From the NCBI GenBank assembly GCA_022478985.1, contig JAKSZP010017373.1:1-64000 (forward strand): a stretch of 64,000 nt of DNA. Direction: 5' to 3'. Source of the stretch: Massospora cicadina (Eukaryota; Entomophthoromycota; Entomophthoromycetes; Entomophthorales; Entomophthoraceae). The translations under genes and the position numbers were made by a program. This document shows, piece after piece, positions 1-64,000 of this stretch. The notes beneath the pieces are model-generated. The model was not told where the DNA came from and made no database searches. It saw nothing but the letters and a program-made list of their open reading frames with translations. Each line of letters begins with the position of its first letter. The stretch's first letter is position 1.

Positions 1-182
1 AATAGGAGGCTAGGCGTTTTGCATGCCCTTAGTATCAACCTGGGCTTGCTTGGCTTGCACCCAGCGTTGATCTAAGGTGTGCTTCAAGTCAGGCAGAGCC
101 TGAAGCTTCATTTTCTGGGCCTCCTGTCACCCAGCCTTGTTCCTAGTATCAATGCCTACTATCATGTCATCTAACCATGACA
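1..182 (-). mobile_element. Family A LTR, truncated by window edge
   Basis: The sequence matches the first 180 bases (minus-strand orientation) of the solo family A LTR at 18067-18963 and ends in the same TGACA terminus. It interrupts a gag remnant that resumes at 183, so it is an insertion whose other end lies outside the window. On the minus strand it contains the LTR-borne reading frame with the D-Q-R-W-V motif described for families A and H. Confidence 0.8.
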
Positions 183-1860
183 GATGCTTATAAAGGCTTA
201 TTTTAGTTAGATAGGATTTGATCACTCCCAAATTCCTTAATAAGGGCGGTTTTCACTTGAGTCCATATATTGCAAACCTTAAAGTAAGGAACCATGATTT
301 CTTCAGCAAACTGACTTAGACAAGAGTTAATATGCCGTACTTTCTGTTGATTCATCGCCCCATCCATTGATCGTTCATATACAAATAAAATTCGAATGGA
401 TGCTGCCTTCACCAGCTCAAACTTATCCTTAAAGGTAGGTTTGAATGTGGTGGGTTCATTGCTCAAGACATGTACACCTGATATCATGACCAGATCAGCT
501 AAGAGGGTTCAGATTCTGGGATATGAGCTTGAGTGGGAATTTGGTCAACTTGTTGCCTTAAATGCTTGAGGTCCTCCTGTAAATTTTGTACCTATTGAGC
601 AAGATTATAATTTTCAGGCGGTTAATTTAAGCTAGAAATTGCAGTGAGCATCACTTCCTGCTTGTTTTTGAGTACTCTTCATTTAGCGGTTAACCATTTA
701 ATAGAAGCGTTTAACATTGCAAACTAAGTTTCTTGAGTAGTTTGGTTAGCATCGCATAGATAATGAGCATTATCCACGCCATCCAATAAGTTGGTTAAAA
801 GGTAATCTGGGTCAGTTGGAAGGCATTCCAAGGATAAGAAACACCCTTGATATGGCTCATATTTGTGTTTCTAACGCCTGTACTCTTGATAATAGTAGAC
901 TTGAAGGTTCATAGACATGAATTGATAGCGAGGAACCAGGAGGACCAGGAGGACCAGGGGGTCCTTGCAAACCATCGTTACCTGCAGTCACAGGTGGGCC
1001 TGGTTAACCTGCAGGACCTTAAGGACCTCATTCACCAGGAGGTCCCAGGGTTACCAAAGGAGAACTAGGTGGTCCATGAGGACCAGGAGGGCCAAGTCCA
1101 CCTTCTCTGATAGTATCCACAATTTGGACAAGTAGTTGAAGTAACCCGTCAAGCTTAACAAAGTTCTCCTCATGTTGGGACCACAACTTTCCTAGTTGTC
1201 TAGTAATCTCATCCTCAAGGGTATTGATTCAGTGGTGAATAGGATTAGTGACTTCACTATCCTGTTAAGATACTTCTTGGCCAATGTATCCCACAACTCC
1301 AATGTCAATTTTCAAAAAATGGTTATCTAGATCGTTGATTTCCCTTCTATTATTATATATGGCTTCCTGATTATCCTGATCAAAGTTAGAAGCTGTCTCA
1401 TAAAACAAGGATAACTGAGAATGAAATTGTTGCGCCAGAGTCAACTGGCGTTGGATCTCGAGTTGATGCAACCCCAAAATTTGGAGTTTGTGATGAATAG
1501 CAGGATGTACTTACTGCTTGAGGTACTGCTCAGTTCTAGCCAAAACAACTTCAGTATGTTGTGACACCGCTCTATTGTTAAGTCCAACATATTAGCAGCA
1601 ACTCTTGATGCTCAATCTCAATTAAGTAAGCACCAGGATGGATAGCCCCCCCTTATCAAGCCTTTGACCGTTTCTTCTACATCAGTAGTTTTAATTTGAC
1701 AATTATTTTGGTCAGGTCCCTCAATGGACAAGTCCATAGAAGCTCAAAATTGAATATTAATGATATTAGCAGAAGGCATCTCCTGCCTGTTGGATTGTAC
1801 CCATCAGGTGATACTCATTGATTCATCAGAAGAGGGGCTTTCTTCACTAGACATATTCAT
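183..1860 (-). pseudogene. Decayed gag of a dUTPase-family Ty3/gypsy element
   Basis: The part at 203-487 aligns by eye with the gag of element C (52617-53104): a K-V-x-H-I-x-x-C-L-S block, then a block ending near the family A insertion at 182. Gag forms the capsid that packages the element RNA. The best start is the ATG at 1860, about 45 bases inside a primer-binding-like site at 1903-1918. The N-terminal part is far longer than in C and contains a Gly-X-Y collagen-like stretch. Several in-frame stops and shifts break it. Pol is not seen; the family A LTR cuts the gag at its C-terminal end. Assignment as gag is fairly safe; the N-terminal extent is inferred. Confidence 0.65.
930..1100 (-). 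repeat. Collagen-like Gly-X-Y coding stretch in gag remnant
   Basis: Read on the minus strand, this stretch encodes a run of triplets such as GPP, GPH, GPA and three successive GPP units, interrupted by in-frame TGA and TAA codons. It lies in the N-terminal half of the gag remnant. Gly-X-Y repeats form trimeric triple helices in collagens; here they could mediate capsid oligomerisation, but that is inference. Confidence 0.7.
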
Positions 1861-1902
1861 TGTTGTGAAAGTATGTTTTCACCAAGTAAACTTGGAAACA
1901 AA

Positions 1903-1918
1903 CCTGGCATGAGCACCA
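1903..1918 (-). other. Primer-binding-like site
   Basis: The minus strand reads TGGTGCTCATGCCAGG, close to the TGGTGCTCACTACAG site found after the 5' LTR of elements J and B. It lies 43 bases upstream of the putative gag start at 1860, as expected for the primer site of a minus-strand element. The matching LTR should lie at about 1919 onward but is too decayed to delimit. Confidence 0.55.
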
Positions 1919-2499
1919 GTATTGGAATTTTGATAGAAATTACGATGTTCAGGCGCTATGAAGGCTATGAAATAATTAGTTCCGTGGCTCTAGCAAAGAT
2001 AGACACAAGTGCAATGAAGTTATTAGTTCCGTTGCCATAATTGATATAATTGGAAATACAGAATTCTGCATAAGTAGACCAAAATTTAGCTACATGAGAC
2101 AAAAATAGAGGTACTTTATTAGTTAGAAATGAGGTATATTTATAGTAGTAGATTTGTTAGTTCTTCATGAGGATTTTTGGGCTGCACCTGAGGTAAGATC
2201 TTTTCTATTAGATGACCAATACTGCTTTTTATTATTGCTATACTTGTGATGGTCAGATCTGATAAGGTTCTTATTAGATGAGATTGACCTTCTTGTGTGA
2301 TGTTTTGCCCCATAGGATTTTTTAGCCTCATCCTTCAGATGAGGCTAATAACTCCAAATAGTTGATTGTCAGTCTATCCAAGAATTAGATATCTCTAATG
2401 GGAAGTTTACAATTTTATTAGATCAAGATACCAAGTCTCAATCTTGAGTAATTTTAATCATCACAGTTGAATCCCCAACAATCATAGTAAGCTTTCTTA
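1919..2499. other. Probable decayed LTR, no gene
   Basis: The stretch lies just upstream (minus strand) of a primer-binding-like site, so it should contain the 5' LTR of the gag remnant at 183-1860. A TATA-like sequence is present near 2130-2145 on the minus strand. I cannot place the outer LTR edge, and short frames here look accidental. Confidence 0.35.
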
Positions 2500-4225
2500 T
2501 CGCCAATTACTAGTTTTTATTAACAGGTTGATTGTTCTTTTTCCATTTATTGATTATTAGCATTAATTTCCATGCCTAACATAAAATTGTGCTGAAATAT
2601 CAGGATATACCTTTGATTAAATTAATGTGAAGTGGAAATTTCAGTATACTCAAGCTTCAACTTGATCAATTGTCCACATTCTTGGCGCTTTGTGCCTTTT
2701 AAGCCAGTTGACTAGCATAAGGCTAAGGGTTCTCCTTATCTATTTCTGGATCAATAATTTTTTTGCTTATGTCTCATGACATAATTTACATTTTTAGTTA
2801 AAAATGTTACAGTGGATCCTCTCCCGTTTTTCTACAAACAAGTCTGACTATCTAATCTTTCTGTGAAGATATCTGATGGAATGGGCTTTTCTGCAGTACA
2901 GATTGTTCTATATCTAGACCGCTGATTCTTTTCCTAATCCTTGCCAGTTTCCTTCACTTGAGGAAAGACAATATTCACAGATCTTTAGGCCTCCTCCCCA
3001 ACGTTGGGCAAAAAAATGTCTAGCTATACCACATTATGACAGCGATTCTGAAGTTTTATCTGTCCACTTTGACATATCATGGGGTTTCATAATGAATCTT
3101 TATTTAAAATTATTATTTATGTCACTGAATTTCCAAAATTTCTTATCTACATTGGTGGTGTTTTATTTGGGAGTTTGATTAGGCGCTTTGAATGTCAAGC
3201 TTAACCTTGTCAGATACTTCACCATTTGTGAAGTGGAAGTTTTGGTTATCAACACCATAATCATAGCTCAATGCAAATCTCTGTAGGCCTAAGTGCCTTC
3301 TGAATGGCAATATAAAAACTAAAGTTTTATAGCAAATTTTCATCTGCCAGGATTTGTGCTTCCTGATAAAAATACTTAGCAAAAGTGATAAAGCTCTCGT
3401 CCTTTATAAAATATATACCCATGAACTCCTGTTTGTGGCTAGCCATCCATTTAGGGCTGCAAAATAGATTCATGATTTCCTACTTGACATCTTTGTATGT
3501 CCAACTAACCCATCTAGGTGTGGCACCACCAATTTTTGACAATTGGTGCCTAAACAGTTTATAACTGTTACCGCTTTTGTGGTCGCCATATTTAAACTTT
3601 GGTAATTTGAAAAGACAAAATAAATTTGGGCGTTACCCTGGTACAAAATGTGGTGTTTAGATTATTTCAAGTTCCTCAGTCAATAGTGTGACAGGGTGAC
3701 TTGACCAATCACCATACCAACTAATGGGGTAAAAATAAGTCATTTCCACTAAAGTGATGCATAAACCCTTAGAATATATCTTGAGGCTGTAATTTTCCAA
3801 CAAATCTTTCTACTTCTAAATCATTTTTCAACTACATCCTCCTCCATCTAAGTGCAATTGCAATTATAATTTTCAAGGTCTTGTAACCTCTTTGATATTT
3901 GCATTACATCATTATACATCTGATGAGATCCTTCTTTGTCTGCTTCCCATGCAGCCTTCTAGAACATTAGTTCTTTGATTACTTAATCTTCTTCCTCTTC
4001 AAGGAGGTGACTTTTCCATATAGATCATTATTACCTTCTAAACCTGCTCTATTTCTTACTCAGCTTTCATTATTTGCTCTTGTAAAGTAGTCAAATTGGA
4101 TTGTGACGCCAATTTAAAGTATTCATATTCACTGTCTCCAGCTCTCACCACTGAATACAAAACTTCGTTCATATAACTCATGTTGCAGATAACTCTGAAG
4201 CTCTATGTGGCCATAAATCTCAACT
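2500..4225 (-). pseudogene. Gag to protease remnant related to element B
   Basis: Although no frame stays open for long, the order of protein blocks follows element B (37404-39050). A K-D-E-S block followed by F-Y-Q-E-x-Q-I-L-A near 3400-3330 matches B gag near 38190-38240. A Y-R-D-L-H block and a T-S-Q-M-V block follow at 3290-3200. A D-P-E-I block near 2750 corresponds to the start of B pol at about 38840. The region has many stops and small insertions or deletions. Reverse transcriptase and integrase are absent. A primer-binding-like site at 4228-4245 lies directly upstream. This is a dead partial copy of the B lineage in the opposite orientation. Confidence 0.65.
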
Positions 4226-4227
4226 GC

Positions 4228-4245
4228 CCACTGTAGTGAGCACCA
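4228..4245 (-). other. Primer-binding-like site of minus-strand element
   Basis: The minus strand reads TGGTGCTCACTACAGTGG, almost identical to the site after the 5' LTR of element B (37360-37377). Two bases beyond it on the plus strand, TGTAAAC at 4248 would be the inner edge of the 5' LTR. The primer tRNA is not identified. Confidence 0.65.
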
Positions 4246-4247
4246 TA

Positions 4248-5318
4248 TGTAAACTTTTTAGGGGTTAATTTATAAAATCATTTGTGATTAAATTTAATAA
4301 AGCTAAGGTGGGCTGATAGCTGTACAAGAGAACTATTCAGTTGAGTTTTCTCATGATAAATGGTATTAATCTCGCTTAGGTATTCTCTGACAGGAAGGTA
4401 CTAAGAACCTTTCTCCAGAGAACTTGAAAGTGATCAATACAAGTGAAACTATCCCTTTTTACTCTTAAATAAGAGCTGGAGCCCAAGATAAAGTAGATAC
4501 TTGATACTATCTCTTATACTCTTCCATAAGAGACCATTAAAATTGCATTATTATATAAATATTTTTACAAAGTGGTATGTCTTTATTTAAATAAAAAGGA
4601 GGTTTATATAGGGATTCAGTGCCCAACTTTTTGGTTGGCGCCCCAATTGGAATAGTATTTTTTGAAATGACGTTTTTTATTACCATCTTCTTTAAGGCTA
4701 AATAATCTTAGGTCAAATTAGCTCCAACTCTTGTCCTAATGAGTTATTTATCTACTAGGGACTATGCACGTTGGTCTTAATTATAGGAGTGACAGAGTAT
4801 TAAGCACACTTTATTTAATCAAACAAGCAAACGTATATAGTTGTTATGGGGGCATGGTTTCAGCATGGGTATTGACCATCAAGATTAGCATGATCTTTCT
4901 AAAAGTCTCATATGAGCCAAAGCCTTTAATTGAGGAGGGAGGGACCCTTTGTCACTCTCATGGTGGGTTACAGCATCATTTCAGCATTTTGGTTCCTTTG
5001 GTACAATGGTCTGATCACAGGTATCATTGATTGATAGCTTCTGAAGTTTTTTGGAAGCTTCATGTAAATCTTGATCCTCATCTGGACTTATTTGATTTTT
5101 CATTTTCTAATAGCATCCGCTGCCAATGAATTTTAGCTCTAAGGAGTCATCTCAAATGGTGCAAATTTTATTAACCTAATTGTGTCAACCACTAGCTATA
5201 TTATGACCATTTATGGGTTGGATTTAGAATTAGCATGTTTCAATACCTTAATCCAACTCCAGAAGATTAATCTTTCCAATCTAGAAAACTGTTTAAGTAT
5301 TGGTACCGTTTACCCATT
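4248..5318 (-). mobile_element. Probable 5' LTR of a B-related element, split by a solo LTR
   Basis: It starts with TGTAAAC next to the primer-binding-like site, as expected for the inner edge of a minus-strand 5' LTR. At 5319 it is interrupted by a family B solo LTR and should continue after 6440, but I cannot find its outer end. Two short plus-strand frames (4764-5030 and 5182-5424) have no recognisable motif and the second runs into the solo LTR, so I treat them as accidental. Confidence 0.4.
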
Positions 5319-6435
5319 TGTAAAAATTTATATGTTTGGTTACTTCTCGGCCAATAACCCCTATAAACTTATTACTTCACAGGTTTGGTTCTTGTGCAAT
5401 ATGTCCGCGTTGTATAATATTTGATATTATTGATTGATGATAGTATGATGACTATTATCCATAGTTGAGTGGAATTCTTAGATCTTGGCCTAACGCTCAG
5501 CCAGTATTCCCGCTTGAAATACTTGAGATGTCTTGATATAGGGATTCATTCCCTCGTTCTGTCCAACCTGATCTTCTCTGAGATTCCCTGGTGACAGTTT
5601 TTTGGTCCAACACACAATTGGCAGCATTCCCCTATTGTTTCTCCTTCTTCTCTAGATCACCGCTCATATCTTTACTCTTTTCCTTAAAGAGGATCCAAAT
5701 TATTGCACACAGCAATAATATTCTTGAGAAGAATAGAGCAATTGAAAGCTGATAAAGTTTACTACTTAAAACCATATACTAGATGATAACTCCTTTTTTA
5801 TTATAAGTGAATTCTAGGGAATTTATAGTGGGGATTAGGGCGTGTAACCCTTGATTGACACCTCTTCGATGAAATGGCAGCCATTTCCATTGAATCACCC
5901 ATCCTCGTCTCAGCAGCGATGGTCTTCCCCATACTGGCTAGGATTCCGTAGTTGGACATCCTTGAGACCTAAATGGAAAGAGTCAGAAAATGTGTCCCTA
6001 ATGTTTTCCTTTTGATCCAAGTGAACCAATCATATTTGGCTAGTGGCCTGATTAGGTAATGGTACTTATTACTTATTAAGGCAGGTCACAAAATAACTGG
6101 TCAATACGCTAGTTGCAGGCGGCATCACTCGCCTCACAACTTACTACTTACATTCCCAATCTGTTGATGAAACCCAACCGATCCCAATATATACACCTGA
6201 TAGTTAATCACTATCAGATGTCTCTATTTCTTCAGCAACACTTCTCAACGAGATTTTTAGTATTTGTCCAGATTGATCCCCAATGTATATAACCAGTCAA
6301 GTATCTTAAAATCCCATGAACATAGTTACTCTGAAATCAGGGTCAACTGATTTCCAATTCACCTCACCTTAAGAATTATCCCCTAGTGATTCCTGGTAAT
6401 CTAGCAGTCTGGGAATATGGGCAAAAACCCTAACA
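5319..6435 (-). mobile_element. Solo LTR, family B, TSD ccatt
   Basis: The reverse complement begins TGTTAGGGTTTTTGCCC and ends TTTTTACA. It follows the family B LTRs at 36191-37356 and 44637-45805 throughout. It is flanked by perfect 5-bp duplications, ccatt at 5314-5318 and 6436-6440. No internal region is present, so recombination between the two LTRs of a full element has removed it. It differs from the paired B LTRs at many more positions than they differ from each other, so it is an older insertion. Confidence 0.9.
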
Positions 6436-6440
6436 CCATT

Positions 6441-6960
6441 AATAAAAGGTAGCATCACTCAGGTAAACTGCAAGTTACTGTCAACAAAAGCGTAATTTGC
6501 TTCAGAAACTCCAAAACATCACTGTTGATTGGTGACAAATCCTAATTAGTCCATTTAAGAAGGTTAATCGCTGATAATCAAAAGCAACAATCAAAAAATT
6601 TATAAACGTTGTCAAGGATCATCCCTGATAAGCTAGTAATAGTTGTGATTGGAATCATATCCTAACATATTAATAATTATTGATTTATAGGGAAACTAAT
6701 TCAAACAATAGTTATTGGTCATTAATATTTCTAACATCCTCTAAAGTTTCTTATTATTAAACCAAATAAAAGTTAGATAAAACAGATTTTTACCTTAATC
6801 AGCACAGCAGGCAAATGTGGGCATTCAAGAACTACTGACACAGTTAAAGTAAACTTTATGACATTAGAGCATATAGATGACAGTATGGAATAACAGTAAC
6901 ATTATATATTCAATTTTACTTTCTAGAGACCATTTTTAACCTCAATATTAACTAGACATT
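6441..6960. other. No gene; AT-rich element-derived or spacer DNA
   Basis: No reading frame, tRNA or repeat is recognisable. It may include the remaining part of the LTR that begins at 4248, but I cannot align it. Confidence 0.4.
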
Positions 6961-7090
6961 AGGGTGGTTAGCTGAGCAGGTAAAATTGCTTCCACCCGTA
7001 ATGCAGGTTTTGAGTTTGAAACCTGTACTGGCTATAAAACATTCTCAGTGTGGTATATTTGTCTCAAATGACCCACCTCAAATAATTTTA
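6961..7090 (+). mobile_element. tRNA-derived SINE, copy 1
   Basis: It carries a Pol III A box, TAGCTGAGCAGG at 6969-6980, and a B box-like GAGTTTGAAACC at 7012-7023, 31 bases apart as in tRNA genes. The B box differs from the expected GAGTTCGAAACC by a TG at the CpG. The 3' half matches copy 2 at 7255-7395 (the shared string CTCAGTGTGGT and beyond). Only a weak 6-bp flank match, tagaca at 6953-6958 and 7096-7101, suggests a TSD. Confidence 0.75.
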
Positions 7091-7254
7091 TTGATTAGAC
7101 AGTCATACTATAATTTGTTAACATGAAGCTGTACAGTCATTAGATACTAAAAAGTATGCACAAATATATACCCTTATACAAACCGCGTCTATATAAGATG
7201 ATAGTTTTAGAAAAGCATATTAATGCACCATGAAAACCTAAATGGCTTATCTGA

Positions 7255-7395
7255 GAGGAGTGGTAACATAGCGGGGTGGCTCATGCTCTATTCTGGATCA
7301 GGTTTTGATTGAAATGAGTTCAAAACCAGCACAGGCTAAAAAACTCAGTGTGGTTATTTGTCCCAAGGTCAACCCACCTCGTTTACTTTTACCTT
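7255..7395 (+). mobile_element. tRNA-derived SINE, copy 2, 16-bp TSD
   Basis: This 141-bp insert is flanked by perfect 16-bp direct repeats, taaatggcttatctga at 7239-7254 and 7396-7411. An A box-like TAGCGGGGTGG lies at 7269-7279 and a B box-like GAGTTCAAAACC at 7316-7327; the CpG expected in the B box is here CA, whereas copy 1 has TG. The 3' end TGTCCCAAGGTC...CCTCGTTTA (7359-7385) resembles the 3' end of the SINE at 24439-24725. A long TSD with no LTR indicates LINE-dependent insertion. Confidence 0.9.
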
Positions 7396-7627
7396 TAAAT
7401 GGCTTATCTGATAAGTTAACTTGGTCTAATAATATGAAAAATAACTAAAAGGCACATCACACCTATCTTGATGGCTACTGATAAACAATAAGAAATGGTG
7501 AGAAAAGCGTATAAAATCATTGGTTGTCTATATAATCTTATAGCATACAACAGAATATCTCAGATTCTTTTAATGCAGCTCTGTGAAAACATGTTCTCAA
7601 GGATATTGCTTATATGCAATTGCAGCC

Positions 7628-8390
7628 TATCAGACTTTTAAGAGTCTGATATTGTGAGAAAAGTGTTTTTATAAGAATAATGATAATATCAGCCAAAGAA
7701 CCCTGGCCAATTACAGTGAAACCTCTCAACAGGGGTAATACTTTTATAAATGCTCCTCGGCCCAGTAGCACAAGTTTAAGTTGTCATATTGCACAAACCA
7801 TGTGGTGATTTCAGGGAAGTTCATCTGAGGTTCTTTCTGGACAACTTTTATCTTACTTCAAACACCTTAGCGGAGACCACCCCCTTTTATAGGCTTGGAG
7901 GGGATCACACAAGGTGCAACTATTTTCTCCATGGTGATTTGCTCAAATATATTAAATCTTTGCCTCATGGACTTTTCCTACTTACTCTTGACCCTCCATA
8001 GGCCATTCCATCAAAAAGATGTGAGCTTTGAGAGCTCCAATAGAGTGAACACACATATTTCCTAAATATGCTCAAAGCTAATAATGAATTTATGCCTATT
8101 TCACTTCAGTCCTTGAGTATTTTAAAATACTAAGCAGTGAGGTCAATATAGGGTTTTCTTCTTTTTTAGTACTAGATGGTATAGGGTTCTCTTCTTGACC
8201 CTCTCGTCACAACTAATAAAATCTCATAAAACCAACCTTTTATATAAAAGTATAAGTATTATTATTTTAACTAGTGGTCAAAAAACCCTTTATTTATTTT
8301 GGCAGTTGAGAAAAATACTTCTCCTGAAATATTGTTGAAATCAGGGGCTTATTACCACCAGCAATCATATATTCTGCCCAAATTCCAACA
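7628..8390 (+). mobile_element. 5' LTR of element J
   Basis: It begins TATCAGAC (a TG-to-TA change of the expected TGTCA start) and ends ATTCCAACA. It aligns along its length with the 3' LTR at 22308-23034. The primer-binding-like site follows two bases later. Confidence 0.85.
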
Positions 8391-8392
8391 AA

Positions 8393-8407
8393 TGGTGCTC
8401 ACTACAG
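8393..8407 (+). other. Primer-binding-like site of element J
   Basis: TGGTGCTCACTACAG sits two bases after the 5' LTR. The same sequence lies at the same place in element B, and close variants occur in C and D, so it is functionally conserved across these families. It would pair with a tRNA ending CTGTAGTGAGCACCA; I cannot name that tRNA from this window. Confidence 0.75.
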
Positions 8408-8435
8408 TTGGTAGTACACCACAAAAACATTTAAA

Positions 8436-10035
8436 ATGGAGAATGTGGGGGTAATTAACCAACACAACCTCCCCGCTGCCTCTGATCCCCAGCTAGATAT
8501 TTCAACACAACAGCTAGCTAGCGCACTGTATCAACTTGAATAATTTGAACAGCGCGTTTTCCGGGATTCTCATGAGGCTTCTTTAATTATCTCTAAACCC
8601 CCTTTCAAAGCCATAGTTACCCCCAGGTGAGGGTAGAATAGCCTCGTTCCTCTTCGTTTTAGAGGCTTTTATGGAAGGGGCAACAAATCCCCAAAAATAA
8701 AGCATATCCTCACCTGCCTCAAACGCTTTGCCCAAGAGGTGATGGTGCCTTATATGGACACCCTTGAAACTTGCAGAGTTAAAAAAAGCCCTCATTGAAG
8801 ACTTTGGCTCAGTAAAAAGTTTGATTAGGAAGAATCAGGCATTTAAGTGACTCAGCATGAAAAATGGAGAATTGCTCGCCATTTTTGTTGAATGGTTTTA
8901 TGGTGAATCCCAGCCTTTGTGCCTGCAAAAATGTTACCTTTTGATGATGCTCTGGCGGCCATTCTGACTGGCTTAGCTTCTCACCCTTCTATAGCTCATC
9001 ATCTTATCTCTGTAAAACGTCACCTCTGAACTATCTATGATATTAAGGAGACTCTGTTGGAGGTTTCAGATATCTATAACGCTGAAGCTACTTCAGGTGT
9101 TGGGTCAAACCCCCAGGTTCTAACCATCGATAATTACTCAACCGTACCCCACCAAAGGAGGCTATTATGATACCTATGGGCCCCCCTATGCTGGTTACTA
9201 CTCTAAGCCCAGCACCTGTGGTGCAGCTCAAACCTGATCTTCCTCCACCCAGCTAACCTGAGGTTCTCAAGCTAGTAAGTCAGAGTGCTTCATTTTGTAT
9301 GGGGCAGCGCAATCCTGCCCCCACCTTACACCAAGGTTCTCTTTTGTCAATCAATGAACCTCTCCAAGTGGTCTGAAAGCCTGCTCATAAGCGTAAACAC
9401 CTCTCTTAGGTTACATTCTCCCTTGCCTATAATGGGTTAAATGACCAGGTCATAAAAGCTAAACTGCCTACTTCTCCAATGCACACAGCTGCTGATCGAC
9501 CCAAAGCTGTCATAGTTAAAGTATTCACCTCCCAGGCGCTATCTCCCTCAACCTTCCTCCATTCAACTCTAGTCTGAAACCTGTAGCCATGGGGCAGTCC
9601 AAACCCACTACTTAAAGGTCGACAATAAATCCAGGAAAAATACAGCGCCTCCTTTAAAATGATTAGGGTTGAGGAGCAGCCTCAGGGCCTCTCCTGCATC
9701 TAGGATTGCCTTGATCCTACCCCTAGTCCTAGGGGCTCCCTGATGTGCATTGAAACCCCCTCCAATAATAATTCTGGAGGGGGTTGTGAAGATGCCGGTC
9801 ACTATGTTCTAGGATCCCCAAGTGAAATGGAGGTACAAGACAGGTTGAATCCAGAAAGAGTGTATATAGTTAGTATACCCCGCAGAACATATTTTTATCA
9901 GGCTCTGAGGGGTCTGAAAGTTATTGATACCGCCAGTGACGCAGACAAGCTCATTTCCACCCTGATCCAATCCACTCAGAGTGTGCATACACTGCAGTCT
10001 ATCCGAGATAAATACCCTGAAACTGCCAAATGACT
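8436..10035 (+). pseudogene. Element J gag and protease leader, decayed
   Basis: The ATG at 8436 opens a frame whose first blocks (Q-Q-L-A-S-A-L near residue 25) match the gag of element D (61250 down). Gag builds the capsid. No CCHC zinc knuckle is visible. The later part at 9743-10033 is open and carries D-T-A-S-D-A-D and Q-S-V-H-T-L-Q-x-I blocks, also present before the protease in D at 59983-59840. In-frame TAA, TGA and frameshifts occur throughout. Confidence 0.65.
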
Positions 10036-10084
10036 TTCTTCTACTCTGCTGCTGAAAGCTGTCCTCGCTCTTCCCCCTACTTGG

Positions 10085-10760
10085 GAGTAACAACCAAAGT
10101 GGAGGTTGTTGTCAACGGATTACAAGTCATTGTTATCCTTGACACCAGATCCCCTGTGAACGTTGTATTATCAAAGTTATAAAAAATTAAACTGGCCTTT
10201 GACATCGACTATACCCAATAGTTTGGCACTGCTGTTCCAACTAAAACTCGCGCTATTGGGGCTTACTCATCTTTACCCATCCGATTTGGTAAACTCCTCC
10301 TCTTGGCCCCCACAGTGGCTTTAGATAACAATACCTACCACATGAGCATTGGTACTCAGTTTATACTCGAGTATGATGGGTTTATCAATCTGAAGCACGG
10401 CTATCTCTTCCTGCTTAACTAAGAGGTTCCCCTGATTTTGTCCAGCAATGAGATTAATAAAAAGGAATACGCTTGCACCGTTGAGTATCCTTTCTCCTCC
10501 TTATCCCTACACTACATGACGGCTGGGCAGAATACAAAGATGTTGCATCAATCAGTGGACGCCCTAGAGGAAATTTCCGTTTTGTGCAGCCTAAGAGGTG
10601 TTTATTAAAGCGGGTGAACAAAGGGTGATTGACTCCAAGTTTACCCTGAAAATCCCCCACAACTGCTTGCTTCGCATAACCAGCACTATGGAATCAGTAC
10701 CTTAGAGCCTTATATTTCCCGGCATCCTAGACCAGCCTACCAACGACCTAGCTATATCCT
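10085..10760 (+). pseudogene. Element J protease and dUTPase-like domain
   Basis: The protease active-site region reads I-L-D-T-R-S-P near 10138-10155, where D-T-G would be expected; the Gly is now Arg. A block G-A-Y-S-S-L-P-I follows near 10260, as in element C. From about 10600 a segment with I-K-A-G-E-Q-R-V-I-D and I-P-H-N-C-L-L-R corresponds to the central strands of a trimeric dUTPase fold, as in C (54327-54640). Several stops follow before the frame reopens at 10762. Known dUTPases hydrolyse dUTP; this copy is broken and unlikely to be active. Confidence 0.6.
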
Positions 10761-10761
10761 A

Positions 10762-11778
10762 TTGGAGATTTTTACTAATAAGGACATGGTTGTAAAGAAA
10801 CACCAGGAGATTGGTAAAGGTCTTCTGATCTCAGTTAAGGAGATTGACCAGGTCCACTGCATTGAGTCTATGTCAGATATGGGCCTGCCTGCTGTCAAAT
10901 CGTTATATACGTTGTCTGACATTCATATCTCCGATGACTATCCTCTGCAGAACTGGAAAAGTCCAAGCCTTGTTAGATGCCTACAGCAACATATTCTCTA
11001 AATCTGAGAACAACTATAGTCATATGAAGGTTTGGAGTCATACAATCGACATTGGGGATGCTAGTCCTATCTTATCCAAACCATATCGTAAGTCAATAGT
11101 AAAGGAGCAATAAATGAGATTGGAGCTCAAACAACTACTAGACGCTGGGCTCCTGGTACCTTTGCGAAGCCCCTGGTCGTCACCTCTCTTCCTTATAAAA
11201 ATGAAAAATGGCATTCATTGGGTTGTGATGGACCAATGCTGGATAGACAACCTCACAAAGAAGGTTAGTTACCCTATCCCTCTCATTGATGACGTCCTAG
11301 CACAGCTCTATGGATCTAAGTCTTCTCAGCTATGGACTTTGTCAGAGGCTATTGGCAGAAGGACCTCTCTCCCCAAAATCAGTAGAAATGTGCTCTGATT
11401 TGCAGCGAAGGTCTATTCCAGCCCACCTGACTACCTCAGGGTTATTAAATGTGCCTGAAACTTTCCAGCGAGCCATGGATCACATCTTGCAGGACCTCAA
11501 GTTAAGTTGCGTCATCCTCTATCTTGATGACTTCACAGTTTTAATAAAGATCTTTAATGACCATCTTACTCATCTGCAATAAAGTCTTTCAACGCTTGCG
11601 ATAGTCAAACAATAAATTAAAGCCCTCAAAGTGCACGTTTTTAGAAAAAGTTAGATTTCTTTGGCCACACCATCTCACAGGACTGGATTCAACCCCTCCA
11701 AGACAAGTTTGAGGCTATATCCAAAATGGCTGCTCCCAAAACCCTGTGCGATATCCAGGTACTCTTGGGTATGATAAG
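10762..11778 (+). pseudogene. Element J reverse transcriptase, first part
   Basis: Recognisable RT blocks include L-L-D-A-G-L-L-V-P (11135-11165), S-A-M-D-F with the motif A Asp (about 11330) and Y-L-D-D (about 11520), the catalytic pair. The frame is shifted several times. The domain stops at 11778 where element F has inserted and continues at 20003. RT copies element RNA into DNA. Confidence 0.75.
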
Positions 11779-11783
11779 GTATT

Positions 11784-13204
11784 TGTCTTGAAAACAGCAG
11801 AAGAAGTTTAAAATGGCCTGTCAGTCAGAATGTGTAAGCACCCAAAAAGCAAGCCAGAATGCCAGAGGCATTGCCGCACATATGACGTTGTATGAAGCCA
11901 TGAATTGGGAAACGATATACCATTTGTGTAAGGCAATTGTGAACAGCTACCTAAGAACAAACCAAATGGAGACAGCCCCAGACACTGGGGGTCTTGCTGC
12001 AGGGGGCGGTACCACAGGTATATTTTCTAAAAGGTCACTTGTGCAGGTTCAATTCAACTGAGGATACAAGGGGGCGGATACTTGCTCGGAAATGGTGGAT
12101 GTAAGGCCACAAGATCCCAGTATTTTGTTGGCGGATATTTGAAATAATTGGGTTGAATTGCCAGAAGTATATAGCACGCTGAATCAGTTGACGATAGTTG
12201 GGGCCATAGTGACCATCAGTACTGGTAAAGCCCATCTGGTATAAGGACTGACAGGCCACCATAGTAAAGCCATTGGGAATGTGGCCAGAAGGATATCAAT
12301 AAAATCAAAAATTGATAGTTTTTAGTGGCAAATTTTATTTAAAGGAAAGTGAAGAAAATTGACCAACAATTTTTTCAGTGTGATGCACTAATTAGTGGAC
12401 AATTGATGTGGGAACAAGAAGGTATCAGGTCCCTCAATTTCTACCTAACAAGAAAAATATTTGGGGATGTGGCAGATAAGCTCAATGGGAACTGACATCA
12501 AAGAATTCAGCAGCAGGCTGGGTTACTGTCAGTTTGACCTCGAACGCCCAAACTGAGGCTCAACTGCATTTCCAAAGTTTGGCGCAACAGCATCTGGCCC
12601 AATGAACAGAGGGAATCCCCAGGGCCACCCCACGTAGGGGTGGTCCCGTTTGGTTGGAAACAGGTATAGTATGCCCAACATGCCCATGCCCAGTCGCTGG
12701 ACCATTCATTTGGTCAAAAGCGTTGTCAGCCACAACTCCCAATTTGCCATAAGGAAGCTTTGAACTTTCATTGATGGTGTCCAATGCTACTAGCTGCATG
12801 TCAGGGATCATCCCTGACAATTTTGATAGGGGGTTAATTTTAACGATTGCACTGTTGGCTAAATCAATACGGTTGGCGATTCTGGCCAATTATCAACCTT
12901 TATCCCTTCTTAACTATGTGAATTTTTATCATTGGGCTTGTTTCTAATCGTTTTCAGATTAATTGACTTCAGTTCAGAAATCTCCATGCAGATTTCCCTG
13001 ATCAGACGTACAAGTTCAGCTGAGGTGAGTGTGGGCACTGGGGGAGGGATCTGAAGAGGGAAGGTTTTTACCCAGCGCTCATCTATCATGTGGGCGAGGT
13101 CACCCTGGGTAATGAAGGGTACAGTCACCCTCTTCATAACCTTTTTACTCGGAAATGGGAAGAGGGCCTGATTGATACACAGGGGATGTTCCCCGGGACT
13201 TACA
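11784..13204 (-). mobile_element. 3' LTR of element F
   Basis: In minus orientation it begins TGTAAGTCC at 13204, directly after a purine-rich AAAAAAGGAAAGGGTAA tract. It ends at 11784 (plus strand TGTCTTG). It aligns with the 5' LTR at 17668-20002 and the solo LTR at 50534-51681. Its first ~650 bases are protein-coding (see 12560-13296). Confidence 0.88.
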
Positions 13205-13296
13205 TTACCCTTTCCTTTTTTCAACAGAAGAGCACCACCACCGGGGAACTGCATGAGGGCCACATTTTTTTGCACTTTTGGTAACTTAATCGCCAT
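12560..13296 (-). pseudogene. LTR-straddling reading frame of element F
   Basis: An ATG at 13296, just past the pol stop near 13302, opens a frame that reads through the polypurine tract (as K-K-G-K-G-N) into the 3' LTR at 13204 and stops at 12910. After one frameshift the same protein resumes at 12889 and runs to 12560. The same frame is recognisable in the 5' LTR (19535-19888, unbroken across that shift) and in the solo LTR (51185-51406). Conserved blocks are G-D-L-x-H-M-x-D-E-R-W-V, P-P-P-V-P-T-L-T-S-A-E, and V-x-A-L-D-T-x-N. I see no domain I can name, no signal peptide and no membrane segment. It could be an extra element protein or the relic of a longer pol tail. Confidence 0.6.
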
Positions 13297-13301
13297 TACA
13301 G

Positions 13302-13484
13302 TCACAATTTTTTGGGGTGTGGGGAGCGTGTGTGGTGGGATTTGTGAAATGCTTCAACCAGTTCCATGCAGTTAGAACAATTGCAAGCCTTAACCCAACT
13401 GTTCTCATAAGCTGGATAACCCTTCCAGGACATGATATATTGAATGGACTGATGGGACTTGTGGGATGCTAGGATATTTTCCAC
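13302..13484 (-). pseudogene. Element F chromodomain
   Basis: The frame contains Y-I-M-S-W-K-G-Y-P-A-Y-E-N-S-W-V and ends E-L-V-E-A-F-H-K, the signature of the C-terminal chromodomain of chromovirus integrases. The first aromatic cage position and two Trp residues are visible. It lies downstream of integrase and separated from it by a decayed stretch (13485-13750). The stop at 13302 sits six bases before the start of the LTR-straddling frame. Confidence 0.85.
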
Positions 13485-13749
13485 TTTGGCTTTTCCACAT
13501 TTTCAATAACAATCGGCTCAGGAGCCGCAGGAACAGTGCTCTTAAAGGGTGACAACTGGAAACGCGGAAGATGGTGCGCTGTTTCTAGTGGGCTGGAAGT
13601 TTTAACCAGAACTCACCATTGCCCAAGTCTTCCTCCACCAAATGGGGGCTCAAATGCTTACCTGCAAACTTATGGGAGGGTACTTGCATTCTTAAATGAC
13701 ACGTATCAAGCATAACATATGAGCCCACCATTATGTTATGAACTGGGAG

Positions 13750-14817
13750 TCACTTACAATTTACAAACTGCTTGTAAACTTCAATGGCTTTAGTGAGGTG
13801 TTCCCTCACTAAAGATTGAGTAGACCTAATATGTACAGCATGATCTGCGGCAGCTTGGTCCTTGGGCTGCAAGCAGGGTCCGACCAAAAAGGAAGGATTA
13901 TAACCCAACATTGCTTCATAGGGAGAAAACCCCGTGGAAGCGTGAGTCCCATTGTTGTAGGTTAATTGAGCGAGGGGAAGGTCATTAGCCCAGGCGTCCT
14001 GTGCGGCTGCAGCATAGCAACTCAGGTACTGTTCTAGGACTTGGTTAACTCGCTTGGTCTGTCCATAGGACTGGGGATGATATGTCATGGAGTGACAGGG
14101 GAGTTTTTTAAAATAGATAAAAGTTCACTCCAGAACCGTGCCCTGAACTGTAAACCCATGGTCACTTATGATCTCCTGTGGGAGGCCAAACATTGAAAAC
14201 ACATGGCGCACAAAGAGACGAGCAGTTTCCTCTGATGTAATTGTGGAAGTACAGGGAATAAAAAGAGAAAACTTAGTGAAGCGGTCCACCACCACCATCA
14301 CCACCTTAAATCCATTAGAGCAGGGGAGTTCGATGATAAAATCCATGGACACTGATGTCCATGGACCCTCCATATGTTGTAAGGGGTGTAGAAGCCCGTT
14401 TCTACCAGAGCGATCTGACTTAGCCCAAGCACAATTAATGCAATCGGCAATCCAGGCCATAACTTCCTTAGTTGAACCCACCCAATTGTAGGTCCACTTG
14501 ATCAAGTCGATGCATTTATTATTGCCCAGTTGGCTGACTGTGTGGGGTTGTGATGCATGAAAGATCTCAGCTTTGAAGAGAGGAGGAACCCAAATTCGTG
14601 ACCAAAAATGAATTAGAACCTCCACCAAGGAGTATAGAGAGTGTTTATGATTTTGGAGAGACAATTGCTTGAATAACTTCACACCTTCAGGGCGGGTCAT
14701 TTGGCTGGCTAAGACCTGAGCAACTAGTGGGGCATCAGGAGCAAGGGCGACGGAAGAGATGACAGGGGGAACAATTGACAAAATTTGAGCGGCAGGAATT
14801 ATGGTAATAAGGTACAC
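13750..14817 (-). pseudogene. Element F integrase
   Basis: Two frames (14125-14817 and 13750-14088) cover it. The zinc domain has H-A-S-Q-P-H and C-I-N-C. The first catalytic Asp is in S-V-S-M-D-F-I, the second in I-I-S-D-H-G. The third should be Glu in G-Q-T-E-R-V-N-Q, but here the codon at 14053-14055 is AAG (Lys). Integrase inserts element DNA into the host genome; this copy cannot, given the Lys, and it also has a frameshift near 14100. The change is explained by CpG-to-CpA decay at the codon boundary. Confidence 0.88.
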
Positions 14818-15340
14818 TACATCTGGGTCTGAGGGACAGTGAGCGGGGTGTGGCTGAGAAAATTGGGAAGTACGTTAAGCGCACCTTTCAAAAATCTGTA
14901 TTTGAAATTGAAACTGCACAAGTCCCAATAGGTATGAGCTTGCTGATGCACCAATTTTTGGGGTTTACAGAAATACAAGAGATCTTGGTGGTCCATGCGA
15001 ACAATTAAATTATGTTGAGAACCCTGTAACAGATACCTCCAATGAGTTAATGCCCATGCTATGGCTGTCAACTCCTTATTTTAGATGGCCCAAGATTGCT
15101 CCATAGAGGAAAATTTTTGGGAAAAGTAGGTGACCAGATGTTCTAAGCCCTCATGCTCTTGGAGCAGCACTGCCCCACTTCCACTGAGGAGGCATTGCAC
15201 GCAATGATATACAGCTTGGCAGGATCCACATGTTTCAGGATGGGAGGGGATAAAAACACCTTTCTGATTGATTCAAACGCCTGCTAACATTTGGGTGTCC
15301 ATTGAAATGGTACATTCTTGCCTGTGAGGGGGTGGAGTGG
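14817..15340 (-). pseudogene. Element F RNase H region
   Basis: The open part at 14817-15071 carries A-I-A-W-A-L-T-H-W-R-Y-L-L-Q-G and M-D-H-Q-D-L-L-Y-F, the last helices of Ty3-type RNase H with its final catalytic Asp. The upstream half to 15340 is broken by stops. RNase H removes the RNA strand during replication. Confidence 0.75.
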
Positions 15341-15345
15341 GGCAG

Positions 15346-16328
15346 CTAACTGTGAGAGAGGCGAGGAAAATTTTTTAAGAAAATAATGTTTCCCAAGAAA
15401 CTCTGTAGTTGTTTCTGGGTTGTTGGGGTTGGCCATTCATGGATAGCATCCAACTTATTGAGAGGAATCGCGTAGCCATCTTTAAGGATGAGGTTCCTGA
15501 GAAATGTAACTTCCTCCTTATAGAACTTGCATTTGGAAGGCTTAACAAACAAGCCTGCCTTGTGCAAAGCAGCCATGACTGCTTCCAAGTCAATAATGTG
15601 TTGTTCAGGAGTCAGGGAGTGAACCAGAATGTCATTGATATATGTGACCACGCAAGTGCACTGGAGGTCACCCAGTACACTGTCAATCATTTATTGAAAC
15701 ATAGCGGGAGCATCCTTCAGCACAAAGGACATTACGCAGAATTGGAAAATGCCTCACTTCATCCGGATCGCTGTTAGCCATCCTTGCCCTTCCATTACCC
15801 AAATCTGGTTGAAGGCATTGATAATATCCAGCTTAGAGAGCACACAAGATTTGGCGATTGCTTGGCTGATCGTCTGCTCCAGGGGCAGGGGTAGGGATTG
15901 TGAACCATACCTTTATTAAAATGTCCATAATCCACACAGGGATGGAGGGAATCATTGGCTTTTTTGGCTAAGACGATGTGAGACGCGAATGGTGATGTCT
16001 CCTTAAACAACAACCCTTTTTTAAGCATATCATCCAACCAAGTGTTAAGTGCAACCTCATTCTCTGATGTATGGGGATACAACGGACAGTTGATATTCAC
16101 CAACTACACCATCGTACGGAATCCCAAGTCAAATTTAGTATGAGGAGGCAGACAATCCGCCTTTTTGGAATTAAAGATACTTTGATAGCGCATTAAACTT
16201 TTGGGAGAATTGGACAGAAGGCCCGCAGGAGAGTTGAAGGAAGTAATAGAACTGTGAACTTGAGTTTTCTTAAGAGTGCTGACTAAGGGAACTTCACCCT
16301 CCAGTTGATCATTAACGAATGACAACAT
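15346..16328 (-). pseudogene. Element F reverse transcriptase
   Basis: Frames at 16104-16328, 15795-16103 and 15346-15690 together span the RT. Visible are L-H-P-C-V-D-Y (motif before the palm), the L-D-L-like palm region (shifted), and V-T-Y-I-N-D-I-L at the active site. The family motif is Y-I-D-D, so the first catalytic Asp is Asn here (codon 15634-15636, ATC-AAT from ATC-GAT). That change alone should abolish polymerisation. Two frameshifts are also present. Confidence 0.85.
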
Positions 16329-16358
16329 GTTTGACTCCAGGTGGATCCTAACATGTTG

Positions 16359-16625
16359 TCAGCGCCACCATTCAACCCCTAAGATCACTGGAACCACCAA
16401 GTTTGGCATAACAGAAAACCAATCGCAGAAGCTAAACTGGTGTACTGAGAAAGGTACTGGCTGATGGACAATATATGATGTCTGGGAGGCTGAAGAAGCC
16501 ACCATCACCAATGGACCTATGTCCATATTCAGTTCCAATTGTTGGGCTAACTCAACGCTCATGAAATTACCCGCAGCTCTGTATCCACCAGGGTTTCAAA
16601 GGAGATGTGGTGAGACTCAATACTA
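16359..16625 (-). pseudogene. Element F aspartic protease
   Basis: A decayed L-V-D-T active-site block lies near 16590-16600, followed after a frameshift by N-F-M-S-V-E-L-A-Q-Q-L. The frame ends with V-I-L-G-V-E-W-W, the usual I-L-G-x-x-W motif of retropepsins. The enzyme would cleave the Gag-Pol precursor. The frameshift lies directly beside the active site. Confidence 0.75.
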
Positions 16626-16812
16626 ATTTTCATTGGTAATAAAATATAAGCGAAGTTTTGTTTATTAATAGATTCAGGAGTTTATGTTGCAACTGAAGAA
16701 ATGGCAGGCAGATTGGGGGGAAGGTCGGGGGCCTTTTCTGGGATAAAGTTAGGAAGAACAAGGGCTTGAGAGCCAGCTTCCTCCATCTGGGCTTTTAATG
16801 ATTCGATTTAGG

Positions 16813-17440
16813 TTAACCAGGATAAACCAACTCTGACGCTGGAGTGGTTATGGGCTTGAAAGCCAAAACTATCATTGGTTTGATGATAAAAACTGTGTCC
16901 TCATCATCATTGGGTAATCCTATCAAAAAATTTCCCACTTGATAGCGGGAAGTATGTTGAGGTGTGGCATTAATAGTAGTTGCAGCGGTACATATTTGAT
17001 CTATTGTTCCTTTTGAGGTGGACCAAACCTCATGGTGAGCAATTACTGAATCCAAACCTGATATAAAGATTTCCTGAAGCATATCATTAGATAGATACAG
17101 TGTGGGGGCCTGTTCGCAGAAGATAGAGACCAAAGAAGCCAAGCTAGGGGCTTCAGACATAGTAGAGAGCAATCTGAATAAGCAGTCTGAGCACAACACC
17201 GGGGGTTTCAAGGCAGCTGATACAACAGCAATCAGTAAGGTGGGGTCCCCCGCTTGTGAGGAAGGATGCAGAAGGCCTTGTACCCACCAACGGGCGTCCC
17301 CTTCCACAGCGTCCAACAAAGAGACCCCTTGTTGGGCATGGGATAATGCAGCAGTATTATTAAGGGCAATCGCAGAATGCATTTGCATCTCAGTGAGGGC
17401 GGCAAGAACCTGATTTACAATCTTATGGAAAGGAACATGT
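16813..17440 (-). pseudogene. Element F gag
   Basis: A 191-codon frame with the capsid-like block A-R-W-W-V-Q-G-L and later E-I-F-I-S-G-L-D. It appears to extend upstream to about 17440, since the same frame continues before the first ATG at 17388. No zinc knuckle is evident in the preserved part. It is the longest uninterrupted gag in the window. Confidence 0.7.
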
Positions 17441-18066
17441 GAACTTTATTCCAGAATAAAAGGAGGGGAGAGGTAGTAATCCATGAGGCTCTGACAGCCT
17501 GAAGAAGTTTCTCCAAGGTAGAGCAAATACTAAACCACAAAATTAAGTGACCAAATGAACAACAAAAAGCAGATTACTGATTGTAAGTTCACTTGGTAGA
17601 GAGTAACCACTGCGACGCCCACCTCAAAGAGCAGGGCGGAAGTGGCAGAACAATGGTTGATCAATTATTTCATGAAAATGGCAGAAGATGTTTAGACCAG
17701 CCTGCCAGTTGGAATGAGTAAGCACCTAAAAAGCAAGCCAGAGTGCCAGAGGCATTGCCACATGTATGACGTTGTATGGAAACATGAATTGGGAAACGAT
17801 ATACCATTTGAGTAAGGCAATTGTGGACAGCAACCTGAGAAAGAACTAAATGGAGACACCCCAGACACTGGGGGTCTTGCTTCAGGGGTGGTACAACAGG
17901 TATATTTTCTATAAGGTCACTGGTGGGCAGGTTCAATTCAACTGAGGAGACAAAGGGGCGAATCCTTGCTTGGAAATGGTGGATGTAAGGCCACAAGATC
18001 CCAGTATATTGTTGGCGGATATTGGAAATAATGGGGTTGAATTACCAGAAGTATCTAGCACGCTGA

Positions 18067-18963
18067 TGTCAAGAGAGTGTCTGTAACTCTCTTGTTCCCA
18101 GCAAAGTGATGTGGAGCGTGAACCCACATTGCTAGGGAACTAGCCATTAATAGAATGGGGAATGAGGCACCTAGAATGGTGCTTGAGCAGGAGGTAACCC
18201 AGGCGGGGGTGGAAAGCACCACATATGAGAACAGATAAGTAAGAAACCTCCCAACTTGAGTAGACACCAACGGGGTGTCCATAGTCGAGATTAACTTGGA
18301 GTGAGTAGACTTAGGTGTTTTGGTCTGGAGGGGACCTAAACGGCCCAAGAAAGCACCTGGAATTTGTGTAAATTGTGATAATAGGTAGTGGCCCACATAG
18401 TTGGAGACCATCCTGAAGAGGTCCACCACCATGTTCGCCCAAGGAACCATTGTAAAAAAACGTAAAGTAACGGTTAAATTTTCTTTAAAGAAAGTCGACC
18501 AACAAGGAATGTTGGTCACAAAAATGTATTTAAAATGTGCCGGGGAAATTTGGGTTCTGAGGAAATGCACCCAAGCCTTGATGCTCCAATAAACAGATGC
18601 TTCCTCCCATTTTGGTAAAATACACCAAAAGTGCCTTCACTCAAGTAATCGATTGAAGCCTTATTTTACCTGAAGTCAAAATTTCATAGCTGGAGCGGGA
18701 CTTGAACCCTTGCTCTCCAACCAAGCGAATTGAACCATTTTCATTTAAAATGTAAATTGTTCGTTTCAAAGCCTGGGCCAAGATAAGAGGCTGGGCGTTT
18801 TGCACCCCATTAGTATCAACCTGGGCATGCTTGGCTTGCACTCAGCGTTGATCTAAAGTTTTCTTTAGGTCAGGGAGAGCCTGAAGCTTCATCTTCTGGG
18901 CCTCCTGTCACCCAGCCTTATCCCTAGCATCAGTGCCTACTATTATGTCATCCAACCATGACA
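18067..18963 (-). mobile_element. Solo LTR, family A, TSD gctga
   Basis: The insert starts TGTCAAG and ends ATGACA on the plus strand and is flanked by perfect gctga duplications at 18062-18066 and 18964-18968. It is related to the LTRs of element H (32651-34181 and 62787-63675). The comparison with the empty site in the 3' LTR of F is exact at the TSD. The orientation is set by the coding frame in its first 320 bases (minus strand), as in H. Confidence 0.93.
18641..18963 (-). pseudogene. LTR-borne reading frame of family A
   Basis: From the first bases of the LTR (minus strand, 18963) one frame runs for about 107 codons with two in-frame TGA codons, ending at 18641. It contains W-L-D-D-I-I-V-G-T-D and L-P-D-L-K-K-T-L-D-Q-R followed by a TGA where the H copies have Trp. 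The frame corresponds to the one at 34036-34260 that starts upstream of the 3' LTR of element H. A stretch at 18691-18736 also resembles the D and T arms of a tRNA, but it lies inside the coding frame. Confidence 0.55.
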
Positions 18964-19534
18964 GCTGAATTCAGTTGACAATGGTTGGGGCCATAGTGAC
19001 CATCAGTACTGGTAAAGCCCATCTGGTATAGGGACTGACAGGCCACCATAGTAAAGCCATTGGGAATGTGGCCAGAAGGATATCAATAAAATCAAAAATT
19101 GATAGTTTTTAGTGGCAAATTTCATCTAAAGGAAAGTGAAGAAAATTGACCAACAATTTTTTTTCAGTGCGATGCACTGATTTAGTTAGTGGACAATTGA
19201 TGTGGGAACAAGCAGGTATTGGGTCCCTCAATTTCTACCTAACCAGCAAAATATTTGGGGATGGGGGAAGATAAGCTCAATGGGAACTGACATTAAAGAA
19301 TTAGGTGGCAGGCCGAGTCACTGTCAGTTTGACCTTGAACGCCTGAACTGAGGCTCAACTGCGTTTCTAACAGTTGGCGTGATGGCATCTAGCCCAACGA
19401 GCAGTGGGAATCCCCCAGGGCCACCCCTCGTAGGGGCGGTCCCAATTGGTTGGGAATGGGTTCAGGATGCCTAACTCGCCCATGCCCTGTTGTAGGGCCA
19501 TTTGTTTGGTCAAAAGCGTTGCATCAGCCACAAC

Positions 19535-19888
19535 TCACAATTTGCCATAAGGAAGCTTTGAAATTTCATTGATGGTGTCCAATGCTACTACCTGCACATT
19601 GGGGATGATCCCTGACAATTTTGAAAGGGGGTTAATTTTGACGATTGCACTGTTGGCTGAATCAAAACTGTCAGCAATTCTGGCCAATGAATCTCCCTTC
19701 ATCCCTTTTTGAATATGTGAATTCCGATCATCAGGCTTGTTTCCAATTATTTTTTGACCAATTGACTTCATTTCAGCGATCTTGGTGCAGATCTCCCTGA
19801 TCAGATGTACAATTTCAGCTGAGGTGAGCGTGGGCACTGGGGGAGGGATCTGAAGAGGTAGGGCTGTTACCCAGCGCTCGTCTACCAT
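19535..19888 (-). pseudogene. LTR-borne reading frame in the 5' LTR of element F
   Basis: A 117-codon open frame starting M-V-D-E-R-W-V and including P-P-P-V-P-T-L-T-S-A-E and N-P-L-S-K-L-S-G-I-I-P. It is the copy of the frame at 12560-13296 and shows that the two halves there were once continuous. Being in the 5' LTR, this copy has no upstream start and is not expected to be expressed as such. Confidence 0.6.
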
Positions 19889-20002
19889 GTGGGTGAGGTC
19901 ACCCTGGGTGACGAGGGGTACAGCCCCCTCTTCAGAACCTTTTTACTCGGAAATGGGAAGAGGGCCCAATTGACACACAGGGGACATTCCCCAGGACTTA
20001 CA

Positions 20003-22297
20003 GTATCACCACCAGTTTATCCCCAAGTTCACCCAGCTGAGGGATCCTCTTGTAAGGCTATTGGCTAAGAATGCCCCTTTTACTGGAGAGCAGAACAAAA
20101 GGCTGCCTTTGAGACGCTAAAGCAGTTGTTGCAAAAGTGCCCTATCCTGTGCCACCCTGATTATGGTAAACCTTCTCTTCTGTATACCAATGCCTCTGAC
20201 TACGCTGTTGGAGCCATTCTGGTGCAATTGGATGATAACATCGTGGATCACCCTGTCTCCTATTTCAGCAAACCTTTATCCAAGACTGAACACAATTACA
20301 GTGTCACTGAAAAAGAGTGCCTTGCAGTCTGACTGGCTGTAAAACATTACCGCCCTTATTTATATAGAGCTTCCTTCACTGTGATCACTGACCACGCCTC
20401 TCTGAAGTGGTTGCAGAATATGAAGTATCCCACTGGGCTGTTGGCTCGCTGAGCCTTAAAGCTCCAACACTATTATATTAAGATTGAGCACCAAGTGGGA
20501 ACCTACCTTATAAAGATGATGGTTTAACTCAGCTGCTTATTCTTCACCTGTATAGTAGTGGAGCTGAGAGGTTGCACAGCCTCCTTATGACCCCTGAAAC
20601 CTGGGAAGATGAGAATGAACCCATCCAGAAAACGTTGGTCTGACACTTTTACAACACCAAGGTGGAAAGCAGGAAGTTATATAAGAAAGTAAGGGTTAAT
20701 TGGTTGCATTATATCTGAGCTTCTGAGCGAGTCCCCATGATCCTGGAGGTCCATTCTATTCTGGGACACAGTAGAGTGCAAAAAAATTATTAGTGGGTGA
20801 AGGATAGGTACTACTGGGATGGAATCACGGAGCCTATTATCAAAGTGCTTGATGCCAGCTTAATTTGTAAGAAGCAATTCAGCTACAAACCCAGGTAATA
20901 ATACTAACCCACCACGCCTCAACAACCAAATCATACTTTAAGTTTGGATGTTGAGGGTCTGTGTCAGGATAGGGTAGCTGATGATAATAGTTCCTCTTAA
21001 GCGTACCAAAATGGAAGGGATAAAATGTATCACAGAGAGTAGACAGCGGGGAGAGCTGGGAATCATAAACGTAGGAGCCAGTAAATTGCTATAAGCTTTG
21101 AGATAGGTGATGAGGGACCTATTGTAATAAAACTGGAAAAGTGTGAAGTTGATGGCTGGAGAGGAGCTTTTTAAACAGAGGCTCTACAAATAAGCAAAAT
21201 CAAGATTGAAATGGAGGTAAAAACATAAATTTATTTAGTGAAATGAGCGGATATTTATAGGCTGTGTTTTATTTTAGTTCTTTCATAGTAACGACGTCCT
21301 CCACTGGCAAGATCTTCAGCACCCTGACGTTGATCAGGGGGAGTTGACAGCAGGCTTTCCTTTGAAAAGTTGTTTATGTGATGGAAAATAATGCTCCATT
21401 GAGGTGAGAGGAAATTTTGGAGAGGTATCAGAGGTAGAGAAATTAGAGTGGGGCTGAGTGTAAGCGGGTCAAATCCCAACAGTCTGCTACCTCAGACTAC
21501 CAGCAGAAATTGCTATATCCTGATAGGTACTGATCACTTTACCAAATGGGTTGAAGCGGTTGCTCTTCCTGCCCAGGCCACCAAAGCTACTGCAACCTTT
21601 CATATCAACATATTTTCACCTGGAATGGTTGTCCCCAGGCCCTGCTTTGTGACAATGGGAAGAATTTCACCTTGCGGGTGGTAAAGCTTTTAGCTATTTA
21701 CATGAGGATGCAGCAGCTTTTCTCACCCACTACAACCCTTACACAAATGATATGGTGGAAAGAGCAGATGGAACCCTGGTTTCTATACTAAGTAAGATGG
21801 CCAGCTCAGATCCTCTACACTGGGAATAATCTTTGCCTAGTCTCTTATGGCCTCAGTTTAGCTACCATCAAATTTCTTAAAATGTCTCCTTTACACATCT
21901 TATATGGTGGGGAACCAGGGGTAACTGCTCCATTAGCTAAGCACATCTTCTCTACCTGGACTGAAGATCCTGAGAAAGCTCTGATAAAATTAGCCCAGAA
22001 CATCATTCACTGCAGTCAGATACTATGATTAACCTAGCTAAAACATTCACTAAAGAAGGGGTAGCTGCAAATGATCTTAGTAAGCCCCTCACTTCCTTTC
22101 AAGTGTCAGATCTGGTGTTGTATTACTATGATTGTACACTCCTAGAAGTGAGAAGCTCAGGTCTATCTGGGAAGGCCCCTTTGTAGTCACTTATAAGTGA
22201 GGGGATGATTACTCCATTAAGTTCCTTGCTATCAGAGTTACTATCAGCTGAGTCAATAGCCAGTTCTTGCATCCTTATTCTCCACCTAACACTCTTT
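20003..22297 (+). pseudogene. Element J RT end, RNase H and integrase
   Basis: It begins in the RT thumb (Y-H-H-Q-F-I-P-K-F) directly after element F. RNase H is open at 20126-20332 with Y-T-N-A-S-D-Y-A-V-G (the catalytic Asp of the family T-D-A-S is Asn here) and T-E-K-E-C-L-A-V. Integrase follows from about 20650: a T-D-H-F-T-K-W-V-E-A core strand near 21530 and an S-I-W-E-G-P-F-V-V motif near 22160, the GPF region. A 500-bp segment at about 20900-21480 interrupts integrase and looks foreign. The frame ends near 22297, just before the AAGGGGGTAA tract and the 3' LTR. Confidence 0.75.
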
Positions 22298-22307
22298 AAG
22301 GGGGTAA

Positions 22308-23034
22308 TGTCATACAATTATAGGTCTGATATTGTGAGAAAAGTGTTTTTATAAGAATAATGATAATATCAGCCAAAAAACCCTGGCCAATTTCAGTAAA
22401 ACCTCTCAACAGGGGTAATACTCTTGTAAATTCTCCTCAGCCCAATATCATGAATTTGGGTAGTCAGATTGTACTGACCATGTGGTGAAATCAGGGGAGT
22501 TCATATGAGGCCTTTCTGGCCCACTTCTACCTTACTTCAAACACTTAAGCGGAGACCAACCCTTTTATAGGCTTGGAGGGGATCCCACAAGGTGCAACTA
22601 TTTTCCCCACAGTGATTGGCTCAAATATATCAAATCATTGCCTCACAGAGTTGTCCTACCTACACTTGACCCCCCATCAGCCATTCCATTAAAATGAGGC
22701 GAGTTTCAAGAGCTCCAATAAGTCAAGCACCCATATTTCCTAAATATTCTCAAAGCTAATAATGAATTTTTGCCTATCTCACTTAGGGCCTCAAGCATTT
22801 TAAATACTAAGCAGTGAGCTTAATAGGGTTCACTTCTTGAGCCCCTCACCACAGCTGATAAAACTCATAAAAAAACCACCTTTAAGTATAAAATTATAGC
22901 TATTATTATTTTAACCAGTGGTCAAAAATCCCCTTTATTTATTTTAGCAGTTGAAAAACTACTTCTCCTGCAATATCATTAAAATCAGGGGCTAATTAGC
23001 ACCAGCGTGCATACACCCCACCTTAATTCAAACA
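22308..23034 (+). mobile_element. 3' LTR of element J
   Basis: It starts TGTCATACA directly after a GGGGGTAA purine tract and ends AATTCAAACA, followed by cagct, the TSD partner of cagcc at 7623. It aligns with 7628-8390. Confidence 0.88.
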
Positions 23035-23039
23035 CAGCT

Positions 23040-24422
23040 TTAAGGTTACATTAAATTGTGGGGAAGATTAGGGAAAAATGATAAAAATTGTTACAGCTTT
23101 AGAATATTACTCTGATAACAATCAAAATAAGCAGATCATATTGATTACATCTTGTATGATATATTCTTTGATTGAGATCTTCATAATCAAAAATATATGA
23201 CTTATCTTAAAATATAGTACTTCTTGCAACACAGCAATGCACGCAACACTGGTGGGAGACTTATAAAGCCTTGCTAGCTCTAAAAGATCTTAACTTTAGC
23301 CCATCACTTTACATGGGTGGTAATTAATCTATAGTAATAGTTTAGTAATATGTTCAGATTATGAGGCTATATAAAAAATAAAGATAGAAAAAAGTAATAA
23401 TTTGAAAAGCTTTTAGAAAACTTGGAAAAGTTGTAGGAGTTTCAAAGTAAGAAGCATCTAGATAGAATGACTGCTAAGAGATAAATGTGATAACTCAAAT
23501 ATATATAAAATTAAGTAGCTAAGGCTGATTAGTTTAAGTGACCTAAAGATGATCAGTAAAGATTTGATAGTCAGATAAATTTTATATAAAGGGTGAGTTG
23601 CAGGAAGCTGCACATCTGTGAGCTAAACTGTTGATTTTTGGACAGAAAATCAGAGAGTATCCTTAAATTGGGCCTTATAGATGAATATTGTCAATATAGC
23701 CATTGATACTAGGGCTGAAAATTAAAAGAAGAGAGAGAATTGATACAAGATTGCACCTGGGAGAGCTATTATCACTGTTCTCAACTTTTAACAAGTGAAG
23801 ACCTTGACAGATACTTTGCTATAATTATTATCATGCTGGAAGTATTAAGGGAAGAGTTAATAAGTAAATACAGGTTTCAAAATTTATTTTATTAATTTAT
23901 TAATTAGGAGAGATATAGTAATAAAGTATCCTTTCATATAATAGTTTAAACAGTTTAGCTTTAAAAAAATTCTTAAATTCTAAAAACTTTTAGCAACTTG
24001 TCATCAGATTCAAAAAATCTATCTAGGCTACAACTAAAATTGGTATGTAGCTCTAAGTCATCATTTAAGGGTATGTTTAGTGATATCAGGTAATGATCAA
24101 ACCGCTATAAACTATTGAGAATCTTAAGGTTACAATCAAAAAATTAACAAGTTTGGTTAGAAGCCTAAGTCAAAATTTTAACCTATAAACAAAATTTGGT
24201 AACCAACTTTAAAAATTAGTCACCAATATGTATTCTATAAAGATTACCAATCACCTTTCAAAGTCACCAGCTAGGTTATCTAGAGGATACCTTTTAAATT
24301 AACTAAGCATATCAATAGATTGGGTTCGTGAGTATTATCCCTTATATTTTTTAGCACTAGGGGGTACTATTATCCCTTATAACTTGAGAGATTTAAACCT
24401 TTCAGAGGCTTTTGATAACCTA
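23040..24422. other. AT-rich spacer, no gene seen
   Basis: No frame of useful length, no tRNA and no LTR boundary is visible. The base composition is more AT-rich than the elements or the chitin synthase island, so this may be old decayed repeat DNA. Confidence 0.5.
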
Positions 24423-24438
24423 TGGAATGGGTAATTTA

Positions 24439-24725
24439 TTTTATTTAAACGAGGCAAGCCGACCAGGGGACAGGCATTACCGAAAGAAAGAAACGACATG
24501 AAACCTGAACAGGGTCAACTCCGTCGAAGAAAGTTTTTCCACCTCCGGATCGGGACTCAAATTTTTCTGGTTACGTCATGGGTAAGGTTTTCGTGTTATT
24601 AGACCTACTAACCGCCAATAGCTTCCTTTGGCTGGCACCCCGCTCGATGTGCGAAGGGCGGGAATCGAACCCGCAACCTTCAGGTTGGTAGCCGTACGCC
24701 CTTACCGACTCGCCTTCCACCCCCT
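24439..24725 (-). mobile_element. tRNA-derived SINE with 16-bp TSD
   Basis: A 287-bp insert is flanked by perfect 16-bp repeats, tggaatgggtaattta at 24423-24438 and 24726-24741. On the minus strand it starts with a tRNA-like head: A box AGGCGAGTCGG (24705-24715) and an intact B box GGTTCGATTCC (24661-24671) within a GCGGG/CCCGC stem. A body unlike any LTR here follows, then a 3' tail ending TAAATAAAA. The tail stretch 24446-24472 resembles the tail of the SINE at 7255-7395. The perfect TSD and intact CpGs suggest a young insertion. The acceptor stem does not pair well, so it is not a working tRNA gene. Confidence 0.92.
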
Positions 24726-24741
24726 TGGAATGGGTAATTTA

Positions 24742-25260
24742 AATATTAGTAATAAGTAGAACTAAATTAATTTTATTAGGATGTCACTATAGTAATAATT
24801 TCTCAACCCATGATTTAACAGCCAACCCTACCTTGGATAATTTTCCAAGCCTCCCCAAACTCTCAACCTAGATTTTATAATGTACTCATACTCATACAAA
24901 AAAGTCAACTTCCCACAGAAAGGATCCCTCCCCATCTAAAACCAACCTCGAGGGTATACACCAAGCCCCCAATCCATTTTGGATAATCCATCGATAATTC
25001 AATTTAAAACCCTTCTACCGTTAACCTATAACCCCACATTAGGTTTATCTCGGTTTCGATCAACGCCTTATCTCACACCCCTTCTCTGGATACTGAAGTT
25101 AAACGGTACGATTCCGGGAACTTACTGAGCACGAAAAAAGGTTTATGTTGGGTGTTTAACCCATTCCGACTATCGACCGCTTGAGTTCTTATATATCGAT
25201 GAAGGTAGCCGACGGTATAAATTTAACCCAACCATCTTTAATCCGACCCCAAACCCTATT
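24742..25260. other. Spacer downstream of chitin synthase, no gene seen
   Basis: No reading frame or repeat is recognisable. CpG becomes frequent from here on, as in the gene island. Confidence 0.5.
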
Positions 25261-25263
25261 AAG

Positions 25264-25452
25264 GAACTTTGGATACGAATCGAATCGGAATAGTATAGCT
25301 GGGAACTTGGATACGAATCGAATCGGAATAGTATAGCTGGGAACTTGGATACGAATCGAATCGGAATAGTATAGCTGGGAACTTGGATACGAATCGAATC
25401 GGAATAGTATAGCTGGGAACTTGGATACGAATCGAATCGGAATAGTATAGCT
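25264..25452. repeat. 38-bp minisatellite, five units
   Basis: The unit begins GGGAACTTGGATACGAATCG and continues AATCGGAATAGTATAGCT. Units 2 to 5 (25301-25452, four times 38 bp) are identical by eye; unit 1 differs only near its start. Each unit keeps three CpG sites. It lies about 370 bp beyond the 3' end of the chitin synthase. Confidence 0.95.
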
Positions 25453-25818
25453 GGGAACTCGATGCTACATGATCAGTTCGACCTTAAATAAACGCTCAGT
25501 AGCTAACTCCATAATTGATCGCAGGGTAGACGGTTCCAATTAATTCGAACGCGGGTCAGTTAAAGGTACGAATCGGTTCATGAGGTTAACCTTGTATAAT
25601 CAAACCTAAAGTTAAAAAGTGACCCTACCAGGGTAAGTGAAGATGAGGGGAGACTTGTCACTATAAACTTAATAACTTTAATCGGATTAAGGATGATGGG
25701 ATGGAGGGTAAGGAATAGATCAGAACCCCGGTAGGTTTAAAAAAACCTGGGGTACGGGGAACCAAGCTGAGCGAAAGGTTGAAACAATTTTAGTTTTGGA
25801 CGGTGGCGTTTAGCGAGA
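25453..25818. other. 3' flank of chitin synthase
   Basis: No other gene is visible. It should contain the 3' untranslated region and polyadenylation site of the chitin synthase, but I cannot point to a clear signal. Confidence 0.5.
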
Positions 25819-28800
25819 TTAGGGTTCGGAGTCGGATTGGGGTTCGATAGATATTACCTGGTTGGCGTTTGCGGAGGAATTTTGATCCGGATTCGGGGCG
25901 AGTAGGGCGAGCAGGGTGTTGGGGGCGAAGTAACCTAAGGCGTCGATCTCGGGGTTGACGAGGTGGGGTTGGATGGGTTTGATCTGTAACGGGTTGAGGA
26001 GTTGGATGAGCCTTTGACGTTTGTCGCGCTCGAACTCGGCCCACCGCCGCATCACGATGTGGGAGGAGTCGAACTCCCCGTCCTTATCCCCGTGCCCCTT
26101 ATCGTTGGCGGATTCGCCCTGGACCATACGGGTCTGACCCCAGCTGAAGTCGTCAAAGTGCCAGTACGCGTAGGTGGGTAGCACAAAGTTCCAGATGGGT
26201 AGGGAGAGCAGGTAGATCAGCATCCACCCCACGTATACGAACTTGCGGGTGGTGAACGCGATCAGTACCGCGGGTAAGCCGAGGATGGCGGCCAATAATA
26301 GCAGCGGGATGATGGGGACCGGGCGGGTGAAGAAGGAGATGACGATGAGGTAGAGGGTGAAGGTGATGGCGGCGGGGAGCACCACCGTCCCCACCAGCTC
26401 CATAAATATGACAAACTGCATCGAGAAGCAGAAGGTGCCGCACAGATCTCGGATCAGCACCAGCTCCAGCAAGTTGTGGACGGTGGAGTTGATCCAGCGC
26501 CGGCGTTGCGACAGTAGAACCCCGAACTCGTCCGGGACGATCGTCTTGCACACCGCCTGGGGGACGAACAGCATCTTGCGCTTGGGGAAGGTGCGCAGCA
26601 TCAGCGTGGTGAGGTACCGGTCCTCACCCAGCAACAGCAGGTTCTTCTTGTGCAAGGTGTCCACCACGTTCTCGCTGTAGTTCTCAACGATGTCGGGGTT
26701 GGCTAATATGGGGACCCAGTAGCCATGGGTCCCCTTGGGGGCCTTGATGCGGTACATGCAGAAGCACCCCGGGAGGCAGGTGACGCCACCAAAGATCGAT
26801 TCGAAAGCCTTACTCATATGGTGGGAGATGTAGTACTCGAACACCTGGATCATGGTCACCCACGAGTCCGTCTTATTTGCGATCTTCGTCTCGCCGCACA
26901 GCCCCATGACGGCGGGATCCCGGACCATCACCGCCACCATCTTGGTCAGCGAGTCCGGGTACACCTTGGTATCGGCGTCCACCATCAGCACGATCTCGTA
27001 AGAGTCCGGGGGGACGCCGGTGACCCCCCACATGGCGTTGAACATCTCGTACTCCAACTCCGAAAGCCGCTCGTCGAACATGATGCGCTGCAGGAAGCCC
27101 ATCAATATGATCTGCCCATCACGCTTGCCGCGGTTACCGGGTTTGGCCATAGAAGCCTCCTCCGGCGTCCCCACCTTCACCACCAGCACCATCGGCACCC
27201 GAACCTGCATCTCCATCGGCACCGTCAAGTCGTCATAGTTGTAGTACCCCGCATACACCTTGGCCATGTTGTGGCGCTTCTTGCCGTCGGCAATCGCAAC
27301 GTAGGAGTACGCCCCCACCTTCTCGGGCGGGATGACGAAGTCCTTCATCATGGAGAGGCAGATGTCGGGCGTCGACGCCTCGTTGCCCGCCCCGACGATG
27401 ATGCCGTCGCATACCACGTATAGGAGCTTGTGCGAGGCTGGGTAGTCGGTGGTGGCGAGCGAGTCGAACGTCGTGCGGAGCCCCTGGATCCCCTCCGAGT
27501 AGCACGTCACCAATAGCAGCGTATGGGCCAGCGGAAAAGAGTACGGCTGAAATCCCGGGGACGGGGGTGCCGGCGCCCAGTGGCGGGATGTGACCAACGC
27601 ACCGAACGTGTCCTCCCCCTCCCGCAGATCGAGCGCGGAATCGGGGCGCGGAACCCCCGACGTGCGCCTCGGGGCTTGGGCCAGCGAGGACGAGGTGCTG
27701 TTGCGGCCCGTCAACGAATCGGTTGCGGGGCCGGCCATGAGGGACAGGCCGATGTTACGCTTCCTTCCCGGCATATCCCCGGGGAGGGGCGTCGAGTAAC
27801 GGCTGGTCTGGGGGAGAAAGTTGGCGCGCTTGGAGCTGGCTGGCGGTTGCCCACCGCCCAAAACGTTGAGGGTCGAGAAGCGAGCCTGGTTCGGGATTGA
27901 GGTGGCGATATGGGACCCGTTGGACCAGCTCTCAATCTCCTCCAACCGCTGCTGCCGCTCCTCGCGCGTCTCCTTCTTAAGGGCGCCCAACCGGTGGCTC
28001 AGCACCCACCCAAAGAACAGCGCCATGAAGAACTTTACAAATACCACCCCCAGTATCACGATCAGGGATACATAAAGGATGATGTTGGAGCTGATACACC
28101 CAATCGGTTGCGTATCGAGCACACCGACGCGTAACAGCTGGTCCATGCACCGCCCCAGCGCGGGGTTATGGTTGGCCACCAGGTACGACACGTCCCGGCC
28201 GCGGTTCCCGGAGCTTGGATCCGTCACCTTAACAAATTCTTCCGAGATCCGCACGCCGTCCAGCATCCAATCGAGGCGCGCCAAATCCAGCACCCCACCG
28301 TTGTAGACCAGATACCGGGACGATGCGCGGTGGATATCGTCCCACGTGAAGTACAGGTCGCCCACCATCGGCAGCCTTTTAAGCACGCCCGAGTTAATGC
28401 CGGTATGGCACCCACGGTGTTCGGGATTGAGGTTACGGTCCGGCACCGTATCCCGGCCCACCGCAACGCACGGGAACGCGGTGACGGGCCCCTCGTTGGG
28501 GGAATCGTTGCTGATCAAGGTCACGACATTGCGGCAAGCTTTGGCCAAGTCCTGAAACATGAAGGAGATATCCTTGCCGCCGGCCTCCGGGAAGGGCGTA
28601 GCGTTGAGCGGGCCCCCCTCAGGCCACGCGTCGACGGAGGGGTGGTGGAAGCGGGAGATGTTGTATACCCGGCCGTTCGCCGCGACGAGGTCAGGACCCA
28701 AACCCCCCTTAAAGGGGAGGCGGTAGGTGAGGGCGGCGGAACCGCACAACACCTGCTGCAGGCCAAAGGTCAGGAACCCCACCGCTAGGCACATCGTAAA

Positions 28801-29274
28801 GATGATCGTGACCAAAGCCATCTTCTCCCGCCAAGCCTGCCGCACCTCGCTGGTGTGCATGCCCATCATCCTCAGCATAAACGCGGGGGCGTAGAAGGTG
28901 GCTATGTAAGAGAAGATGACCCAACAGCTAAGAGGTTTCGACTCGGAGGGGAGGGCGGTGGCACCCTTGCTTAAGGAATGGAGGCGGCGGGTCGGTTCCA
29001 TAAAGTCGCGTTTAAGGCTGCGCTTGCGCTTATCGATGGTGCGGGCGCGCTCGGGTCGTACGAGGGAACGCTGGCGCCCGACGTGACCCCCAACCTCGCC
29101 CTGATGGCGCGACAGCTTACGTTTTAAATTTTGGTAGAAGGGCTCCTCATTCCCCAGCAGCGGGGAGCGGGATCTCGAGGCGACGACGGGCGGGGTGGGA
29201 TTAATCTGGGGGCTGGTAGCCGGTAAGTTGGGTTCCTTTGGCAAGGCCGAACCCTGTAAAGGATCCGACTTCAT
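25819..29274 (-). CDS. Chitin synthase, class IV (Chs3-like)
   Basis: An uninterrupted 1151-residue frame starting at the ATG at 29274. Chitin synthases polymerise UDP-N-acetylglucosamine into chitin at the plasma membrane. The N-terminus is basic and Ser/Pro-rich; membrane segments lie at about 117-137 and 151-172. A cytochrome b5-like region (N-G-R-V-Y-N-I-S-R-F) follows near residue 200, then another membrane segment near 400. The glycosyltransferase core has D-A-D at 766-768, E-D-R at 884-886 and Q-R-R-R-W at 923-927, all catalytic hallmarks and all intact. Several membrane segments follow near 940-1060. The class is inferred from the M-G-M-H-T-S-E-V-R-Q-A-W block and the b5-like region. 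Length is typical of class IV. No intron is needed to read it through, which is uncommon for a basidiomycete gene of this size. It is the only clearly functional gene here, with high CpG and GC content unlike its surroundings. Confidence 0.96.
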   Translation of the reverse strand: MKSDPLQGSALPKEPNLPATSPQINPTPPVVASRSRSPLLGNEEPFYQNLKRKLSRHQGEVGGHVGRQRSLVRPERARTIDKRKRSLKRDFMEPTRRLHSLSKGATALPSESKPLSCWVIFSYIATFYAPAFMLRMMGMHTSEVRQAWREKMALVTIIFTMCLAVGFLTFGLQQVLCGSAALTYRLPFKGGLGPDLVAANGRVYNISRFHHPSVDAWPEGGPLNATPFPEAGGKDISFMFQDLAKACRNVVTLISNDSPNEGPVTAFPCVAVGRDTVPDRNLNPEHRGCHTGINSGVLKRLPMVGDLYFTWDDIHRASSRYLVYNGGVLDLARLDWMLDGVRISEEFVKVTDPSSGNRGRDVSYLVANHNPALGRCMDQLLRVGVLDTQPIGCISSNIILYVSLIVILGVVFVKFFMALFFGWVLSHRLGALKKETREERQQRLEEIESWSNGSHIATSIPNQARFSTLNVLGGGQPPASSKRANFLPQTSRYSTPLPGDMPGRKRNIGLSLMAGPATDSLTGRNSTSSSLAQAPRRTSGVPRPDSALDLREGEDTFGALVTSRHWAPAPPSPGFQPYSFPLAHTLLLVTCYSEGIQGLRTTFDSLATTDYPASHKLLYVVCDGIIVGAGNEASTPDICLSMMKDFVIPPEKVGAYSYVAIADGKKRHNMAKVYAGYYNYDDLTVPMEMQVRVPMVLVVKVGTPEEASMAKPGNRGKRDGQIILMGFLQRIMFDERLSELEYEMFNAMWGVTGVPPDSYEIVLMVDADTKVYPDSLTKMVAVMVRDPAVMGLCGETKIANKTDSWVTMIQVFEYYISHHMSKAFESIFGGVTCLPGCFCMYRIKAPKGTHGYWVPILANPDIVENYSENVVDTLHKKNLLLLGEDRYLTTLMLRTFPKRKMLFVPQAVCKTIVPDEFGVLLSQRRRWINSTVHNLLELVLIRDLCGTFCFSMQFVIFMELVGTVVLPAAITFTLYLIVISFFTRPVPIIPLLLLAAILGLPAVLIAFTTRKFVYVGWMLIYLLSLPIWNFVLPTYAYWHFDDFSWGQTRMVQGESANDKGHGDKDGEFDSSHIVMRRWAEFERDKRQRLIQLLNPLQIKPIQPHLVNPEIDALGYFAPNTLLALLAPNPDQNSSANANQVISIEPQSDSEP

Positions 29275-29649
29275 GGGTACGATATTCGAAGTAAAAAAAG
29301 GAAACTTAAGGTGTGGCCAATGTGGAGGTTGCCGATAGTTATCACCGCTTCAGTTTTGGGCCAATCCGATCAACCCCTGAAGCCTATTGAAACCCAATTC
29401 CCCCCTCGATACTTTCCGGTAACTGGTTACACCCCTAAAGTTTGGCCGTTACCTTACCAATCTTATACACCCGCCTCGGGATGCAACATGCGGTTTCGCA
29501 TCACTCCCATTTTCAATTAGACTTTATATTATAATTCAATTATTTCCCCCGCGTCGTAATAAATCACTTCCCTCTTTAAATTCAATCGTCTATACGTAAT
29601 GGATCTGATTGGTTTAAACAAATCATCCAATTGGGTTCCCTTATCGGAT

Positions 29650-29697
29650 CCACTATTTTAAATTGATTTGGTACCACTATTTTAAATTGATTTGGTA
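29650..29697. repeat. Two tandem 24-bp units
   Basis: The unit CCACTATTTTAAATTGATTT plus GGTA is present twice, head to tail and identical. It lies about 375 bp upstream of the chitin synthase start. Confidence 0.9.
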
Positions 29698-30116
29698 CCA
29701 TCCACCACCACCATCTAAAGCGAAGGAATCCAAACCTAACGCATCGGCTTTGCGGTAACCTCCGGTTTCCATCTCAGACCCTTACCACCCACCCAATCGG
29801 TTAATTTTAAAAGCTTATCATCCGCCATGCTTCCTCCTCGATTAGCCATCTCACCCTCTTTAAAGTCAATTATAAATCGATAAAGTCAATTAACGGTCAC
29901 CCCGATTAAATAATCATCCCGTCACGTATACCGAACCGAATTCCCCTCCCACCGTGGGGTAGTAGCTTAACTCGCCATCAGGTTCGAGTTCAATCATCGA
30001 ACGTATCCACCCCCTTATTAAAAGGTAAATCTCAAACATCAACTTAAAAGGGTCCTCCGATCGTAGCCGATTAAAACCCTCCATCCCGATTAAATCATCT
30101 CGTACGATTAGCTAAG

Positions 30117-30190
30117 GGTACCCCATTCAACTCAAGCTCTATCCCAACTGGTACCCCATTCAACTCAAGCTCTATCCCAACTGGTACCCC
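30117..30190. repeat. Two tandem 33-bp units plus a partial third
   Basis: The unit starts GGTACCCCATTCAACTCAAG. Two copies are identical (30117-30149, 30150-30182) and the first eight bases of a third follow. Confidence 0.9.
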
Positions 30191-31248
30191 AGTGTTAACC
30201 ATTGTATCCATCACCCGCATCTAAACAAAGGGTAAACTTCACCCTAAAGTATCCATTTACTAACTCAAATAATCTATAACTATCCCACCGAAATCAAGTC
30301 AGATCATCTAAATCACTAACCCAAGCTCACCAAATACGGTATAAACCATGATATCGATTCAAGTTCCCATATCCAAGTTATAGGGGGTTCGGTTTATGTG
30401 TTTCATCCCCATCCAATCAATAAATCGATACCTTCAGTTTGATTTTAAAAGTTGGGTTGTAAAACCCTTCTACCCAGATATTGATATCGGCAAACGTTTT
30501 AATCCGAAGGGTAGGTTACTTGATTTAAGTACTGTTTATAATTACGAAAATGATATGAAACCCGATCTTAAGATTTTATATCCAATCATATCCAATCACT
30601 GGCCCTCGAATAATACCGGTTCGAGGACGGGAACTGGGGACCTATATTTTACATCAAAATCTTTGCAGGAGCTAAATTTAACCCGATGCCATATCAAAAG
30701 TGGCCCCCAACTATCGTGATGTAACTAAAAGGTTATTTATAGAAATCAGGGCTTACCCCTACCTCTATTCTCATTAAAAACACTCAAGGGCTAAAATGAT
30801 ACTAAAGGCTTCTGATATAGATCCAACTGATCTAGATAGATGTTATTCTCAAAGATAACTGGTGATTTAGGTACTTAGTATTACTAAAAGCTATTTTAAA
30901 GCTATAGCTCTAACGTTTAGGTATTTAATTTTCATCTAGTTTGCAATTAACAGCTTTGTTTAAACTGCACTGATACTGGCAGCAACCTTTGATGATACCG
31001 TTGACCAGCGCCAGCGAACCTTTTTACCTGAATTCATTTATTAGTTTAAAAGAGCTGGTAAACCCTTGAAACCTAATGCTACCCCTAGATAGTGTGTTGT
31101 TTTGCTATGCAAATCACAATACCCATAAATCATTTCAATTTATATTATAAAAAATGATGACCTATACCCAGATTGTAGCTTCATTAAATCAGACTCAATC
31201 TAATTTTATACCATTATCAAAAATTTAATTACCAAAATTGCTTTTTAG

Positions 31249-31495
31249 ATGGACCCTCTACCACTGCCTCCCGAGTTCGATCCCGGTAATGGACTTTGGG
31301 TTGGGGAGATTTTGACTGTGTTGGTTTTGCGCACCAATGCCCCGAACCGAGATAGCGAATAGCAAAGGCGGTCCATGGAATTCCTGGCCTATCATACGCC
31401 GCGCATGGAGGTTTTCCGGGTTTTATCCTCCTTTCCCATCTTCTTCACTTCCCTAATCGGTGCGGTATCGTCCCAGGTCGGCCCACCTCGAATAA
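31249..31495 (+). other. GC-rich exon-like fragment
   Basis: A short block of high GC and CpG lies inside AT-rich DNA. The plus strand has TTTTTAG directly before ATG at 31249, which could be a splice acceptor. The frame reads M-D-P-L-P-L-P-P-E-F-D-P-G-N-G and stops after 38 codons; another frame continues from 31375 to 31563. It looks like one or two pieces of a host gene or gene relic. I do not recognise the protein. Confidence 0.3.
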
Positions 31496-31563
31496 AATTA
31501 AAATTGATTTTTAGATCCATTACCAACAAGAACGCTAATCACTATGGAACTCCCATAAAATAG

Positions 31564-32650
31564 GTAAATCTAAACGATTTGATGATAATAAAGTTTATAC
31601 CAGCATGATACTATTACCAACTAGATTGATGAAAAGTATTTTAAACTTAATTTTTTATACTCCGCTATTGACAGAACCCACTAAATTACACATCAAATAT
31701 CTCTATTGCTACAAGTAAAATCGAAGTCAGGCAAAGATTACTGCCACCACTTTGTCTCAAGAGGATCTTTATAGCTTCCTCTTTCAACGCACAATATGGT
31801 AGGTTTGCAGATAATCTAGGCATTCAAGGTAGAACCGTAGACATCAAACCCCTGGACTTGGACACAAAACTTACATCCAAAATTCAATAATTAGACAAAA
31901 TAAAGGAGATAAGATACCATAGCATAAAACAAGATGTGGTGATGCCATAAACACCTCTAAAATAGAGACAAGAGGTTCCAGATATTGGTTATAGGATTCT
32001 CCAGTAAGGTGAGGAAGCTTTCTACCAAGAGCAATAATGATATTAACTATACCATCATTTACCAGCCTGAAACTCTAGTAAATTTACCCGATAAGACTGA
32101 TTACTAGGCCAACTTAAGTGTCACTGGAAGGTGGTATCTTGTATAAGCATTTATGTCCAATCTAAACACCCTCTGAGAATATAACCAACAAGATAAAAAG
32201 GGCAAGCAAAAGGTTGATTAACTAAAATGAGCCCTAACACTTGACTAATTAAGGTTTCTATGGGAGAATTCAAATAAAATGCATTAATCTGATAGGGTTT
32301 ATTTAGCAAACCCAAAACAGACCCTTGACTATTTAGCCTATACTTCCCACTGGGCTAATCCAAGGACAAAGAGATGAAGCTGGGAACTTTTTACAATATA
32401 CAACCCTTCCTACTTTACTAAGCTTTAGCAGTACTGGCGCAAGCTATTTGTAAACCTACCAATAGCACCTAACTCACAGATTTAAAAATCTAATGGCCCT
32501 GGATGTTTTAAACCGCTGGGCTTATCAGTGCTGGATGATTTAACCTATTGAAAAGTATGCAGCTTAACCCCATATAATGTAAACAAATATTTAATTTCAG
32601 TAAAGTATCAAGCTTGGCAGGTATACCCCTTAACTCAGAATCACCTAGAG
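31564..32650. other. AT-rich spacer, no gene seen
   Basis: No useful reading frame, LTR edge or tRNA-like sequence is visible. The last five bases (tagag, 32646-32650) are the left TSD copy of element H. Confidence 0.5.
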
Positions 32651-32796
32651 TGTCAAGTGAGTTTTAGTAACCCGCTCATTCCCAGAGAGGCGGTGGGTAA
32701 TGCCACAACATTAACAGGGAATGACATGATAATACCATAGGGAAGAGGGACCCGTGGTGGGGGTCAACATCAAATGGACTCAAGGGGAGTGTGTAA

Positions 32797-33437
32797 CCTA
32801 TCACTTAATAAAACACATTCACGGTCTGACTGACATACTGACTGATGTGCTGACAGAATGACTGACATCTGAAACCTTTGAGTCTGATAAGTTCAATCTA
32901 TTTAGGCGAGTAAGTGAGAATAGGTGAATATTATCAAATCTGAAACCTTTGAGCCTGATAGGTTCACTCTATTAGATGAGTGGGTGAGAACTGGAGAATA
33001 TTATCGAATCTGAAACTATTGGGTCTTCTAGATCAACCTATTTAGATAGTGGGTGAGAATTGGCAAATATTATCAAATAATCTACCAAATTGCTCACCCA
33101 AAACTAAAAACAGTTAGAGTTTTAAGTGTATGATTAATTAAATTTAAGTTAACCAGCTCACCAGCCATGAGGGCAACAGCAGGGCTGTTAGTCCAAGTGG
33201 TTCAAGCATAGTACTGGCACACCCTTTAGGCTATATCAGTGGAGCCCATAAACCAAAGCAACGCTGGGTAACTCTACTTTCTTAATAATCTTAGTATAAG
33301 AGCTAAAAATAAATGATTGGAATTGGTCAGCTTTATAGGGGCTGAATGAAATTTGATCATTGAGCTTCACATACCATAACAGGGTTGGGTTATGGGTATA
33401 ATAAATTATCAACTCAAGTGACACTGGTTAAACGGCT
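32797..33437. other. Insert in the 3' LTR of H
   Basis: Absent from the other H LTR, it begins after a shared GTGTAA and ends before a shared CATTATATAAATGAC. It holds a CTGA-rich tract (32825-32866) followed by a 70-bp tandem repeat, then about 360 bp without recognisable features. The flanks (ctatcact and ctattcat) are only loosely alike, so a TSD is doubtful. Confidence 0.6.
32867..33076. repeat. Three tandem units of about 70 bp
   Basis: Each unit starts ATCTGAAAC and ends AATATTATC(A/G)A: 32867-32938, 32939-33008 and 33009-33076, boundaries approximate. The units have diverged from one another, mostly by transitions, so the array is old. Confidence 0.85.
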
Positions 33438-34035
33438 ATTCATTATATAAATGACGAGATAAACAATAAAGTGGAGGACTTAGTTAAGCCCAGAGAGCAG
33501 TCCATTAGTAAGTGCAGGTCGGAATCCAGGTCCTTTGGGACCTCTATCTGTAGAGGTCCAGGATTTTCCAGAGGGGAGTGAGAGTCAGTATACTATTTAG
33601 ATAAAATAAAATGACCAATGTTATATAGGACCTCTAAAGGAGGTCTGCACACAGTTCAGCTCAAGGGATCAGTTGATAAAATGTAAAACTAATGGCGTTT
33701 TTATATAAAGCAAGTTGACCAAAAATAAGGTTGGTCACCAAAAATAATTGTTAAACAGTTTGGGGGATCATTCATCAGGTGAGGCGCTGAGCCCTAATGA
33801 CCCAATAAAAGTAGCTTGCCATCAACTTTGTGCTGTAATTTGAGTAAGTCTGAAATCAATTGATTTGAATGAGGCTGAATCTTTCCAAATTAGTGAAATT
33901 AAAAACTGAAATGGTCTCAAAACACTTTTCTCCAATTAAATGCAAACTACTGTTAAGATTTTTCATGTAGATGGTGCATTTTAATGCAATGGATGTAACA
34001 CTCATCTGACCATCACGTGCACCCCCAGAACCAAC

Positions 34036-34260
34036 TTAGTCATCATATCTTACCTCTACCCAGCGTTGGCCCAGGGTGTATTCCAGGTAAGGTAAGCTTG
34101 CTAAGTTATTCCTCTTGGCCTCATCACACCCAGCCTTGTCCTTATTATCTGTCCCTTCTATGATGTCATACAACCATGACATTACTCTCCAGCCTTTTGG
34201 TGCTCCACCCCAAGGGGCTTCAGCCAGGGAAAAGTTCTTATGGGAAGGGGCTAGTTTCAT
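34036..34260 (-). pseudogene. LTR-straddling reading frame of element H
   Basis: An open 74-codon frame starts with the ATG at 34260, 79 bases before the 3' LTR, crosses the purine-rich AAAAGGCTGGAGAGTAA tract and enters the LTR at 34181. Inside the LTR it reads W-L-Y-D-I-I-E-G-T-D and L-G-Q-R-W-V, matching the solo family A LTR (18963 down), the LTR fragment at 1-182 and, after a frameshift, the 5' LTR of H (63675 down). The layout is the same as in element F. I recognise no domain. Confidence 0.6.
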
Positions 34261-34468
34261 GGCAGCAGTACTTGGTTTAGGCTAGTGTCCTTCTGCCTCA
34301 GGGAAACGCTCATAAAAGGCATCAATCAGGTCCTGGGCATGGATGCAATTGCATGCTGGTACCCAACTGTTCTCCATTGCATCATATCCCTTTCATGACA
34401 ACATGTACTCAAGCCTTCTTCTTACACGACGAGGGGCTACAATATACCCCACTTCCCAATCTGGTGTC

Positions 34469-35660
34469 CTATCCATGAGGTATGCCTCTAGGGTCTCTAA
34501 TGTGGGGACCCTCAACCAACATCAGCTTGCATTTATGAAACAGGGGGAAGATCCAGAATGATGGAGGAAGATCCAACTGGTATGAGTCATGACCCACCTT
34601 CCTGACAATTCTTAAGGCTCTATCTTCTTGAGCCTCACTTTTTTTGCATGGCTGCTTGATTGGGATATTTCTAGCATCAAGCGTCACATGATCCCCCTAA
34701 TTGTATGCTGAACCTACCCATCTCTTATCATCAGCGTTCTCCTTGCAAGTCTGCATAGCTACATCCAAAAAGTGTTGACCCCTTTGTGTGCATTCTTGAT
34801 TGTCTTGGCAAAGCCCACCACCACTTAAAAATTGGACCCACAGCTGGGCTCCATGTTAAACAGGGTTAAACTTATAATTGGTGAAGAATGGGGAACACCC
34901 AATTGAAAAGCATGTTGTGCGTTGTTATAACTTAATTGGACCATGGGAAGATGGGAAGCCCAATCAGAATGGTTTGCAATAGTGTATCCCCACAAAATCT
35001 GTTCAAGGCACTGGTTCACTCGTTCTGTTTTCCCATCAGATTAAGGGTGGTAGGCACTAGAACGGCAGGGAAAAATCTAAAGAGTTTTACTCAACTCCTT
35101 CTAAGATACGGATGTAAGTTGGAATCCACAGTTGCTAATAATCTATTGGGACACTTAATGGAGGGAAAACATGTGTGAACCAAATGACATCCATATGCGC
35201 CACCTTTTAGTGTTACATTCCATAAATTGTCAAACTTAGAAAATCAGCAAACCACTATCATGATAGCATCATAACCCCTGACAAGGGCAGCTTCACAATA
35301 AAATCAATGTTTTGAGAAGTCCAGAGTCCTGCTGACTTTTAGATAAGCACCAACAACCCTACAAGAGGTTGCCAATTCGGTTACATCCTATTGCAAACCA
35401 GGATCCCTTAAATACCTCGTCACCGGTGAAGCCAGACACTTCCAGTTATATGTCTGTCATATCAGCTCTAAAATCTCCATCCTTACCAGGTGCCCTAAAT
35501 TTAGGTCATCATGATGTTCCCTAATCACTTCCAAATGGAGAGGCCCCGCAAGAACCCATAGACGCCCCTGAAACAATATTATCTCATCCTTTACATGATA
35601 CCATTTGGATGCATCCTCCTGATTAAACTTGCATCTGGCCAGCACATTAATATATTGCAC
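34469..35660 (-). pseudogene. Element H integrase
   Basis: Blocks on the minus strand in order: an N-terminal zinc region (I-R-E-H-H-D-x-x-L-G-H, 35457-35660), a core remnant with N-Q-C-L-E-Q-I-L and L-P-M-V-Q-L-S-Y-N-N (34825-35019), and a C-terminal block P-S-F-W-I-F-P-L-F-H (34469-34687) like the S-x-x-F-H-V-S-x-L tail of Ty3 integrases. The middle is too broken to see the first two catalytic Asp residues. No chromodomain is visible. Confidence 0.7.
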
Positions 35661-35783
35661 TGATAGTGATATATAAAGGACAAGCTTTTCTTCATATTAT
35701 ACACCTCCAGGTTCTCCAGTGAAGCCAGAACTGGCATGCATGCCATGGTGGAGGGTTGTCAAAAACCTTCTCAGGAGGAATCA

Positions 35784-36190
35784 TCAGATGGGTGTTGTGC
35801 AACTCCACCTCTTTAGAATCAGGGGTAAAGCAGGGTTCTGACTGAAAGCGTTAGCCAAACCATTCTCTGTGTCCTTTGCGAACTCATAAAAGAACATAAA
35901 TTGATCAAGGGTCTCATACCACTGGGTTTGCCATGGTATTAGATCATGAGGAGCCTGGTGGTACAATAAGGTGTGATGATCTGTCCAATTGCGAAATGGC
36001 TTGGAAGAACATGTTGATGATGGCGCCAGAGGTTAGCTCTTCCACTATTGCCAACAGTTCTTTGCCATAAATAGTGTAGTTTAACTTGGGCAGGGTCATT
36101 TTCTGAGCAAAATACCTCGTGGGATGCTCAGCTTTATCTTCCCCACCTGAAAAAGTGCAGCAGCTATGGCGAAGTTGGAAGAATCTGTGG
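35784..36190 (-). pseudogene. Element H RNase H
   Basis: Just left of element B, the minus strand reads T-D-S-S-N-F-A-I-A-A-A-L-F, the first strand of Ty3 RNase H (family T-D-A-S). At 35784-35966 it continues as W-Y-E-T-L-D-Q-F-M-F-F-Y-E-F, the connection to integrase. The frame is broken between. Confidence 0.75.
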
Positions 36191-37356
36191 TGTTGGGATT
36201 TTTGCCCATATTCCCAGCCTGCTAGATTACCTGGTATTGCTAGGGGAAAAATTCCCTAAGGTGAAGTGAATTGGAAATTGGTTGACCTGAATTTTGGAGG
36301 AACTATGTTTGGGGGATTTTAGGATATTTATCTGGTCATATCCATTGGGGATCAATCTGGATGAATACCTAATATCTCATCGGGTGGAGTGGCTGACAAA
36401 ATAAGGGCATCTGATAGTAATTAACTATCAGGTGTACCGATTGGGATCAGTCAGGTTTCATCACCAACTGATTGGGAATGTTTAATGAGTTGTGAGGCGA
36501 GTGATGCCACCTGCAACTAGCAAATTGATTGGTTGCTAGCCAATTATGGATGATTTGCTTGGATCGAGAGGAAAATGTTAATGATACATTTCTGACTCTT
36601 TCATTTGAGGTCTCGAGGATGTCTAACATCAGAATCCTAGTCAGGATGGGGAAGACCATCGCTGCCAAGATGAGGAAGGGTGATTCAATGGCAACGGCTG
36701 CCATTTCATCAAAAGAGGTGTCAACTGAGGGTTAGACAGCTGAATCCCCTATAAATTCCCTAGAATTCACTATAATAAAAACACTTGAAAATAGTAGTAA
36801 AGTAGTATAGTAGTAAAACACTCAAGTATTACACTGGAAAATACTCACTGATTGACACAAGTTTATGGTTGGGAAAGAACTAATAAAGAACCTTATTAGT
36901 TTGACTGTAGATTTGGTAATAGTTAGACTATCAGCATCTAGCGTGAAGATTCCATCTCAAGGATATTATTGCAGAAGGCAATAATTGGTAGACTCTCAGA
37001 GAAGAGTAGAGATCCGAAGTGGGGATCTAGAGATGAAGGGAACCACAGCTAAGGGATTGCTGCTGACTGTGTGTTGGGCCAAAGGGACTGTCATCAGAGG
37101 ATCTTAACAAAGATTGAGTGGACAGGATTTAGGGAACAAATCCCTAAGAGTGCGATATTCAGTATTATCAGAAATACCGGCCAAAGCGTTGGGCCTGAAG
37201 ATAATTCTAACTCAACTATGGATAATAGTCATCATACTATTATTGGATTATATATATTCTTACAACGCGAGGTGCACGAGGAAACTGAACCTGTGCAGTA
37301 GAAAGATTACTAGGGTTGACCTCCAATAAATCAACCCAACAAAGTAAATTTTTACA
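36191..37356 (+). mobile_element. 5' LTR of element B
   Basis: Begins TGTTGGGATTTTTGCCC and ends TTTTTACA. An open minus-strand frame (36447-36704) is also present in the 3' LTR but broken in the solo copy at 5319-6435, so I do not call it a gene. Confidence 0.92.
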
Positions 37357-37359
37357 AGT

Positions 37360-37377
37360 TGGTGCTCACTACAGGGG
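37360..37377 (+). other. Primer-binding-like site of element B
   Basis: TGGTGCTCACTACAGGGG, three bases after the 5' LTR. It would pair with a tRNA whose last bases are CCCCTGTAGTGAGCACCA; the G-C-A-CCA end is like elongator tRNA-Met of some fungi, but this is only a guess. Confidence 0.75.
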
Positions 37378-37403
37378 TAGTTGAGTAGAAGAATTAATCC
37401 AGA

Positions 37404-38676
37404 ATGTTGTACAAAGAGGAAATGCGTAGGTTGTGGACTGAGATTGCCACAGTGAACCAGAACGCTTTAAACTCTGTGGACCACTGGGAGTTTGTGGCCT
37501 TGGAGGAATGAGTAACCAAGGTGGAAGAAGGAGTTGACAACGTAGCCAACTTTGGGAATGAGTTACTTGGCAAAGTAAACTCGTTAAAGAAGAAAGAAGG
37601 AGACCTCATCTGAGAGATCCTATTTCTGAAAATGGAATGTGAAGTGGATCACGTTCATTTGAGAAAATTTGGTGCAGACATTGAGAAGTTATTAAAAGAA
37701 GTAGAGAAATTGAAAGCACACAGAAGTGCAAGTGAGTCAGACATGGCCAATGATGTCAAAGAAGGAAGTCTTTCAAATGATACTTGGGAAAATGAATACC
37801 CCAAGAAATATGCCACCCGCATTCAATGCTATTTTGGAGATGACGCCTGATGACACTCCACAAGTAAACTGAATAGCTGAACTGAGAGAGTCAGCCTGAA
37901 CTGACTTGGAGGAATTTAGGGCAACCCCTAAATTGCCTACATTTCATTGGGATAACGCCCCAGCATTTTTCTGACTATTTGACATGACCATGAATGGATA
38001 TGGGGATCATCAGAAGGCGTTGATGGTCATGAACTGCTTAAACACAGATTGTCAGAATCTGGTGTTACCCCACCTGGAGGGGGACAGCTGGTCTTATGCT
38101 GAGGCTAAGGCAGCAATAATGAAGGAATTTGGCAGTCCAACCTGCATGTCAAAATGCAAGCAAGACTTTATGGGAATTCAATTCTGTAAAGATGAGTCCC
38201 TTGCAAGCTTTGCAGATTGATTCTACCAGGAATCACAGATCCTGGCTGGAGCGAAGGTGTTAGATGACTTTGATGCAAGAATCGCTTTGCAAGTGGCCCT
38301 TCAGCCCTATCGTGATTTGCATCAAATGATGTCTACTGTATTTGCGACTGAGATAACTACCTCGCAAATGGTAGACAATTTGAAGATTTTGGGAGCAACG
38401 TTTGATGCTCCTAATAGAAGCTTCAAGTCAAATCTGGTCCAAAGTTTGAATCCCACAAAGGGAGGCGAAGGAGCAAAGGAGACTTTTAACCAAACTGTGC
38501 TGGGGAAAAAGCCTGAGGATTACAATCAGTTAAACAAGAAGGAAAAGGTCTGCTTTCAGTGTGGCGGGAAAGGGCATTTCGCCGCACACTGCAAAACGCT
38601 GAAGGATCAAGTTCATATGGTCCAGGCTAAGGAAATAGCAGCCACGAAGGATTTGGGAAAAGGTCCCACTGTCTAG
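37404..38676 (+). pseudogene. Element B gag
   Basis: The ATG at 37404 opens a frame with TGA stops at two places where CGA fits. One frameshift near 37845 moves to the frame of 37984-38676, which ends at a TAG. The first 150 residues are charged and heptad-like, probably a coiled coil. A capsid-like part follows, with D-E-S-L-A-S-F-A-D and Y-R-D-L-H blocks. A CCHC zinc knuckle (C-F-Q-C-G-G-K-G-H-F-A-A-H-C) is at about 38551-38592. The knuckle binds element RNA. All four metal ligands are intact. Confidence 0.88.
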
Positions 38677-38693
38677 ACAAGGAACAGTCTAGG

Positions 38694-39531
38694 ATGGCGG
38701 AGAAACCTGTTCCTCCCAATGTTATGAATGAAGAAATAGATATCAGCGATCTGTTTGTGGATGATGAGCAGGATCCAATATATCAAGTGGTCAACATGGA
38801 CATAAACGCTGTGACCAGAGCTGGGGTGAAGAAGATTGACCCTGAGATAGTTCAGGAGGTTGCCTGGCTGTACGCCTGACAACTGGTGGAGAAGATTTGG
38901 ACTGCCAAAAATCCTGATGAGTTAACTGATATTCAGGTTAGATGAGGCCAACCTGTCGATTCCCCTTGGCACAATTAAGGAATCATTTCCTGAATTATTG
39001 GCGCAGATAATTAATACCCTAGATTTGGCTAATAACGCCGCAATTCACTCAGTAAATACCCTATTACAATACTCTGAGTGTACATATATAGATATTCAGG
39101 TGAATTGAGTAAGGGTATGGGTGATAGTTGACAGCGGAGCGCCCATCAACATTGTGTCAACCAAGCTGGTGAAGAAGATGAAGATCTCTCCAGACTTGGA
39201 ACACAAGAAGGAATATGGAACAGCTGGGCTGAACACCACCATTTCCTGTGGAGCGTATAGTGTGCTGCCACTATGATTTGGGTCATTGGTGGTATCCGCG
39301 CCAGCAATAGTTTTGGTGAATCAAAACTATGATATCCTGATCAGAATGGAGTTTCTGCGGAAATATGGAGTTAAATGTAACTTTGAGGATAATATGTTGA
39401 CCATCCTGGGTCAGACGTTACCATTGGTATATCAAAAGAATGGTGAAGTTCCGTTGAACTGGAGAAATAATTTCATCAACTTGATATACAATGATGGCAT
39501 TGTACCTGATTCAGTACCAATTAGTTGGTAG
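38694..39531 (+). pseudogene. Element B pol start and aspartic protease
   Basis: Pol opens at 38694, in a different frame from gag and 18 bases after its stop. The leader contains N-x-D-I-N-A-V and D-P-E-I. After a frameshift near 38945, the protease active site reads V-I-V-D-S-G-A-P-I-N-I-V (about 39120-39155), an intact D-S-G. Its C-terminal part is open at 39286-39531 with Y-D-I-L-I-R-M-E-F. The frame has TGA stops at 39107 and 39274. Confidence 0.82.
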
Positions 39532-39544
39532 GAAGTGATGGGAG

Positions 39545-40092
39545 ATGCTGGCTGAGATCCTAGAGAACTGGGGAATTCCTTTGTGGATCAAGAAAGAAGA
39601 AACCATACTGGCTGGATTGCAGATGATAGTTGACACAGGGTTGACTCTAGAGATTCTGGAGTTGTTGTATGGAGAAGTTGGAAGCCCCTGGAAGAAGTCC
39701 AGAGTGGAGCCTTGGGTGGCTCCTGGGATAATTATGCTGGGCCATGGAGAAATATGAGTTCTCTTGGCGAATTTAAGTGAAAAACTGATGAAGATTAAGA
39801 AAAATCAAATCATTGCATTTATTCATTTAATCCTGATGGCAGAATTGAGATGATTCCATGATTTTGGATCTCTTGAGGAAATGGGATTACCAGCTGGAGT
39901 GGCCAAAAGCATCAACTTATTAGTTGATTGAGAGCAGCTCGCAGATCTGCCAGAAGGGCAGAAGGAGGAGGTGCTCAAATTATTTGAGAGATATTGGGAA
40001 ATATTGTGCAGGATGATCACAATTTGGGATGTGCGCAAGGCGTAATTCACAAAGTTGACACTGGAGAAAATTTACCAATAAGAATGAGACTG
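39545..40092 (+). pseudogene. Element B protease-RT linker
   Basis: A decayed stretch with a 70-codon open part (39545-39757). Acidic and without recognisable motif; it occupies the place of the dUTPase-like domain of J, C and D, but shows none of its blocks. Near 39990-40060 an L-F-E-R-Y-W block may be the start of the RT domain. Confidence 0.5.
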
Positions 40093-40101
40093 ATCTGAAG
40101 A

Positions 40102-40860
40102 TTGAAAGCTGCCAAAGTGGTAGTGGAAGATGAGATCAGCAAACTAGTAAAGCATGGGCTTCTAGTTCCGTCGTCAAGTCCCTGGGCAAGCCCAATTTTG
40201 ATCATAAAGAAAAAAGATGGATCAAATTGGGTAGTGATTGACTATCAGAGGCTGAATAAAATTATGAAGAAGGATTTGTATCCCCTACTGAGGATTGATG
40301 ATGTGCTAGACCAATTAGGAGAAGCGAAGTATTTCTCCGCGATGGACCTAATCTTGGGATACTGGCAGATTGACTTGCCAGCAGAGGACCAGGAAAAATG
40401 TGCGATTATCACCGCACAGGGGTTATACCAGCTGACTAGGATGCCCCAGGGTCTCTGTAATGCGCCCGCGACGTTCCAGAGGGCCATGGACGCGGTATTA
40501 AGCGACCTGAAGTTGTCATGCATCTTGGTATATCTGGATGATATAAACGTGTTCAGTAGGACGTTTACTGATCACCTTCAGCACTTGGAGGAAGTGTTTA
40601 AGAGACTGTCCGCGGCTAACCTGAAGATCAAGCCACGGAAGTGCCACTTCTTCAAGAAGGAGCTTGAATACCTGGGATTTGTGATCAATGCAAATGGATT
40701 GCAGCTGCAACCCCAGAAGATAGCAGCTATTGAAAAGATGGCTGTGCCAAAGAGTGTCTGAGACATCCAAGTATTCCTTGGGATGGTCAGATACTATAGA
40801 AGATTTATTTGGGACTTCGCCCAAATAGCTGAGCCCTTATTCCATTTATTAAAGGATCCA
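40102..40860 (+). pseudogene. Element B reverse transcriptase
   Basis: A 219-codon open frame covers the fingers and palm: L-V-P-S-S-S-P-W-A-S-P, V-I-D-Y, F-S-A-M-D-L (motif A Asp), R-M-P-Q-G-L (motif B), and V-Y-L-D-D-I (active-site pair). All catalytic residues are intact. The first stop is TGA at 40759, where the conserved V-R-D-I-Q calls for CGA. The thumb continues to a run of A at about 40858, where the frame shifts into RNase H. Fitted with few changes, this is the best-preserved RT here. Confidence 0.93.
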
Positions 40861-41345
40861 AAAAAGGATTCATATGGAATGAAGAGGCTCAGGACTCCTT
40901 TGATGAGTTACGCTGGTACTTGATAAATTCGCCAATTCTGAAATATCCAAATTTTGATTGGGAGTTTATCATTCAAACTGATGCTTCATTGATGGCGATT
41001 GGCGCCATACTGAGCCAAGTAGATGAACTTGGGGATGAACATCCGGTGGCATATGTGAGCTGGACACTCTCTGCCGCAGAGAGGAATTACACCATAACTG
41101 AGCGTGAATGCCTTGCAGTCATTTACGCCTGTAAACAGTTTTGGGTGTATGTCCATGGAATGCACTTTAAGGTGGTGATGGACCACTCTTTGTTGCATTG
41201 GCTGCACAATCTGAGGGAACCTGAAGGATGACTGGCCCGATGGGCACTCAAACTTCAGGCTTATGATTATGAGATAGTCCACTGAGTGGGGGCTTCTCAT
41301 CAGAACGTGGATGGCTTATTGCGGTTACCAATGGTCCAGTTGGTA
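40861..41345 (+). pseudogene. Element B RNase H
   Basis: Open at 40920-41231 with I-I-Q-T-D-A-S, T-E-R-E-C-L-A-V and V-V-M-D-H-S-L-L, the catalytic D, E and D of Ty3 RNase H, all intact. TGA codons at about 41228 and 41283 replace probable CGA. Confidence 0.9.
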
Positions 41346-41399
41346 TATCCGCAGGCGGATGAGCTATTCCAGAGAATGGTCAAAGGAAGAATTGAGGAT

Positions 41400-42543
41400 G
41401 AGCCTTGAGAAATCCAAGGTGCGCTTGAAAAGTGATGGAAAACACTGAGACCATGGATGGACAAGTATTTAAGATGATAAATGGGAAATGTCTATTATTC
41501 CCAAAACTGTCAGAGAGAGCAGCGATCATTCTAGCCGCTCATAAGGTTGTTGGGCATGGAGGCCTGAGAAAAACAACTGACCATATTTGCCAGTATTATT
41601 ACTGGGAATCAATCAACTATGATGTCGCAGACCATCTGGCTTGTTGTGTGGAATGCCAATTGCATAAACCACACAAGAATACAACTGGATACTGACTAGT
41701 CCTGACCTGGATTTGCATGGCACATGGTGTCTATTGATGTGATGGGACTGTTGGCGATGAGCACAGGAGGAGTCAAGTACATCATAGTTGCCATTGACCA
41801 TCTGACAAGATGGGTCAAAACAAAGGCCCTAACCAGAGTAGATGCTACCAGTACTGCGAGATTCATCCTGGATCAAGTAGTATACTGGCATGGGTGTCCA
41901 CAAGTTATACTGAGTGATAATGGGACCAACTTCACATCCCATGTGATCCCAAGGCTAAACAAAATAATGGGGATCTGGGGAGTTGTGTCAGTACCATATT
42001 GGCTGGAGATGAACGGACTGGTAGAATGGGTCAATGGGATGCTGGCCATGACGCTGAGGAAGCTAGTCGCAGGGAGAACTTCCTGTGTGGGGAATGTACC
42101 TGAGTTTGGTGACATTTGCCTACAACATCAGTCATCATATGGCGATGGGAAAGATGCCATTTGAATTACTTTATGGGAGGAAGGGCCGCATTACCACCAA
42201 TATTATATTTGGTAGTAGAACCTACGTTGGGGATGAGTACTGAACAATACCTGAACTGACTGATGAGTATCCTGATTGATATGCAATTGCAAGCATTTGA
42301 TACTACCTTAAAGAAAAGGATATGAGCGAAATTGATGGATGATAGAAACTGACCGCCATTAGAAGAATATTGAATAGGAGAAAGAGCTGCCTATTGTGAT
42401 ATGCATGGTTTCAGATGAAGAAACAAGTTGGATGTGCTATGGTCAGGTCCATTCAAAGTAATTGCCAAGATGGCGACTGATGCTTATTCCATCAAGAATC
42501 TCTTGGATGGAAGAGTAGTAAATGAGTCCACGCTAAATATTTA
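41400..42543 (+). pseudogene. Element B integrase
   Basis: The zinc domain shows H-K-V-V-G-H and C-C-V-E-C (41550-41660). The catalytic core has S-I-D-V-M-G, L-S-D-N-G-T-N-F and M-N-G-L-V-E-W-V-N-G, so D, D and E are kept. Frames 41432-41695 and 41724-42164 carry it. The C-terminal part near 42430-42540 has V-L-W-S-G-P-F-K-V (the GPF motif) and ends N-E-S-T-L-N-I. There is no chromodomain. TGA stops and one frameshift near 42085 break it. Confidence 0.9.
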
Positions 42544-43060
42544 AAGTGATGATCAAAAAAAAAAATAAAAAAAGAGTTCCCAAAGGACTGATGAACCATT
42601 AAGTTGGTCATGTCCTGATGATTAGGTCAAGTCCAAAAAAAGGACCTCTGAACCAATCTAGATGGTTAAGTCTGAAAAAAGGACCTCTGAACCATAGAAA
42701 ACTGGTAGGTTTAAGTGCCCAGGATCCAGTTTGGGGGAAAAGATGGACCTCTGAACTGAAACAAGGTCAAGTCCCATAAAAAAAAATTTTGATAAAAGAT
42801 ATTGAAAAAAAAATATATATATATATATATATAAAAAGTAGATAAGAAAAAAGAAGCCAATATATTTTTATAAAATTTTTTTTTTTTTTATTGATTGTCC
42901 TCAGTGCGGGGATGATTCCGCCTATGTCGCCTCTTGGGGGAGGGAGGATGGATTGCAGTAGGGAGGAATAGTCCATCAAAATTGATATGCAATTGGACAC
43001 TTGCAAGGGTGAGTCCTACTCAAAACCACATTTGTTGAGCTGACGCTGAGCCCTGAGAGA
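42544..43060 (+). other. Low-complexity region after integrase of B
   Basis: It includes A-rich runs, GGACCTCTGAAC repeated three times (near 42653, 42681 and 42747) each after a purine run, and a (TA)n tract near 42815-42835. No gene. The purine runs resemble internal polypurine tracts. Confidence 0.6.
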
Positions 43061-43311
43061 ACGTGACTAGGGGAAGAGAAATAGATATGTCAGAAGATGC
43101 CAATTGTGAAACCCCAGAGTGGGGTGGAAAACAGCAATAAAGGAAGAGGCAATCAGTGAATAACCCTGAGTAATCCTGATAAGGCACTGCGCCAGAAGAT
43201 TTGTCTTGAGTGCCTGCTGATGGGCCTCATCAAGAACACTGGACATGTGAGCTGGCAGCAAAGAAGGAATACTTGAGGGAGGTTGTCAAATCATACCCCC
43301 AATTAGCGCCA

Positions 43312-43977
43312 TCAATGGAAGATAGCGATGGGAAGCTCCAGAGAAGAGGTAGTCATGTAACAAATGGATTGCATCCTGTAAATGATGACTATGGGCTTTG
43401 TGGAAGCTGAAGCTGAATGACTGATGAAAGTCAGGTGAGGCTGGGAGCTTGTTGACCAACTTTGAAGAACTTGGCTGGCAAAGTGGAGAGCATAAGTGGC
43501 AGTATCCCAATCCAGAAGGTTGTCCAGATCTGAGGGATTCAGCGCTAATGACAATGCCTCAGTGACTTGCGTGCAAAGTTCAGCATAGGGGAGCTTGGTA
43601 TGAATGCTGTTCCCAATTGTGAGCTCAGAAACCAGTACAGCGGGTTTGTAGAATTGACCAAGTCAGAAGAGGAACTCAGGGAGCAAATCTGACCCAGCCA
43701 GGAACAAATGATCTAGAGCAGTTGGCATAACCTCCAGAGCATTGATGATGATGTTCAGAGCCTCAGTGAAAGGAGCCAAATCCAGAAGGGTTTTGAAGTC
43801 CAACTTGGGGATTGACTGCATGGGAAGAGTCAGCTGAGAGTTATTCAAAATGATGGCACGCCTGGTTTTGATGGGATTGGATACTGTTTCTGGTAACTTG
43901 ATGGAAGGACTAGCTGCTTGCACCAGGCTAGGCGTATGAGTCCTGGAAGGACCATAGAAGAGGGTCCGCCTGAGCAT
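43312..43977 (-). pseudogene. Antisense reading frame between integrase and 3' LTR of B
   Basis: One minus-strand frame runs from the ATG at 43977 to 43312 with a single in-frame TGA (43663), where CGA would be a one-base restoration. It is antisense to the element. Upstream (to about 44100) a shifted frame with L-R-L-F-Q-Q-M-S-Q looks protein-like too. No domain is recognised; there is no zinc knuckle or enzyme motif. It could be an accessory antisense gene, a captured host fragment, or chance. Confidence 0.4.
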
Positions 43978-44636
43978 CCTGACTCATTTGCTGGAAGAGG
44001 CGGAGGTCCAAATTGGACAGACTGTTAAGAAGCTGTTGGTAGCGAGACTCCTGAGTTTGACATATGAGCAGGACTAGAGGGGGGATGTCAGACTGATATA
44101 GAAGTTGACATTATGCACCCTACACTCCATTAGGCTCCAATTTTGGGAAATTAATTTCATAAAATTAATGAAATAAGCTTTCTGAGGGAAGAATGACTTA
44201 CAGCCAAGAGGTTATAAATGAAATAATGAAGGCGAATATAAATAAGTATTCTTAATTAAGCTGTGAGATGTATATTGATGGCAAGAGTCTCCTGTCTAGG
44301 ATGAGGAGAGAATCAGGAATTCTAGGACGCCTGGACTGAGAAAACTGAATATGACAGAGGGTCATATACCCTGATGGGGGAAAACTGGATCCTGGGAAAA
44401 AGATCATCATGAGTAAATTGATTGCCTGGCATGACAAGAGGTTGTGGGGACCGCGCTCTGAGTAGGTGGTAGCGAGGAGGAAGAGGAGGAATGCCATATG
44501 CTGAAGGTCATCCTGAGCAGCATTGAGTATTGATGAAGTACTCCGCTTGAACCAATGAAGTATTTGACCAGGTGTCCAAAGTGGTGTTTCCATGCCCAGT
44601 CCTTTTCTCGCTGGAAATCTAGGCAAGAGGGGGATG

Positions 44637-45805
44637 TGTTGGGATTTTTGCCCATATTCCCAGCCTGCTAGATTACCTGGTATGCTAGGGGAAAAATTCC
44701 CTAAGGCGAAGTGAATTGGAAATTGGTTGACCCAAATTTTGGAGGAACTATGTTTGGGGGATTTTAGGATATTTATCTGGTCATATCCATTGGGGATCAA
44801 TCCAGATGAATACCTAATATCTCATTGGGTGGAGTGGCTGATGAAATAAGGGCATCTGATAGTAATTAACTATCAGGTGTACCAATTGGGATCAGTCAGG
44901 TTTCATCACTGACTGATTGGGAATGTTTAATGAGTTGTGAGGTGAGTGATGCCACCTGCAACTAGCAAATTGATTGGTTGCTAGCCAATTATGGATGATT
45001 CGCTTGGATTGAGAGGAAAACGTTAATGATACGTTTCTGACTCTTTTGTTTGAGGTCTCAAGGATGTCTAATGTCAGAATCCTAGTCAGGATGGGGAAGA
45101 CCATTGCTGCTGAGATGAGGAAGGGTGATTCAATGGCAATGGCTGCCATTTCATCAAAAGAGGTGTCAACTGAGGGTTAGACAGCTGAATCCCCTATAAA
45201 TTCCCTAGAATTCACTATAATAAAAAACACTCAAAAAGTAACAGTAGTAAAGTAGTATAGTAGTAAAACACTCAAGTATTACACTGAAAAATACTCACTG
45301 ATTGACACAAGTTTACAGTTGGGAAAGAACTAATAAAGAACCTTATTAGTTTGACTGTAGATTTGGTAATAGTTAGACTATCAGCATCTAGCGTGAAGAT
45401 TCCATCTCAAGGATATTATTGCAGAAGGCAATAATTGGTAGACTCTCAGAGAAGAGTAGAGATCTGAGCGGGGATCTAGAGATGAAGGGAACCACGGCTA
45501 AGGGATTGCTGCTGACTGTGTGTTGGGCCAAAGGGACTGTCATCAGAGGATCTTAACAAAGATTGAGTGGACAGGATTTAGGGAACAAATCCCTAAGAGT
45601 GCGATATTCAGTATTATCAGAAATACCGGCTGAAGCGTTGGGCCTGAAGATAATTCTAACTTGACTATGGATAATAGTCATCATACTATTATCAGATTAT
45701 ATATATTCTTACAACGCGAGGTGCATGAGGAAACTGAACCTGTGCAGTAGAAAGATTACTAGGGTTGACCTCCAATAAATCAACCCAAAGAGTAAAATTT
45801 TTACA
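44637..45805 (+). mobile_element. 3' LTR of element B
   Basis: Preceded by a purine tract (AGGCAAGAGGGGGA, then TG) and starting TGTTGGGATTTTTGCCC. Nearly the same as the 5' LTR, differing mainly by transitions. Confidence 0.92.
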
Positions 45806-46098
45806 AGTGAGTCATTCCTAACCTTTCTTGATGCAGTTCTGACTGAAAGATTTCAAGCAATTTATTTTGGTGAAGACCTTGCCTTCTCCACATAGCGAGC
45901 AATTTGTGCCTCTATCAGGATTAGATGCAGATCAGGGACAGTAACATTGTTCAAATTACCATAATCTACGCAGGGACGTAGAGCCCCTTCTGAATTCTCC
46001 ATGAAGAGAAGGGGTGAGCACATTGGGGAGGTCTGCCAAGATATAGCTCCCTTGCTAACTGCTCTGTGACTTACACATCCAAAGCTGCCTCTTCTCAT
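45806..46098 (-). pseudogene. Element H reverse transcriptase fragment
   Basis: The minus strand carries L-R-P-C-V-D-Y-G-N-L-N and I-E-A-Q-I-A-R, the RT fingers and early palm. It is cut at 45806 by the 3' LTR of B. The rest of the RT, up to the first strand of RNase H at 36190, is missing from the window, which means some 170-200 codons were lost. Confidence 0.8.
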
Positions 46099-46546
46099 AA
46101 ATTAAAAGGGTAGATGGTGGAAGAAATGTGCACCAGGTCCACCGTGAGATTGAAATCACAATTAAACTCAGAATGTTCTGGCAGGACATTTTCAGAAGCT
46201 GCATAAAAGGCTGATATTAACCCTTAAAGCAAGAAGGTAAAACAACTCTGGAGTGGACTTCAGCTGAGGTGTGAGGGTGAGTTTGTGCACACTTGGCCAT
46301 CATGACATATTCCTTGAGAGTCAACTTCAGACATAGGGATTACTAACTCCTGTCTCCCCTTAAGAATAACGTCAAGGTGTTATCTTTTGATTTTTTTCTA
46401 ATGTAAACTTTTGCCACCACTCCACACCCAAGGTAATTAGGTACAAGAGAATTTTAAATGGCAAAAACTTTCAGCCAAGTTGCAGTTTCCCACTTAGAAG
46501 TCCATCAACCCCTGAACCTTCAGTGTAGGAATACCATGGGATGCAC

Positions 46547-46800
46547 CTAACCTAACCATATCACCAGGTAAGTAATCAACTCAATGTAGTCAGTAAGGTC
46601 CAGGTCAATAAAATTCTCAGAGGCTTCGGTGTTCACCAAAATAGTTACGCTGAATTTTACATGATAAGAAGGAAAGTGTATCAGAAAGCAAAAAATAGCC
46701 CAAATAATCTTTATTGTTAATAGAAAATGACAACAGCTCACCAGAGGGTTCCACCTTAGACTTAATTACACCTCAGGATGGGGTTTCCAATTATAGAATG
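46547..46800 (-). pseudogene. Element H protease remnant
   Basis: The minus-strand frame 46547-46741 contains I-L-V-N-T-E-A-S-E-N-F-I-D; the expected form has L-V-D-(S/T)-G-A-S. The catalytic Asp is Asn and the Gly is Glu. Both are G-to-A changes. Confidence 0.65.
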
Positions 46801-47444
46801 GTTAAGAGTAGTTTACAACCCTTACTATTGAGGGTACATATCCCACAGTATCCTCAGCAGCAACATAAAAACCAACATTTTGTAACACTAGCTCTTGTAT
46901 AACTTCTTTAGTTCTGCAAATCATCTTAGGGGACAAGCGCGGGATTTTAGGAGTGATGTGATACACATGAATGGTTTGTAATATTGCTCCCACAAGAGCT
47001 AACATTTGACTCACTTTGAATAATTTGCGTTAAAAATGGCGTTTTCAGGCGTCAAAGGTAAGATACCCAATCTAATAGTGGCTTGGACTTTGCTATCCAT
47101 TATCAACACGTCAATAACCCATTCCAATGAGGGTTTTACAAGATCCACGGGAGGGAGATACAGAGGAGCAATAACTTGATTCTTAATTAAATTTGACTTA
47201 AGGATAGACTCATGGGGACCCTTAATTTCCGCTGAACCCAAGTTAGTTGTAAGGGGAGCTGCTACCCATTACAAGCAAAATTCATGTTTCCAAAAGCCAT
47301 ATTTTTAGGGGTCTCCTCAATTGAAACTTCCTTGGATGAATTGATTGAGTCATATGGAAGTAACTTGAAGCTAGACCCCCACCCTTGCATTTGACCAAAT
47401 CAGAATATTCAAAAGAAAAAAACTCTGCTTTATCTAAAGGAGCG
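46801..47444 (-). pseudogene. Element H gag, C-terminal part
   Basis: The minus strand at 47444 resumes the gag frame broken at 61986 by element D (P-L-D-K-A-E-F-F-S-F follows in frame). An open part at 47011-47241 continues it. The distal part to 46801 is broken. No CCHC knuckle is seen. Confidence 0.6.
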
Positions 47445-48129
47445 TGTTGGATTTCAGACTTTTATAGAGCTCGCTGGTGCGTTGGTTGTCTAAAATCTAA
47501 CAATTATGGGATTGATACCACTTATTTTAGAAAATAATCAAGCGCTAAAACTACATAAAAAACTAGATATTATAGATGTTTTTTGGTTGCGTTGAGGGGA
47601 TAAGAAGTGAACACTATAAGTAAGTCGATTCTAGTATATAAATGTTGAGGCTCAAAGTTCAGAATGCTTAGTAATGTCCAAATTAAGAAATATTGGGATT
47701 CAATCTATTGGACTAGTTGAGACTCGCCTCGCTTCAATGTTAGGGCAGATGGGTAAGTGACAACCGGGAAAATGAACCTGTGAGGAAGGGATTTTAAAAT
47801 TTAGTCCAATCAGAAGGTGGGAAAGTTCTTCTTTTTGCTGGACTACCCCTGACCCTATAAACGGGGCTTTACAGAGTAGATTGTACTAAATTAGATGTGG
47901 CCTGAGGAGGAGCCTTCAATGAACTCCCTGAATTCGTCGCAGAGTCAGCGCAATTCAACTACTTGACTTCATAATATTGGGGCAATTATTATCACTAAAT
48001 TTATTTGCCTCAATATAGAGGATTCCACCAAGAATCAGCCAGGGTCTTTTTGACGATTTTGTCCTTTTTTGTCCATATTTCTAAACTCATACACTCTTAT
48101 TAAACAATCAGACTTGTAATTGTCTGTTA
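47445..48129 (-). mobile_element. 3' LTR of element D
   Basis: The minus strand starts TAACAGACA (family start TGTCAGACA) and ends ATCCAACA. It aligns with 61304-61985, including the block AATGTTGAGGCTCAAAGTTC on the plus strand. Confidence 0.85.
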
Positions 48130-48451
48130 TTACATCCTTCAAGAGTGTTAGTGGAAGAGTAAAGGCACAAGGATAGCCATGGATACAGTTCACAGTAACT
48201 TTAGTAGCCAGGGATTTGATAGAGTACTCATCCCCTCTCTTATAAGTGATTACATATAGCCTTCCCAGATAGAACCAAACTTCTCTATTCTTGGAGTGAT
48301 TTAGTTGTGGTAATACAGTATCAAGTCGGATACTTGGAAGTAAGGAAGAGGGGCCCGGAGCTCATTCATAACTTGACCTTTTTTAGTGACAATCTTTGAT
48401 AAATTAGTTATGGCTTCTGATTGTAATTGGATGATGTGTTGGGCCTAATTT

Positions 48452-49200
48452 TTATGGCTTGATCAGGGTCAGTCCTGTCAGAGAAAATATCCTTGGATAA
48501 TAATGCTGGCACCCCAGGTTTTCGCCCTTATAACATACAGAAAGGGGGCATCTTGAGGCTGTGATGGTAGCTAATATGGTAAGCCATGGGGCACTGGGTA
48601 AGTGAAGATCCCAGTAGAGAGGTTCTGAATTGGCCATTTGTAGAGTATCAAGACCAGAGTTCCATTAACTATTTCTACAGCACCATTTGTAGATGGATTA
48701 TAGGGGGCTGAGAAGGGTTGTTGAGCTCCCATAGGCGTGGCGAGGAGCTTTACCACTCTGGAGGTGAAGTTTTCCCATTGTCACAAAGGAGGACTTGAGG
48801 TCATTTGTGCCAGGTGAAGATATACTGTTGTAAGTAGGTGGCAGTGGATTTAGCCGTCTGAGTGGATAGAGCAACAGCTTCATCCCAGTTTGGTGAAAGA
48901 TCAATTTACAAGAAGGATATAACGATTGCCACCAGTGGTCTGAGGTATAGGCCTTACCACGTCCAAACTTATGGTGTGGAAGGGTTTTTGGGGCTAGTTG
49001 GTTGATACTGATACCGAGTCTTATCTCTGAATTGCTTTTTACAGGCCAGACAGGCATCCAGGACTTCAGCTATGGTCTTCATGATGTCTTTCCAGTAAGA
49101 CCGTTCTTTAATCCACTCATAGGGTTTTCAGATTCCACCATGGCCCATGATAGTGTGAGACTCCATGATCACAGGTACTCGCTCAGATGTCTGGAGATAA
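48452..49200 (-). pseudogene. Element D integrase
   Basis: Frames at 48452-48637, 48571-48756 and 48698-49057 carry it. Visible on the minus strand: Q-P-F-S-A-P-Y-N-P-S-T-N-G-A-V-E-I-V-N-G-T-L, which contains the catalytic Glu, matching element C (56745-56800). The earlier core strands are shifted. A GPF-type tail is too eroded to see before the 3' LTR. Confidence 0.75.
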
Positions 49201-49439
49201 GGCAATCAGTTTACTCCTACTTTTTCTGTATAACTTTCCACTTTCCACCTTGGTGTTGCGGGAGTGCCATGCTAGCATATTTTGTACTGGTTCACTCATC
49301 CTCTCATGCATCAGGAGTCATAAGGAGGTCATGCAACCTCACTGCTTCGCTATTGTCAAGTTGTAGGATAGGCAGCCGCGTCAACCCATCAACGTTCATA
49401 TGGCTCATCCTAGCTCAATGCTCAATGGTCATATCATAG

Positions 49440-50533
49440 TGCTGGAGCTTCAGAGCTTAGAGAGGCAACCGCCCGTGGGGTTCTTCATATTCTGAAGCCA
49501 CTTTAGAGAGGCTTAATTAGTAATCACTTTAAATGATTCCTGTATAGAAAAGGGTAATAGTATTTGACACCAAGTAAGATGGCAAGTCACTCCTTTTCAA
49601 TGACGCTGTAGTTGCGCTCAGCTTTTAAGATCATCTTACTGAAATAGGACACAGGATAATTGACCCCATTTTAATCCAACTGAGCAAGATAGCAGCAACA
49701 GCATAATAAGAGGCGTCTGTGAACAACATGAAAGGCATTGTATAGTCAGGGTGATGGAGGATAGGACTTTTTTGCAATAGCTCCTTCAGAGTCTCAAACG
49801 CGTCCTTCTGTTCAGCACCCCAATGGAACGGAGTGTTCTTAGCCAAGAGACATACAAGGGGCTCGCCAAACTGGGCGAACTTGGGGATGAATTGATGGTA
49901 TTAACCTATCATGCCCAAGAATACCTGTATGTCACGAAGGGTTTTGGGCTTAGGCATCTTAGATATCACTTACATCTTATCTTGAAGGGGTTGTATCCCA
50001 TACTGAGAGATAGCGTGCCCAAGGAGATCCAGCTTCTTCTGGAAGAAAGTACATTTTGAGGGCTTCAGCTTGATGTTGGATGCCCGCAACCATTAAAAAC
50101 ACTTCCTTCAGGTGAGAGAGGTGCTTGTTGAAGGTCTTGGAAAAGACCGTGATGTCATCAAGATAGACAATCACACAGCTGAGCTTGAGATCCTAGAAAA
50201 TATGATACATCGCTCGCTGAAAAGTGGAAGACACATTGCATAACCCCTGGGGTATCTGAGTGGGTTGGAAAAGGCCTTCGCTACAGATAAGGGTGCACTT
50301 CTCCTGGTCCTGTGGAGAAAGGATCATCTGCCAGTATCCACTAGCAAAATTTATTGTGAAGAAGAACTTGGACCCAAAGAGCTGTGCCAGAGCGTCGTCA
50401 ATTTGGGGATTGGGTAGCTGTCCTTCTTGGTGAGGTTGTTCATCTTATGGTAGTCCATAACTACCCAATGACCTTCACTTTTCTTCTTTATAATCAGAAG
50501 AGGGGATGACTAAGGGCTTTGTGAGGGCACCAG
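49440..50533 (-). pseudogene. Element D RNase H and RT, downstream part
   Basis: RNase H is open at 49631-49846: F-H-W-G-A-E-Q-K-D-A-F-E-T-L, then L-F-T-D-A-S-Y-Y-A-V, with the first catalytic Asp intact. RT has Y-L-D-D-I-T-V-F-S-K at 50140-50174, intact. At 50475-50533 it begins with V-P-S-Q-S-P, cut in its first codon by the solo LTR of family F. Confidence 0.82.
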
Positions 50534-51681
50534 TGTCAGGCAAACAGCAATTTAGAATTAGACTGGCCTGCCAGCCTAGGTGCTGGAGCACCCAAATGGC
50601 AAACCAGAATGCCAAAGGAACTGCTGCTGGTAAGACAGATATGAAACTAGAAAAGAGTTTCACCAATAACTGCCAGTGAGCCAGAATCTCGTACAGGCAT
50701 ATAATAAAATACCAGACAATATGGCTGTTAACCCCAAGGGGTGTGTGAATGTCATCAGAAAAGGAGGTTTATTTTCAACATTAAAAAAATTTTGGTAAAG
50801 CTTTTAATAGAAAATAAAGGAAGAAAAATTGACCAAAAATTTTCTCAGTGTGATGTAACTGACTAAACAGTGGTCAGAAGATGAGGAAAAAGCTGGGATC
50901 AGGTCCCTCAAGTTTAACCTAACTGGCAAATTATTTGGGGATGGAGGTAGATAAGATCAACGGGAACTGACATCAAAGGATTCAGCAGCAGGCCGATCCA
51001 CTGTCAGTTTGACCTAGAACGCCCAAACTGAGGCTTGACTGTATTTCCAATGGTTAGCGTGATAGCATCTGGCCTGACGAGCAGCAGGAATCCCTCAAGG
51101 CCACCCCACATAAGGGCGGTCCCAATTGGTTGGGAACAGGTTCAGGATGCCCAACCCACCCATGACCAGTTGCTGGGCCATTCATTAAGTCAAAAGCGTT
51201 GTGTTGGCTGCAACTCCCAATTTACTGGAAGGTAGCTTCAAACTATTGTTTTTGGTGTCCAATGCTATTACCTTTAAGTCAGGGATCATCCATGACAATT
51301 TCAAGAGGGGGTTACTTTTGACAATTACACTGCTGGGTGAATTGAAACCATTGGGGATTCCAGTTGATAACTCAATCTTCATCCCTCTTTGGCTATGCGG
51401 ATACAATTGTCAGGCTTAATTTCCGTCAGTTTCAGAGTGATCAATTTTAGTTTGCAATCTTGGCACAGGTTTCTGTAATCTATCTAACAAGTTTGGCCAT
51501 GGTAAGCAAAGGTACCAGGGGAGGGGTCCAGAGAGGGAAGGCCATTACCCAACGCTTGTCTACCATGTGGGTGAGGTTGCCCTGGGTGATGAGGGGCATG
51601 TCCACCCTCTTTCACCATTATTGCTCGGAAACAGGAAGAGTGACCAATCTATGCACAGGGGGACGTTCCCCTGGACTTACA
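50534..51681 (-). mobile_element. Solo LTR, family F, TSD accag
   Basis: It begins TGTCAGGCAAACAGC and ends GGACTTACA, as the LTRs of element F. Perfect 5-bp duplications accag lie at 50529-50533 and 51682-51686. It splits the conserved L-L-V-P block of the RT of element D. It carries a copy of the LTR-borne frame (51185-51406). Confidence 0.95.
51185..51406 (-). pseudogene. LTR-borne reading frame in the solo F LTR
   Basis: A 73-codon open frame with N-P-L-L-K-L-S-W-M-I-P-D and V-I-A-L-D-T-K-N-N-S-L-K-L-P, clearly the same protein as at 12560-12889 and 19535-19888 despite substantial divergence. Upstream (51590-51480) a broken part still shows T-Q-G-N-L-T-H-M-V-D-K-R-W-V. Confidence 0.6.
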
Positions 51682-51851
51682 ACCAGCAACCCAGCGTCCA
51701 AAAATTGTTTGAGTACCTTCCACATCTGTAGCTCCTTGACTTTTAATTTGCAATAGGGCTTTTATTGAATGGGATGAGCATCCTAATGTCAATATCAGGG
51801 AAACTGGAGCGCAGGAGGTCACTGAGGGGAAAGGCCCAGGCCAAAGGTGTG
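51682..51851 (-). pseudogene. Element D RT, first part
   Basis: The minus strand reads L-K-Q-F-L-D-A-G-L-L-V up to the solo LTR, and continues after it with P-S-Q-S-P at 50533. To the right it is cut at 51852 by element C. Its upstream half should be beyond 58092. Confidence 0.75.
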
Positions 51852-52613
51852 TGTCAGACATTTGCTCTTAAAGCTGAACAAGAAGAATGTTTTAAGTTGA
51901 TTTCAGATGGAAAATGGAAACGTCAGACATTTGTGATTATCTGAGGATATTAAGAGCGATTCTATTAACCATGAAGACAATGTTTTCAGAGATATTTGCC
52001 AAAAGACCTTAGCCAATTCTTGGTGGAACCCTGTTGCTTGGGATAACCCCAGTTTGAAACCTACATGGGTACTAATGGGAAAATCAAACGATCAGATTTT
52101 GCTGTTTGCACATCGGACTTTGGGGCAACCAGCAAAAGGTACACCCCCAACCATCACTAAGTCCATCACAACACCTAAGCGGGGGCCACCCCCTATATAC
52201 GCATGGAAGGAGAAACCCTGGGGTGAAAGTAATTTACTTAGCAGTGATTGGTTGAATTTCATAAAAAACCTTACTGCATGGATACGTCTTGCCCCAAATC
52301 CCCAATTATCGACTTTACAAACAGTAATTCACATCTCCTAAGATCTGATAGGAAAGTTTCGCATATTTCCTAATTTGGAATGCATCACAGCAGCTTTGAA
52401 ACTATACTTGAATTCCCCCTCAGACCTCATAACCAGTTTAACATGGATTGGGTGGATATTGAGGGGATCACCTTTTGTATTGTACCCCATTTACTAATAG
52501 ACTTTTAAAAAACCCAAGTTTCTACTAGTAAATTTTTATGAAAAATTATTTAACTTTTGTGGGATCCAGCGGCGTTAGCACCAGTGAGCACCCCAAAAAG
52601 CTGGATTCCTACA
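51852..52613 (+). mobile_element. 5' LTR of element C
   Basis: Starts TGTCAGACA and ends CCTACA, followed by the primer-binding-like TGGTGATCACTACAGGGG (52617-52634). The motif CGTCAGACATTTG recurs 52 bases inside the LTR (51904), a partial copy of its own start that the 3' LTR does not show. Confidence 0.93.
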
Positions 52614-52616
52614 AAA

Positions 52617-53342
52617 TGGTGATCACTACAGGGGACCCCTGTACAGAAAATTTAGTTTCTCTTGAAACACAGCTAACAAGCGCTTTGTCCTGCCTTGAGG
52701 AGCTTGAGCAACGCCCTTACAAACTCCCTCTTAAGGAAAAATATATCCCTGGCGAAGGGACCATTGCTACCTTTTTATATGTTTACAATGCTGCAATGGA
52801 TGGCGTCACAGACAAGCAAAAAGTTCAACATATTCTTACTTGTTTAAGTCGCTTAGCACAAGAGATGATAGTACCTGACCTGAACCCTGGGTACACCTGG
52901 TCAGAGATGAAAGAGGCTCTTTTGGTAAATTTGGGTCAAAGCAGAGTCTACATCAGGAAAAACAGGCCTTTATGCGCCTTACCTTGTATGAGTGTGAATC
53001 GCTTATTGCCTTTTCTGAATAATTTTGCATCTCTGCGCAAAGGTTGTCTACCTCCAACATGCTCACCCTTGACGATGCTATTGCTGCCCCGTTATCTGGG
53101 TTAACTTCTCAGCCCTCTCTTGCTAGACATATCATCTCAGTGAAACGCCATTTTAAGAGCATCTGTGACATCAAGGAGGCTTTGTTAGATGTGGCTGAAC
53201 TTCATGTGTGTGCCACAACAAATGAAGCCGAGATGAAAACTTTGGCTATCACTATTGAAGAGCTGCCGCCTGTTGAACAGTTGAGGGTGAGCTCACTTGT
53301 GCCTATCCTCCCTTCAAAACCTGTTTCCTCAGTGCAGTCTTA
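52617..53342 (+). pseudogene. Element C gag
   Basis: The gag frame starts at or near 52616, where the ATG overlaps the primer-binding-like site. Blocks include L-T-S-A-L-S-C-L-E-E-L, G-E-G-T-I-A-T-F-L-Y-V-Y and D-K-Q-K-V-Q-H-I-L-T-C-L-S. The frame shifts near 52940 and continues at 53044-53343. It is short (about 240 residues) and has no CCHC zinc knuckle, unlike B. Confidence 0.75.
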
Positions 53343-54110
53343 AAAAGGATGCCATGCCCGCATTTAAGTGAAACCAGGAAAACAGTTGATACCATGCTTC
53401 TGCCCAAGCCCACAAAAGCCGCGGTGTTTTCCCCTCCAGTAAAGCTGTTAAATGCGCGCCCTAAGGCTATTCAATATCCTGCGGCCGTCTCACCTACCTC
53501 CATCGCAGCTTTGCCAGTTGTTGAAAATACCCTTGGGGAAGAACTTGAGGGGAGGTTAAGATAACATTGGGTATTATATATTAGAGCCCCTGCGGAAATA
53601 GAGGTTCCTGATTATTTGGACGCTGGAGAAGTAGATGAGACCACCTATTTGAGGAAACATACCTCAACCAAGTTCTAGGGTGTCCAAGAGTTATTGATAC
53701 TGCTAGCGGTGGTGACCAATTGTATCTGGCATGATTTGACTACTTCAGTGAGTGCATCCTATGAAATCCATCTTAGAGTTACCCTGAGACTGCCAAAAAG
53801 CTAACCTCCACCCTTCAGCTTAAGGAGGTCTTAGCTTTGTCACCTAATTTTGGAGGAACACTTACTAAGTTTGAAGTAGTCATTCAAAAGGTCTGAATAC
53901 TGGCCATCCTGGACACTGGTTCCACAGTTAACGTGATCTTCACAAAGCTTATCAATAAAATAAAGCTAGCGCCTGACATGGAGCACACACAAGAATTTGG
54001 AACTGCTGGCCCAAATAATACCCGTGCAATTGGGGCCTACTCTTCCCTTCCCATTCACATTGGAAAGTTTATTTTATCAGCTCTACTGTGGCTTTGGACA
54101 ACAACTAGTA
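53343..54110 (+). pseudogene. Element C protease region
   Basis: After a Pro-rich linker (53349-53564), the active site I-L-D-T-G-S-T-V-N-V lies at 53909-53935 with D-T-G intact (Asp codon 53912-53914). The frame continues at 53933-54139 with G-A-Y-S-S-L-P-I. The protease would mature Gag and Pol. Confidence 0.82.
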
Positions 54111-54114
54111 TGAT

Positions 54115-54645
54115 ATGCTCATTGGCACTCAGATTATGATTGAGTACGAGGGAATAATAAACATGAAGCAAGGATACCTCTCGTTACTAAACTATGAAGT
54201 CCCATTAGTCTTATCTAACAAAGAACCCTACAAGCACGAATACTCTTGCCTGAATGAATACCCTTTCTCAGCTATGACTTTATATTACTCCACCTCAGGA
54301 CGCCACACTAAGAAATTTCCAGATTCAGTGGATGCAAGGGATGGCATCCCTTTCTATGCTGCAGATGAGGTATTAATCAAACCTGGGGAACAACGCGTGG
54401 TTGACACTAAAATCATGATCCAAATACCACACCACTGCTTGTTGCATATCACAAGTATTGAGGGCGTTAGCCCCTTAGAACCAGGGTATTGCCTGGAGTA
54501 CTAGACCCAGCCTACCAGAGGCCTATTACCCTTTTGCTGGGGAACCTCACCAGGAAAGACATGATCATTCGAAAACACCAGGAGATTGGCTGAGGCTCTC
54601 TACTTCCAGTGGAAGATATTGAACGTATCCAATCTGTTGGCTCTA
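54115..54645 (+). pseudogene. Element C dUTPase-like domain
   Basis: Between protease and RT lies a domain with the layout of trimeric dUTPases: D-G-I-P-F-Y-A-A-D-E-V (motif 1 position, usually G-x-D-L-Y-A-A), P-G-E-Q-R-V-V-D-T, I-P-H-H-C-L-L-H-I (motif 2 position) and, after a frameshift near 54495, G-V-L-D-P-A-Y-Q-R-P-I (motif 3, usually G-V-I-D-x-x-Y-R-G). The motif 1 Asp is Pro and the motif 2 Arg-Ser-Gly is lost, so catalysis is doubtful even in the ancestor. dUTPase-bearing Ty3/gypsy elements are known from basidiomycetes. Family assignment is from motif spacing only. Confidence 0.7.
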
Positions 54646-55545
54646 TGGCAGATCTGGGTTTGCCTACGGATAACCTGGTGTGCACAATACCTAATGTTCC
54701 TACTTTGGATGAGTTAACCACAGTCAAATTGGAAAAAGTTCATACTTTATTAGATGAATATAGCGGCATATTTTCTAAGTCAGACCATGACTATGGTCAT
54801 ATGAAAGGATGGTGTCACTCCATTGTTGTGGGTGATGCTCGCCCTATTTGGTCAAAACCTTACCATAAGTCAAAGGTGGAAGAAGAGAAAATGAGGATGG
54901 AGCTCCAACAATTACTAGATGCGGGGTTGTTAGTACCTTCACAAAGCCCTTGGTATTCCCCTTTGTTGCTTATTAAAAAGAAAAACGGAGGTCATCAGAT
55001 AGTTATGGACTACTGAAAATTGAATAATCTTACAAAAAAGGATAGTTATACTATCCCCCGCATTGATGACGCCTTGGACCAACTCTTTGGCTCCAACTTC
55101 TTCTCCGTCATAAACTTGTCTAGCGGCTATTGGCAAATGGACCGTTCTTCTGAAGATCAAGAGAAATGTGCTCACATTTGTAGTGAGGGTCTTTTCCAAC
55201 AGCCCAATTAACACAAGGGTTGTGTAATGCATTTGCATCTTTTCATCGGGAGATGGACCATATTCTTTGGGACCCGAAGTCAACTTGTGTCATCATATAT
55301 CTTGATGATATAACAGTGTTCTCACGAACTTTCAACGAACATCTTGTACATTTGAAGGAGGTGTTTCAAAGATTACATAAGTCAAATATTAAGTTGAAGC
55401 CTTCAATATGTACCTTTTTTCTAAAAGAAATTGGATTTCCTGGGATACTCCATTTCCCAAAAAGGAATCCAACCCATTCTAGATAAATTTGAAGAAATTT
55501 CAAAAATGCCTCTAAGAATCTACAGGATATTCAGGTATTTTTAGA
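54646..55545 (+). pseudogene. Element C reverse transcriptase
   Basis: Blocks: F-S-K-S-D-H-D-Y-G-H-M-K-G-W, L-L-D-A-G-L-L-V-P-S-Q-S-P-W, V-M-D-Y, S-V-I-N-L-S-S-G-Y-W-Q and I-I-Y-L-D-D-I-T-V-F. The motif A Asp (family M-D-L) is Asn here; Y-L-D-D is intact. Stops and shifts lie at 55017, about 55210 and 55440. Confidence 0.88.
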
Positions 55546-55546
55546 G

Positions 55547-56196
55547 ATGATGGGGTATTACCATCAATTTATCCCCAAATTTGCTCAGCTCAGCAAACCA
55601 CTAGTTCTCTTATTAACTAAGAACACCCCTTTCTATTGGGGTGCTGAACATAAGGCCACTTTCAAGACGTTAAAACAATTGTTAAAACAACGTCCTATCC
55701 TAAGACACCCAGACTACAATAACCCTTTCATCCTGTTTAACAACTTTTCAGACTATGCGTTGGGGCCATTTTAGCCCAACTAGATGAAAATTGTGTAGAT
55801 CATCCAGTATCCTATTACAGTAAAATGCTGTCAAAAGAGGAACGCAATTATAGTGTAAATAGAAAAGGAGTTCCTTGCCGTTTTGTTAGCTGTGAAACAA
55901 TACCACCCCTTTATATATGGGACCGCCTTCAATGTGGTTACTGACCACGCTTTCCTAAAGTGGTTACAGAACATGAAGACCTTAATGGACGGTTAGCTCG
56001 TTGGGCTCTAAAGCTCCAGCCTTATGACATGAAAATAGAACACCGTGCTGGAACTCATCACTTGAATGTTGATGGGTTGACTTGGCTGCCAGTTCTTCAC
56101 TTAGATAATAGTGAGGCGGAGAGGTTACATGACCTCTTAATGACCCCCAATGATTGGGAGGATGAGGATGAGCCTGTACAGAAAATGTTAGACTGA
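55547..56196 (+). pseudogene. Element C RNase H
   Basis: Starts in the RT thumb (G-Y-Y-H-Q-F-I-P-K-F), then F-Y-W-G-A-E-H-K-A. The T-D-A-S block is replaced by F-N-N-F-S, so the first catalytic Asp is lost. The later V-T-D-H-A-F-L-K-W block (55938-55962) keeps its Asp. Confidence 0.85.
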
Positions 56197-57290
56197 CACT
56201 ACTGTAACACCAAAGCGGAGAATGGAAAGTTGTATAAGCAGGTGGGGACAAGATGGCTACCCTACCTTCGGCCCTTAGAAAGTGTACCTGCTATCCTAGA
56301 GGCTCATTCCCCTCTAGGACATGGGGGCCAAGAAAACCTATGAGTGGATTAAGGATCGATACTATTAGAATGGAATGATGGAAGCTATTGTTGACGACTT
56401 GGAAGCTTGCCTTACATGTAAAAAGAAATCTGGTTTTAAGACTCAATACCAATATCAACCCACTACCCCTCAACAACCGTTCCATACCATCAGCTTGCAT
56501 GTAGTGGATCCCCTTCAACAGATTACTAGTGGAAACAAATTTATCCTAGTAGCTATTGACCATTTCATCAATTGGGTGGAAGCCGTAGCTCTCCCTGCCC
56601 AAACGGTTAAGGAATTGCCACTTTCTACATCAACAAATTTTCACACGTCATGGCTGCCCCATGTACTACTTGGTGATAAAGGTAAGAATTTAACCTCCAG
56701 AGTAGTCAAAATCCTGGCCACATCTATGGGAGCACAACAACTGTTCTTGGCTCCATATAACCCCTCCATCAATGGGACTGCAGAGAGAGAAAATGGAACT
56801 CTGTTTTCCATTCTTTGAAAAATGGCATCCTCTGATCCTCATCACTGGGACCAATATCTACCCAGTGCTCTTATGGCTTACCAGATTAGTTATCACCGGA
56901 TTCTAAAAATGTCCCCATTCCATGTCTTGTATGGGCAAGAACCAGGCATAACTGCCCTCTTAGTCAAAGATGTATTTTCCTCAAACGTTGAGGAACCTGA
57001 AAAGGTCATGAGAAGATTGGCTCAGAGCATCATTCAACTCCAATTTTGAAGCTATGATAAATATAGCAAAAACAGTGACAAAAGAAGGGCAGGATGCCAA
57101 TAATCTCTGAACCCCCTACCTACTTTCCAAGTGTCTGATATGGTATTGTAATACTATAACTGCATCACTCCCAGAAGCGGTAAGCTTGGATCAATTTGGG
57201 AGGGTCCCTTCACCATCACTTACAAGAGGGGAATAAAGTATTCTTTCAAATTGCTAGCTACTAGTATTACCATTAATTGCATACATGGCC
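56197..57290 (+). pseudogene. Element C integrase
   Basis: Zinc region: A-H-S-P-L-G-H-G-G and C-L-T-C-K-K. Core: H-V-V-D-P-L (first Asp), L-L-G-D-K-G-K-N (second Asp, Lys for the usual Asn beside it) and I-N-G-T-A-E-R-E-N-G (Glu). C-terminus: S-I-W-E-G-P-F-T-I-T-Y (about 57190-57225). The frame is open at 56375-56818 and 56822-57049, so one TGA at 56816 and one shift break the core. Confidence 0.88.
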
Positions 57291-57334
57291 GTTTCCTATG
57301 ACCATACTCTCCCCAACATTCTTGAGGTGGGTGA

Positions 57335-58087
57335 TGTCAGACATTTGCCCTCACAGCTTAACAAGAAGAATGTATTTGGTCAATTTCAATTGAAAAAGAA
57401 AGATGTTGGCCATTTTCAATTATCCAAGGATATTAAGAGTGATTTTAATAATCACAAAGACAATGTTATCAGAGATATCAGCCAAAAGACCCTGGCCAAT
57501 TTTCAGTGGAACCCCATTAATTGGGGCAACCCCTATTGAACCTACATGGGCACTAACAGGAAAATCGAATGATTGGATTTCACTGATTGTACATTGGACT
57601 TCAGGGCAACCAGCGGAAGGTACTTCCCCAATTATCACCAAGTCTGTATTAACACCTACGCGGGGGCCACCCTCTTTTATATTCATGAAGGATAAACCAC
57701 GGGGTGAAAGTAATTTACTTAGAAGTGATTGGTTGAAGTTCATAAAAAATCTTACTGCATGGATACGTCTTGCCCCAAACCCCAATTATTGACTTCCCAA
57801 ACTTTAATTCACATCTCCTATGATCTGATAGGAGAGTTTTGCATATTTTATAATTTGGAATGCATTACAACTATTCCTAAAATATACTCAAATTCCCCCA
57901 GCCTTTGAAACCAAATTGAATATGGGTCAGGCGGATATTGAGGGTATTGCTTTTTGTATTGTACCCCATTTACTAATAAACTCTTAAAAAACCCAATTTT
58001 CATTAGAAAATTTTTATTTATTATTTAACTTTTGTGGGATCCAGCGGCGTTAGCACCAGCGAGCACCCCAAAAGCTGGATTCCTATA
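57335..58087 (+). mobile_element. 3' LTR of element C
   Basis: Begins TGTCAGACATTTG and ends with TCCTATA where the 5' copy has TCCTACA. Followed by gtgtg, identical to the left flank. Confidence 0.93.
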
Positions 58088-58092
58088 GTGTG

Positions 58093-58840
58093 CCAACAAG
58101 TCAAGTGATCCAAAAAATGAAGAGACGTCCTAAACGTTCATTATTTTGTTTCCAAATAAATCTGTGGAAAAAACTCACACCAAACTGGCCACAACCATCA
58201 GGGACATGAGGCCCTAGGAGCTGGGAAGGGTGACAAAAAACCTAGGGCAAAAGGCAGCAAAATAGGAGGAGGCGGAGCCAGCGGAATAGGTGGCGGAGTA
58301 TTCAGAGGGCCATGTACAACAGTAGGGGCAAATCAGAGCGGAAAACAGACTCCAGCCATCGCAGAACTTTGTAGAGTTGTATTTTTTTGAAAAATAACCA
58401 AAATACAGGAAATGTGCCCAAAATCCTAAACTTTATTAAAATGAACTGTGTATCTGAGAAAAGCAAAGCCTTTTTTTCTTGGGACTTAATTTATAGTGGG
58501 TTAATTAACAAAGATTCTAGTGGTTATTAGAATCTGATATGAGCTACAAATTCGTTCTTCAACAAAACCAAAAATTTTCAAATTTGGCCAGATTTTGTAA
58601 CCTCATATCTTGTGATTTTCTGGGTGTTAAGTTCGATTCCCACCTGGGTTATTGCCTCAAATAAGCCTTTTTCCTCAGCCCTGGATGGCAAAGCCAAAAC
58701 CCAAGTTTTGTCAATGACCTTAGATAGGTCATCAGATACCCTTATAGGTTCTGGTCTCTGCCCCAAGGGCTTGTTGGACTTGGCTTTAGGAGGGCGGTTA
58801 ATTCCAGGAAATATGTCACTAGCTGTGACAGTCAATAGTA
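58093..58840. other. Unassigned 750-bp segment between C and the pol of D
   Basis: It should be pol of element D but does not read as such. A minus-strand frame (58578-58835, 85 codons) begins inside what should be RT and has no known motif. It may be a further small insertion into D or a rearrangement. Confidence 0.4.
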
Positions 58841-59329
58841 TGAGTCCAACCCTTCATGTGCCCATAGTAGGTATTGGATTTAGAGAAAATATCGCTATAG
58901 GACTCCAGTAAGCTATGGACTTTATTAAGCTATGTTTGGGTTAGATCATTAGAAATATGAACAATAGGAAGAGTGCATAACGATTGATCAGCAGGTAATC
59001 CTATATCCGCTATAGACAAGTAAAAGCCCTTGCTTAGTGTCCTCAATAGGGACCAATAGGCCTCTTCCATTCTCCTAATGATTCTTGACGATTATGTCCT
59101 TGATGGTGAGATTCCCCAACAGGAGATTGATTGGTCGCTGAAAAGCTGGGTCAAGCACACCTGTTAAGACTCTAGGCTCAGAAGGACTAACTCTGTCAAT
59201 GCTGATTAGGTGCAACAGACAGTTGTGGGGGATCTGTAGGGTAATCTTCATGTAAACTATACTTTGTTCACCAGCCTTGATTACTACCTCGTCTGACGCA
59301 TAGAAAATGATACCCTCTAGGGCGTCCAC
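58841..59329 (-). pseudogene. Element D dUTPase-like domain and RT start
   Basis: Open at 59075-59329 with I-I-F-Y-A-S-D-E-V-V, I-P-H-N-C-L-L-H-L and, in one uninterrupted frame, G-V-L-D-P-A-F-Q-R-P-I; the best-preserved dUTPase-like copy here. As in C, the motif 1 Asp is not present and the Arg-Ser-Gly of motif 2 is missing. The frame then shifts and shows S-D-I-F-S-K-S and Y-G-H-M-K-G-W near 58900-58860, the RT start. Confidence 0.72.
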
Positions 59330-59439
59330 TTATTTGGGCAGCTTTTAGTATTCCGCCCCACCGTGGTGTAATGTAGTGATAAGGCGGAAGAGGGATACTC
59401 AACTTTACAAGCATATTCCTTTTAATTAAGCTCTTCATT

Positions 59440-59983
59440 GTTCAAAATTAGAGGAACCTCATAGTTAAGAATGGAGGGATACCCTGCTTCAAGTTTATAA
59501 ACCCTTCAAATTCAAGCATAAACTGGATCCCAATAAGTAGATCGTAGGTATTATTGGTCAAGGCCACCTCTGGGCTGACAAGATGAGCTTCACAAACCGA
59601 ATGGGCAAAGAAGAGTAGGCTCCAATGGCACAAATGTTGTTTTAATCACAGTTCCAAACACTTGTGTATAATTTAGGTTATGGCCAGTTTAATTTTGTCA
59701 TGAGTTAGTATGATACAACGTTCACAGAGGACCCAGTGTTGAGGATAGCCCTAGCCCATACTCTATTAATGACGACGTCCACTTTAGTTAAAGTTCTACC
59801 CAAGTTGGGGGATTGAGCGAGGACCTCCTTTAGATGGAGAGTAGAAGCAAGTCGTTTGGCAGTTTCAGAGTATTTTTCTTGGATAGTTTGCAGGGTATGG
59901 ACACACTGGGCGGAATGGATCATTGTGGCAATGAGATGGTCTGCGTCACTGGCAGTATGAATAATCCCAAGACCCCTTAACAC
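59440..59983 (-). pseudogene. Element D protease
   Basis: Frame 59705-59983 ends with A-I-L-N-T-G-S-S-V-N-V-V; the catalytic Asp of D-T-G is Asn (codon 59738-59740, CTC-AAC from CTC-GAC). A second frame, 59448-59633, holds the flap and end, with Y-D-L-L-I-G-I-Q-F. Confidence 0.82.
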
Positions 59984-61250
59984 TTTTCAGAGATAAGTTT
60001 ATCAGGGAACCTAGCTAAATCCACTCTCTCCAATTACAATCAGTTGGTGTCTCCACTTCACCTGGGTCTCCTAAGTCATAGTGACCAACATCTTCCAAAC
60101 CCCCTTCAGATTCGTCATCATAAGGGATTCTCAATGAACGTCAGAGAATTCATAGGGTGTGTGGTAAGGTCAGGGCTTCCCTTATGACAAGATAGGTCCT
60201 GGGGTTATTCCTTCAAAATATTAACCATTAAGGGGGTATTGGATTTGTAATGGTTATTTTATGCCTTGGAAGTAACAGGGTTGGGCTGTCCCAGTTTCAT
60301 AGATTTTGGACGAAATACAGATGGCGGAGATGCTAATGGGATAGAGGTAGCCCTTTAGAGGGACGCGATACCTCAAAAACTTTAGTAGACTGCTCTAAAG
60401 AAGGAGGGGAGCAAGGCAAAGGGATAGCTAACTTCATTGGCGGAGCTTTGGAAAAAACAGATGAAGGGGAGCGCTGCCCTGTCACTGCTAGTACTCTCTG
60501 CATATCCTCACATGGGGGAGGCGCATCTAGTAGTGGCAGCTTCATGAGAGCAGATTTTCAAGGGAAAACAGACATAGAAGAGGCTGGAGAGGTTATAAGA
60601 GTAGTTTGCATCATAGCTCCTTGCATTTTATCATGTTAATAGAAGTCATCCGCTGAAAGTAACGCTTCTGGATATCCCACATAGTTTTTGAAGGAACGCT
60701 TGATAGAAGAAATATGCATCGCCAAAGTGGGATGAGGCGCCAATCCAGCCAAAACAGCAGCAATAACATCATCTGTGGGAGCATTATTGGCAAGCAATAG
60801 AGGTTGAGATTTACTATAAAAGAGCTTGACAAAATTTTTGATCAATTCTCCCTCTTGTAAGCTAAGGCACATAAAGGCCTGTTTTTGCCGTTGTAAACTC
60901 TGTGAGGAGCCAAATTTATCAATAAGAGTTTGTTTAACCTCTGCCTAGGTGCTAAGGTTGGTCATATGGGGAACCATTACATCTTGAGCCATGCGACTCA
61001 GGCAGGGAAGGATATACTTGGTTTTTTGATGGTCAGTCGCTCCTTCCATCACCTATTCATAAACAAACAAAAAGGAGGCAATACTTTCCTCACCAGGTGT
61101 GAACTTGTCTCTGAGCGGAGGTTTGAGAATAATAGGGGAGGGCCCATAAGGCCTAGTAAAAAGTGCTTCACAAGCTTTTTGAGGTGAGACAAAGCACTGG
61201 CTAGTTGTTGCTCTAAAGCAGCTAGCCTTGGGTCTGGCACAGTTGTCATA
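59984..61250 (-). pseudogene. Element D gag
   Basis: The ATG at 61249 starts a frame with Q-Q-L-A-S-A-L-S-H-L-K-K-L. A frameshift near 61150 leads to T-P-G-E-E-S-I-A-S-F-L-F-V-Y-E. The capsid C-terminal part lies at 60636-60872, with H-P-T-L-A-M-H-I-S-S-I-K-R. A Pro/Ser-rich linker (60333-60545) follows. No zinc knuckle is visible. Confidence 0.75.
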
Positions 61251-61280
61251 TTTAAACAAGATTTTTGTGGTATACAGGGT

Positions 61281-61298
61281 CCTATGTAGTGAGTTCCA
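61281..61298 (-). other. Primer-binding-like site of element D
   Basis: The minus strand reads TGGAACTCACTACATAGG, a diverged form of the TGGTGCTCACTACAGGGG site of B and J, between the 5' LTR and the gag start. Confidence 0.6.
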
Positions 61299-61303
61299 CT
61301 TTT

Positions 61304-61985
61304 TGGATTTTAGACTTTTATTGAGCTCTCTGGTGAATTGGTTGTCTAAAGTCCAACAATTATGGGATTGACGCCACTTATTTTAAGAAATAATCAAGCA
61401 CTAAAACTATATAAAAACTAGATTTTAAAGATATTTTAATAGTTGCACTAAGGGGATAAGAAGAAAACTCTCTTAGTAAGTCAATGCTAGTATATAAATG
61501 TTGAGGCTCAAAGTTCAGAATGCTTAGTAATGTCCAAATTAGGGACTATTGGGATTCAACCTATTGAATCAGTCAAGGCTCACCTCACTTCAATGTGAGG
61601 GCAGATGGGGAAGTGACAATCAAGAAAATGAACCTATGAGGAAGGAATAATATATATTTCCAATCAGAAGGTGGGAAAGTACTTCACCTTGCTGGACCCC
61701 CTCCAACCCTATAAAAGGGGCTGATCTCTGCGTGGTAGATTGTAATAAATTAGATGTGGCCTGGGGAGGAGCCTCCAATGGACTCCCCTGAATTCGCCGC
61801 ATAGTCAGCGCAATCCAAATACCTGACTTCGTGATATTATACCAAGTATTATTACTAAATTACTGCCCAATTCAAATGGTTCCACCAAGAATTGGCCAGG
61901 TTCTTTTGGCCGAATTCAGCATTGTTTTTGTCATATTTCTTACTGATATATTATCATTACACAACAGACCTGTAAATGTCTGACA
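61304..61985 (-). mobile_element. 5' LTR of element D
   Basis: The minus strand begins TGTCAGACATTTACAGG and ends AAAATCCA. A CCTATAAAAGG core promoter element is visible at 61711-61721. The start is shared with the family C LTR, but the rest differs, so C and D are sister families. Confidence 0.88.
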
Positions 61986-62625
61986 GAGTTCTTGAGTGCA
62001 TGGGGGAGGTATTTATAGGGGTCTCCATAGGTGAAAGCATCATGGCTAAATCATCTGTCCTTTTTTCCAGTTGAGGCGAAGAAGTCATCCCAAAGAGCTT
62101 CCACCAGATGTTTAAAGTTGGTAGGGTGATCTTGCCATACTGGAGCATTCCTTGCATGAGAATCCATAGTGGATCAAAGAAATGACTTCTAACTATGTTT
62201 GGAAAGGGCAAATGCTGGGCCCAAGTGCAAAATCATTTAAAAAATTGCCACAAGGGGCGCCCCTCAGAGTGTAGAGTAAAGAACTCATAGAAGGTTTGAA
62301 AGGAGGGAACGTCAGGATGATGTTCCTCCAGGATACGTTCCAAACGCTCCACTGGTTTCCACAAATGTGGCTGTGTATGGAACACAGTAAATATCCAGTC
62401 CGCTGCTCTGGGGAAAAGAGAGACAGCAAATTTATGCTTTGAGAGGTCAAATGTGAGCAAAATTGAAGTTGACAGATCAGAAGTTTTTGAGGTCATGGAA
62501 GCTAGAGTCTGCTGAATTTCAGAATATAATTCAGGGGTAGGTTTCAAAATACTACAAGCAGGATCCAGAAGGGTCAGAAACCATTAGGTATGAGCAGGAA
62601 GGGAAGGGATGTCCCAGTCAGCCAT
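61986..62625 (-). pseudogene. Element H gag, N-terminal part
   Basis: The ATG at 62625 starts M-A-D-W-D-I-P-S-L-P. One frame runs to the D insertion with only two stops, a TAA after residue 13 and a TGA at 62235. Blocks include T-P-E-L-Y-S-E-I-Q-Q-T, V-S-L-F-P-R-A-A-D-W and R-S-H-F-F-D-P-L-W-I. The sequence is unlike the gag of B, C, D, F or J. The 5' LTR lies about 160 bases upstream. I call it gag from position and from the continuing frame at 47444. Confidence 0.72.
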
Positions 62626-62786
62626 GGTGAGAATAATGATAAGCTGAACCAACAGTAAACCAAACAAAAATGCTGTGGTAAGCAGCATAGTGACCGTGAC
62701 AAATGGACAGCGTACCCAGTTGACACTAAGATAGAGCCACATGCAGAGAATTCTAATGCACATATATTAGAATGGTTGGTCAACTA

Positions 62787-63675
62787 TATTAAGAGAGTGT
62801 ATGAAACCCTCTCATTCCCAGAAAGGTGGTGGGGAATGCCCTATTGCACCAACTGGGAACAACCTGCTAATAGCATAGGGAAGAGGGCTCCACAGAGGGT
62901 CTAACACAAAAAGGACTCAAGGAGAGGGTGTAAATCATTATATAAATGACAAGATAACCAAAAAAGTCGAGGACTTGGTTGGAATTCAGAGAGGAGTCCA
63001 TTACTAAATGAAGGTCAAACCAGGTTCTTTGGGCCCTCTATCTGTAGAGGTCCAGTCTTTCAAGAGAGGAGGGAGATTCAGTATACAATTTAGATAAAAT
63101 AAAATGACCAATATTATTTGGGACCTCCCCAAGGAGGTCAGCGCACATATCAGCCCAAGGGACCATTTAATAAAATGTAAACTAATGAAGGGTTTTTATT
63201 TAAAGAAAGTTGACCAGCAAAGAAGGATGGTTATCAAAAATTATTATTAAACACTTTGTGGGGCATCATTCATCAGGTGAGGCGCTGTGCCCAAATGAAC
63301 CAATAAATGCAGCTTGCCACTAGCTGTTGTACTGTAATTTGAGTAGGTCTAAACTCAAGTATTTGACTGAAGCTTTATTTTCTCAGGTTTAGTATAATTA
63401 TAAACTGAAAGGGTATCAAACCACTTTTTTTAGTTGAATGCAAACTACTGTTATTATTTTGCCATGTAGATGGTGCGTTTTTACGCTGTGGATGTAATGC
63501 TCATCTACCCACACATGTTACCCCCAGAACCAACTTAAACATTTGAACTCTAACCCAGCGTTGCTCCAGGATGTTCTTCAGGTCAGGTAGGCCTGCTAAC
63601 TTAGTCCTCTTAGCCTCATCGCGCTCAGCCTTGTTTTAAAATATGTCCCTTCTATGATTTCATTTAATCATGACA
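62787..63675 (-). mobile_element. 5' LTR of element H
   Basis: The plus strand starts TATTAAGAGAG (family TGTCAAGAGAG) and ends ATGACA, followed by taaag. It aligns with 32651-34181 outside the insert there. The minus strand of its last 135 bases carries the LTR-borne frame with E-Q-R-W-V after one shift. Confidence 0.85.
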
Positions 63676-64000
63676 TAAAGTTTATATTTCAGATTTCCAG
63701 TAATGATTGTTGACTGACCTTTAAAGGTTAAAAAATTATTAGCCTTGGTAGCTTCAGAACTCTTATTAGAGGAATTATTTCTTCACTAAGGTAAAAAGCT
63801 CATTTGCTCTTCTTAGCATAATGATTTGTTGCTAAGGCAACGTTCAGGTTTGACTTGATTATATTAAGGCTTAAACTAGTTTAAGGTTCAACAGGGTTAA
63901 AAAATCTTTCAATTAGATTTAAATTTGATCTGTGTAATTTGGTATTTAGGAACTCAGTGGTACTAAGACACCATAAAAATCAACTATTAAAGAAATGTAG
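63676..64000. other. Right flank of element H, no gene seen
   Basis: AT-rich DNA beyond the right TSD. No reading frame or repeat edge is recognisable. Confidence 0.5.

What the first reader, a model, noticed from the sequence alone, without database searches (positions are those of the whole stretch)
34036..34260. A second family (H/A) has the same LTR-straddling layout, with a shared R-W-V motif
Seen: in H a frame starts 79 bases before the 3' LTR, crosses the purine tract and enters the LTR. Family A LTRs at 1-182, 18067-18963 and 62787-63675 carry the same frame. Both families contain D-L-x3-hydrophobic-x-x-R-W-V: in F as G-D-L-A-H-M-I-D-E-R-W-V, in A as P-D-L-K-N-I-L-E-Q-R-W-V. F and H also share the primer-site type that differs from B, C, D and J. 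Inference: a conserved small protein, or a pol tail, is encoded across the 3' LTR boundary in a whole lineage of elements.
Basis: partly seen in the sequence, partly recalled or inferred. Interest (0 to 1): 0.82.

Follow-up and report, generated by a model that had tools for sequence, protein, structure and literature searches.

The report
Retrotransposon polymerase tail encoded inside LTR
In a very large fungal genome, two related retrotransposon families carry the last 100 to 200 or so amino acids of their integrase-bearing polyprotein inside the terminal repeat that also holds their promoter; a similar layout is known from plant centromere retrotransposons.

Summary
In H (minus strand) the frame 34260-34036 continues the chromodomain frame of pol (one stop between them in this decayed copy), crosses the purine tract and enters the 3' LTR at 34181. 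Some fetched A/H copies have one open frame from the integrase SH3 domain through the chromodomain into the LTR. A stop stands at LTR codon 145 in 27 of 32 aligned LTRs, just before the presumed RNA start, so most of U3 would also be coding. Outside the query stretch third codon positions vary most (p=2.6e-5). The two tails share a pre-LTR stretch, the R-W-V motif near LTR codons 40-45 and a self-priming-type primer site. In F the fusion is in frame in some copies and shifted in others at a variable C/A tract. Plant CRM group A elements are a published precedent for pol reading into the 3' LTR: a new variant of a known kind. The tail's function is inferred.

The parts
34036..34260 (-). H: the reported frame, post-chromodomain pol tail crossing the LTR boundary
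   Evidence: 149 non-self scored genome matches
34285..34470 (-). H: chromodomain remnant at the end of pol (approximate bounds), same frame as the tail; one in-frame stop between it and the tail and one inside it in this copy
   Evidence: PF00385 E=1.7e-4, 21.9 bits against a cut-off of 25.1, on its 36-aa open piece; frames
33856..34005 (-). H: continuation of the same frame in U3 after a stop at 34036
   Evidence: same frame, aligned with A2
32651..34181 (-). H: 3' LTR (TGTCATGG...TTGACA), enlarged by about 500 bp of inserted repeats
62787..63675 (-). A3 = 5' LTR of H
62771..62786 (-). H primer site TAGTTGACCAACCATT
63208..63218 (-). A3 LTR stretch complementary to the primer site (10 of 11), LTR nt 458
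18067..18963 (-). A2: solo A-lineage LTR with the U3 frame
1..182 (-). A1: A-lineage LTR fragment with the U3 frame
12913..13353 (-). F: 147-codon open frame crossing the purine tract into the 3' LTR
13341..13487 (-). F: chromodomain (other frame than the tail in this copy)
   Evidence: PF00385 E=1.3e-10
11784..13204 (-). F: 3' LTR
17668..20002 (-). F: 5' LTR (with A2 inserted); open tail frame 19538-19942
17652..17667 (-). F primer site TAATTGATCAACCATT
50816..51681 (-). FL: third F-type LTR with the tail frame

Best explanation
The frame is the C-terminal end of the Pol polyprotein of a lineage of chromodomain-bearing Ty3/gypsy elements (chromoviruses) that appear to be self-priming. Shown by sequence: in some A/H copies pol reads without a break from the integrase SH3 domain through the chromodomain, about 36 codons including the purine tract, and on into the 3' LTR, in one fetched copy to LTR codon 145; in F-lineage copies the homologous tail is in frame with the chromodomain in some and shifted in others. 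The shared R-W-V motif lies at LTR codons 40-45. Inferred: genomic RNA starts near LTR nt 455-468 (A/H), where the primer-complementary stretch lies, so U3 occurs in that RNA only at its 3' end and the tail is made only as part of full-length Pol; U3 then serves as promoter in the 5' LTR and as coding sequence in the 3' LTR, reverse transcription keeping both copies equal. Most likely the tail rides on the integrase as an extra C-terminal module next to the chromodomain, acting in choice of insertion site or in the integration complex.
For: Frame continuity: of 29 non-self loci (the best-scoring of 149), 19 have the chromodomain WKGF-type motif in the tail's frame and 9 have no stop from it to the LTR start. 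One natural 323-codon frame (L016) contains SH3_Tf2-1 (4.9e-13), Chromo (1.6e-14) and then the tail; a 415-codon one (L030) begins in the integrase core (rve 0.052, below cut-off) and also has SH3_Tf2-1 and Chromo. L054 (F) joins chromodomain and tail in one 382-codon frame. The LTR start is real: a near-full 5' LTR starting at base 1-9 in 14 of 20 fetched regions. Coding signal outside the query: columns 135-330 vary .249/.226/.357 at codon positions 1/2/3, p=2.6e-5; no significant excess at 450-620 (p=0.14) or 620-890 (p=0.92). pN/pS over 465 pairs: codons 1-46 0.28, 47-107 0.60 (other frames .89.96), 109-144 0.72 (.89.89), nt 450-620 0.83, nt 720-880 0.97. Stop at codon 145 in 27 of 32. A and F tails are related: pre-LTR H vs F tail frame score 45, 0 of 1000 shuffles reach it; A1 vs F3 50, 0 of 1000; hhalign E 7.6e-6, probability 66. 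The primer site finds its best complement in the LTR at nt 454-468 in 11 of 14 elements.
Against: The genome copies were found with a protein query spanning the boundary, so in-phase joining over the query and the 0-135 signal are biased; a sample drawn by DNA pattern alone could not be fetched. 10 of 29 loci lack the chromodomain motif in frame. In F, the window copy and 2 of 4 fetched copies have chromodomain and tail in different frames at a length-variable C/A tract, and 69 of 150 genome matches (window copy included) begin within the first 5 query residues, as the shifted copies do. In an undirected 150-nt window test of window LTR pairs, few tail windows stood out (A2/H 0 of 5, A2/A3 1 of 6, F5/FL 0 of 6, F3/FL 0 of 6) while a pol coding pair gave 8 of 13. 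Non-coding LTR parts reached dN/dS 0.43-0.55 in single frames. A2 and H alone against F did not beat shuffles (7-28% of shuffles reached them). The coding signal after codon 108 is weak, and codon 108 itself is a stop in 16 of 32 copies. No transcript or protein evidence; the role in targeting is analogy only.
Confidence: 0.9

Rival explanations
1. A separate small accessory protein (an arrangement like HIV nef, recalled): its own ATG after the chromodomain, read from a subgenomic or spliced RNA and ending in U3.
For: In the window H has a stop and then an ATG, and F has chromodomain and tail in different frames; the first residue is Met in 25 of 30 loci.
Against: 19 of 29 A/H loci have chromodomain and tail in one frame, 9 of 29 with no stop; residues before the Met are also similar between many copies; 5 of 30 lack the Met.
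Confidence: 0.05
2. Two forms of Pol by frameshifting: in the F lineage a slippery C/A tract between chromodomain and tail lets some ribosomes reach the tail, so that most Pol lacks it.
For: 3 of 5 F copies seen (window copy plus L051-L054) have the tail shifted at a C/A tract of variable length, so the shift is not private to one dead copy; the tail stays conserved in the F top matches.
Against: Homopolymer tracts change length readily, also in dead copies; 2 of 5 copies are in frame; no such tract was noticed in A/H; no slip-site test was run.
Confidence: 0.12
3. The start of the LTR is conserved for non-coding reasons (promoter or integrase binding) and the open frame is incidental.
For: U3 is a promoter region, and the LTR edge is constrained by integrase in any case; single window pairs show little codon phase on their own.
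Against: Conservation follows the codon phase and fades where the frame ends; four other LTR pairs of the window show no phase beyond chance (1 of 19 windows at p=0.05).
Confidence: 0.02

Closest known systems
Plant CRM clade, group A centromeric retrotransposons (PMC3059260)
   Different: In CRM the LTR part is the CR motif in place of a chromodomain; here a Pfam-positive chromodomain lies before the LTR and the tail comes after it. CRM uses tRNA-Met primers and TGATG LTR ends; these use TGTCATGG or TGTAAGTCC ends and a primer site complementary to their own LTR.
Tf1/sushi and Tcn1 self-priming chromoviruses (PMC6317226, PMC2864245)
   Same: Chromodomain and a primer site complementary to their own LTR; integrase end matching Pfam SH3_Tf2-1.
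   Different: No LTR-encoded pol tail is described in the passages seen.
U3-encoded accessory ORFs of retroviruses such as HIV nef and MMTV sag (recalled)
   Same: Protein coded in U3 of the 3' LTR.
   Different: Those are separate proteins with their own starts; here, in A/H, it is the end of Pol.

Membership tests
Chromovirus (Ty3/gypsy, Metaviridae) | Chromodomain at the C-terminal side of integrase | tested here: met
   PF00385 in F (1.3e-10), L016 (1.6e-14), L030 (2.3e-13); H piece 1.7e-4, below the curated cut-off
Chromovirus (Ty3/gypsy, Metaviridae) | Integrase with GPY/F-type SH3 domain | tested here: met
   SH3_Tf2-1 PF24626 in L016 and L030; rve core in F (6.2e-8)
Tf1/sushi-type self-priming elements | Primer site complementary to the 5' end of the element's own RNA | tested here: met
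   Best complement lies in the LTR at nt 454-468 in 11 of 14 elements, 8 of 14 with 10-11 of 11 bases; in 3 of 14 the best site lies elsewhere; the H/F difference is compensated. The RNA 5' end itself is inferred; shuffled LTRs reached the H score in 9 of 200 and the F score in 1 of 100
Tf1/sushi-type self-priming elements | Placement by reverse transcriptase phylogeny | not tested
   no tree was built
CRM group A | Pol extends into the 3' LTR | tested here: met
CRM group A | CR motif in place of a chromodomain | tested here: not met
   A canonical chromodomain is present before the LTR; the tail was not compared with the CR motif itself
CRM group A | tRNA-Met primer site and TGATG/CATCA LTR ends | tested here: not met
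   LTR starts TGTCATGG or TGTAAGTCC; primer site begins TTAGTTGACC or similar
nef-like separate U3 ORF | Own start, out of the pol reading frame | tested here: not met
   A/H: 19 of 29 in the frame of the chromodomain; F mixed (2 of 4 fetched in frame)

The most novel reading that the evidence does not exclude
These elements carry a second, previously undescribed integrase module after the chromodomain. It is encoded almost throughout U3 (144 codons in A/H, ending some 20-30 nt before the inferred RNA start), so that promoter and targeting protein are forced to evolve in the same DNA; in the F lineage its production may be regulated by frameshifting at a variable C/A tract.
Probability: 0.35. 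Interest if true: 0.7.

Novelty: new variant of a known kind. Interest (0 to 1): 0.52.

Why it matters
TE libraries often store LTR and internal parts apart (recalled), which would cut this pol gene and hide its end. A U3 that is both promoter and protein also complicates the view that LTR subfamilies diverge only by regulation. It adds a fungal case to the plant CRM precedent, making it testable whether LTR-encoded integrase tails arose more than once and whether they steer insertion. At least 2,626 exact A/H-type junctions lie in this one genome.

Tried and rejected
No relatives elsewhere: IMG/VR scans with the F tail, the H frame, the F integrase and an integrase alignment gave none. Protein searches with the F tail (13 candidates) and with the tail region of L016 (160 candidates) gave none at E<=0.01; only proteins of 0.55-1.75 times the query length are eligible, so full-length Pol was not reached. 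The F integrase did find relatives (23 at E<=1e-5), best in the rust Austropuccinia psidii at 46% identity over 49% of the query. Pfam: none on the 147-aa F tail and the H frame; on the F5 tail frame only sub-cut-off LysM hits (0.004 and 0.0056); nothing on the tail part of L016 and L030; sub-cut-off hits (0.15, 0.18) on the mostly-tail L004 piece. Rfam and ARAGORN: nothing in the window. AlphaFold of the F5 tail with two rows: mean pLDDT 48.8, not used. The early belief that the tail ends at LTR codon 108 was dropped when half of 32 copies proved to have a sense codon there. A copy count of the F junction was not obtained (tool busy).

Full report
WHERE. The window is 64 kb of a 1.47-Gb, 16,968-contig assembly, fungal by a 1,151-residue chitin synthase ORF (Chitin_synth_2, 2.8e-280). 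The F integrase has its best hit in the rust Austropuccinia psidii, at 46% identity over 49% of the query. The species is not identified. The finding sits in a pile of nested, decayed LTR elements.

WHAT IS AT THE COORDINATES. H is one old element on the minus strand, 63675 down to 32651. A3 is its 5' LTR and 34181-32651 its 3' LTR; they are 81% identical over a 756-bp match, with target duplication CTTTA/CTCTA, and the body is split by later insertions. The reported frame (34260-34036) lies after a chromodomain remnant and in its frame, with one stop in between. F (20002 down to about 11784) has a clear chromodomain (1.3e-10) and a 147-codon open frame crossing its own LTR edge (12913-13353), but in another frame than its chromodomain.

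IS IT CODING? Within the window, substitutions between LTR subfamilies fall on third codon positions: A2 against the shared state of A3 and H, 25/20/43 over nt 0-323 (p=0.002), but 22/15/20 over 326-500 and 34/30/21 over 500-750. dN/dS between subfamilies is 0.24-0.39 in the tail frame over seven comparisons; the other frames give 0.85-2.33 in six of these and 0.49 and 1.49 in the short A1/H one. Non-coding LTR parts gave single frames as low as 0.43-0.55, so no one value is decisive. The two LTRs of one element (A3/H, 0-323) give 0.95 in frame, as expected of decay after insertion. An undirected 150-nt window test was weaker: of the tail pairs only A2/A3 (1 of 6 windows) and F3/F5 (2 of 6) had windows below p=0.05, A2/H, A3/H, F5/FL and F3/FL none; four control LTR pairs had 1 of 19, a pol coding pair 8 of 13.

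GENOME COPIES. The H frame gives 150 scored matches among 32,012 first-look candidates (149 besides itself, identities 56-71%). The best 30 loci, one being the window itself, were read. The LTR start lies in the tail's frame in 29 of 29, but the query spans the edge, so this is expected. The chromodomain motif, outside the query, is in the same frame in 19 of 29, and 9 of 29 have no stop from it to the LTR. L016 has a natural frame of 323 codons with SH3_Tf2-1, Chromo, then the tail to LTR codon 145; L030 one of 415 codons that ends earlier in the LTR. A near-full 5' LTR beginning at base 1-9 was found in 14 of 20 fetched regions (81-96% identity), a partial one in 2 and none in 4; at the 14, target duplications agree in 4 or 5 of 5 bases in 9. 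So the edge is truly the LTR start. In 32 aligned LTRs, columns 135-330, outside the query, vary most at third positions (p=2.6e-5), 330-447 weakly (p=0.09), and beyond 450 without significant excess (p=0.14, 0.92). Codon 145 is a stop in 27 of 32. Codon 108 is a stop in 16 of 32 and a sense codon in the other 16, a mixture that fits CpG decay. pN/pS grades from 0.28 (codons 1-46) through 0.60 (47-107) and 0.72 (109-144) to 0.83 (nt 450-620) and 0.97 (nt 720-880). I therefore take codons 1-107 as surely coding and 109-144 as probably coding. A 19-base pattern of purine tract plus LTR start occurs 2,626 times (1,283 + 1,343; reversed control 0).

THE F LINEAGE. Its tail gives 150 scored matches of 58,573 candidates, 61-75% identical besides itself. 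Of 4 copies fetched (three from the top 8 ranks, one for its long frame, all without stops inside the match, so not a random sample), L052 and L054 have chromodomain and tail in one frame (L052 with a stop inside the chromodomain), while L051 and L053 have them shifted, like the window copy, at a C/A tract of variable length. So for F the fusion is polymorphic and could be regulated; this is the main open point.

RELATION OF THE TWO TAILS. The pre-LTR part of H matches only the tail frame of F (score 45, 0 of 1000 shuffles; other frames 806 and 857 of 1000). A1 and F3 match at the motif (50, 0 of 1000), A1 and the F5 piece likewise (52, 0 of 1000). A2 and H alone against F do not exceed shuffles clearly (73 to 276 of 1000 shuffles reach them). 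The profile comparison gives E 7.6e-6 at probability 66. R-W-V is intact in 24 of 32 A/H LTRs and in 3 of 4 fetched F copies. At DNA level the motif region of A1 and F3 shares 27 of 42 bases, which argues against recent exchange.

HOW IT WOULD WORK. The primer site after the 5' LTR (TTAGTTGACCAACC type; TAATTGATCAACC in F) is complementary to an LTR stretch at nt 454-468 (A/H; best site in 11 of 14 elements, elsewhere in 3) or about 838-850 (F); H and F differ compensatingly. Self-priming is known for Tf1/sushi and Tcn1 elements (PMC6317226, passages). If RNA starts there, U3 is present in genomic RNA only at its 3' end, so the frame can be translated only as the end of Pol; after reverse transcription the same U3 is the promoter. 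These steps are inferred. The tail's role (site choice, chromatin or integrase assembly) is analogy with the integrase ends of CRM elements.

COMPARED WITH WHAT IS KNOWN. Plant CRM group A elements have pol extending into the 3' LTR, where the CR motif is encoded (PMC3059260, section 7 read; passages). The principle is therefore known. New here: a fungal self-priming lineage, a tail that comes in addition to a canonical chromodomain, and its reach into the LTR (144 codons in A/H; about 165, perhaps more, in F, the end not settled; the CRM reach in codons was not looked up). In nine answered literature searches and the passages read I saw no such description for fungi; subscription journals are mostly not held.

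Noticed in passing
25819-29274 (-): Uninterrupted 1,151-residue chitin synthase ORF in a GC-rich island (2-kb windows 0.62 and 0.54) amid 0.34-0.46 GC TE-rich DNA; no intron needed over this length.
   Followed up: partly
900-1130 (-), approximate: Collagen-like GPP-rich stretch within a decayed gag-like region just upstream of the A1 LTR.
   Followed up: no
25263-25459: Near-perfect direct repeats offset by about 38-39 bp (98.8-99.4% identity).
   Followed up: no
36190-45808 (+): Element with 95.7% identical LTRs, the most alike LTR pair I saw in the window, with RT PF00078, inserted in H; no R-W-V tail was seen.
   Followed up: partly
18680-18740 (-): A2 LTR has a stretch resembling a tRNA T-arm and acceptor end (GGTTCAAGTCCCGCTCCAGC); ARAGORN finds no tRNA in the window; it lies inside the tail frame.
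   Followed up: partly
32800-33440 (-): H's 3' LTR carries about 500 bp of inserted sequence with degenerate direct repeats (about 80% alike).
   Followed up: no
13280-13320 (-) and L051-L054: F lineage: a C/A homopolymer tract between chromodomain and tail varies in length, and with it whether the two are in one frame.
   Followed up: partly
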